Origin: Chloroflexota bacterium
GTDB taxonomy: Bacteria; Chloroflexota; Anaerolineae; Promineifilales; Promineifilaceae
DNA length: 42,485 bases
Assembly (NCBI GenBank): GCA_020631655.1
Contig: JAHDGV010000002.1
Span: 18,655-61,139, forward strand
Direction: 5' to 3'
In this document: piece by piece, positions 1-42,485 of the stretch
How positions within the stretch are numbered: position 1 is the stretch's first letter
How the letters are laid out: the number at the start of each line of letters is the position of its first letter
Made by a program: the position numbers and the translations under genes
The notes under the pieces: model-generated
What the model was told of the DNA's origin: nothing
What the model saw: the letters and a program-made list of their open reading frames with translations, nothing else
Databases searched by the model: none

Positions 1-1783
1 GCCGCTCTTCGATTTGCCCCCAGACATTGTTGTCCTCATCTTTAATGATAATCACAATGTTATGATTGGTTGTGCCAGCCGTTTGCCAGTTGGTTTGCAC
101 CACAATTGATGACTGATTGGGGACTTGAAAGACGGCTGACTCTACCAATTGTAATTGGCCTCCAGTTTGCACCCCCTGATTGTTTGTGACCACATCAATC
201 GGCCGAGGTGTGGCTGAAACTAGCCAAGCGGTTTCATTCCCATTAATTTGAACTACTTCTAGGATTTGTGACGTGTCAGCGAAATATTCGGCCGTGATGC
301 TGTTTGCATCTTTCTGCCACTGGTTTTGATCGATGATGATCAGATCGTTTTTACGGATGAGATTGGCAGAATCGTCTGTGAGCCGGTAAATGGGACCGTC
401 ATAAAAGCGGGCGGCCGCAGGTAGGTTGGTCGTGAACAGACGTCTGCTTTCAGCGTCTGGTAAATCATTGGCGAGTTTTGCCGCTTGGCTCACCCCATCT
501 TGCCAACCGGCCGGTAGTTGATTGTTGAGCGCCCAATGGCCGCCGCTAAACAAATTTGCGGCTGATAGCGGATTGGGCCAGAACCATGCTCCCCAAGCGA
601 ACAGGGCGACCAACAGGCCGATTGCGTACTTGGGCGTTTGGCGTTTCGATAATTGCTTGCCAACGGCTAAACCGGCAGTCAGGGCCAAGATCATCGAAAC
701 CGGCAACATGTAGCGGGTAAATTCCCGAGATGACAGGGCGATCCCCATCCAAAACAACAGCGAAAAAGCTGTCAAGCCAGCGGCAAGCAGGTAAGTTTGT
801 TTTGATCGTTTTTTGGAGAAAAATTGCCAGATGGCGAAAACTAAACCAACTGTAGTGATTGGGGATTGGCGGATAAACAGGGCGATGGGGTAGAACCAAA
901 TCCCAAGCTCCGGCCGTGTTTCTCCCATGAAAAATGTTGACGCTTGAATATTGATTTCTTGGCTACCGTTTTCAAAAACTGTTTGAAACAGATGGTTTGG
1001 GGCCGCAACCAAAGCTGGGAGGAGGATGATTGCAGAGGCAATCACCCCGATCAGCCACCACAAGACCTGTTGGAACAACGTTTTTAGCTCAAAGCTGTTT
1101 TGATTGATTAGCTTGGCCCCAAGCAGGATTGGAACAAACGGAACAAGAATGATCCCCGGCAGTTTGGCGTAAGTTGCGAGGGTTGTTAGCACACCGGCCA
1201 AGATGAGATGTTTGGCTGAGAGCCGCTCGGTTGTCGTGATGAGGAGCAAGGCCATGAGGCAGAACAGACTCATTAGCGCATCGACGTGGAGCAAGCCGGA
1301 AAGCCCCATGGTCCACGGATCAAGGGCGACAAAAGCGATAGTGATTCCGCCGATGAGCGGGTCGTATCGTTTAGCCAAAATCCAGCTGATGAAGGCTAGC
1401 CCGGCCGCAAATGTGACAATCAGGGCCAGTCTGCCCCCAGTTAAAAACGGGTCGAGATGTGTATAAACGGCCCCTGATTGGGTGTGTGCCCACGCCAGAT
1501 TTTGGGCGATAGCTAGGCTTTCGGCCGACTGCGGATTGAACAACAGCGTAAGCTGAATCCCGATTGTGCCTAGCCATGTGGTAATAATTCCTGGGTGTGG
1601 AGCTTGGATCGTTTCAGCCCAGTTCCCTGTGAGTAGGGCTTGTCTAAAATTGACCGAGCGGAACACCCAAGCGTATTCGTCGGGGGTGACAATCCGGCCG
1701 ATTGACCCAAGCCTTGCCATGACCGAAATGACAAATGTAGCAAATGCCAGTTGCCTGGGGCGAATCTGAAAACCCTTACTCAT
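1..1783 (-). CDS. Membrane glycosyltransferase-like protein (PMT/ArnT-like, multi-TM), 3' end truncated by window edge
   Basis: Open minus-strand frame from ATG at 1783, read manually: MSKGFQIRPRQLAFATFVISVMARLGSIGRIVTPDEYAWVFRSVNFRQALLTGNWAETIQAPHPGIITTWLGTIG... It continues open to base 1, so it is missing from the ORF track. Similar to the N-terminus of the neighbouring 986 aa protein (TPDELYWVLQSLQFRQALLDGNLQGLVQSAHPGTITMWMGTIG). Start overlaps the stop of the upstream gene (ATGAGTAA). Confidence 0.85.
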   Translation of the reverse strand, partial: MSKGFQIRPRQLAFATFVISVMARLGSIGRIVTPDEYAWVFRSVNFRQALLTGNWAETIQAPHPGIITTWLGTIGIQLTLLFNPQSAESLAIAQNLAWAHTQSGAVYTHLDPFLTGGRLALIVTFAAGLAFISWILAKRYDPLIGGITIAFVALDPWTMGLSGLLHVDALMSLFCLMALLLITTTERLSAKHLILAGVLTTLATYAKLPGIILVPFVPILLGAKLINQNSFELKTLFQQVLWWLIGVIASAIILLPALVAAPNHLFQTVFENGSQEINIQASTFFMGETRPELGIWFYPIALFIRQSPITTVGLVFAIWQFFSKKRSKQTYLLAAGLTAFSLLFWMGIALSSREFTRYMLPVSMILALTAGLAVGKQLSKRQTPKYAIGLLVALFAWGAWFWPNPLSAANLFSGGHWALNNQLPAGWQDGVSQAAKLANDLPDAESRRLFTTNLPAAARFYDGPIYRLTDDSANLIRKNDLIIIDQNQWQKDANSITAEYFADTSQILEVVQINGNETAWLVSATPRPIDVVTNNQGVQTGGQLQLVESAVFQVPNQSSIVVQTNWQTAGTTNHNIVIIIKDEDNNVWGQIEER

Positions 1784-4736
1784 TATTTGGCTTTAGATCG
1801 TTCAGAAGATGGCGCGGAGCAGGTTCTAATCCATCTGAAATTCGGATGATTGGGAGTCGCACACCGGTGATTGGATTGACAAAGCCTGTGACAAGATACC
1901 GAGCCTCTTCAACAATGTCGGCCGGCATCTCTTCGGTGACTTCAATAATTTCTCCCTGCACCGTCTGGCTTGTGGCTCGGCCGGGTTCTCTCTCAACTTG
2001 GTACAGCACACTGAAATCGTCGTCGAGCAATTGGAAGAAAGCAGCGTAATTGAGCGAATCAGGTTGATTCACTTCCCAGATTAATTTCGCCACGTTGGTT
2101 GATCGATCAAGTAAAAGTGCGTGGATAAATCCAAGGTCACCAACTTGAATGCCGCGGCTGTTCAGATTAGGATCAAGTTCAAAGCTTCTCTCAACTGCGT
2201 TCACCATAATCGTTCCAGCCTTAACATCATTTAGCAGGATTGGATACTCTCCGGCCGGAATGTCGAGCGGTAGGAGCCACTCGGGATGTAAACGATAGAC
2301 GTGGCCCGTTTGCCATTCATCTGCCGCTAGCGGGTAATCGAGCGAAACATCGCCGATGTCGAGCGTGAGCGTTTGATTTTGATCCCCTGAGCTTTGGACC
2401 CAGACTTCAAGCCCCAATCTGCCCCCTTGCCCAATTGAATCAGGAACCGGCTGGATGACTTGAATGTCGTTTTGATTGACTAAAATTGATCCTTCAGGAT
2501 AGGCAACCGGTGGCTGAAGCGGTGGAACTTGAACTTTAAGCGAGGCGATTTCGGCCGATGTGCCAACAAACTGATTCAGGCTGTCGGTGACGCCGTTTAA
2601 GCTTCCATCAGCGGAAAAGTAGCTGATGTTGACCTGAAAGCTTTCAGGCGGCATATCGCTGGCAAGCGGGAGTGTGTGGATCGAAAGATATTCCCGCCCC
2701 GCGCTCCAAGTTGCGGCCGGGCGATCTTCAATATCTACCAGCGGATCTTCACGCACAACCCAAGTCCGGCCGACATCGTCTGTAATAGCCAATTTAATGA
2801 TGGCGTTTTGGCCGTCGGCGGCCAGGCTTGATTCGGGAGCTCTTGCTCTCCAGCGGAGGAGCAAATGGATATCGAACTCGTCATCTTCTTTAATTACAGT
2901 TGATTCGGCCAATACAAGTTGATTCCCAAACGTAAATCCACCGTTCGGGTAGCGGGTGCGTCCAGAATCTAACAGATCCGGGTCGATTTCTGAATAGATG
3001 TAAACGCGCGGCACGCCGCCTGAATCGACTGTTGAAGTTGGTTCCGATTCTGTGACAATTTGCTTGATGATATCTCCGCCTGATCCACCAAAGGTTTCCG
3101 GCTCCCATCTTTCAGGGTTTAGAACTTTGTTCTCCAGGGATAGCAGGACTTGATCTTCCGGTTTAATCAGCCGCGCCGTTGTGTCATTGAGTAAAAATAC
3201 GCTGGTATTGCTTAAGTTGGCAAAAGGGGCCACGGCCGGAACGTTGTCGGTGAAGATTGTTCTTTGAGCCGTGCTCCCCAGAGGCGCACTTCCCAGATTT
3301 GCAAACGCGCTTGCTGTGCTGTGTTCACCCCCCCAAGTTGTTAGCATCAGCCGTGGGCCAACGTGGGTGCCACCCACAAGCGGATTGGTAAACACAAACG
3401 GATCGATTTGTGACCCGGTCCGAACGAGAAAAACGATGCCCAAAATCAGGCCGAACACCGCAGGAGCTTTTAAAAACCACGCAAGATTTTCCGGCCGTGG
3501 AAGCCTATCCACAAAATTGGCAATGGATATTGCGCCGATCAACGAGATGATCACAAAAATCGGGATGGCATAGCGGGCAAACTCACGATCTGAAATCAAA
3601 AGGCCGATCAAAAACAGTACTGAAAAAACGACAGATGTTCCGGCGAAAATCCAGTTGTTTGATTTTCCTTTGCTTCGGATCAATTGGGCAAGAGCGATAA
3701 CCAGCCCCAGTGTTACAAAAATTTGCTGACGGAAAAGAAGGGTAAGTGGATAGAATAGGATGCCCGGAGTTTCAGTGACTCGCCCCAAGAAAAAAGTGGG
3801 CGCTGAAAATCCGATTTCCCGACTGCTTAGAGCAAATACATTTTCGAACACATAAGCCGGATTAATAAATATGATCGGAGCAAGAACGGCGAAGGTGCCG
3901 AACAGTCCAATCAGTACATATCCAAAATGTTTTAAAAAGCGGGTTCTAGAAGCAAAAGAGTAGCGGCTATTGATGACCAGTTGCTGGGCCAGCATGGCAC
4001 CGGGAACAACAACAAGCAAAACTAAGCCGGGCACTTTGGACAAAATGGCGCACCCCATTGTGACCCCGGCCAGTAAATATCGCCTGCGCTGGTGCCAGCC
4101 GATTTCAGTATCGTTTTGTGGCAAAACCAAAAGTAAGGTGATGACGCTGAACAGGGCCAGAAGCCCATCCACGTGCAAAATGTTGGTTAAACCTAAAATC
4201 CACATGTCCGTGACCAAGATGAACATGGTGAAGAACAGAACCAGTTTATTGGCGACCCGCTCGCGCACAAGTTGGAAGATGGCGAGCCACAGCCCTGTCA
4301 CAAGCCAGCGGAGGGCGTTCCGGCCGGGGGCCAAAAACGGGTACAGCCGATTTGAAAGCTCGCCCGATTGCGGCAAGACCCATTCTTGTTGGACGAGCCA
4401 ACTGACCTCTTCCTGAAGCTCGGGGGTAAACCACAGCTTAATCGTTGCCCCGATTGTCCCCATCCACATCGTAATTGTTCCGGGATGTGCTGATTGGACT
4501 AACCCTTGCAAGTTGCCATCTAGCAAGGCTTGCCGAAACTGGAGGCTTTGGAGGACCCAATACAGCTCATCTGGGGTGATAATTTCTCGTTGATAGGGGA
4601 TCTGGCTTTCAAATTCGCGAAAGTGCCAGCGGGCTAGAAACCATGCTAAAAAGATGACAAGCAGATGTAGACCGTACTTTTGGAGCCAAACAACGGCGGC
4701 CGAATTTAGTAGAAGGCGTTTTAACTTAGGGTCCAT
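1776..4736 (-). CDS. Membrane glycosyltransferase-like protein (PMT/ArnT-like) with large C-terminal extracytoplasmic region
   Basis: 986 aa ORF; multiple hydrophobic segments in the N-terminal ~450 aa; TPDE...HPGTITMW motif region; soluble C-terminal half. Confidence 0.85.
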   Translation of the reverse strand: MDPKLKRLLLNSAAVVWLQKYGLHLLVIFLAWFLARWHFREFESQIPYQREIITPDELYWVLQSLQFRQALLDGNLQGLVQSAHPGTITMWMGTIGATIKLWFTPELQEEVSWLVQQEWVLPQSGELSNRLYPFLAPGRNALRWLVTGLWLAIFQLVRERVANKLVLFFTMFILVTDMWILGLTNILHVDGLLALFSVITLLLVLPQNDTEIGWHQRRRYLLAGVTMGCAILSKVPGLVLLVVVPGAMLAQQLVINSRYSFASRTRFLKHFGYVLIGLFGTFAVLAPIIFINPAYVFENVFALSSREIGFSAPTFFLGRVTETPGILFYPLTLLFRQQIFVTLGLVIALAQLIRSKGKSNNWIFAGTSVVFSVLFLIGLLISDREFARYAIPIFVIISLIGAISIANFVDRLPRPENLAWFLKAPAVFGLILGIVFLVRTGSQIDPFVFTNPLVGGTHVGPRLMLTTWGGEHSTASAFANLGSAPLGSTAQRTIFTDNVPAVAPFANLSNTSVFLLNDTTARLIKPEDQVLLSLENKVLNPERWEPETFGGSGGDIIKQIVTESEPTSTVDSGGVPRVYIYSEIDPDLLDSGRTRYPNGGFTFGNQLVLAESTVIKEDDEFDIHLLLRWRARAPESSLAADGQNAIIKLAITDDVGRTWVVREDPLVDIEDRPAATWSAGREYLSIHTLPLASDMPPESFQVNISYFSADGSLNGVTDSLNQFVGTSAEIASLKVQVPPLQPPVAYPEGSILVNQNDIQVIQPVPDSIGQGGRLGLEVWVQSSGDQNQTLTLDIGDVSLDYPLAADEWQTGHVYRLHPEWLLPLDIPAGEYPILLNDVKAGTIMVNAVERSFELDPNLNSRGIQVGDLGFIHALLLDRSTNVAKLIWEVNQPDSLNYAAFFQLLDDDFSVLYQVEREPGRATSQTVQGEIIEVTEEMPADIVEEARYLVTGFVNPITGVRLPIIRISDGLEPAPRHLLNDLKPNNE

Positions 4737-4992
4737 CTATTAATTTTACTGGTTTGTGTAAACATAAAAAAGGAATTCCTAGAACATCGATAAGTTGTTT
4801 GCGATGAAGAAGTTTATCCTAAACCGATGTTCGCTTGCCGTGAAGATTTTAGCTTGCAGGTCATGGTATCATCAGTAAAATCTTGTAAACTTAGGTTTCA
4901 GTATCTTCCAAAGTCGGGCCTAAACTGGGCACAAATAACACCATCGCCGGTTAAATTAGCAGACCGCATAATTTCATTTCGAATCAATCGCT

Positions 4993-7467
4993 ATGGCACA
5001 ATCCTCTGACAAGTTTGCTCAATTACTCACAGAAGCTATTTATCAAATCCGATTGCTTGAACATAAAAATATTTCTATTGTTCAGGATGAAGTTGGCTAT
5101 GCCATCGGCCGAGATGGGGGGTCACCCATCGAATATTGGCGAAAAGGGCACATACCTAAAGAACGAGAAGAGATCGAAAGGCTGTCTGAAGTTTTAATCA
5201 ACAGAGGTAAAGTTGATCAAGAATGGCTGGCGGAGTTCTTGGACTCGTCTGGCTATATCGCCCCCGAAGCGTTGATCAGACATCATTTTCCCAATGAGAT
5301 GGTTACCCAAGTCACGGGAGCTTCTCCGCTGAAGACGATCCAGCAAACGGCTCAGTCAACGCTTCCTTTGAACCCAACCCCGTTTATCGGCCGGACCAAC
5401 GAAATTGCCGAAGTTCATGAACTGGCTGGGGAAGGTGAATCTCGCCTCGTGACACTGCTCGGCCCGGGCGGTATTGGGAAAACACGCTTGGCTGTAGAAG
5501 TGGGGCGTCGGTTTGAATCAGATCACTTTTTTGAGGATGGAGTTGTCTATGTCCCACTTGCACCGGTTGCCAGACCGGCTGATATTCCTCAGGCGATGGC
5601 TCAGTCCCTAAACCTTCAGCTCTCCGGTAGCCAAGACGCTCAAGGTCAAATCATCGGGTATCTGCAAACAAAAAACCTGCTTGTTATTTTAGATAACTTT
5701 GAAAAACTGATTGAAAAGGGGAGTGATTTTGTAGCTGAAATTTTGAGCCAAGCTCCCCGTATCAATTTGATTGTAACCTCGCGCGAGCGTTTAAATTTGC
5801 AGTGGGAGCAACTGTATCCTTTAGAGGGGTTGCCCAGTAATGAGTTAGATGAATACGGTGATCCGATTGGATCTGATGCGGCCGATTTGTTTTTGGGCTG
5901 TATCGAACGCTCAAGCCCCGGCTATGTGCTTAAAGATGCTGATTTAGCAGCAACGCACAAAATTTGCCACATGGTGGCGGGATTCCCTCTTGCGCTTGAG
6001 CTGGCCGCATCTTGGGCTACGATGCTCTCCATCCCTGAAATAGCTGATGAAATTTCAAGCGGGATGGACTTGCTTGAAACATCACGCACAGACATGCCCG
6101 AGCGGCACCGAAGCCTGCGGGCCGTTTGTCAATATTCGGTGGGAGCGTTAGATGATGAGGACCAACAGATATTTAGACGCTTGTCTGTGTTCAGAGGCGG
6201 ATTTACACGGCAGGCGGCCAAAAGCATCGCAGGGGCTGACCTTATGGCACTCGGCCGTTTGCTCGACAAATCGCTGTTGCGTATCACCGGCCGGAATCGG
6301 TACGACCTGCACCTGATTTTGCGCCAGTATGGCTACGAAATGCTTCTGGAGAATACGTCTGAGTATGAAAAGATTAGCCTTGATCATTCTGAATACTACA
6401 ATCGACGTTTGGCCGAAATCGCCCCAGATATGAGCGACTTTAAGCACAAAGAGCTGATAGAGGATGTGGGGGGCGATTTGGACAATGTGCGCAAGATGTG
6501 GCAAAACGCGATCAAATATAATCGGCTAGATTTAATAGATCGGGCGGCCGATGGGATGATGCTATATTTTCATATGTCCGGCCGTTTTTCGATGGGAATA
6601 ACAGAATTTACAACCGCGCTTGTTTCGGCCGATATACCTCCCGACTCTATTTTACGCGTTCGCTTGTTGAATCGATTGGGTCTGATGCAATTGCGCTTAA
6701 ATCAAGGGCGAGAAGCGATTGAAACCTTGACCAAGGCTGTAGCAATCTCGCGGAAAATCGAAGATCCGCTTGAGATTCCCATGGCTCATAATTTTCTGTC
6801 GAACATCTACCAAACTTTGGGCGAGTATGATCAGGCGATGGTGTTTCTTCAGGAAAACTTGACGCTTGAATCGAACCGGGCAAACCCTGTATTTGAATCA
6901 TCGACGCTTAACAACATGGGCTCGATTTATGGTCAAACCGGCCGTTATGACGAAGCCCTGAAGGTGCTTGAGCAGTCAGAAATCATCTTGCGTAATCTGG
7001 GGCAGGCTTGGGGCTTGGCGTTGTTTTATCAAATCCACGGGGCAATTGCCCTGAGCGCTGGGGACTTTGCAGATGCGGAACGGTTCTTCTCGGTGGCGAT
7101 TGAGACGTATAGCGAGTTAGGCTACGGGCTGGGCGCGTGTATGTCCACCATCCAACTGGGAGAAAGCTTGATCATGGCCAAACGGCCGGTAGAAGCGGCC
7201 AGTGAACTGCACGAGGCTCTGGAGCTAGCAGACTACTTGCACACGATCCCCCACATGTTGCGCGCCATCATGGGCTTGGCAGAGGTTCCTCCGCTAAAAC
7301 GGAACGAAGATTTGGTTTACGAAATCGCCTCTCTGGTGAGTATCCATCCCGCATCAGAAGGCGAAGTGCGTCAGCGAGCCATAAAAATATTAAACGGCCG
7401 TCCCCGTTTCCCTTATAGTCATAGTAATGGTCAGTGGTTAGTGGATGTTGTTCGGAAGATTCAATAA
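4993..7467 (+). CDS. STAND-type ATPase regulator (AfsR/LuxR-like NB-ARC plus TPR repeats)
   Basis: 824 aa; NPTPFIGRTNEI...TLLGPGGIGKTRLAVEVGRRF (Walker A), NLLVILDNFE (Walker B), C-terminal TPR-like repeats. Confidence 0.85.
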   Translation: MAQSSDKFAQLLTEAIYQIRLLEHKNISIVQDEVGYAIGRDGGSPIEYWRKGHIPKEREEIERLSEVLINRGKVDQEWLAEFLDSSGYIAPEALIRHHFPNEMVTQVTGASPLKTIQQTAQSTLPLNPTPFIGRTNEIAEVHELAGEGESRLVTLLGPGGIGKTRLAVEVGRRFESDHFFEDGVVYVPLAPVARPADIPQAMAQSLNLQLSGSQDAQGQIIGYLQTKNLLVILDNFEKLIEKGSDFVAEILSQAPRINLIVTSRERLNLQWEQLYPLEGLPSNELDEYGDPIGSDAADLFLGCIERSSPGYVLKDADLAATHKICHMVAGFPLALELAASWATMLSIPEIADEISSGMDLLETSRTDMPERHRSLRAVCQYSVGALDDEDQQIFRRLSVFRGGFTRQAAKSIAGADLMALGRLLDKSLLRITGRNRYDLHLILRQYGYEMLLENTSEYEKISLDHSEYYNRRLAEIAPDMSDFKHKELIEDVGGDLDNVRKMWQNAIKYNRLDLIDRAADGMMLYFHMSGRFSMGITEFTTALVSADIPPDSILRVRLLNRLGLMQLRLNQGREAIETLTKAVAISRKIEDPLEIPMAHNFLSNIYQTLGEYDQAMVFLQENLTLESNRANPVFESSTLNNMGSIYGQTGRYDEALKVLEQSEIILRNLGQAWGLALFYQIHGAIALSAGDFADAERFFSVAIETYSELGYGLGACMSTIQLGESLIMAKRPVEAASELHEALELADYLHTIPHMLRAIMGLAEVPPLKRNEDLVYEIASLVSIHPASEGEVRQRAIKILNGRPRFPYSHSNGQWLVDVVRKIQ

Positions 7468-7485
7468 CTAACATTGCGCGCTATC

Positions 7486-7546
7486 AGACCTCGGAGGTTT
7501 TCTTCAAAGGGGTCGATATTTTCTCGAGAGGAAACCTCCGAGGTCT
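7486..7546. repeat. Perfect 15-bp inverted repeat (agacctcggaggttt / aaacctccgaggtct), 31-bp spacer; possible terminator or small palindromic element
   Basis: Arms 7486-7500 and 7532-7546 are exact reverse complements, just after the STAND gene stop. Confidence 0.8.
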
Positions 7547-7595
7547 TTGTCGAGAAAGTACTCAGCATTATTCATTAACCGGATAAGAAGGATTT

Positions 7596-9404
7596 ATGGA
7601 ATTAAAAACACGCGATCAAATTGAAACAGCCTATAAGTGGGATCTCGAAAGTGTTTTCCCCGATGAAGCGGCTTGGGAAAACGGAATCGGTGAAGCTACG
7701 GAGCTCTGCGACGAGGCCAGCACCTATGAAGGGTTGTTGGCTGACTCTCCGGTTATTTTGGCCGACTTTTTAGAGCTTCGAGAGCGGTTTGCCCGTTTGG
7801 TTGGCAAAATTTATATGTGGGGCGGTTTGCCGTCTAATGCTGACACCACTGATTCAGTTGCGTTGGGGTATCGCGGCCGGGCAATGGGAACGGCCGGTGA
7901 GCTATATTCAAGGTTGGCGTTTGCTGAGCCTGAAATGATCGGGATTCCACGGGATACGATGAACGCTTGGCTAGACGCTGAGCCGCGACTCGTTCCTTAC
8001 ACCCACTATTTTGACCGCTTGCAAAAAATGGCAGAGCACGTCCGCTCGGCTGAAGTAGAGCAGGTCTTAGGTTCGTTAAACGACACATTTACAACCATGA
8101 CCGGCACCCACGGCGTGCTGGCCAACGCAGATCTAAAGTTTAAACCGGCCGTCGGCAGTGATGGGTCTGAACATCCCGTAGCCCAAGGGACAATTCGCGC
8201 CGTATTGGCTCATCCAGATCGTGAGGTGCGTAAAAGTGGGTATCTAAGCTATGCTGATGCCCATCTTGATTTTAAAAATACGATGGCCAACGCACTTTCA
8301 GCCGGAATTAAGCGTAATGTGGCAACTGCCAGAATTCGCAAATATAAAAGCGGGCTAGACATGGCTTTAACCGGCAGTTTCATTCCACACGCTGTTTTTA
8401 ATAACTTAATCGATACCTTTAAAGCCAACCTGCCAACGTGGCACCGCTACTGGGCCATCCGCCGTAAAGCGCTGGGGCTGAATGAGCTTCATGAATATGA
8501 TCTAAAAGCGGGGCTTTCTAAATCTCCCCCGGTTGTTTCGTATGAGCAAAGTGTCGATATGATCTCGGCCGGTATGGCCCCCTTGGGTGATGAGTATGTT
8601 GGCATCATGCGACGAGGCTGTTTGGAAGATCGCTGGGTCGATGTGTACCCGAACAAAGGGAAGCGGATGGGGGCATTCTCGGCCGGAGGGCCGGGGACCA
8701 AGCCATTTATCATGATGAGCTACACGGATGATCTGTTTGGGATGAGCACCTTGGCACACGAATTGGGCCATTCGATGCATACCTATTTAACTTGGGACAG
8801 TGGCAATCTGTCTGTGTCTCGTTACGGGATGTTCGTGGCAGAAACCGCATCTAACTTTAACCAAGCGCTGGTGCGCGCACACCTGTTAGAAACCGAATCT
8901 GATCCCGAATTCCAAATCGCCATCATTGAAGAAGCGATGGCCAACTTCCATCGATATTTCTTCATCATGCCGACACTAGCCCGCTTGGAGCTGGCTATGC
9001 ATGAGCGCACTGAGGCGGGCCAATCGCTAACGGCCGATGATTTGATCAACATCACGGCAGATCTGTATGCTGAAGGATACGGGGGTGAGGTTGTGATGGA
9101 CCGGGAGCGCATTGGCATTACCTGGGCTCAATTCCACACCCATCTCTACTCACGATTCTACGTTTATCAGTATGCGACGGGGATTGCGGCTGCCCATGCA
9201 TTGGCTGACCGGATTTTGTCTGGCACCCCAAATGCGGCCGAGGAATATCTTTCTTTCTTACGAGCTGGTGGCTCTGTTTATCCGCTGGATGCGTTGAACA
9301 TGGCGGGTGTAGACATGACTCTGCCAACGCCTGTAGAAACCGCTTTTAATACGCTATCTGGGTATGTAGACCGCCTCGAAAAACTGATCGAACAGCGAGG
9401 ATAG
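7596..9404 (+). CDS. pepF: Oligoendopeptidase F (M3 family metallopeptidase)
   Basis: 602 aa; HELGHSMHTY zinc motif; M3B-like sequence throughout. Confidence 0.95.
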   Translation: MELKTRDQIETAYKWDLESVFPDEAAWENGIGEATELCDEASTYEGLLADSPVILADFLELRERFARLVGKIYMWGGLPSNADTTDSVALGYRGRAMGTAGELYSRLAFAEPEMIGIPRDTMNAWLDAEPRLVPYTHYFDRLQKMAEHVRSAEVEQVLGSLNDTFTTMTGTHGVLANADLKFKPAVGSDGSEHPVAQGTIRAVLAHPDREVRKSGYLSYADAHLDFKNTMANALSAGIKRNVATARIRKYKSGLDMALTGSFIPHAVFNNLIDTFKANLPTWHRYWAIRRKALGLNELHEYDLKAGLSKSPPVVSYEQSVDMISAGMAPLGDEYVGIMRRGCLEDRWVDVYPNKGKRMGAFSAGGPGTKPFIMMSYTDDLFGMSTLAHELGHSMHTYLTWDSGNLSVSRYGMFVAETASNFNQALVRAHLLETESDPEFQIAIIEEAMANFHRYFFIMPTLARLELAMHERTEAGQSLTADDLINITADLYAEGYGGEVVMDRERIGITWAQFHTHLYSRFYVYQYATGIAAAHALADRILSGTPNAAEEYLSFLRAGGSVYPLDALNMAGVDMTLPTPVETAFNTLSGYVDRLEKLIEQRG

Positions 9405-9420
9405 GGCTTGTTACTCAAAA

Positions 9421-9567
9421 CCCCTCACCCCCCTGCTTTGCAGGGACCCTCTCCCATTGGGAGAGGGAAATCAACAGTTCTGTTATAAACAAATTTTGCC
9501 ATAATGGCGGATTTGATTCCCTTCTCCCCTCGGGGAGAAGGTGGCCCGAAAGGGGCGGATGAGGGGG
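9421..9567. repeat. Long imperfect inverted repeat with nested hairpins between convergent pepF and trpC
   Basis: Left arm cccctcaccc...ccctctcccattgggagaggg and right arm ccttctcccctcggggagaagg...ggatgaggggg are imperfect reverse complements of ~52 bp; each arm holds its own hairpin. Confidence 0.75.
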
Positions 9568-9573
9568 ATTATA

Positions 9574-10392
9574 TTACAATCCGGCCTGCACAAACGCCTT
9601 CGCTTTTCTGAGCATATCTTTGCTCTTAACCAACGTCTCCCCAACCAAAATCGCATCAACCCCAATTGATTTCATGTGGCGCACATCATCCTCATTCTTG
9701 AGGCCGCTTTCGCCTACAACAGCGATGTGGGACGGGATTTTTTCACGCAATCGCGCTGTATTTTCAAAGTCAACTTCAAACGTTTGTAGATTGCGGTTGT
9801 TCACCCCGATAATTTTCGGCTGGGGATCAAGGGCCAGCATCCGGTCCAGCTCTTCATCTGTGTGAACTTCAACCAGCGTGCTCATACCAAGCTGGCTTGC
9901 TTTTGCCATCAGGTCGGCCAGCGTGCTGTCGGGAAGCACGGCCGCAATCAGCAAAATGCAGTCCGCCCCGGCCGCCCGTGCCTCGTGAATCTGGTACGTA
10001 TCAAAAATGAAGTCTTTGCGAATAATCGGCAGTTTGATCGATTCCCGCACGTCCCGTAGATCTTCGAGCGAGCCTTGGAAATGTCGGCCGTCGGTCAAAA
10101 CCGACACACACGAAGCACCCGCTTGCTCATATGTTTTTGCGATTTCAACGGCATCGTAATTGGGCACCATCAGCCCTTTGCTGGGTGATGCTTTCTTGCA
10201 TTCCGCAATCAGCGAGACACCCGGTTTCGTCAAAGCGGCATAAAAATCAAGGGGCGGTTCTGCCAACATCGATAGTGCTCGAACGGTTGACGGTAGCACA
10301 TCTTCTTTGATTTTGGGCAATCGTTCTCGATGATATCGCATGATTTCATCGAGAATGGTGCCGCGATCTTTTATATATTTTGGTACAGACAT
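9574..10392 (-). CDS. trpC: Indole-3-glycerol phosphate synthase
   Basis: 272 aa; SLIAECKKASPSKG, IIRKDFIFDTYQI, IIGVNNRNLQTFEVD, VGESGL. Confidence 0.97.
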   Translation of the reverse strand: MSVPKYIKDRGTILDEIMRYHRERLPKIKEDVLPSTVRALSMLAEPPLDFYAALTKPGVSLIAECKKASPSKGLMVPNYDAVEIAKTYEQAGASCVSVLTDGRHFQGSLEDLRDVRESIKLPIIRKDFIFDTYQIHEARAAGADCILLIAAVLPDSTLADLMAKASQLGMSTLVEVHTDEELDRMLALDPQPKIIGVNNRNLQTFEVDFENTARLREKIPSHIAVVGESGLKNEDDVRHMKSIGVDAILVGETLVKSKDMLRKAKAFVQAGL

Positions 10393-10398
10393 AATTTT

Positions 10399-10500
10399 TG
10401 AGCTTTATCAGCTTTATCAGCTCGTTCGCTTCGCTCACTAGTCAGCACTTTAGCCTGAGTACTGTCTAGCTGAAAGCGAAGCGTGCTGAAATGCTGATAA
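10399..10500. repeat. Palindromic intergenic repeat, copy A (atcagc ... gctgat type)
   Basis: agctttatcagctttatcagctcgttcgcttcgctcac ... gctgaaagcgaagcgtgctgaaatgctgat; related to copies at 12120-12242 and 14278-14374. Confidence 0.65.
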
Positions 10501-10506
10501 TGCTAA

Positions 10507-11526
10507 TTAGCTATTTGTTTTTGCTATCCAAGCATCGAGCGTGGCCAGTGCTTTGCCAGAAGTTATTGATTCACGAGCTTTAGCTAGCCCGGCCGCGAAG
10601 TCACGGGTTTGAGTTGAAAGAGCGGCCGCCGCATTGAGCAATACGATGTCTAATTTAGGACCTGTGAGTTTGCCACCCAAAATATCACGTGTGATCTGGG
10701 CATTTTCGTCTGGCTCACCGCCGATCAAATCATCAAGCGATGCATGGGGGATCCCGATTTCGGCCGGATCAAGCGTGATGTTTTCTAGCTTGCCATCTAT
10801 CAAGTGGGTTAGCTGGTTGACACCGGTTGTTGATAACTCATCGAGCCCGTCCGCTCCGTGAACGACAAAGGCTGATTCAGCCCCTAAATCACGAAGCGAA
10901 CCTGCCATTTGGTCACACAAATGTGGGGCGAAGGTCCCGATCATATAGTGTTTGGCATCGGCCGGATTTGTGAGTGGCCCCAGAATGTTGAACACAGTCC
11001 GTTGCCCCAGTTCGCGCCGTGTGCCAATTGCGTACCGCATGGCCGGATGATGTTTTACAGCAAACATAAAGCCGATACCTACATCATCGATGCATGCCCC
11101 AACTTTATCTGGCCCGATGTCCAAGTTGGCACCAAGTGCAATAAGCACGTCGGCCGAGCCACTTTTAGAGCTGGCGCCGCGATTGCCGTGTTTGGCGATT
11201 TTGTATCCATCTACTCCAGCCACAACAAAGGCCGTTGTGGTTGAAATGTTGAAGGTATGCCGGCCGTCACCGCCGGTCCCAACCACATCCATGACAATGT
11301 CATCGGTAGGCTGCGGTTTTACCGGAATGTACAGCTCGCGCATGGCGGCCGCACTGCCGCCAACTTCTTCAGTAGTTTCGCCCTTCATGCGTAATGCGGT
11401 CAGGTATCCACCAATTTGCGACTCTGTTGCCTCACCCGTCATGATGATGGTCATCGCTTCTTTGGCCTGATCAAATGATAAAGATCGGCCGTTGATTACT
11501 TCTGCAATATATGGTTTTAAAGCCAT
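10507..11526 (-). CDS. trpD: Anthranilate phosphoribosyltransferase
   Basis: 339 aa; DVVGTGGDGRHTFNISTTTAFVVAG, KHGNRGASSKSGSADVL. Confidence 0.97.
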   Translation of the reverse strand: MALKPYIAEVINGRSLSFDQAKEAMTIIMTGEATESQIGGYLTALRMKGETTEEVGGSAAAMRELYIPVKPQPTDDIVMDVVGTGGDGRHTFNISTTTAFVVAGVDGYKIAKHGNRGASSKSGSADVLIALGANLDIGPDKVGACIDDVGIGFMFAVKHHPAMRYAIGTRRELGQRTVFNILGPLTNPADAKHYMIGTFAPHLCDQMAGSLRDLGAESAFVVHGADGLDELSTTGVNQLTHLIDGKLENITLDPAEIGIPHASLDDLIGGEPDENAQITRDILGGKLTGPKLDIVLLNAAAALSTQTRDFAAGLAKARESITSGKALATLDAWIAKTNS

Positions 11527-11545
11527 CTCTCTTTCCTCAAAAAAT

Positions 11546-12109
11546 TTAATAGTTGCCGTCTAAAAAGTTCTGCAACATCTGGTGACCACCCTCGGTCAAA
11601 ATGCTTTCAGGATGAAATTGAACACCCACAATCGGCATTTCTTTGTGACGCAACCCCATCACAATTTCATCGCCCGTGACACAGGTGACTTCTAGGCAGT
11701 CTGGAATATCTTCTACTACCAAAGAGTGATACCGAGTGGCTGTAAACGGATTTGGTAATCCGGTAAACAACCCATCCCCCTGATGATGAATTTGAGACAC
11801 CTTGCCATGCATGAGCGATGGGGCGCGTGTAACCGTGCCTCCAAACACATTCCCAATACACTGATGGCCGAGGCAAACGCCTAAAATCGGAATCTCGCCG
11901 CCCAGATCACGAATCACATCTTGCGAAACGCCTCCGTCATCAGGGTCGCCCGGGCCGGGGCTGATTAGGATGTGGTCAGGCTTGAGTTCCTTGATTTCAT
12001 CGATCGTAATTTGATCGTTGCGGAACACTTGAATATCTTGTTTTAGCTCGCCCAAATACTGGACTAGGTTGTAGGTGAACGAGTCGTAGTTATCTATTAC
12101 GAGTACCAT
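11546..12109 (-). CDS. trpG: Anthranilate/aminodeoxychorismate synthase glutamine amidotransferase subunit
   Basis: 187 aa; [54 protein letters not shown]. Confidence 0.95.
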
Positions 12110-12119
12110 GATTAGCCTT

Positions 12120-12242
12120 GTCAGCCAATCAGCTTTATCAGCTGATCAGCTAGTCGGTTAAATTTTGAAAAAGATCAGTTTTGATTATTCTGCTGATAAG
12201 CTGAAAGTGAGCAACGCGAACGAGCTGAAATGCTGATCAGCT
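12120..12242. repeat. Palindromic intergenic repeat, copy B
   Basis: cagccaatcagctttatcagctgatcagc ... gctgataagctgaaagtgagcaacgcgaacgagctgaaatgctgatcagc. Confidence 0.65.
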
Positions 12243-12243
12243 T

Positions 12244-13242
12244 TTAAAACGGATCTTGCATCGCCACAACTAGGATTTGGAACAACCCAGCTTGGCCGCT
12301 TAAATTTGTAAATGAGAATGCGTAACCCGTCGTGGTGCGTGGCTGATGAAACGCACTTTCGTACAATCCAGCCCCCACATAGTTAGATGTGGTCAGCACA
12401 ATCCCATTGTCTTGTGACAAAACAACCTGCCCATCAAGCCCGCTATCTAGCGGATTGATAAAGGCGACGACCGGCTTACCCCCGTTAGATGTGGCCGAAA
12501 CGGCCGTCGATTGTTCGCTTCCAAGCTCAACCGTTTGGTTGTACACCACGTTGGGTGATGCGCTGGCCGCGTCAAACGCATACAGCCGATAACGCCCTTC
12601 GTCCCCGGCCGAAGATGTGACCACAATTGTCACGTCACCATCTTCTTTGGGAGTAAAGGCTAGCGTTTCCATCAAGCCTGCTTCATTAAAGTTGGCTTCA
12701 CGATCCGCTTTGGCCGTAATCAGTAAATCCTGCACTGACTGTTCAGATTCTTTGGCGAGTTCATTGATGTTGCCATCAAAAATCAGCAGTCCTACATCAA
12801 CGGTTGGATCGGTGCGCACGGCCGCAAAAATCGCCTGCTCTGCAACCCCTTCTACTAAATGGATGCGGAACTCGTTCGAGCCGATTTCGCCAGGAAATCC
12901 TTGGCCGATCTCCATTGGGGTCATCGCCGTTGGGGTGAGTGTGGGCAAAATGCCGGGCAAACGGGTTGGAGTCGGGGTATCTGTTGCCGCAAAGCTGACC
13001 ACAGATGTTTCTGTTGGAACGGCCGTCTCCGTCGGTGGTGCCGGGGTTTCCGTTGGCGGTGGTGGCGTGTGCGTGGGTTCTAGCGTTGCCGGTGGATTTG
13101 TGGGAGGGAGTGGAAGCGGAACCGTTGCAGCCAGCGTGGGTAATGGAGCCAGAGCCACAGAGTCTGGCTCAGTTTCACAGGCTGCGAGCAATCCGCTTAA
13201 AAATAGTGTTGTTGCAAGAATTACAAAAAACCGCTTTTTCAT
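12244..13242 (-). CDS. Predicted lipoprotein with Pro/Thr-rich linker, unknown function
   Basis: 332 aa; signal peptide with lipobox LSGLLAAC; P/T-rich repeats; C-terminal beta-rich region. Confidence 0.85.
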   Translation of the reverse strand: MKKRFFVILATTLFLSGLLAACETEPDSVALAPLPTLAATVPLPLPPTNPPATLEPTHTPPPPTETPAPPTETAVPTETSVVSFAATDTPTPTRLPGILPTLTPTAMTPMEIGQGFPGEIGSNEFRIHLVEGVAEQAIFAAVRTDPTVDVGLLIFDGNINELAKESEQSVQDLLITAKADREANFNEAGLMETLAFTPKEDGDVTIVVTSSAGDEGRYRLYAFDAASASPNVVYNQTVELGSEQSTAVSATSNGGKPVVAFINPLDSGLDGQVVLSQDNGIVLTTSNYVGAGLYESAFHQPRTTTGYAFSFTNLSGQAGLFQILVVAMQDPF

Positions 13243-13264
13243 ACCAATCCCTTTTTAGCTTTAA

Positions 13265-14272
13265 TTACTTTGGAACAATCAACCCCATGATCTCTTTCAT
13301 TTGATCAACTTTGGGCTGAGACACCGCTTCCGCCTGCGCCGCACCTTGGGCCAGCAACCGATCAAGCTCGGCCGGATCGTTCATTAGCTCTTTGTGCCGC
13401 TCACGAATCGGAGCCACCTCATTGATGACCGCTTCGCCAACCCGAACTTTTAGATCGCCGTAGCCGCGTGCATCCGCAAAGTCTGCTAAAACGCCTTCGT
13501 TATCTTTGCCCGTAATCGCCTGATAAATGCCGAGCAGGTTGCGCACGCCAGCCTTGGCCGGATCATCTGAAAAGACGATTTCATTGTCGGAGTCTGTGAC
13601 CGCTTTTTTGAACGAGCGCATAATTTCTTTGTCTTCGTCCAGAATGCGAACTGCGTGGCCGCGAATGTGAGCGTAGCTCTTAGACATTTTGCGTGTTGGA
13701 TCGTCAAGCCCCATCACCCGTGCCCCGGCCGTTGGAATAACCGGTTTAGGAACCACAAAGAATTCCTCTTCGTAGCGATGGTTAAATGCCTGCGCGATGT
13801 CTCGGGCTAATTCTACGTGTTGTTTCTGATCATCACCAACCGGCACTTCATCTGCATCGTAAAAAATGATGTCACCGGCCATCAAAACGGGGTAGTCAAG
13901 CAGGCCGGTTAGGATGCTTTCTTGCTTGGCCGCTTTGTCTTTAAACTGGGTCATGCGCTGTAACCATCCCAGCGGGGTGATGGTGTTTAGCAACCAGCAC
14001 CCTTCGGTGTGGGCCTTGACATGGCTTTGAATAAAGATGGTGCTTTTTTCCGGTGTCAGACCACACGCCATGAGCATTGCCGCTAAAGAGCGTGTCTGAT
14101 GACGTAGCTCTTCAGGGTCTTGTGGCACCGTTAAGCTGTGGAGATCAACAATGCAAAAGTAGTTGATCTTTTTATCCTGATCTCGAACCCAGTTTCGGGT
14201 TGCCCCTAGGTAATTTCCTAGAGTAAATTCTCCTGATGGCTGAATGCCGCTAAATACACGTTCTTTATTCAT
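13265..14272 (-). CDS. trpS: Tryptophanyl-tRNA synthetase (start set at internal Met MNKERVFSGIQPSGEF; ORF track extends to 14287)
   Basis: VFSGIQPSGEFTLGNYLGATRNW (HIGH-like), KMSKS motif (TRKMSKSYAH). Confidence 0.95.
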   Translation of the reverse strand: MNKERVFSGIQPSGEFTLGNYLGATRNWVRDQDKKINYFCIVDLHSLTVPQDPEELRHQTRSLAAMLMACGLTPEKSTIFIQSHVKAHTEGCWLLNTITPLGWLQRMTQFKDKAAKQESILTGLLDYPVLMAGDIIFYDADEVPVGDDQKQHVELARDIAQAFNHRYEEEFFVVPKPVIPTAGARVMGLDDPTRKMSKSYAHIRGHAVRILDEDKEIMRSFKKAVTDSDNEIVFSDDPAKAGVRNLLGIYQAITGKDNEGVLADFADARGYGDLKVRVGEAVINEVAPIRERHKELMNDPAELDRLLAQGAAQAEAVSQPKVDQMKEIMGLIVPK

Positions 14273-14277
14273 GAGCT

Positions 14278-14374
14278 TAATCAGCATGTCAGCTTGATCA
14301 GCATTTCAGCATAACGGCCGAACCAGCAATGGCTGATTGGGCTGAAAGCGAAGCGTGCTGATCGTGCTGATTCG
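14278..14374. repeat. Palindromic intergenic repeat, copy C
   Basis: cttaatcagcatgtcagcttgatcagcatttcagca ... ggctgattgggctgaaagcgaagcgtgctgatcgtgctgat; shares gctgaaagcgaagcgtgctga with copy A. Confidence 0.65.
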
Positions 14375-14377
14375 CTG

Positions 14378-15901
14378 TCAAAAGCCTCCTTCTTCTGCTA
14401 AATCGATGGCTTTTACAACCGCCATCGCCTTGTTTATACATTCTTGGTATTCGCTGGCCGGGTCGCTGTCTGCAACCAATCCGGCCCCAGCTTGGATATA
14501 GACTTTTTCACCCTTCATCGCCATTGTGCGAATTGCAATGCAGGTGTCAGAGTTCCCATCGTAGCTGTAATAACCAACGATGCCGCCGTATAAATGGCGC
14601 CGTTGCCCTTCCAGCTCTTCAATGATTTCCATCGCCCGAACTTTGGGTGCGCCTGAAAGCGTTCCGGCCGGGAATGTGGCCCGCATCAGCGAAAACGCAT
14701 TCATTTCGGGATCGATTTTCCCCTTTACATGGCTGACGATGTGCATCACATGGCTGTATTTTTCAACCACCATCATTTCAGTCACTTTAACACTGCCATA
14801 CTCACATACCCGACCCAAGTCGTTCCGACCAAGGTCAACCAGCATCACATGCTCGGCCACTTCTTTGGGATCATTGATCAAATCATCTTCAAGCTCTTGG
14901 TCTTCAGCGTCGTTTTTGCCTCGCTTACGAGTCCCTGCAATCGGCCGCAGTTCGGCTGTTTCATCCTCAAGCATCACATGGACTTCGGGTGAAGCCCCAA
15001 CCACCTGGAAGTCCATCCCGCCAAAGTTGAGGTAGAACATGTATGGTGAGGGATTGAGCATGCGCAACGCACGATAGACCATAAACGGGTGGGCATCTGT
15101 CCGCCGTTCAAAGCGCTGGCTGAGCACCACTTGGAAGATGTCACCGGCCGCGATGTACTCTTTGGCATCGCGCACCATTTGCTCAAATTCCGCTTGGGTT
15201 TTGTTTGATGTGACCTTGCCCCGCTCACCGTTTAGGTTGACGCCCCAGCGTTTGGTAGGGATAGAGGGGAGCGGCCGGAGCAATTTTTCAGAGACCCGTT
15301 CGATCTCGCCAATCGCTTCGACATACTTTTTAGCTAACCCTTGTGGGGTACGATCACCCACCACGCGCACATTTGACAATACTTGAATCCGATGACGGAT
15401 GTGGTCAAACACAATCAGCGTGTCGGCCAGCATAAAAATCGCGTCGGGTACGTCGATGGCAGGCTCAGCGGTTTCTGGCAGATTTTCGTAGAAACGAACG
15501 GTGTCGTAGCCTAAAAAGCCAACTGCGCCACCCTGCAAGCGGGGGAGCCCCGGAATATCGGCCGGTACAAGACCATCCATCTCACGTTCTAAAACGTGCA
15601 GAATGTCTTCCCCTTCGGCCAAGTCAAACGGTTTTTCACGACGGCTGTCGGTTACAGTCCGGCCGTTGAGCGAGATGACCCCACTGGGGTTGACGCCCAA
15701 AAACGAGTATCGGCTACTGATGCCGCCGGGTGCCACTGATTCGAGCAAAAACGATGTTTCGTTTTCGTTCATCAGTTTTAGATAGACGGTGACCGGTGTC
15801 TCAAGGTCGGCCGAAAATTCTCGGTAGACTGGAACAATCGTCGCGCCATCTTTCACATATTGAGAAAATTCATCTATGTCTGGAAAATAATTTGAAGCCA
15901 T
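14378..15901 (-). CDS. trpE: Anthranilate synthase component I
   Basis: 507 aa; GGAVGFLGYDTVRFYE, IAAGDIFQVVLSQRFER, PIAGTRKRG, FPAGTLSGAPKVRAMEIIEELE. Confidence 0.95.
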   Translation of the reverse strand: MASNYFPDIDEFSQYVKDGATIVPVYREFSADLETPVTVYLKLMNENETSFLLESVAPGGISSRYSFLGVNPSGVISLNGRTVTDSRREKPFDLAEGEDILHVLEREMDGLVPADIPGLPRLQGGAVGFLGYDTVRFYENLPETAEPAIDVPDAIFMLADTLIVFDHIRHRIQVLSNVRVVGDRTPQGLAKKYVEAIGEIERVSEKLLRPLPSIPTKRWGVNLNGERGKVTSNKTQAEFEQMVRDAKEYIAAGDIFQVVLSQRFERRTDAHPFMVYRALRMLNPSPYMFYLNFGGMDFQVVGASPEVHVMLEDETAELRPIAGTRKRGKNDAEDQELEDDLINDPKEVAEHVMLVDLGRNDLGRVCEYGSVKVTEMMVVEKYSHVMHIVSHVKGKIDPEMNAFSLMRATFPAGTLSGAPKVRAMEIIEELEGQRRHLYGGIVGYYSYDGNSDTCIAIRTMAMKGEKVYIQAGAGLVADSDPASEYQECINKAMAVVKAIDLAEEGGF

Positions 15902-15935
15902 TTTTCAATTTCCGATTAAAGATTGACGAGTAACG

Positions 15936-16000
15936 GACAAAACAAAAAACGCTCTCGTCCAATCTTTTCTAAAATCTAGAAAAAAAGGGACGAGAGCGTT
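15936..16000 (-). terminator. Intrinsic terminator of the T-box leader
   Basis: Perfect 13-bp stem aacgctctcgtcc (15948-15960) / ggacgagagcgtt (15988-16000) with a U-rich tail on the minus strand (TTTTTTGTTTTG). Confidence 0.9.
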
Positions 16001-16290
16001 AAATTTCCCGCGGTACCACCCTGATTGCGTTATGGTCATTGTGTAAACAATGACCCCGCCACCTTGATTTAGTTCCAGTTTTGGCTATTGCCAAAAACTT
16101 AAACCTAGCCTGTTAACGGTGGCGGCCGGATTTGGCTACTGAATGTCGCAACACTTTTGCCAAATCAACTTCCCGATCCATTCGCTACCTGCGCTGATGT
16201 CACTCTTTCAGAAAATTGAGTCACTCTCTGGAACCCGCTTCGATAGGTACTACTTCGGTTCAACGTTGTTGGGTATTTGTTTTTTAGGTC
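15936..16290 (-). promoter_or_regulatory. T-box leader (Trp-specific) upstream of trpE
   Basis: On the minus strand: conserved T-box core AGGGTGGTACCGCG (complement of 16009-16022), stem-I-like sequence with GAATGGATC giving a TGG (Trp) specifier (complement of 16178-16180), then a terminator hairpin just before trpE. Confidence 0.92.
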
Positions 16291-16356
16291 AGGCAATTTG
16301 AAATAACTGCTCGACGGCCGGAAGAATAGCAAAAGCTTTTCTGCTTGTCAACAAAT

Positions 16357-18912
16357 TTATACTAGCAGTTGCTCGTTTTCTTTGATTCGCATGGCAACTT
16401 CAGCCGAACTTGGCGGCTTGACCGGGATCACCAAAAAGAACGTAGAACCCACTTTCGGTTTGCTCTTGGCCCACAACCGGCCGCCCATCATTTCAGCATA
16501 TTGCCTCGAGATAGCCAGCCCCAAACCAGAGCCGCCGTAGTTGCGCGTTGTTGAATTGTCTGCCTGTTGGAACGGCTCAAACACACGCTCAATTTGCTCG
16601 TCGGTCATTCCGATTCCGGTGTCACGAACTTGGATCAAATAGAAGATTCGATTCCGCTCAGTGATCCGATCGATCACGATGTGAATCAGCCCATTTTCTG
16701 TAAATTTGGCCGCGTTCCCGATCAAATTCTGGATGATCTGCCGCACTTTCATGTAGTCGCCCTGCATTACAGGTTCTTCAACCCGTGAGTTAAAAGTGAC
16801 CTGATTGTTGTTTTGCCCAAACAGCGGCCGGAGCAGATCAACGATGTCGATGACGATGTTACGGATGTTGAAATCTTCGTATAGAAACGTAGTTCTGCCA
16901 GCCTCGATTTTTGAAATATCAAGGATGTCATTGATCATGCCCAGCAGTTCGCTGGCTGAATTTTTAATGCGATCAATATCGTTGACCCAATCAAGCTGGC
17001 CGACCTCTTGCACATCCTCACGCAAAATGTCGCTAAAGCCCACAATGGCGTTAAGCGGGGTGCGAATTTCGTGGGTGATGTTGGCGATAAAGGCGGATTT
17101 TGTCTGGTTCGCCATAATCGCTTCTTCTCTGGATTTTTCAGCCTGCTCGGTCATTTTTGCAAGCATGGCGGTACGCTGAATCACTCGTTGCTCTAGGTTG
17201 GTTGAGTATTCGCTAATTTGGATGTTTTGGTCACGCAATGAGCTGACCATTCGGTTAAACGCATCGGTCAAAAAGCCGATTTCGTCGTTCCGGCGCACCC
17301 GTAGGTTGATGTTTAGATTGCCTCGATTCACTTCCTCCACGGCCGTAACGAGTGCATCAATCGGCCGGAGAATGTTGATGCCCATGAAGAGGGGGAATCC
17401 CGCCAAGGTCACGGTAAGGCTAATCAGCAAAATGATGATCAACGGCTGGATGTTTGTGTTCAGAAACGACCGAAAATCTGCATGGTAATCTTGCACAATC
17501 CCGAGATCATCGTCGGTTGAGAGGGGAAGTTCTAAGAAGTTAACTTCGTTCGGTGAACGGCCGGCTTGCCCGCTGTGGAGCCCGATCAACCAAGGGGCTG
17601 CGAAGGGGTTGAGAGAATAACCTGACTCTGTTGGATGGGAGATCAAAGCCATATCAACCGTCCCGTCTTCATGCAGGGTAAGTTGGGCCGTGCCTAGCTC
17701 TTCGGCACCTTTTAGCGGCAGGTCAAGCCATGTAATCATCACCCATTCTTCAGTTGAGTTGACGTACACACCAGAGGCCGGATTGATAAATCTTGATCCG
17801 GGATCGAGATCCATGGCTAAAATCGCAATTCCTGGTTGCAAACCATCCCTCATTGATAAATAACTGAATCGCCTGTCAAAGGTAATCACCCGATTGTCAC
17901 TGACGTAAATAGATTCGATTGATTCTCCAAAATATGGGAATTGGAAATCGAGGCAAACGGTTGAATTGCGCTCATCTCCCAGTGTCAGCTGTTCGCCCAA
18001 ATTTTCGTTAAACGCCATCGTGCCCGCTTCAACCGTGAATCCAACATCTTTGGGCACAAAATGGAGGTGTGTTTCTGGCTGTATCAGGTCATCGTTTGTG
18101 TAGGTGCGAGAAAGCCTAGGGGCCAAGATAAGGGCGGCCAAGCTGATCAAAATGAGCTGTGTCATGATGATGCTGCTCAGTAATTGGGAGATAAATCGGG
18201 TTCGTTGCCATGAGAAGTTGAGGAACAGTATGACAAAGAAATAGACAAAGATCAGGCCGCCAAATGAGAGAGCAAAATCTGAATAAACGCGGCTAATTCT
18301 GCCAGCGCGAGCCAAATACATTAGCGAAAATACAAATATTGGTAGGATCAGAATCAGGATAAACGAGTTAAATGCACGGGTTAGATGACTGGCGGGTTGG
18401 AAAAGATTTTGAAGCAACTGCTCATCCGTTTCTCGTAAATGATCCAGATAGCTCCGGATGACGACCATGATGGCCCAAATGAAGCCGATAAAGCATGCGG
18501 CCGCCATCAGCTGAAGCTCAAGCATGTTAATGCTTAGTGGATCAATAAGACCGAATACACCGATGATGAGCGTGGCGGTGATTGTGATTGCCAAAACCAC
18601 ATTTCGTTCCAGCCGGTTGTTGTCGTTATTGATTGGGAATCGGTAGGCGAATTGAATGAGGGCTACAACGCAGAGGGCAATTGGCACATACTGGAGCGGC
18701 AAAATAAAGGCTCGAATCGGATTGTAATTTCTGAGCGAGACGATTGCGAAGATTGAAACAGCATAGATCAAAGCTGAGACAGCAAACCAGATCATAATCC
18801 AGCCGGGGGTGCGTAATTGACGCTGCTGGATTAGATAAACGATACACAATACGAGTAGGATCGCCTGCGTAAGTACCGAAATGGATATGGCTGTTAGCTG
18901 AATTAATTCCAT
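16357..18912 (-). CDS. Membrane sensor histidine kinase (multi-TM N-terminus, extracytoplasmic sensor, HAMP, HisKA, HATPase_c)
   Basis: 851 aa; FIANITHEIRTPLNAIVGFSDIL (H box), GNAAKFTENG (N box), DTGIGMTDEQIERVFEPFQQ, GGSGLGLAISRQYAEMMGG. Confidence 0.93.
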   Translation of the reverse strand: MELIQLTAISISVLTQAILLVLCIVYLIQQRQLRTPGWIMIWFAVSALIYAVSIFAIVSLRNYNPIRAFILPLQYVPIALCVVALIQFAYRFPINNDNNRLERNVVLAITITATLIIGVFGLIDPLSINMLELQLMAAACFIGFIWAIMVVIRSYLDHLRETDEQLLQNLFQPASHLTRAFNSFILILILPIFVFSLMYLARAGRISRVYSDFALSFGGLIFVYFFVILFLNFSWQRTRFISQLLSSIIMTQLILISLAALILAPRLSRTYTNDDLIQPETHLHFVPKDVGFTVEAGTMAFNENLGEQLTLGDERNSTVCLDFQFPYFGESIESIYVSDNRVITFDRRFSYLSMRDGLQPGIAILAMDLDPGSRFINPASGVYVNSTEEWVMITWLDLPLKGAEELGTAQLTLHEDGTVDMALISHPTESGYSLNPFAAPWLIGLHSGQAGRSPNEVNFLELPLSTDDDLGIVQDYHADFRSFLNTNIQPLIIILLISLTVTLAGFPLFMGINILRPIDALVTAVEEVNRGNLNINLRVRRNDEIGFLTDAFNRMVSSLRDQNIQISEYSTNLEQRVIQRTAMLAKMTEQAEKSREEAIMANQTKSAFIANITHEIRTPLNAIVGFSDILREDVQEVGQLDWVNDIDRIKNSASELLGMINDILDISKIEAGRTTFLYEDFNIRNIVIDIVDLLRPLFGQNNNQVTFNSRVEEPVMQGDYMKVRQIIQNLIGNAAKFTENGLIHIVIDRITERNRIFYLIQVRDTGIGMTDEQIERVFEPFQQADNSTTRNYGGSGLGLAISRQYAEMMGGRLWAKSKPKVGSTFFLVIPVKPPSSAEVAMRIKENEQLLV

Positions 18913-19148
18913 GGTGTGAATGAAATTATCGGACTCATTTGTATGCTATATACGGGCTTAAAGATCAAATCTTAGCCTGCTGATATGACAACTCTACTTA
19001 CCAACGCGCCAATGTGCTGTAAATTGTCTGTAAAGTTTTTTACGGTTTTCTGTTTCTTAAAGTTACGCTATTGCTAATCCGTCATTTTTTATCCTGATTT
19101 TGGAGCAAAAAAGAGGCCAAAATCTATTTAGAGTTATAATTGAACCAT

Positions 19149-20246
19149 ATGGAAAATCTTGATTTTTTAACCTTGCCCGTGACCCATCCAACCGGAGAAT
19201 ATGATGTCACGATTGGGTATGATTTGCTGAGCCAAATCGGCCGGATTTCTGGCACCGACGACAACGTTGCGCTGATCACTGACACCAATGTGGGGCCGTT
19301 GTACGCCAAGCAAGCGGCACAGCAGTGGGAGAACTGCGTGGTGATTACCTTGCCAGCGGGTGAGGCATACAAAACGCTTGACTCCGTGCGCACGGCTTAT
19401 GAGCAGATGTTTGCGGCCGGGTGTGATCGCCAAACCACCGTTGTTGCACTGGGGGGCGGGGTGATCAATGATCTTTCCGGGTTTGTGGCTTCAACGTTTA
19501 TGCGTGGGGTCCGTTTTGTGACCTGCCCGACAACGTTGCTCTCAATCGTAGACGCAAGCGTGGGCGGCAAAACGGGCGTAGACATGCCTGAAGGTAAAAA
19601 TTTGGTTGGGGCTTTTAAACAGCCCGAAGCGGTGATTGCGGATTTGAGTCTGCTCAAATCGCTTATCAAAGAAGAGTTTGCCTGCGGCATGGCCGAGGCG
19701 ATCAAACACGGACTTTTAAGCAACAAAGAGGTGTTGCCAACCTTAACTCAAACAAATTGGGGGGAAGGGCTGAGAAACGGGTTTTCGGCCGAAGACAAAG
19801 TTGCCTTTATGCAGTTGGTGCACGATGTGGTGACCGTCAAGCGGGATGTTGTCCAACGAGATCCGTTTGAAAAAGGGGAGCGCGCCTTGTTAAATTTGGG
19901 CCATACATTTGGCCATGCGATTGAACAAGTTACAAATTATGAAGTTCGACATGGTGAGGGAGTTGCTATGGGGCTCGTTTGTGCAGCCAATGTTTCTTAT
20001 AAGCTTGGTTTTAGTACCATCGACCTACAGCCAGAGATCGAACAAATGTTGAAAAATGTTAATCTTCCGGTACGATTGCCTCGAGTAGATCCCGAAAACG
20101 TTTTTAGTGCTATGCAGCAAGATAAAAAGAAAAAAGGGAAAAAATTGCGATATATCCTACTGGAGGATTTCGAGGGTGCATTTATCGCTGATGATGTGCC
20201 AGATGATGCTATTCTCGAAACGATTCGAGATTTGCAAAATTGGTAA
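19149..20246 (+). CDS. aroB: 3-dehydroquinate synthase (ATG at 19149; ORF track begins at TTG 19140)
   Basis: VVALGGGVINDLSGFVASTFMRGVRF, PTTLLSIVDASVGGKTGVD, LLNLGHTFGHAIE. Confidence 0.96.
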   Translation: MENLDFLTLPVTHPTGEYDVTIGYDLLSQIGRISGTDDNVALITDTNVGPLYAKQAAQQWENCVVITLPAGEAYKTLDSVRTAYEQMFAAGCDRQTTVVALGGGVINDLSGFVASTFMRGVRFVTCPTTLLSIVDASVGGKTGVDMPEGKNLVGAFKQPEAVIADLSLLKSLIKEEFACGMAEAIKHGLLSNKEVLPTLTQTNWGEGLRNGFSAEDKVAFMQLVHDVVTVKRDVVQRDPFEKGERALLNLGHTFGHAIEQVTNYEVRHGEGVAMGLVCAANVSYKLGFSTIDLQPEIEQMLKNVNLPVRLPRVDPENVFSAMQQDKKKKGKKLRYILLEDFEGAFIADDVPDDAILETIRDLQNW

Positions 20247-20353
20247 TTAGATAGGTAGCTTTTTAGCCTGAAACCTGATTGATTACTTCAAAAATTGAAT
20301 CTTTTTAATTTAGCACTGGAATTGGATTTTCAAGAATTTGGAAAACCGTTCTT

Positions 20354-22264
20354 GTGCGATGTGTTTGTCTTATTCCAGGAAAGGACCTTTCACACTTGAC
20401 TTCAAACTGGACCACAGACCCTCTCATAGGAAAACAGCTTGCGAACTTTCTGATTCAGAAGGTTATTGGGCGCGGGGGTATGGCGACGGTTTACCAAGGT
20501 GTCGATGTTGTTTTAAACCGGCCGGTCGCGGTTAAAGTCATCCATCAGTTTTACAGGAACAATCCGGTTTACGTAAAACGAATGCAGAGAGAGTCTCAGC
20601 TTATTGCCACTTGGCGACATACAAATATTGTTCAGGTCTACTACGCTGATTTCGATGGTGAATTCCCTCATTTTGTGATGGAGTACGTCGATGGCCCGGA
20701 TTTGCGCAGTATTTTGGATGATTGTCAGCGTGAATCAAGCCTGCTTCCGATAGACGATGTTTTGCGCATTGGAGAGACAATTGCATCTGCTTTAGATTTT
20801 GCTCATAGCCAAGGGGTGATTCACCGGGATGTGAAACCATCTAATGTGATGCTTTCCCACAGCGGCAATATTTTGCTAACAGATTTTGGGCTGGCTCTTG
20901 AGATGGCCGAAGGGACACTGGGAGAATCGTTTGGTACGCCGCACTACATGGCGCCTGAGCAAGCTAAAAAAGCGGCCGATGCTAGCGGAGCGTCTGATCT
21001 ATATTCGCTGGCCATCATTATGTTTGAAATGTTGGCCGGTCGGTTGCCATTTGAGGGTGACAGTGTAACGGGCATCCTGCTTAATTCATTGGCCGGTGAT
21101 TTGCCGGACATTACCACCTTAAACGATCAATTGCCTGTGGACACCAACGGCGTGTTTGCTAAAGCGTTGGCAAAAGAACCAAATGATCGGTATGCAACTG
21201 GTGAAGAGATGCTTTTGGCTCTTAAGCAGGTGCTGAATCAATCGGAAGAGGAGTTGAGTCCGTCTCTTGAAACACTTGTGTCTAGCCATATCGAAAATGA
21301 TAGCCTGAACACAAATAATGAGTTGCGACACACGTTAGCCGGCCGATTGATCGAGAAAAAGAGCAACGATAATCGTCTCGAAAGATTGCTGGATACGCCT
21401 ACTGAGCACGACCCATCCAATCGCAAACCGACTGAGTTTGAGCGGATAACAAAAGGTGCGGCCGAGATGCCTGCCCCTGTTCCTCCTTCAGCATTGCCTG
21501 GCTCATCTTTTAAGATTATTCCTTATATGATTGCAGGCACCATAGCGCTGGCCGTTTTACTAGTGGCCCTAATCTTTTTCGGATTTAGAAACGAACTGAC
21601 TAACGGTGTTGCGAGTTCTACAGAGGCAGAAACGCGAATTAGTGTCGCTTCAGAAGCTACCGTCCTTCAAGAGCCTGAATCTGAGGCTGCGGTTTCCGCA
21701 CCTGAGCAATTGGCTACGGTTGTCCCCACAATCAATTCAGGCGTTGTGGTTCCAACAGAGACTCAGGCAGAGCCAACGGCCGAAGTCGAGCAACCAACCT
21801 CAACGCCAATCCCGACGCCCACCGATACACCGGTTCCAACCCCATCCCCAACAAGAATCAACAATCCTGATTTAATTGTGATCTACACAGACCCCTTGGC
21901 CATGTATGTGCTCAATCCTAGTGATGCTGAGCTGGATGTAGCTTTACTTTCATTTACCGGGTTAGATGAGGCAGGTGGACAGACAGAATTTGAATTTTCA
22001 GCCCGAAAATGGGGGAGAACAACGATCGAGCCTCAAAAATGTAGCGCTCTGGAGATCGGATCCAATCAAGAAAACCTGCGTGATCCACGCTGTACAGGGT
22101 TTAACTGGATCGATTATCCCGGCCATAACGAGCCAAGCCGATTCTGGATTGAACGGCCGGAGATTAGTCAAGGCAGTTTTGGGGTCTACTGGGGTGGCGA
22201 GCTTGTACGCGTGTGTCAGATCCCTGCAGGTGTTTGCAGGATCAGTTTAGATGGATTTGGGTAA
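20354..22264 (+). CDS. Transmembrane Ser/Thr protein kinase with P/T-rich extracytoplasmic linker and C-terminal domain
   Basis: IGRGGMATVYQGVDVVLNRPVAVKVI, GVIHRDVKPSNVML, LTDFGLA, TPHYMAPEQ; TM segment ~IIPYMIAGTIALAVLLVALIFFGF; start uncertain. Confidence 0.93.
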   Translation: MRCVCLIPGKDLSHLTSNWTTDPLIGKQLANFLIQKVIGRGGMATVYQGVDVVLNRPVAVKVIHQFYRNNPVYVKRMQRESQLIATWRHTNIVQVYYADFDGEFPHFVMEYVDGPDLRSILDDCQRESSLLPIDDVLRIGETIASALDFAHSQGVIHRDVKPSNVMLSHSGNILLTDFGLALEMAEGTLGESFGTPHYMAPEQAKKAADASGASDLYSLAIIMFEMLAGRLPFEGDSVTGILLNSLAGDLPDITTLNDQLPVDTNGVFAKALAKEPNDRYATGEEMLLALKQVLNQSEEELSPSLETLVSSHIENDSLNTNNELRHTLAGRLIEKKSNDNRLERLLDTPTEHDPSNRKPTEFERITKGAAEMPAPVPPSALPGSSFKIIPYMIAGTIALAVLLVALIFFGFRNELTNGVASSTEAETRISVASEATVLQEPESEAAVSAPEQLATVVPTINSGVVVPTETQAEPTAEVEQPTSTPIPTPTDTPVPTPSPTRINNPDLIVIYTDPLAMYVLNPSDAELDVALLSFTGLDEAGGQTEFEFSARKWGRTTIEPQKCSALEIGSNQENLRDPRCTGFNWIDYPGHNEPSRFWIERPEISQGSFGVYWGGELVRVCQIPAGVCRISLDGFG

Positions 22265-22377
22265 GCCACTGAAATTTCGTAATCTAAACGTAGCGAAATG
22301 ATTTTGCTATGTCGATGCGAAAAATAGAGAAATAGCTTAAAATTAAATCTCTTGAAAATTAAAATTTACCACTTTTG

Positions 22378-22427
22378 CCGGGACTGTGATTTTTATAAAC
22401 ATCACGATGCTGATCCCGGTTTTTTTG
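22378..22427 (+). terminator. Intrinsic terminator between Ser/Thr kinase gene and lysS
   Basis: ccggga...gtgat...atcac...tcccgg followed by tttttttt. Confidence 0.7.
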
Positions 22428-22447
22428 TGTAACTGTTGGAGTTTTGA

Positions 22448-23965
22448 ATGGCCCGTTGGCAACCAAACGCGTTAGAACAAAAACGTGTAGAAAAACTAGA
22501 AGCCCTGAAAGAAGCAGGCATTAACCCATATCCCCTACGTATTGAGCGGACACACACCTCGGCCGAAGCGATTGCTGAATTTGAAAAGGCCGAAGCGGCC
22601 GCCGGTGAAGACGAAAAACCGACAATTGCGGCTACGATCACCGGCCGGGTTGTGAGTATTCGGGATAAGGGTAAGCTGATCTTTTCGCACATCGAAGACG
22701 GACACGGCCGTTTACAGCTATTTATCCGCCAAAACTCAATTGGTGAAGAATCCCATCAAGTTTTCAAAAAGCTGATCGACTTGGGTGACTTTGTGCAAGC
22801 AAGTGGCGAAATCTTCCGGACCAAAATGGGGGAAGTGAGCATCAATGTTTCTGAATGGAAAATATTGAGCAAAGCCCTTAGCCCATTGCCTGTTTCAAAA
22901 GAGTCTGAAATTGATGGGGAGGTGGTGCGCCACAGTGCATTTGCAGACGTCGAGGAGCGGTATCGCCAGCGCTATGCTGACTTGGCCGTGAATCGCGACG
23001 TGCGCGAGATTTTTTGGGCACGGGCGAAAGTTGTTAAAGCGATCCGCAATTATTTGGATGATTTAGGCTTTTTGGAAGTTGAAACACCCATCCTGCAACC
23101 GATTTACGGTGGTGCTGCGGCCAAGCCATTTGTGACCCATCACAATCAGCTCAAGCAAGATTTGTATCTACGCATTTCGTTTGAACTTTACCTGAAAAAA
23201 CTAATTGCAGGTGGCATTGAGCGTGTGTACGAAATCGGCCGGGACTTTCGGAACGAAGGAGTTAGCTTTAAGCACAATCCTGAGTTTACCCAGGTCGAGT
23301 TTTATGCCGCGTATTGGGATTACAAAGATGTGATGCGCGCCACCGAAGGGATGGTTGCGGCCGCGTGTGAAGCGGTAAACGGCACATTGCAGATCGAATT
23401 TGATGGGAAAGAGGTTGACCTGACTCCACCTTGGCCCCGAATCACCATGCGTGAGGCGATCAAAAAATACTCGGGCATCGACTACATGGATCATCGGACG
23501 GCCGATGCGCTGGCGCAGGCGATGGGTAAAAAAGATGCAGATGGTGATGCGTGGGGCAAATTGATCGATGAGCTGTTTGGCGAATTTGTTGAACCCAAAT
23601 TGATCCAGCCAACATTTATCATCGACTACCCGCGTGAGATTTCTCCGTTTGCAAAAATGATACCAAATGACCCTTCTCACGTAGAGCGCTTTGAAGGATT
23701 TATCGCCGGAATGGAATTGTGTAATGCATTTACCGAGCTTAACGATCCGCTTGACCAAGAAGATCGCTTTTTCGAGATGCAGGAAATGTACCAATCTGAT
23801 GACGATGAGAGTAATCCCATCGACCATGATTATCTAAAAGCGATGCGGTACGGTATGCCACCGAACGGAGGTTTTGGGATGGGTATCGACCGTCTCACTA
23901 TGTTGTTGACCAACAAAACTACCATCCGTGAAGTGCTCTTGTTCCCGCATCTGCGCGATAAATAA
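22448..23965 (+). CDS. lysS: Lysyl-tRNA synthetase (class II)
   Basis: 505 aa; RYRQRYADLAVN, FLEVETPILQPIYGGAAAKPF, RISFELYLKKLIAGGIERVYEIGRDFRNEG, GFGMGIDRLTMLLT. Confidence 0.96.
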   Translation: MARWQPNALEQKRVEKLEALKEAGINPYPLRIERTHTSAEAIAEFEKAEAAAGEDEKPTIAATITGRVVSIRDKGKLIFSHIEDGHGRLQLFIRQNSIGEESHQVFKKLIDLGDFVQASGEIFRTKMGEVSINVSEWKILSKALSPLPVSKESEIDGEVVRHSAFADVEERYRQRYADLAVNRDVREIFWARAKVVKAIRNYLDDLGFLEVETPILQPIYGGAAAKPFVTHHNQLKQDLYLRISFELYLKKLIAGGIERVYEIGRDFRNEGVSFKHNPEFTQVEFYAAYWDYKDVMRATEGMVAAACEAVNGTLQIEFDGKEVDLTPPWPRITMREAIKKYSGIDYMDHRTADALAQAMGKKDADGDAWGKLIDELFGEFVEPKLIQPTFIIDYPREISPFAKMIPNDPSHVERFEGFIAGMELCNAFTELNDPLDQEDRFFEMQEMYQSDDDESNPIDHDYLKAMRYGMPPNGGFGMGIDRLTMLLTNKTTIREVLLFPHLRDK

Positions 23966-24009
23966 TAGCCCTTTCGTAGTCACTATCCACTCCTGATTTA
24001 GCCAGTCCC

Positions 24010-25404
24010 ATGCGATTTTCAAACCAGCAAAAACAACGATACCAACGAATCAAATCACTTGACCAGATGCAGGCGATGGACCCCATCGATTTTGAGCATT
24101 ATTGTGCGTGGCTGTATACCAAAGAAGGGTACAAGGTTGCGGATACTAAAACGTCAGGGGACGAAGGGATTGATCTTCTTTTAACAAAGGGGAACAAAAA
24201 AGTTGTTGTGCAGTGCAAGCGCTACTCTGGCAATGTCGGACAGCCGGTTGTGCGTGATTTATATGGGGCGATGTTCCATGTAGCCGCAACAGAGGCGCAT
24301 TTATGCACCACCGGCCGGATTTCGCGCCAGGCGGAAAGCTGGGCGGCTGGTAAGCCGATTGAATTGCTGGATGGGAGTGATATGGTGGCTTGGGCCAACA
24401 AATGGCGCAGGCAAGAAGTTGAGCGGAGCGGTGCAAGTATTATTTGGACCACTGCAACCGTTGCTGTAGTCGGCGTCGTCATCGTGGCCGCACTTGCGCT
24501 AATGGCTGGCGGATGGTTTTTCTTCAATCGGCGTACAAACCGGCCGGAGCCAACCCCCGTTCTAAGCGTACCCGTCCTGCCAACTGTCACGCCCAGCGGG
24601 CAAAGCGGTATTGATCAGCCGGTGACTCAAATCACCCCCTTACCCACGGAAGAAGCAACTGAAACCCCAGAAGAAACACCTGAAGAGGAGCCAGAAGAAA
24701 CGGTTGAGTTAGCACCTACAACGACGCTCAGACCAACCGACGAACCACCTACCTCTGTTCCTGCGGCCGTAAATGTTGAAGTTCCGCGCCGTTCGGCCGA
24801 TATTCTGATTGATGGGTCGTTAGACGAGTGGGGTGATCCGATTACCACGGCCAATGTGACTGTCTACACATCAAGCCAGTGGGATGGAACGGATGACTCA
24901 GAATCTAGCTGGTATTTGGCTTGGGACGAGCAGGCTTTATTTATTGCCGCTTTGGTGATTGATGATGTTCATGCACAATATTCAACCGGCCCGGAAATTT
25001 TTAGAGGGGACAGCCTTGAAATCCAGTTTGATACGGATCGGGACGGAGACTTTGGAAACGGAGTCTCGGCCGATGAATTCCAACTTGAGATTTCTCCCGG
25101 AAACTTTGGTGATTTGGCCCCAGAAGCGTGGCGATTTGCAGGGTCAAACAGCGGGCAATATTTAGATTCTCCGGGGCATCAGATTGTAGTTGCGGCCGAG
25201 GAGACCCCGTTTGGCTATTTTATCGAAGCACGGATTCCGTGGTCCAACATCAATGTGTCACCATCGGCCGGACTGGTGATTGGGGCAAACTTAAACGTCA
25301 ACGACAACGACACTGCTGGCCCATTACAAGAGATGATGAAATCGAATGTGCCGTCTCGGAGTTATGCGAACCCCACAACGTGGGGCACATTGACTTTACG
25401 TTAG
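24010..25404 (+). CDS. Mrr-like restriction endonuclease domain, TM helix, acidic/P/T linker and CBM9-like C-terminal domain
   Basis: MDPIDFEHYCAWLYTKEGYKVADTKTSGDEGIDLLLTKGNKKVVVQCKRYSGNVGQPVVRDLYG (Mrr-like D...QxK core), TM IIWTTATVAVVGVVIVAALALMAGGWFFF, then ILIDGSLDEWGD...WYLAWDEQALFIAALVIDD...RGDSLEIQFDTDRDGDFG...GYFIEARIPWSNI. Confidence 0.85.
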   Translation: MRFSNQQKQRYQRIKSLDQMQAMDPIDFEHYCAWLYTKEGYKVADTKTSGDEGIDLLLTKGNKKVVVQCKRYSGNVGQPVVRDLYGAMFHVAATEAHLCTTGRISRQAESWAAGKPIELLDGSDMVAWANKWRRQEVERSGASIIWTTATVAVVGVVIVAALALMAGGWFFFNRRTNRPEPTPVLSVPVLPTVTPSGQSGIDQPVTQITPLPTEEATETPEETPEEEPEETVELAPTTTLRPTDEPPTSVPAAVNVEVPRRSADILIDGSLDEWGDPITTANVTVYTSSQWDGTDDSESSWYLAWDEQALFIAALVIDDVHAQYSTGPEIFRGDSLEIQFDTDRDGDFGNGVSADEFQLEISPGNFGDLAPEAWRFAGSNSGQYLDSPGHQIVVAAEETPFGYFIEARIPWSNINVSPSAGLVIGANLNVNDNDTAGPLQEMMKSNVPSRSYANPTTWGTLTLR

Positions 25405-25422
25405 CTAAAAAGCGAGGAAGAG

Positions 25423-25920
25423 ATGTTTAGACCCAAACCGATAAAACCAGGGCCGGGACAAGAATCTGTTTGGGATTACCCGCGTCCAGCTATTGCTGAG
25501 CCAACGCCCAAGCGTATCCAAGTTATCTTTAACGGGGTGATGATAGTTGACACGACATCGGCATACCGTGTTTTGGAGACAAGCCATCCACCCAGCTACT
25601 ATGTGCCCCCGCAGGATGTCGAGATGCAATATTTTTCGGCAGGGACCGGCCAATCATTTTGTGAATGGAAAGGACCGGCAAAATACTACTCGATTGAAGT
25701 AGATGGGAAACGGGCCGAAAATTGCGCTTGGTATTACCCCAACCCAACCCCAGATTTTGTCAAAATGAAAAACTATATCGCCTTTTATTTATCTTTGATG
25801 GATGAATGTCGTGTAGCTGGTGAAGTTGCAACAGCTCAAGAAGGTGGTTTTTACGGGGGATGGGTAACCAAAGACATTGTGGGGCCGATGAAAGGTGGCC
25901 CGGGAAGCCGAGGCTGGTAA
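25423..25920 (+). CDS. DUF427-family protein
   Basis: 165 aa; ESVWDYPRPAIAEPTPKRIQVIFNGVMIVDTTSAYRVLETSHPPSYYVPPQDV ... SFCEWKGPAKYYSIEV ... AENCAWYYPNPTPDF. Confidence 0.85.
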   Translation: MFRPKPIKPGPGQESVWDYPRPAIAEPTPKRIQVIFNGVMIVDTTSAYRVLETSHPPSYYVPPQDVEMQYFSAGTGQSFCEWKGPAKYYSIEVDGKRAENCAWYYPNPTPDFVKMKNYIAFYLSLMDECRVAGEVATAQEGGFYGGWVTKDIVGPMKGGPGSRGW

Positions 25921-25968
25921 GCCTTGTCAGATCAGCATCATCTTGGCGCTGATTGGTAAATTAACTGA

Positions 25969-26988
25969 TTGAACGTGTTGGAAGAGAAAAGGTTTGTTCA
26001 GTTTAGTGCCCCTAACTTGGCTGAAACAAAATCAGAGCCTGTACCGAGCCTGCAACCTGATCAACTGTTAGTCAAAACCGATTGTTCGGCCGTGAGTGCC
26101 GGAACTGAGCTGCTGGTCTACAGAGGACAATTGCCTGAGGACATGCTCCTTGACGAGACGATTGACGAGCTGGCAGAGCAAGAAAAAAGATTTCCTGTCC
26201 GGTATGGCTATGCAGCGGCCGGTCGTGTGGTCGCTTTGGGGCGGGATGCGGCTCCAGAGTGGCTAAATCGGCAGGTCTTTGCCTTCCATCCACACGAAAG
26301 CCACTTCTCTGCCCATCCAGAAAATTTAATCGTTTTGCCGGAAGATGTGCCGGCCGAAGACGCCATATTTTTGCCCAACATGGAAACGGCCGTTTCGTTT
26401 GTGATGGATGCCAAGCCGATGATTGGTGAAACTATTGTCGTTTTGGGATTGGGCATTGTGGGGCAACTGACCCTTAAATTGCTGTCTATGATGCCGCTGG
26501 GCAATCTGATCGGGGTTGATGGGATTCCATCCCGCCGAGAGTTGGCGCTGAACTGTGGAGCCACGGCCGCTTTTGATCCCGCCGATCCCGATCTAAAACA
26601 GCTGTTGGGTGAGCTTGGGGCTGATGCGGTTTTAGAACTTTCTGGGAATCCAAAAGCCTTAGACTTAGCGGTAAAGCTGGCCGGGTACAGCGGCCGAATT
26701 TTAATTGGCTCATGGTATGGTAAAAAACAGGCTCCTGTTGATTTTGGCGGCTATTTTCATCGTAGCAATATTCAATTGCTCGCCAGTCAAGTCAGCCGTT
26801 TGCACCCCAAACACAGCGGCCGCTGGACCAAACAGCGCCGCTTAGATGTGGTTTGGCAAATGCTTAAACAGCATCGGCCGTCAGAAACCTATGTGACCCA
26901 TCGGACAGATGTGGCCAATGCAAATACAATCTACAAACTTTTAGACGAGCGGCCGGATGAGGCGATGCAGGTGATTTTTACCTATTAA
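25969..26988 (+). CDS. MDR-type zinc-binding dehydrogenase-like protein
   Basis: 339 aa; LLVKTDCSAVSAGTELLVYRGQ, RYGYAAAGRVVALG, ETIVVLGLGIVGQLTLKLL (Rossmann glycines). Confidence 0.85.
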   Translation: MNVLEEKRFVQFSAPNLAETKSEPVPSLQPDQLLVKTDCSAVSAGTELLVYRGQLPEDMLLDETIDELAEQEKRFPVRYGYAAAGRVVALGRDAAPEWLNRQVFAFHPHESHFSAHPENLIVLPEDVPAEDAIFLPNMETAVSFVMDAKPMIGETIVVLGLGIVGQLTLKLLSMMPLGNLIGVDGIPSRRELALNCGATAAFDPADPDLKQLLGELGADAVLELSGNPKALDLAVKLAGYSGRILIGSWYGKKQAPVDFGGYFHRSNIQLLASQVSRLHPKHSGRWTKQRRLDVVWQMLKQHRPSETYVTHRTDVANANTIYKLLDERPDEAMQVIFTY

Positions 26989-27000
26989 TTTGGAGGAACG

Positions 27001-27384
27001 ATGTATACCGTTGCAGTTAAGCGTGATTTTGTGGGACAACATTTTTTGATTGGTGGAGATTGGGGGCCGGAAAATTTCTGGCATTCCCATCATTATGTCG
27101 TAGAAGTTCAACTTGAAGGGGAGACCTTAGACAAACACGGCTACTTGGTCGATATAGTTGATATTGAGAACAATTTAGAAAAGATTGTGGCCTATTACAA
27201 AGACAAAACTTTAAATGAGCTTCCCGAATTTGAAGGGCTTAATCCGAGCATTGAGCATTTTTCTCGAATTGTGTGTGACACATTGTCAGCCAATATCACA
27301 GCCCCTAATTTGTCATTTGTGACTGTCAAAATTTGGGAGAACGAAATCGGTTGGGCCAGCTATCGCAAAGCGGTAAACGTCTAA
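27001..27384 (+). CDS. 6-pyruvoyl-tetrahydropterin synthase / 6-carboxytetrahydropterin synthase-like protein
   Basis: 127 aa; FVGQH...ENFWHSHHYVVEV (three-His zinc pattern), GYLVDIVDIEN, LNPSIEHFSRIVCDTL, VKIWENEIGWASY (pterin-anchor Glu region). Confidence 0.85.
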   Translation: MYTVAVKRDFVGQHFLIGGDWGPENFWHSHHYVVEVQLEGETLDKHGYLVDIVDIENNLEKIVAYYKDKTLNELPEFEGLNPSIEHFSRIVCDTLSANITAPNLSFVTVKIWENEIGWASYRKAVNV

Positions 27385-27402
27385 ACGAGGACGTTTAGAG
27401 TA

Positions 27403-28500
27403 ATGAAAATCGGACTGATAATCTATGGCTCTCTCGAAACCGTTTCGGGGGGATATTTATATGATCGCAAGCTGGTCGAGCATTTGCGTGCAAACGGCCA
27501 CTTGGTCGAGATCATATCACTGCCGTGGCGTGATTATCTTGAGCATTTAAAAGACAACTTTGATGGCCATTTGCTGGCACGCCTTATCAACGGCCGATTT
27601 GACATTATTTTGCAAGATGAGCTCAATCATCCCTCACTGTTTCGGATGAACCAGACTCTAAAAACTGAAATTCAGGTCCCTCTTGTGTCGATTGTGCACC
27701 ATTTGCGGGTCGATGAGCCGTGGGGATGGTTTGAGCGCTGGCGGTATGCCCAAGTTGAAAAAGCGTATCTGAACACTGTTGATGGCTTTATTTTTAATAG
27801 CCAAACGACAAAAGCATCTGTTGAAAAGCTGATTAAGAATGAGAAATCAAACGTTGTGGCGCTCCCGGCCGGCGATCGCTTTGCCTCTGTCCCTGATATC
27901 GATTTCAACCGGAATGCAGAATCGGGCAAACTGAAACTGCTTTTTGTTGGCAATTTGATCGAACGAAAAGGGCTTGAGGTTTTGCTCAACGCCCTGCGTC
28001 AGCTCCCAGCCGGGAAATGGGAGCTTGACGTGGTCGGTGACCCGGCCGTTGATCCTGAGTATGCTGAAAAGTGCCGTCAACTGGTCGAATCGATTCCCAG
28101 ACTGCGTACGGCCGTGCGCTTCTTTGGTCCTCTTGATAACGATCAACTCGCCATCCGATTCAGCATGAATCACCTGTTCGTGGTTCCATCATTGTATGAA
28201 GGCTTTGGGATTGTGTATCTCGAGGCGCTGGGCTTTGGCCTTCCGGCCGTGGCAACCACGGCCGGTGCGGCGGGCGAAATCATCACCGATGGGGAAAATG
28301 GCTTTCTTGTTCCGGCCAAGGATGCGAACAAGCTGGCCAATGTTTTAAGATCGGTGCTCAATGATCGCAAGCAGCTGGCAGATATGAGCCAGAATGCACT
28401 CAAAACGTTTGAGCAGTTCCCAAGCTGGGAAGAGAGCTGTGCCAAAATTGAGGCGTTTTTGACCCAGATGGCTGAGAATTCAAAATCTAAAACTGTATGA
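27403..28500 (+). CDS. Glycosyltransferase family 4-like
   Basis: 365 aa; KLLFVGNLIERKGLEVLLNAL, VPSLYEGFGIVYLEALGFGLPAVATTAGAAGEIITDGENGFLVP. Confidence 0.92.
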   Translation: MKIGLIIYGSLETVSGGYLYDRKLVEHLRANGHLVEIISLPWRDYLEHLKDNFDGHLLARLINGRFDIILQDELNHPSLFRMNQTLKTEIQVPLVSIVHHLRVDEPWGWFERWRYAQVEKAYLNTVDGFIFNSQTTKASVEKLIKNEKSNVVALPAGDRFASVPDIDFNRNAESGKLKLLFVGNLIERKGLEVLLNALRQLPAGKWELDVVGDPAVDPEYAEKCRQLVESIPRLRTAVRFFGPLDNDQLAIRFSMNHLFVVPSLYEGFGIVYLEALGFGLPAVATTAGAAGEIITDGENGFLVPAKDANKLANVLRSVLNDRKQLADMSQNALKTFEQFPSWEESCAKIEAFLTQMAENSKSKTV

Positions 28501-29330
28501 ATTATTCTTTTATTCGATATCTTGAATCAAAAAAGACGGTTGACGACCGCGCCTTAAATCAACAGGTATGGCAGGCGTTTTGGGAAGCTTTGCCCGGTAG
28601 CTCGCGCCAGTTTCCACTGGAGATGCTTGAGCTTGGGGCTGGGACAGGCGCGATGACCCAGCGCATACTTGATTCGGGAAAAATTAGCACGCTCATGTAC
28701 ACGGCCATCGATGATCAGCCTGAAAACATTGAGGAGCTACAAACCCAATCGGCCGGATGGCTGGCAAATCGGCCGTTTATTAACCTGTTTGCCGAAACAA
28801 ACACGGCCGAAGCCTTTGTCGATGAACACGCTGGAGAACGTTTTTTTGATGCGATTCTGGCCCATGCTTTTCTTGATTTAGTTGATCTGGATCTCTTTTT
28901 GCCAAAGTTGTTAGAGCTGTTGCCAGATGGTGGAATAGGCTACTTTACGATCAATTTTGATGGGGATACGATTTTTCAGCCGAACCATCCGGCCGATGAG
29001 CAGATTTTAGATGCTTATCATGCATCGATGCGTGATCCATTCAGCGGCCGGAAACTGCTCAACAAACTGGTAGAGCTAGATGTAGATGTGCTTGCGGCCG
29101 GTAGCTCTGATTGGGTGGTGATGCCAAAACGGGGAGAGGAGGGCCATTATCCGGCCGATGAGGCGTATTTCCTGATGCACATACTCAGCTTTTTTGAAGA
29201 CTCGCTCGCTGGGCGGCCGGAAATCGATCAAGATGTTTTCGCAGATTGGTTGCAGGCTCGTAGAAGGCAGGTGGCTGACGGGCAACTTATTTATATTGCC
29301 CATCAGCTTGACGTGGTGTTTAGAAAATAG
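28497..29330 (+). CDS. Class I SAM-dependent methyltransferase
   Basis: 277 aa; LEMLELGAGTGAMTQRILDSG motif I; start overlaps the GT stop (ATGA). Confidence 0.85.
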   Translation: MNYSFIRYLESKKTVDDRALNQQVWQAFWEALPGSSRQFPLEMLELGAGTGAMTQRILDSGKISTLMYTAIDDQPENIEELQTQSAGWLANRPFINLFAETNTAEAFVDEHAGERFFDAILAHAFLDLVDLDLFLPKLLELLPDGGIGYFTINFDGDTIFQPNHPADEQILDAYHASMRDPFSGRKLLNKLVELDVDVLAAGSSDWVVMPKRGEEGHYPADEAYFLMHILSFFEDSLAGRPEIDQDVFADWLQARRRQVADGQLIYIAHQLDVVFRK

Positions 29331-29396
29331 AGAGGCTAATTGGCAGGCCGAGTGATGCTTATTGCGTAATACATTCTACGCAATACGAACTACGTT

Positions 29397-29702
29397 TCAC
29401 AAATCTCGCCAATCTTCCCAGTTATCCCGATTACGTCGGTCACTTACCATGCCAGAAATGCCATAAAAGCCGATCATAATGCCCACAATCATACAGCCGT
29501 AAGCAAGGAAATTAAGGAAAAATGTGGATGGCAACAGCCGAATCAAGATAAGAAACGGGAGACATGCACCAGCAATCAGCAAAACTGTTGCAATAATAAT
29601 GTACTTAGTTGGTGAGCCCTGCACGTTCTTTCCATTCCTCTTCCACAAGCCAACAGGCCGCCACATGTTTATTTCCAGTGATTGCCATATTTGAACCGTC
29701 AA
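29397..29702 (-). CDS. Small two-TM membrane protein, unknown (true start probably internal, near VQGSPTKYII)
   Basis: ORF with two hydrophobic stretches IIIATVLLIAGACLPFLILI and FLNFLAYGCMIVGIMIGFYGI; overlaps the 3' end of the ABC ATPase gene. Confidence 0.55.
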   Translation of the reverse strand: MTVQIWQSLEINMWRPVGLWKRNGKNVQGSPTKYIIIATVLLIAGACLPFLILIRLLPSTFFLNFLAYGCMIVGIMIGFYGISGMVSDRRNRDNWEDWRDL

Positions 29703-30630
29703 CTACCGGCATTGGCTTAGGCATATCAACATCACATTTCCCTTTGATGGCAAATTTGCATCTTGGGTGAAAGCGGCAACCAGACGGCGGATTAACCAAG
29801 CTGGGCGGCTCGCCGGGCGGGATTTCTTTGTACTCAAGCGCATTTTTTGCATCTGGGTCACCCGATGCCTCGAGCAATGCTTGGGTGTATGGATGCGTTG
29901 GATTCTCGAGCAGGCTTTTAATCGGGGCGAATTCAACGATTTGCCCCGCATACATCACAAAAATATATTCTGAAAAATAACGAACCGTAGAGAGGTCATG
30001 GGTAATATAAATGACCGCCAGATTATGTTTTTCTTGCAGATTGCGCAGGAGCTTTAAGATTTCAACTCGTACAGAGGCATCGAGCATCGATACCGGTTCG
30101 TCCGCAACCAGTAGGTCTGGTTCTAAGATCATTGCCCGGGCGATAACAACCCGCTGTTGTTGGCCACCGCTCAGCATATGGGGAAACTTTGGCAAAATTT
30201 CCTCAACAGGGGTGAGTTTTACCTCTTCCATGATCGTTTCAATTTTAGATTGCCGCTCCGCCGCATTGGTAAAGCCATTAATGATTAGCGGTTCTTCTAA
30301 GATCTGCTGGATGGTCATAAATGGAGCCAATGCCCCAAATGGATCTTGCTGAATAAAGCCAACTTTAGAGCGATAATCGCGCAAATCTAATCCGTCCAAC
30401 TCTCCAACATTGATCCCCTTGAAATCAATTGTACCTTTTGTTGGCTTGTTTAGACGCAAAATCGTCTTCATCAGGCTCGATTTGCCACAACCACTTTCGC
30501 CAACACAGGCCATCGCTTCACCGGCGTTTAACTCGAAGGATACGCCGTCTACGGCCCGAACATAACCCGCATGGCCCAGACCAAATCTTTTCAGTTCGTA
30601 CCAAACGTGTAGATCATCAACTTTTAGCAT
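29605..30630 (-). CDS. Oligopeptide/dipeptide ABC transporter ATP-binding protein (F-type), transporter 2; start set at MLKVDDLHVWYE
   Basis: [45 protein letters not shown]-terminal oligopeptide/dipeptide region GCRFHPRCKFA. Confidence 0.93.
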   Translation of the reverse strand: MLKVDDLHVWYELKRFGLGHAGYVRAVDGVSFELNAGEAMACVGESGCGKSSLMKTILRLNKPTKGTIDFKGINVGELDGLDLRDYRSKVGFIQQDPFGALAPFMTIQQILEEPLIINGFTNAAERQSKIETIMEEVKLTPVEEILPKFPHMLSGGQQQRVVIARAMILEPDLLVADEPVSMLDASVRVEILKLLRNLQEKHNLAVIYITHDLSTVRYFSEYIFVMYAGQIVEFAPIKSLLENPTHPYTQALLEASGDPDAKNALEYKEIPPGEPPSLVNPPSGCRFHPRCKFAIKGKCDVDMPKPMPVVDGSNMAITGNKHVAACWLVEEEWKERAGLTN

Positions 30631-31645
30631 ACATTTCCTCCCAAGTGTCTGGATTACTCTCGGCCGAAACACTGTCCGACTCGTGTAACCAGCATTTTAC
30701 CTTCCGGCCGTCTGACATATTAAATACCGGTGGCTCGTCAGAGCAGCGCTCAAATCTAGCCGGACACCGGTCTGCAAATCGGCAGCCGGTAGGTGGTTTT
30801 AACAGGCTGGGTGGTTGACCCGAAATAAAGTCAGGTTGCATTTCCCCATAAAGCCGAGGCACGCTATCCATCAGTGCTTTTGAATAGGGATGGAGTGGCT
30901 CTGTGAAGAAGTTATGCGCGTCGCTGACTTCTACAACTTGCCCGGCGTACATGACCGCCACATTGTCTGCCAGCTCACTTGATGTAGCGATATCGTGCGT
31001 AATCAGGATAAACGACGCTTTTTTCTCTGCTTTGAACCGCTTGAGCAGGTTCATAATATTCGCCTGCGTCAGCACATCTAGGGCTGATGTCGGCTCATCC
31101 AACAAAACCATTTCAGGCTCAGTGATGAGGGACATCGCAATTGCTACACGCTGGCGCATACCGCCGCTAAGCTCAAAAGCATATCGGTACAGAAAGTCGG
31201 CCGGTACACCCACTTGATCAAACTTCTCAAGTGCCAGTTCCATCGCTTCTTTTTTCGTTAGTTTGCCATCTAGCAAAATTGGTTCAGCAACCTGATCACC
31301 CACCCGCATGACAGGATTAAGCGAATTCAGAGCCGCCTGAGGCACCATGGCTATCCGTTGCCAGCGAATGTCTTTTCTAAACTGCTCATCCGACAACTTC
31401 ATGATATCTTGGTTGTTTAAAAACACTTCACCAGAATAGTGATCGACATTTTTTGGCAACAGGCGCAAAATCGCTTTTGCCAAAGAGCTTTTGCCACAGC
31501 CGGATTCGCCCAAAATAACGGTCGCTTGGTTTTTAGGGAGATCGAAATTTACACCGTCTACCGCTTGCACCGCCCCCGATTTGACACGGAAGTGTAATTT
31601 TAAATCCCTAACCCGCAGCAAGTCGGTTGTTTCATTGTTGTTCAT
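30617..31645 (-). CDS. Oligopeptide/dipeptide ABC transporter ATP-binding protein (D-type), transporter 2
   Basis: [62 protein letters not shown]. Confidence 0.93.
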   Translation of the reverse strand: MNNNETTDLLRVRDLKLHFRVKSGAVQAVDGVNFDLPKNQATVILGESGCGKSSLAKAILRLLPKNVDHYSGEVFLNNQDIMKLSDEQFRKDIRWQRIAMVPQAALNSLNPVMRVGDQVAEPILLDGKLTKKEAMELALEKFDQVGVPADFLYRYAFELSGGMRQRVAIAMSLITEPEMVLLDEPTSALDVLTQANIMNLLKRFKAEKKASFILITHDIATSSELADNVAVMYAGQVVEVSDAHNFFTEPLHPYSKALMDSVPRLYGEMQPDFISGQPPSLLKPPTGCRFADRCPARFERCSDEPPVFNMSDGRKVKCWLHESDSVSAESNPDTWEEMYAKS

Positions 31646-31649
31646 GTTG

Positions 31650-32984
31650 CTATATCTCCCGCAGTTTTGGATTGAAAATCCGGTCTAAGGCAAACCCAAC
31701 TAAAGAGAAGCCCACACCAACAAGCATCATTAATACCGCTGGTTCAAGCATCCAATAGTAGTACCCGTTAAACAAGGCGCCTTGGCTTCGAGCGTTCTCG
31801 ATTACTTTGCCCCAAGTTGGCAATACCGGGTCACCCAATCCAAGAAGCGCCAGGGTCGCTTCTGTAAATACAAATGCGGGGACTGAGGTTACAAGGGCCG
31901 GAATTACCAGTGGGATTACACGAGGAATTAAGTAGCGGAAAATGATACGTCTACTGCCAGCACCGTAAGCCTGTGCCGCCTCGATATAGGGTAATTCACG
32001 CGTTTGTAAAAAGATTGATCGGTAGGTTTTGACACCACCGCCGAATATATTGAGCGCGATTACCATCCCTAAAATCACCCAAATACTGCGTGAGTAGAGG
32101 GTTCCGATAAGAATAAGCAGCGGCAAGCCGGGCAAAATAAGGTTTACGTCTGTGACCCGCTGAATGGCCGAATCAACCCATCCTCCATACCAAACGCTGG
32201 TAGCGGCGATGATCATATTTGCGGCTGTAATAACCAGAGCCGCAACCAATCCAAACGCCATTGCGATTGGTGTGCCCCACAGCAGGGCAACTGAAATATC
32301 ACGGCGTAAATGGTCTGTCCCAGCGATTCCGTGAACCGCTCCGTACATGACGAGCTTGGCCTCAAAGTCAGATTCTTCTTCAAAAATTAAGCCTACAAGT
32401 CGTACCTGATAGGTTCCTTTCTGTGGCGTTGGTTCAGCCAAGCTGGGGTCTAAAAAGAATCCAACTTCGGCCGAATTTGCTTCAACCCGCCGCATAACAC
32501 GATCATCTTGGGTCGGCCGATAAATTTCTTGCCCACCCGGTGTGACTTCACCAGCGCGAATTTCCTCGCCGTTTGGTGTGACCCAAAAAATTTCAACAAA
32601 GGGTTGTTTTTCGATGAAATCCGCTTCAATGAAGAAGGTTAGCTCTGGGACGAATGAAGCATATTCATAATCAAAAGACATTGTGATTACTTTTTCTTCA
32701 ATATCATCTGAGATTGTGGTGTAGCTAATTGCTGTCTCGGGTAATTCCCGGCTGTCAAGGATCAGAGTTGGGGGCAGGTTTTCTTGATTGAACCAATTCA
32801 CCCACGTTGGGCGAGCATTCCTCGGATTATTTTCAACGACCGCTTCCCCCCCACGCCATCTTTCAAGCGCTTCTGAATAGGGGATGGTTATGACAGCATA
32901 AAGCGCCAGCAGGATAAAGCCGAAAATGATAGCTAACCCCACAATGGCTGATGGATATTGGCGTATTTCACTCCATCTAATCAT
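31650..32984 (-). CDS. ABC transporter permease (DppC/OppC-like) with unusually large extracytoplasmic insert, transporter 2
   Basis: 444 aa; C-terminal BPD_transp_1-like part, YIEAAQAYGAGSRRIIFRYLIPRVIP (EAA motif). Confidence 0.92.
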   Translation of the reverse strand: MIRWSEIRQYPSAIVGLAIIFGFILLALYAVITIPYSEALERWRGGEAVVENNPRNARPTWVNWFNQENLPPTLILDSRELPETAISYTTISDDIEEKVITMSFDYEYASFVPELTFFIEADFIEKQPFVEIFWVTPNGEEIRAGEVTPGGQEIYRPTQDDRVMRRVEANSAEVGFFLDPSLAEPTPQKGTYQVRLVGLIFEEESDFEAKLVMYGAVHGIAGTDHLRRDISVALLWGTPIAMAFGLVAALVITAANMIIAATSVWYGGWVDSAIQRVTDVNLILPGLPLLILIGTLYSRSIWVILGMVIALNIFGGGVKTYRSIFLQTRELPYIEAAQAYGAGSRRIIFRYLIPRVIPLVIPALVTSVPAFVFTEATLALLGLGDPVLPTWGKVIENARSQGALFNGYYYWMLEPAVLMMLVGVGFSLVGFALDRIFNPKLREI

Positions 32985-34141
32985 CGGCCGCTACTCCCTT
33001 CGCCCACGCGTACTCGAGGGTCAACGATGGCATACATAATGTCCAGAATGAGTAATGTGAATGTGAGCAGATACGCATCGAGCACTGTCAAAGAGATAAT
33101 GACGGCCGTATCAAACTGCCCAATCGCTTGGCCATAGGTGTTGCCTAACCCGGGCCAGTTCATCACCGTTTCTAATACAATCGATCCACCCCAAAGGGCC
33201 AGCAAAACGAACGCAAAGGAGGTGATGATGGGAGGCAATGTCGGGCGCAAAATATAGCGTCTTTCTACCAAGTTATCTGGCAACCCTTTTGCTTTTGCCA
33301 TGTCCACATAGTCTTCACTTGCAAAGGCTAAAAAGAAGGTCCGTTGGCTATAAATGCCGGAAAAAACCGCATTGATGACAATCGCCCCAACAGGGATGAT
33401 CATGTGGAAGGCCAAGCTCTTGGCGTATCCCCAAGTAGTTTCTGGAGGTGGTGCTGAAACCATACCACCAAACGGTAGCCAGTTGAGAAGCGCGGCAAAA
33501 ATCACAATAAAAAAGAGGGCATAGAACCATGAAGGGGCGGCCGAAGTTGGCGCTAGCCCAATGATTGCTTTGTCCAGCCAGCTACCATAGCGTCTTGATA
33601 GGGCCAATCCCCCAAACAAGGTTAAGAAGAACAGCATCAGTAGTCCTGTTCCCATTAACACCAGCGTGGCGGGTAAGCGTTCCAGAATAATATTTCGGAT
33701 CAGCCTGGAGCCGGAATCACTGGTCATATTGTCTGCAAAGCCCAGATTTAGAGTCATTGCTGATCCCAAAGCTCTGAAGCTCCTAATCGCAAACGGCTGA
33801 TCGAGTCCAAATCGTTTTTCAGCTAAGGCCACTTGTTGCGCAACCATCTCATTTCGCTGTTCTTGGGACATTGCTTTTAAAGCCGGGTCCTCAAGCGCCT
33901 GAATAGCGACAAAATTGGCAATTTCCTCTTGAATGACCGCACGGCGGATGTCATCTAGCGCACCCCCCATGTTTGCGATTAGCACGGTCAGATAGACGCC
34001 AACAGTCACAGTGGCAATTGCAGCCAAAATGCGACGCAAAATATATTTTGATAGGCGAAAAACCGTATCATTTCGAGCTTTTGTAGATGCTTGTTCAACA
34101 TCTGCCAATTCTTTGCTCGGTTCGATTGGAGCTACAGCCAT
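32981..34141 (-). CDS. ABC transporter permease (DppB/OppB-like), transporter 2
   Basis: 386 aa; YVDMAKAKGLPDNLVERRYILRPTLPPI, GSIVLETVMNWPGLGNTYGQAI. Confidence 0.92.
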   Translation of the reverse strand: MAVAPIEPSKELADVEQASTKARNDTVFRLSKYILRRILAAIATVTVGVYLTVLIANMGGALDDIRRAVIQEEIANFVAIQALEDPALKAMSQEQRNEMVAQQVALAEKRFGLDQPFAIRSFRALGSAMTLNLGFADNMTSDSGSRLIRNIILERLPATLVLMGTGLLMLFFLTLFGGLALSRRYGSWLDKAIIGLAPTSAAPSWFYALFFIVIFAALLNWLPFGGMVSAPPPETTWGYAKSLAFHMIIPVGAIVINAVFSGIYSQRTFFLAFASEDYVDMAKAKGLPDNLVERRYILRPTLPPIITSFAFVLLALWGGSIVLETVMNWPGLGNTYGQAIGQFDTAVIISLTVLDAYLLTFTLLILDIMYAIVDPRVRVGEGSSGR

Positions 34142-34268
34142 AATCTATTTCTCTTTTAAATGGTAAATTTAGGATAGGGACGCAAGACAGGGATAGATGA
34201 AAATCTCTACTTCCCGATCTCTATCTTCCATCTCTATCGCCATATTACTGGCCAAATACAATGCAAAT

Positions 34269-34311
34269 GGGAGGACAAGTGTCTCTCAATCAAGAAAACA
34301 CTTGCCCTCCC
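34269..34311 (-). terminator. Strong hairpin between SBP gene and downstream permease (partial terminator or mRNA-stabilising)
   Basis: 14-bp arms 34269-34282 and 34298-34311; the single mismatch becomes a G-U wobble only in minus-strand RNA. Confidence 0.7.
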
Positions 34312-34349
34312 AGCAAAGACTAATCGATTAGATTAATCATTACGTCGTC

Positions 34350-36971
34350 TTACGGTGATGCTACAAACTCAAGTGAGCTTAAGCTTGGAAGAGCTACGCG
34401 TGTTGAGCTTACAACAACCTCTAAGCGGCTTGAGCCAGCTTCTAGGTCGCCAGTTACATCTGAACCGAGGGTAACTTGCCACAAACCATCTTCGATGGCA
34501 TCTGCTGAACCTTGGCCAACGAGGGCGCCGGTTGCGTCAAATAGCAAGTAGGTGACTTCGCTGATGTCAGCCATTGCGTATGGTGCACCATCGAAGCTAA
34601 CGATAACATCGAATACAGCTTCATCGCCGTTGGTTACACGGCCTGGACCGTCTAGTTCAACTTCTGCGATTGCAGGGGCCGCGAAGCGATCCCATTTGTT
34701 CGATGCATCTGGGTAAGCCGTGTTCCGTTGCAGGATCACGTTACCTTCAACTGGGAATGCACGTTGCAAGAAGAATGGTCCGGTTCCAATCCAGAAGTGA
34801 CCGCGTACGCGATTCCACTCAGCTAGATTTTCGTAACGGGCTGTTGCATCTTCTGCTGTTACAAATTGTCCCATAGTAGGTTCGTATGGAATGAATCCAG
34901 ATGCAATAGCACCTTCGATTCCTTCTTCTTCGTTACCGTTGAGCATGTTGCCCAAGATTTCAAGTGTTGGACCTGAAACGTAGCTCATGTGCTCGATTTC
35001 AGCCGTTGTTGATTTGTCGGCCGAGAATGCGGTTAGACCTTGGGTTTCAGCCATTACACCGATCGCCAAGTTGTGCCATGCACCTTCACCTTGGTTGTAT
35101 TGCGGCCACCAGGTTGCAACACCGTTTTCAGCGTCAAGAGACCAAGCATCGGTGTAGGTTTCAATCGTCAACGGATCCAATGAAAGAACGCGGGTTCCTT
35201 TGAAGGTTCCGATGAATGATTCAAACGCTGCAACTTGAGCTTCGTCATAGATTGCACTGGCTTCTTTAGCTTGATCAAATTGCATGATCATGCCCATCAC
35301 GAAGTCAGCTGGGCTGATTGCACTACCATCATGCCAAGTTACGGTTTCCCAAAGGTCAGCAGGATAGGTAACGGTGCTCTTGAGCAACGCTGTTTGTGTT
35401 TCGGTGAATTTCTCAGATGCGGTGATAAATGTTTGGGTTTCTGCATCCCAATCTACCCATGCATCATCTGGTACGGTAATTTCAGCAGCTGATTCAAGGG
35501 TTACCCAGTCAAGCGTTTTACCTACTGGCAAATCTTCTTGAGCGGTAACGGTTGCGCTTTCAATCCGTTGTGGAATTGCAAGACCAGTATGCGGATCAGG
35601 CAATGTACCAGCGTCGCCGGTTGCACGGATCAACGATTGGTCAAAGATCCAGTTAGAACCAGCGATTGGGTTCCAAGCTTCGGTCAAGATGCTTGGCATC
35701 GCCATGGTTACAGAACCACCAACTTCTTCGCCACGGCGCAGGGTGTATGGCCAGAAGCGAGAACCGCTGATACCACCAGAAAGGTCGGCCGACAATGAGA
35801 TTTCACTGCGATATGGCCAAGCTGATTGGAGGTCTACCAACCAAATGCGTTGTGATTCTTCCATCGCCAAAGGCAAGATGGCGCTAATCATTTCAGCACG
35901 TTCTTCGAGGGTTGAGTAGTCGCTGTCATTCAAACGTTGTGCTAAATCAGCAAATTCATCGCTGTTTTCATAAGCTTGGAACAACGGGAATGGAAGCCCA
36001 GCTGCAGTTTGGAAGAATTGCCAGTTACCACCTACGTCACGGCTAATGGCTGTAGATATCCAGCCGCCGGTGTAGTAGTTGAATGCACAGTCGCTAGGCT
36101 CGCCGCGCAACCAGATTGGTGAAGCGTCGGCCGAGCTTTTGTAGTCACGAAGAACGGTGAAACCGATATCTTCCAATTGGTCAGCAACATAGTCACCGAT
36201 TTCAGTACGTTGGTCTTCTGTACGGATCAAACCGCTCAATTCGATTGGCGCACCGTTGAAGTTCCAAACGCCATCTACCAATTCAGCACCCATAGCTTCC
36301 ATCTCGGTTGCGATGGTAGCAGCGGCTGCTTCTTGGTTGAATGCATATTGTGCTTCGATAGCTCGGATGTCGGCAGCAAAACGGCCGCGGTCAGCTGAAG
36401 CAGCGTTGATTGCCACGTACCGTGGGGTTGCAAGGCCACCCATAATTTCAGTAGCGATAAAATCACGATCAACCAATTGGTTCATTGCTTCGCGGATTGC
36501 CGCGTTAGCAAATGGGTTCATCACACCTTCGTCAGCGCAGGCTGCAGGGTTAAACGAAATTTCGTAGTAAAGGCCGAATGATTGAACACTATCGATCGCA
36601 TCAATTTCTTGAAGACGTGCAAACGAGGTTGGGTTACCGATGTCATCCGCAAAAACGTCGATATCACCTGCTTCTAGACGGCTGATAGCCGCATCTGCAT
36701 TTGCCTCTTCCAATACCACGACGGTATCAACCCAAGGACCATTCCGGTCAACGGGTACTGGGGTCGCTTCAACAACAACCTCAACAATTTTTTCTACTTC
36801 TACTTCCTTAACGACTTCGACCTCTTCAACAACTTCTTGAACGACTTCGACTTCGCGTGTGACTTCAACTTCCTTGATAACTTCTACTTCACGAACAACT
36901 TCTACGGGTTCGGCCGTACAAGCGATTAAAAGCAGAGTCAACAATGAAGTCACGAAAAACAATTTCTTCAT
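34350..36971 (-). CDS. Family 5 extracellular solute-binding lipoprotein, apparently permuted domain order, C-terminal Ig-like region
   Basis: 873 aa; lipobox LLTLLLIAC; E/V repeat linker; C-lobe-like segments (SRLEAGDIDVF, FANAAIREAMNQLVDRDFI) precede the N-lobe-like segment (GGSVTMAMPSILTEAWNP, VTWHDGSAISPADFV). Confidence 0.9.
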   Translation of the reverse strand: MKKLFFVTSLLTLLLIACTAEPVEVVREVEVIKEVEVTREVEVVQEVVEEVEVVKEVEVEKIVEVVVEATPVPVDRNGPWVDTVVVLEEANADAAISRLEAGDIDVFADDIGNPTSFARLQEIDAIDSVQSFGLYYEISFNPAACADEGVMNPFANAAIREAMNQLVDRDFIATEIMGGLATPRYVAINAASADRGRFAADIRAIEAQYAFNQEAAAATIATEMEAMGAELVDGVWNFNGAPIELSGLIRTEDQRTEIGDYVADQLEDIGFTVLRDYKSSADASPIWLRGEPSDCAFNYYTGGWISTAISRDVGGNWQFFQTAAGLPFPLFQAYENSDEFADLAQRLNDSDYSTLEERAEMISAILPLAMEESQRIWLVDLQSAWPYRSEISLSADLSGGISGSRFWPYTLRRGEEVGGSVTMAMPSILTEAWNPIAGSNWIFDQSLIRATGDAGTLPDPHTGLAIPQRIESATVTAQEDLPVGKTLDWVTLESAAEITVPDDAWVDWDAETQTFITASEKFTETQTALLKSTVTYPADLWETVTWHDGSAISPADFVMGMIMQFDQAKEASAIYDEAQVAAFESFIGTFKGTRVLSLDPLTIETYTDAWSLDAENGVATWWPQYNQGEGAWHNLAIGVMAETQGLTAFSADKSTTAEIEHMSYVSGPTLEILGNMLNGNEEEGIEGAIASGFIPYEPTMGQFVTAEDATARYENLAEWNRVRGHFWIGTGPFFLQRAFPVEGNVILQRNTAYPDASNKWDRFAAPAIAEVELDGPGRVTNGDEAVFDVIVSFDGAPYAMADISEVTYLLFDATGALVGQGSADAIEDGLWQVTLGSDVTGDLEAGSSRLEVVVSSTRVALPSLSSLEFVASP

Positions 36972-37295
36972 TTTTAATCTCCTTATTTTAAATTTTGACT
37001 AAATGTCAATTGTTTCAAAAAAACATGCAGATCTTGCGGATAGTGCATGCAATTGATCTTATTAAGTGGCTCCCATAGGTGTCACCACCTATTAGAATGA
37101 TGACGATCTAAGTTTTATTTTGGTCTGGAATGAGGCTATGTTGGTTCAATAAAACTTTGGTATAAAAAATTAATTTTGAGTTTGCACGAGTCTCAATGTG
37201 TATCTCCACAATCTGTGAAATTATGTTGATTTCCTCGAGATAATATGTCAATTAACAACATTTTGCACGTACATCTAACTTAGTCTAACAACTGT

Positions 37296-38315
37296 TTAAA
37301 CAAGATCTGGTAATTTGCTTGATTTACCTTCATCCAACAGATGGCAAGCCGCATAGTGATCATCGCCATAATCCTTGAATTCTGGCTCTTCCGTTTTGCA
37401 TCTTGCAAATGCCAGCGGGCATCGAGTATGGAAGCGGCAACCAGACGGTGGATTGATTGGACTTGGGACGTCACCTTCTAAAATGATCCGTTTTTTGCGC
37501 TGTTTAGGGTCTGGGATGGGGATCGCAGACATGAGAGCCTGTGTATACGGGTGTAGAGGGTTTTGGAACAGGTCCCCTCTCGTAGCCATCTCGGCCATCT
37601 TGCCCAAATACATCACCCCAACCCGATCGCTAAAGTGCTCGACCACGCTTAAATTATGGGCAATGAACAGGTAGGTTAGCCCAAATTCATCTTGAAGTTC
37701 TTCAAGCAGGTTTAAAACCGAGGCCTGAATCGATACGTCTAACGCCGATACTGGCTCGTCACAAACGATAAACTTTGGATTTACAGCTAATGCGCGAGCA
37801 ATACCGATCCGCTGACGCTGACCGCCTGAAAATTCGTGGGGATAGCGGCGAGCGTGGTCGGCCCGCATACCTACCCGCGTCAACATTTGAACAACCAATT
37901 CGTACCGTTCTTCGGCCGTTTTGTTGGTGTGGATGCGGAGCCCTTCAGCGATACTTTCACCAATCGGCATACGTGGATCAAGTGATGAATACGGGTCCTG
38001 AAAGATAATCTGCATCTCTTGACGAAGCTCTTTGAGCTCGTTTTTAGGCAAAGTTGCCACATCAGTTCCATCAAACAACACTGAGCCTGACGTCGGTTCG
38101 ATTAAGCGTAAAATCGTACGGCCGGCCGTTGTTTTGCCACAGCCAGATTCGCCTACCAAGCCAAGAGATTCCCCTTCGTAGATATGAAAGCTAATATCAT
38201 CAACCGCTTTAACCCAGCCGGTTGTCCGTTGAAGCAAACCTGATTTGATAGGGAAATGCTTTTTGAGGTTCTTGACCTCAACTAAAACTTTTTTCTTTTT
38301 GGTCGTTTCGCTCAC
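37296..38315 (-). CDS. Oligopeptide ABC transporter ATP-binding protein (OppF-like), transporter 1
   Basis: [49 protein letters not shown]. Confidence 0.94.
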
Positions 38316-39340
38316 GAGTTCCCCTTAGCTTGAATAGATTTTTCTTCAGACGTTGGCAGATCGTGCAACCAGCAACGAACTTCATGATTTTCTGAGACTG
38401 TTTTCAAATCTGGATCTTCCTCTTTGCAAATTTCCAGATCATTTTCGATGCGCGCCGCACAGCGAGGTGCAAATTTACAGCCGGTGGGTAAATTGATTAG
38501 GTTTGGCACAGATCCCGGGATCGAAACAAGTTCGCGGTCAACGTCTCCCAGAACCGGAGTAGCGCCGATGAGAGCGGCCGTGTACGGATGTTTTGGATTT
38601 TCGAACAGCTCGTTAACTTCGGCCGTTTCAACAACTCGTCCCGCATACATCACCACAACCCGGTCACATAATTCAGCCACAACTCCAAGGTCATGGGTGA
38701 TCAAAATGACGGCCGTATCCATCTGGGATTTTAGCTCACGGATCAGGTCGAGAATCTGCGCCTGAATGGTCACATCCAGCGCTGTAGTCGGCTCGTCCGC
38801 AATCAGTAGCTCAGGTACACATGCCAACGCCATAGCGATCATCACACGTTGCGCCATGCCACCCGACATTTCGTGCGGCCAAGCGGTATAGCGGTCTTCT
38901 GGAGATGGAATGCCTACTAGGGTCAAAAGCTCAATGGTCCGTTGTTTGGCCGCCTCACGATCCATGTTTTGATGAACGTGCAGAACTTCGGTTATCTGGT
39001 CACCCACACGGAAAACCGGATTTAGCGAGCTTTGCGGTTGCTGAAAGATCATCGATATGCGATTCCCGCGAATCTCTGAAAGTTCTGTTTGAGTCATCTT
39101 CGAGAGATCTTCGCCATCTAGCAAGACCTCACCTTCAACAATCCGGCCGGGTGCACCGACTAAGCCCATAATCGAAAGAGATGTGACGCTTTTGCCACAT
39201 CCAGACTCGCCCACAATGCCAAGCACCTCACCACGATTAACGTGGAAACTAACTCCGTCAACAGCCCGAACAACACCAGATTCTGTAAAAAACTGGGTTT
39301 TTAGATTGTTGACGTCAAGAATTTTCCTGTCTTTTTCCAT
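38312..39340 (-). CDS. Oligopeptide ABC transporter ATP-binding protein (OppD-like), transporter 1
   Basis: [51 protein letters not shown]; start overlaps next gene (ATGA). Confidence 0.94.
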
Positions 39341-39390
39341 TCAAATATCCAAAAGACCTTGTGGGTCTAAATAATTTTTATTTAAAATTT

Positions 39391-40011
39391 TTACTCGTTA
39401 AACTCAACACTTTCAACGATGAGTTTAAAAAATAGCTCGTTGTCTGCCCAATCATCTGGTGGGGCGGTTGCGGAAAAAATGTATACGGCACCGCCGTTTG
39501 ATTCCGCACCAACAATCCAAGCCTCTTGAGAGATTTCATTGTTTTCGGGGTCGGCCTCAAAATTCATCCGAATTTGTTTGGCCGGCCGGCCGTCAAGCTC
39601 AAAATCTTCGATATCTCGTAAGGTGGCGTACCCGTCACGTTTGGGGCCAAAATCCAGATAGTGATTGAACTCACCTTCTAAGTTACCGTGAACACTGATG
39701 ATGGGAACCCGCAAGATGGCCAATAACGGGCCGGGATCATCGCCTACAATGGTTTCGGTTGGGCCAACCGCCATGAAGTTTTGTTGCGGGATAATAACAG
39801 ACCAGTCTGATGGGTAAAGGAAATCAATCGCCGCAGCATTTTCATGCTGTTTCATCCTAACTTCATCCCCGGAAGATGCATCTGTCTCAGAGATCCCATC
39901 ATCCTCCGTTTCAGTCGTAGATGGCGGAGGAGTGCCACAAGAAACGGTTGCTAGTGCCAGTAGGATGAACAGGGCGAATGCCACATATTTTTTAAGACTA
40001 TTTTTGATCAA
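39391..40011 (-). CDS. Predicted lipoprotein (PsbP-like?) inside peptide transporter operon
   Basis: 206 aa; lipobox LALATVSC; IDFLYPSDWSVIIPQQNFMAVGP ... WIVGAESNGGAVYIFSATAPPDDW. Confidence 0.8.
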   Translation of the reverse strand: MIKNSLKKYVAFALFILLALATVSCGTPPPSTTETEDDGISETDASSGDEVRMKQHENAAAIDFLYPSDWSVIIPQQNFMAVGPTETIVGDDPGPLLAILRVPIISVHGNLEGEFNHYLDFGPKRDGYATLRDIEDFELDGRPAKQIRMNFEADPENNEISQEAWIVGAESNGGAVYIFSATAPPDDWADNELFFKLIVESVEFNE

Positions 40012-40019
40012 TGAACGGC

Positions 40020-40946
40020 CTATTTTAGTTTTGGGTCGAGGGCGTCGCGCAATCCGTCACCAATAATAAACACGCACAACACGGTGATGGTGATCATAAT
40101 TCCGGCCGGCAAGATCAAATAATATTTGTCTGGCTCAAAAACATACTGCTGTGACTTTGTCAGCATGTTGCCCCAAGTTGGTGTCGGCGGCCGTACGCCA
40201 AACCCGATAAAGCTCAGGATCGCTTCGGCCAGCATCAAATTACCAACCGCACGGGCTGCCACAATAATTACCGTTGGGATCACATTGGGCAAAATGTGCT
40301 TCATGATGGTGTACATGTTTGATGCACCCAAAGCGGTTGAGGCCATGACGTACTCGCGCTCACGGAGAGAGAACACTTGGCCACGGACCAGCCGTGTGGT
40401 GAACGGCCAGGCTGTAAACCCAAAAATAATTACCAAAAGTGGCGGGGTAATCTCAAATAGCGCACCCAGAATCAGGAGCAGGTAAAGCTGAGGGATTGAG
40501 TTGAGCGTGTTGATTAACCACATAATGATGTCATCAACAAATCCGCCAAAGTAGGCCGCTACCATCCCTAAGGTAATCCCGATTGTCAGGATGAAAAAGG
40601 CACTAAAGAAACCGATGGCCAGAGAGATTCGGCCGGCGTAAATTAGCCGGGCAAACTGATCTTGGCCCAGGTCGTCTGCGCCCAAAAGGTGCTTGGCAGA
40701 AGGTGGCTCAAACTGCGCTAGCAGATCTGTGTCAAACGGATCAACCCCAAGTGCGTTGTTGATAGGTGTTGAGAGAAGGGATGCCGCTAAGATAATCCCG
40801 ATGACAATAATGGCTGCCATCGTGAGCTTATCGCGACGAATCCGGATAAGCGCAATTTGCCAAAAAGAAAGAGGTGCTTCGTCTTTTAAAGCCTCTTTTT
40901 GATTTTCTTCACGTAAAAGATCTTGAATTGATGCTGGAGTTGTCAT
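40020..40946 (-). CDS. ABC transporter permease (DppC/OppC-like), transporter 1
   Basis: 308 aa; HLLGADDLGQDQFARLIYAGRISL, EYVMASTALGASNMYTIMKHILPNVIPTVI. Confidence 0.95.
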   Translation of the reverse strand: MTTPASIQDLLREENQKEALKDEAPLSFWQIALIRIRRDKLTMAAIIVIGIILAASLLSTPINNALGVDPFDTDLLAQFEPPSAKHLLGADDLGQDQFARLIYAGRISLAIGFFSAFFILTIGITLGMVAAYFGGFVDDIIMWLINTLNSIPQLYLLLILGALFEITPPLLVIIFGFTAWPFTTRLVRGQVFSLREREYVMASTALGASNMYTIMKHILPNVIPTVIIVAARAVGNLMLAEAILSFIGFGVRPPTPTWGNMLTKSQQYVFEPDKYYLILPAGIMITITVLCVFIIGDGLRDALDPKLK

Positions 40947-40963
40947 GGTATCCTCAATAGCTA

Positions 40964-41953
40964 TTAACTTAGTCGAACTCGAGGATCGACCATCACGAGC
41001 AAAATATCCGTCAGCAAATTACCTGCAATAACTAAAACGGATGAGATGACGGTTACCGCCATGACCACTGGAAAATCTCGTTGAGATAAGGCTTCAAGGA
41101 CCATACGTCCCATTCCGGGCCAGTTAAAAATGCGCTCAACCACTACAGACCCACCCAATAAGGCGGTAATTGCAGGGCCAATAATCACCACAATGGGGAT
41201 GAGAGCATTGCGGGCCGCATGTTTGAAATAAACTTTGAAATTTGTTAGCCCTTTTGATTTGGCTGTCCGGACGTAGTCTTGCCCAAGAACCTCGAGGGTT
41301 TCAGCCCGCATGTAGCGTGACATAACGGCGATCCAGCCTACACCTAGAACAACGGTTGGCAAAATTAAATGTTGGATACGAACCCATAGGTTTACTGTTT
41401 CTGAACTTCGAATGGGGACCATGCCACCCAGCGGCAATATGCCCCACCTGACCCCAAACAGAATGATGAGCATGATGCCTAAAAAGAAGGAGGGGACGGC
41501 ATCAAATATGACAGACATAAAGCGGATGAGGTTGTCTGATAGTTTCCCCCTGAATATTGCGGAGATAATCCCAAGCGAGATACCCACTACTGTTCCAATG
41601 AGCATGGCTCCTACGGTTAATTGCAAAGTTGGGCCAATTTTCTCTGCATACATCTCAATTACCGGCCGGTCTTTACGGATGCTTGTGCCGAAGTCCCCAA
41701 AAATGATTCCTTGATTCGGGCATTCTCCGCTCCAATCCCCCACCATATAGAAGGTGTATTGTTGCCACAGCGGCCGGTCCAGACAAAGCTGCTGCCGCTT
41801 TAACTCTTTGTCTTCGGCCGTAAATGTTGGATCGAAGAACAGCATGTCGATCGGGTCACCGGGTGAAAACTGAACCATTAAAAAAGTAATGATCGTCACA
41901 CCCAGCAGAGTCGGAATTGTCTGTAAGAGGCGTCGAATTAAATAAGTTGTCAT
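40964..41953 (-). CDS. ABC transporter permease (DppB/OppB-like), transporter 1
   Basis: 329 aa; MTTYLIRRLLQTIPTLLGVTIITFLMVQFSPGDP, YVRTAKSKGLTNFKVYFKHAARNALIPIV. Confidence 0.95.
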   Translation of the reverse strand: MTTYLIRRLLQTIPTLLGVTIITFLMVQFSPGDPIDMLFFDPTFTAEDKELKRQQLCLDRPLWQQYTFYMVGDWSGECPNQGIIFGDFGTSIRKDRPVIEMYAEKIGPTLQLTVGAMLIGTVVGISLGIISAIFRGKLSDNLIRFMSVIFDAVPSFFLGIMLIILFGVRWGILPLGGMVPIRSSETVNLWVRIQHLILPTVVLGVGWIAVMSRYMRAETLEVLGQDYVRTAKSKGLTNFKVYFKHAARNALIPIVVIIGPAITALLGGSVVVERIFNWPGMGRMVLEALSQRDFPVVMAVTVISSVLVIAGNLLTDILLVMVDPRVRLS

Positions 41954-42126
41954 ATAAGGGTCACATCCTTCTAGAAAAATACAGATTTTGCTTCGTATTA
42001 TTCAACTTTTCTTAAAATTTTAGCTATTTATAAAGTAGCATAAACCGGATTACGGTCACGCGATATCGTCCGTTATGCTCTATTTAGAAATTAAACAGCG
42101 ATCACCATTTGATTTCTAAGCTTAAA

Positions 42127-42178
42127 CATTAAGAGCTGTCTCCAAGGTAAATCTATACCCTAGGGACAGCTCTTAATG
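42127..42178. repeat. Inverted repeat cattaagagctgtctcc / gggacagctcttaatg upstream of transporter 1 permease
   Basis: Near-perfect ~16-bp arms (42127-42143 and 42163-42178). Confidence 0.65.
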
Positions 42179-42237
42179 TTGCACAGGTTTCTTTTCTAAA
42201 TGTTTAAGCCGCATGGTTTTCAGATGTTACTACAAAA

Positions 42238-42268
42238 AAGGCAGGGTAGAAAACTTCTACCCTGCCTT
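42238..42268 (-). terminator. Intrinsic terminator-like hairpin downstream of the partial SBP gene
   Basis: aaggcagggtagaa / ttctaccctgcctt perfect 14-bp stem, 3-nt loop, T tract on minus strand (complement of aaaaaa at 42234-42239). Confidence 0.85.
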
Positions 42269-42291
42269 GAGGGTTCAACTAAATTAGGAGA

Positions 42292-42485
42292 TTACTCTGC
42301 GGTAATAGCCCAATCTTGGATGTTGTAACGGAATGCCCATGGGTTTGGATCGATGTTGATCAAACGATCACGCCAAACTGCATTTGCTAAACCTACATAC
42401 AAGAAGTTGTATGGTACGTCGTTGTAGATCTCTTCTTGGTTGCTGTAGTAGAAAGGAGCACGCTCGCTTTCAACACAACCAGGAA
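42292..42485 (-). CDS. Family 5 solute-binding protein, C-terminal fragment (5' end beyond window edge)
   Basis: Manual minus-strand translation PGCVESERAPFYYSNQEEIYNDVPYNFLYVGLANAVWRDRLINIDPNPWAFRYNIQDWAITAE*; adjacent to Opp permeases. Confidence 0.85.
   Translation of the reverse strand, partial: PGCVESERAPFYYSNQEEIYNDVPYNFLYVGLANAVWRDRLINIDPNPWAFRYNIQDWAITAE

Follow-up and report, generated by a model that had tools for sequence, protein, structure and literature searches.

An Mrr-like nuclease domain joined to a CBM9-like domain across a single predicted membrane helix in the Promineifilaceae

The window, a stretch of 42,485 nucleotides on contig JAHDGV010000002.1 of a Promineifilaceae genome (Chloroflexota), contains a complete open reading frame of 464 codons that lies between a lysyl-tRNA synthetase gene and a DUF427 gene (Table 1). 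As the earlier note had read it from the letters alone, this single frame encodes an Mrr-like core, a transmembrane (TM) helix, a linker and a CBM9-like domain, and the Pfam matches bear out both the domains and their order. Residues 149-167 are the sole strong hydrophobic segment of the protein (mean hydropathy 2.55), in agreement with the one TM helix proposed. An NCBIfam scan of the protein returned nothing beyond low-complexity matches of the linker type, and no signal for a separate promoter rose above chance in the gap behind lysS. Two genes upstream of the fusion gene, at 20354-22264, lies a Ser/Thr kinase with a TM segment and an outer domain; in relatives, such kinases adjoin or are fused to TM-CBM9 proteins (L057:9224-12783; L060:7351-11236). 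Two successive gene sets for peptide-type ABC transporters occupy 29605-41953 (ATPases at 29605-31645 and 37296-39340), and a large family-5 solute-binding protein is encoded within this region at 34350-36971.

Table 1. Features of the fusion gene and its immediate neighbours (window coordinates)
Feature	Position	Strand	Evidence
lysS-type lysyl-tRNA synthetase gene, 44 bp upstream	22448..23965	+	From sequence, not family scan; synteny in G002 and G004
ORF, Mrr_cat - TM - P/T/E linker - CBM9, 464 aa	24010..25404	+	
Mrr_cat nuclease domain, residues 21-128	24070..24393	+	Pfam PF04471, 102.5 bits (cut-off 21); Foldseek
Mrr active-site codons E29, D55, Q68, K70	24094-24096, 24172-24174, 24211-24213, 24217-24219	+	
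Continuous helix from nuclease core to membrane, residues 122-176	24373..24537	+	AlphaFold secondary structure
TM core, residues 149-167	24454-24510	+	Hydropathy
Disordered P/T/E-rich linker, residues 178-248	24541..24753	+	pLDDT
CBM9 domain, residues 267-463	24808..25398	+	Pfam CBM9_1 (PF06452), 80.1 bits (cut-off 23.4); PDB 1i82 by sequence and fold
DUF427 protein, 18 bp downstream	25423..25920	+	Pfam PF04248; synteny in G002 and G004

An AlphaFold model of the protein was built on a 37-row alignment of related sequences (mean pLDDT 86.5). It consists of an alpha/beta nuclease core (residues 1-121), an unbroken helix that includes the TM segment, a disordered stretch (pLDDT <50 across 178-223 and 229-248) and a beta-sandwich (255-463). 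Foldseek matched the C-terminal part to the CBM9 structures 1i82 and 7nwn (TM-scores by target 0.75 and 0.71), the xylanase modules that are also its PDB relatives by sequence; with the Pfam score and the sandwich fold, this upholds the CBM9-like identity first suggested. The N-terminal part was matched more weakly, to 1y88 (AF1548), MspJI, AspBHI and the Holliday junction resolvases (Hjc), and both the model and these matches give it a restriction-endonuclease-like fold.

The D...QxK catalytic pattern claimed for the Mrr-like core is exact (D55, Q68 and K70), and with E29 in the preceding helix the site is intact. The same quartet is intact in G002, G034, G065 and every Mrr-TM-stalk relative (described below), and is likewise present in Mrr proteins with N-terminal TM helices. 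The only exceptions among the relatives examined are two fusion paralogues in G010 (L019:1495-2937 and L047:8617-9966), which carry V, D, E, L and D, H, F, T at the four catalytic places. Both keep the Mrr-TM-linker-CBM9 layout, and the model of the L019 protein still has the same fold. Because both have lost the active site, catalysis is, to judge from these sequences, not essential to every member of the fusion family. The catalytic domain and its E/D/Q-x-K residues are shared with the Mrr_cat restriction-type nucleases, including E. coli Mrr. Unlike those enzymes, the window protein has no Pfam match to a DNA-recognition domain such as the Mrr_N winged helix (E up to 1), and its nuclease domain is N-terminal, followed by the TM helix, stalk and CBM9. 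Just 20 residues stand before Mrr_cat. Judged by an adjacent recognition domain, the protein does not qualify as a type IV modification-dependent restriction enzyme.

The CBM9 domain resembles that of Thermotoga xylanase 10A (1i82) in sequence, fold and three positions of the putative sugar site. F331 and Y452 align with two Trp residues of 1i82 (numbered by chain position) that we take to be sugar-stacking, and E337 aligns with a conserved Glu. All fusion proteins have aromatic residues at both stacking places (F/Y and Y/W), whereas many CBM9 relatives without Mrr carry Leu at the second. The window domain differs from 1i82 in being membrane-tethered, in its Phe/Tyr replacement of the Trp pair and in the Arg and Asn contact positions, which are not kept; sugar binding is putative.

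The same architecture was found in seven genes from 6 of the 52 genomes of the family, and in three of the five genomes of the genus. The orthologue in G002 (JAHDEN010000028.1, Chloroflexi MAG-182) is a continuous ORF, 88% identical to that of the window. In G004 (JAHDEB010000013.1) the two halves lie around a scaffold N-gap, and in G065 each of two contigs carries part of the gene (L049:8365-9113 and L113:7001-7741), so that an assembly or gene-calling artefact merging two genes had to be considered. However, the G004 halves are in order between lysS and DUF427, the G065 break falls inside a DGTGVP tandem repeat of the linker that both contig ends carry, and continuous ORFs stand in G000, G002 and G034, with two more in G010. 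These independent copies, including that of G002 in the same gene order, rule out an assembly fusion, and the chance of an artefact of either kind is negligible. Homologs other than these two broken copies are single ORFs, not the pairs of separate genes through assembly or frameshift that the earlier note had held up against its own reading.

Synteny is identical in the window, G002 and G004, where the order is aroB-like, Ser/Thr kinase, lysS-like, fusion gene, DUF427, ADH-like, PTPS, glycosyltransferase and methyltransferase. In G003, of the same genus, the kinase and lysS are present and the fusion gene is absent behind lysS. More distant copies (G034, 44% identical; G065; two in G010) occupy loci that are unrelated across genera. 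Comparison of G000 with G002 gave a dN/dS of 0.03 for each of the two domains, Mrr and CBM9, and of 0.13, the highest in the gene, for the linker; these values are rough, as synonymous sites are near saturation. Both domains are, on these estimates, under strong purifying selection, and their low values relative to the linker suggest that both ends of the protein are functional. Beyond the family, a search of 396 class-level and 301 phylum-level genomes, with a limited number of candidates scored in each, turned up no complete fusion, though strongly diverged copies may have escaped it. Plasmids, phages and viral contigs yielded generic Mrr or CBM9 matches and no full-length match; spread on mobile elements was rejected on this result.

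The orientation of the protein was judged from its relatives. Summed over 29 family members, the 20 positions next to the TM segment hold 75 lysine and arginine residues on its N-terminal flank against 32 on its C-terminal flank. In relatives that share the TM-CBM9 half, kinase domains, which need cytosolic ATP, lie on the Mrr side of the membrane. Both observations support a type-II topology, with Mrr predicted to be cytosolic and CBM9 outside, as was originally favored. The reverse arrangement, which had been offered as an alternative and would have an outer nuclease degrade or process extracellular DNA, draws on the near-neutral and indecisive charge of the window protein alone (4 against 3). 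It is very unlikely given the family-wide bias and the kinases, the occurrence of CBM9 on GH18 and lipoprotein-like relatives, and the P/T-rich stalks, which are typical of exported segments.

The two halves of the protein have separate relatives. Nearest to the window Mrr domain are Mrr-TM-stalk proteins from other families of the class; these are 48-56% identical to it and have the same distance to the TM segment and a P/T-rich tail past the membrane, but, unlike the window protein, no outer CBM9. These stalk proteins are encoded at L098, L099, L100, L102 and L104. The window domain is less similar to a second type of Mrr protein, with N-terminal TM helices, which most family genomes encode, and the Mrr tree, of modest support overall, separates the two types (93/93) and places the window type nearest Mrr-TM-stalk. 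Both kinds of membrane-bound Mrr exist apart from the fusion and show membrane placement to be the older trait. The related Mrr-TM protein at L103 differs in its outer domain, which no Pfam family matches.

In most family genomes, the TM-linker-CBM9 half is found with no more than a short cytosolic tail, of 10-45 residues in most CBM9 relatives. In some it stands behind Ser/Thr kinases (L017, L021, L027 and L093), a zinc ribbon, a lipoprotein-like N-terminus or GH18. The Mrr tree permits a single fusion group (bootstrap 49), whereas in the CBM9 tree the fusion CBM9s do not form one group and L022, a protein without Mrr, has its CBM9 among them. A single origin is compatible with the former tree and not seen in the latter; modules may have been exchanged in the history of the fusion, and Mrr may have been lost.

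No defence genes were seen around the fusion gene of the window, around four further fusion genes or at the Mrr-TM-stalk loci, and the check for a defence island that the earlier note had suggested was thus negative. Neighbours at the examined loci are metabolic or general (aldehyde dehydrogenase, folylpolyglutamate synthase-like, SppA-like and peptidase-like). PADLOC identified no real partner genes at these loci, and its matches to the window protein are partial and confined to the generic Mrr region (for example PDC-S02 231-354 of 390, and the ZorD tail). A STAND-type NB-ARC ATPase with TPR repeats is encoded at 4993-7467, about 16 kb upstream, without a clear defence partner.

We consider that the protein most likely is a membrane-held Mrr nuclease, docked by its outer CBM9, that cleaves phage or other foreign DNA entering the cell, and we put the probability of this at roughly 0.4; its nuclease activity, its glycan binding and its target are what we infer. 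The rigid helix would hold the PD-(D/E)xK nuclease at the cytoplasmic face of the membrane. This tether would keep it away from the bulk nucleoid and close to sites of DNA passage or contact at the membrane, so that incoming DNA could be cut near the inner membrane. CBM9, on its long flexible stalk, would attach the protein to a glycan, either on the cell surface or outside the cell, or mark a position in the envelope. In favour of this proposal are the domains and their folds, the intact catalytic quartet, the low dN/dS of both domains relative to the linker, the charge bias across the family, the aromatic pair that every fusion protein retains, the membrane-bound Mrr relatives and the experimental precedent of SNIPE. 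Counted against it are the lack of defence neighbours, the synteny in the genus and low dN/dS, which are equally typical of housekeeping genes, the dead G010 paralogues, the generic PADLOC matches and the polar contacts that CBM9 has not kept.

The closest experimentally tested precedent is SNIPE, a nuclease bound to the membrane that cleaves the DNA of phages while it is being injected (PMC13190303). It is toxic without its TM segment, the tether preventing self-damage (PMC13190303). The two proteins share a single TM segment, a cytosolic nuclease at the inner membrane and an outside part, a likeness of working principle only. SNIPE has DUF4041 and a GIY-YIG nuclease in an opposite, N-out order; the window protein has neither domain by Pfam and is not a homologue. 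By this analogy we infer that the window protein may likewise act while held near the inner membrane.

The earlier note had coupled ligand sensing to the nuclease. Its domains, TM helix and topology stand; the coupling is not specifically supported, since some 70 disordered residues separate the membrane from CBM9 and a signal could pass only through clustering or localization. PD-(D/E)xK nucleases frequently function as dimers, and a receptor in which CBM9 binds a glycan or a phage or envelope ligand, clusters and thereby activates Mrr by dimerization, in the manner of receptor kinases, would suit the receptor-like layout of the four kinases that carry the same outer half. Such a receptor is unlikely: the linker is unable to transmit a rigid signal, and most CBM9 relatives have a short cytosolic tail without a signalling part. 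Because the stalk would pass no conformational change, anchoring or positioning by CBM9 is preferred over allosteric sensing. A still bolder proposal, which we regard as improbable, is a class of surface-docked immune nucleases in which CBM9 recognizes a surface glycan or an envelope altered by phage and thereby positions or clusters Mrr at the inner face to cut injected DNA, members exchanging the nuclease for a kinase or a dead nuclease.

A role outside defence, in which Mrr would bind or process DNA of the cell itself (for contact between chromosome and membrane, for repair or in DNA uptake) and CBM9 would be a wall anchor, is doubtful taken by itself, yet it stands at odds similar to those of entry-DNA defence. 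It draws on the missing defence neighbours, on synteny with housekeeping genes and on the pseudo-nuclease copies; these last retain the fold, which fits DNA binding without cleavage. Strong purifying selection and the presence of TM-helix Mrr proteins in most family genomes, which resembles a core gene, also speak for it. The patchy presence of the fusion itself is unlike a core function, and different genera carry it at unrelated loci.

A literature search, with most subscription journals outside its coverage, found no description of a protein with both Mrr and CBM9. The novelty of the window protein is that of a variant of membrane-tethered Mrr nucleases, not of a new domain type. If the layout works as proposed for entering DNA, a single gene would both keep a nuclease where DNA enters and supply an outer docking domain, a tethering principle for which SNIPE, built from unrelated domains, is so far the experimental demonstration. 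The outer module of stalk and CBM9 is common to a nuclease, Ser/Thr kinases and bare anchors within one family, so that domain swaps could reveal what CBM9 does. The short-tail TM-CBM9 genes (L006-L016, L050, L053, L056 and L063) lie repeatedly near biotin-carboxylase/carboxyltransferase-like (accC/accD-type) genes.
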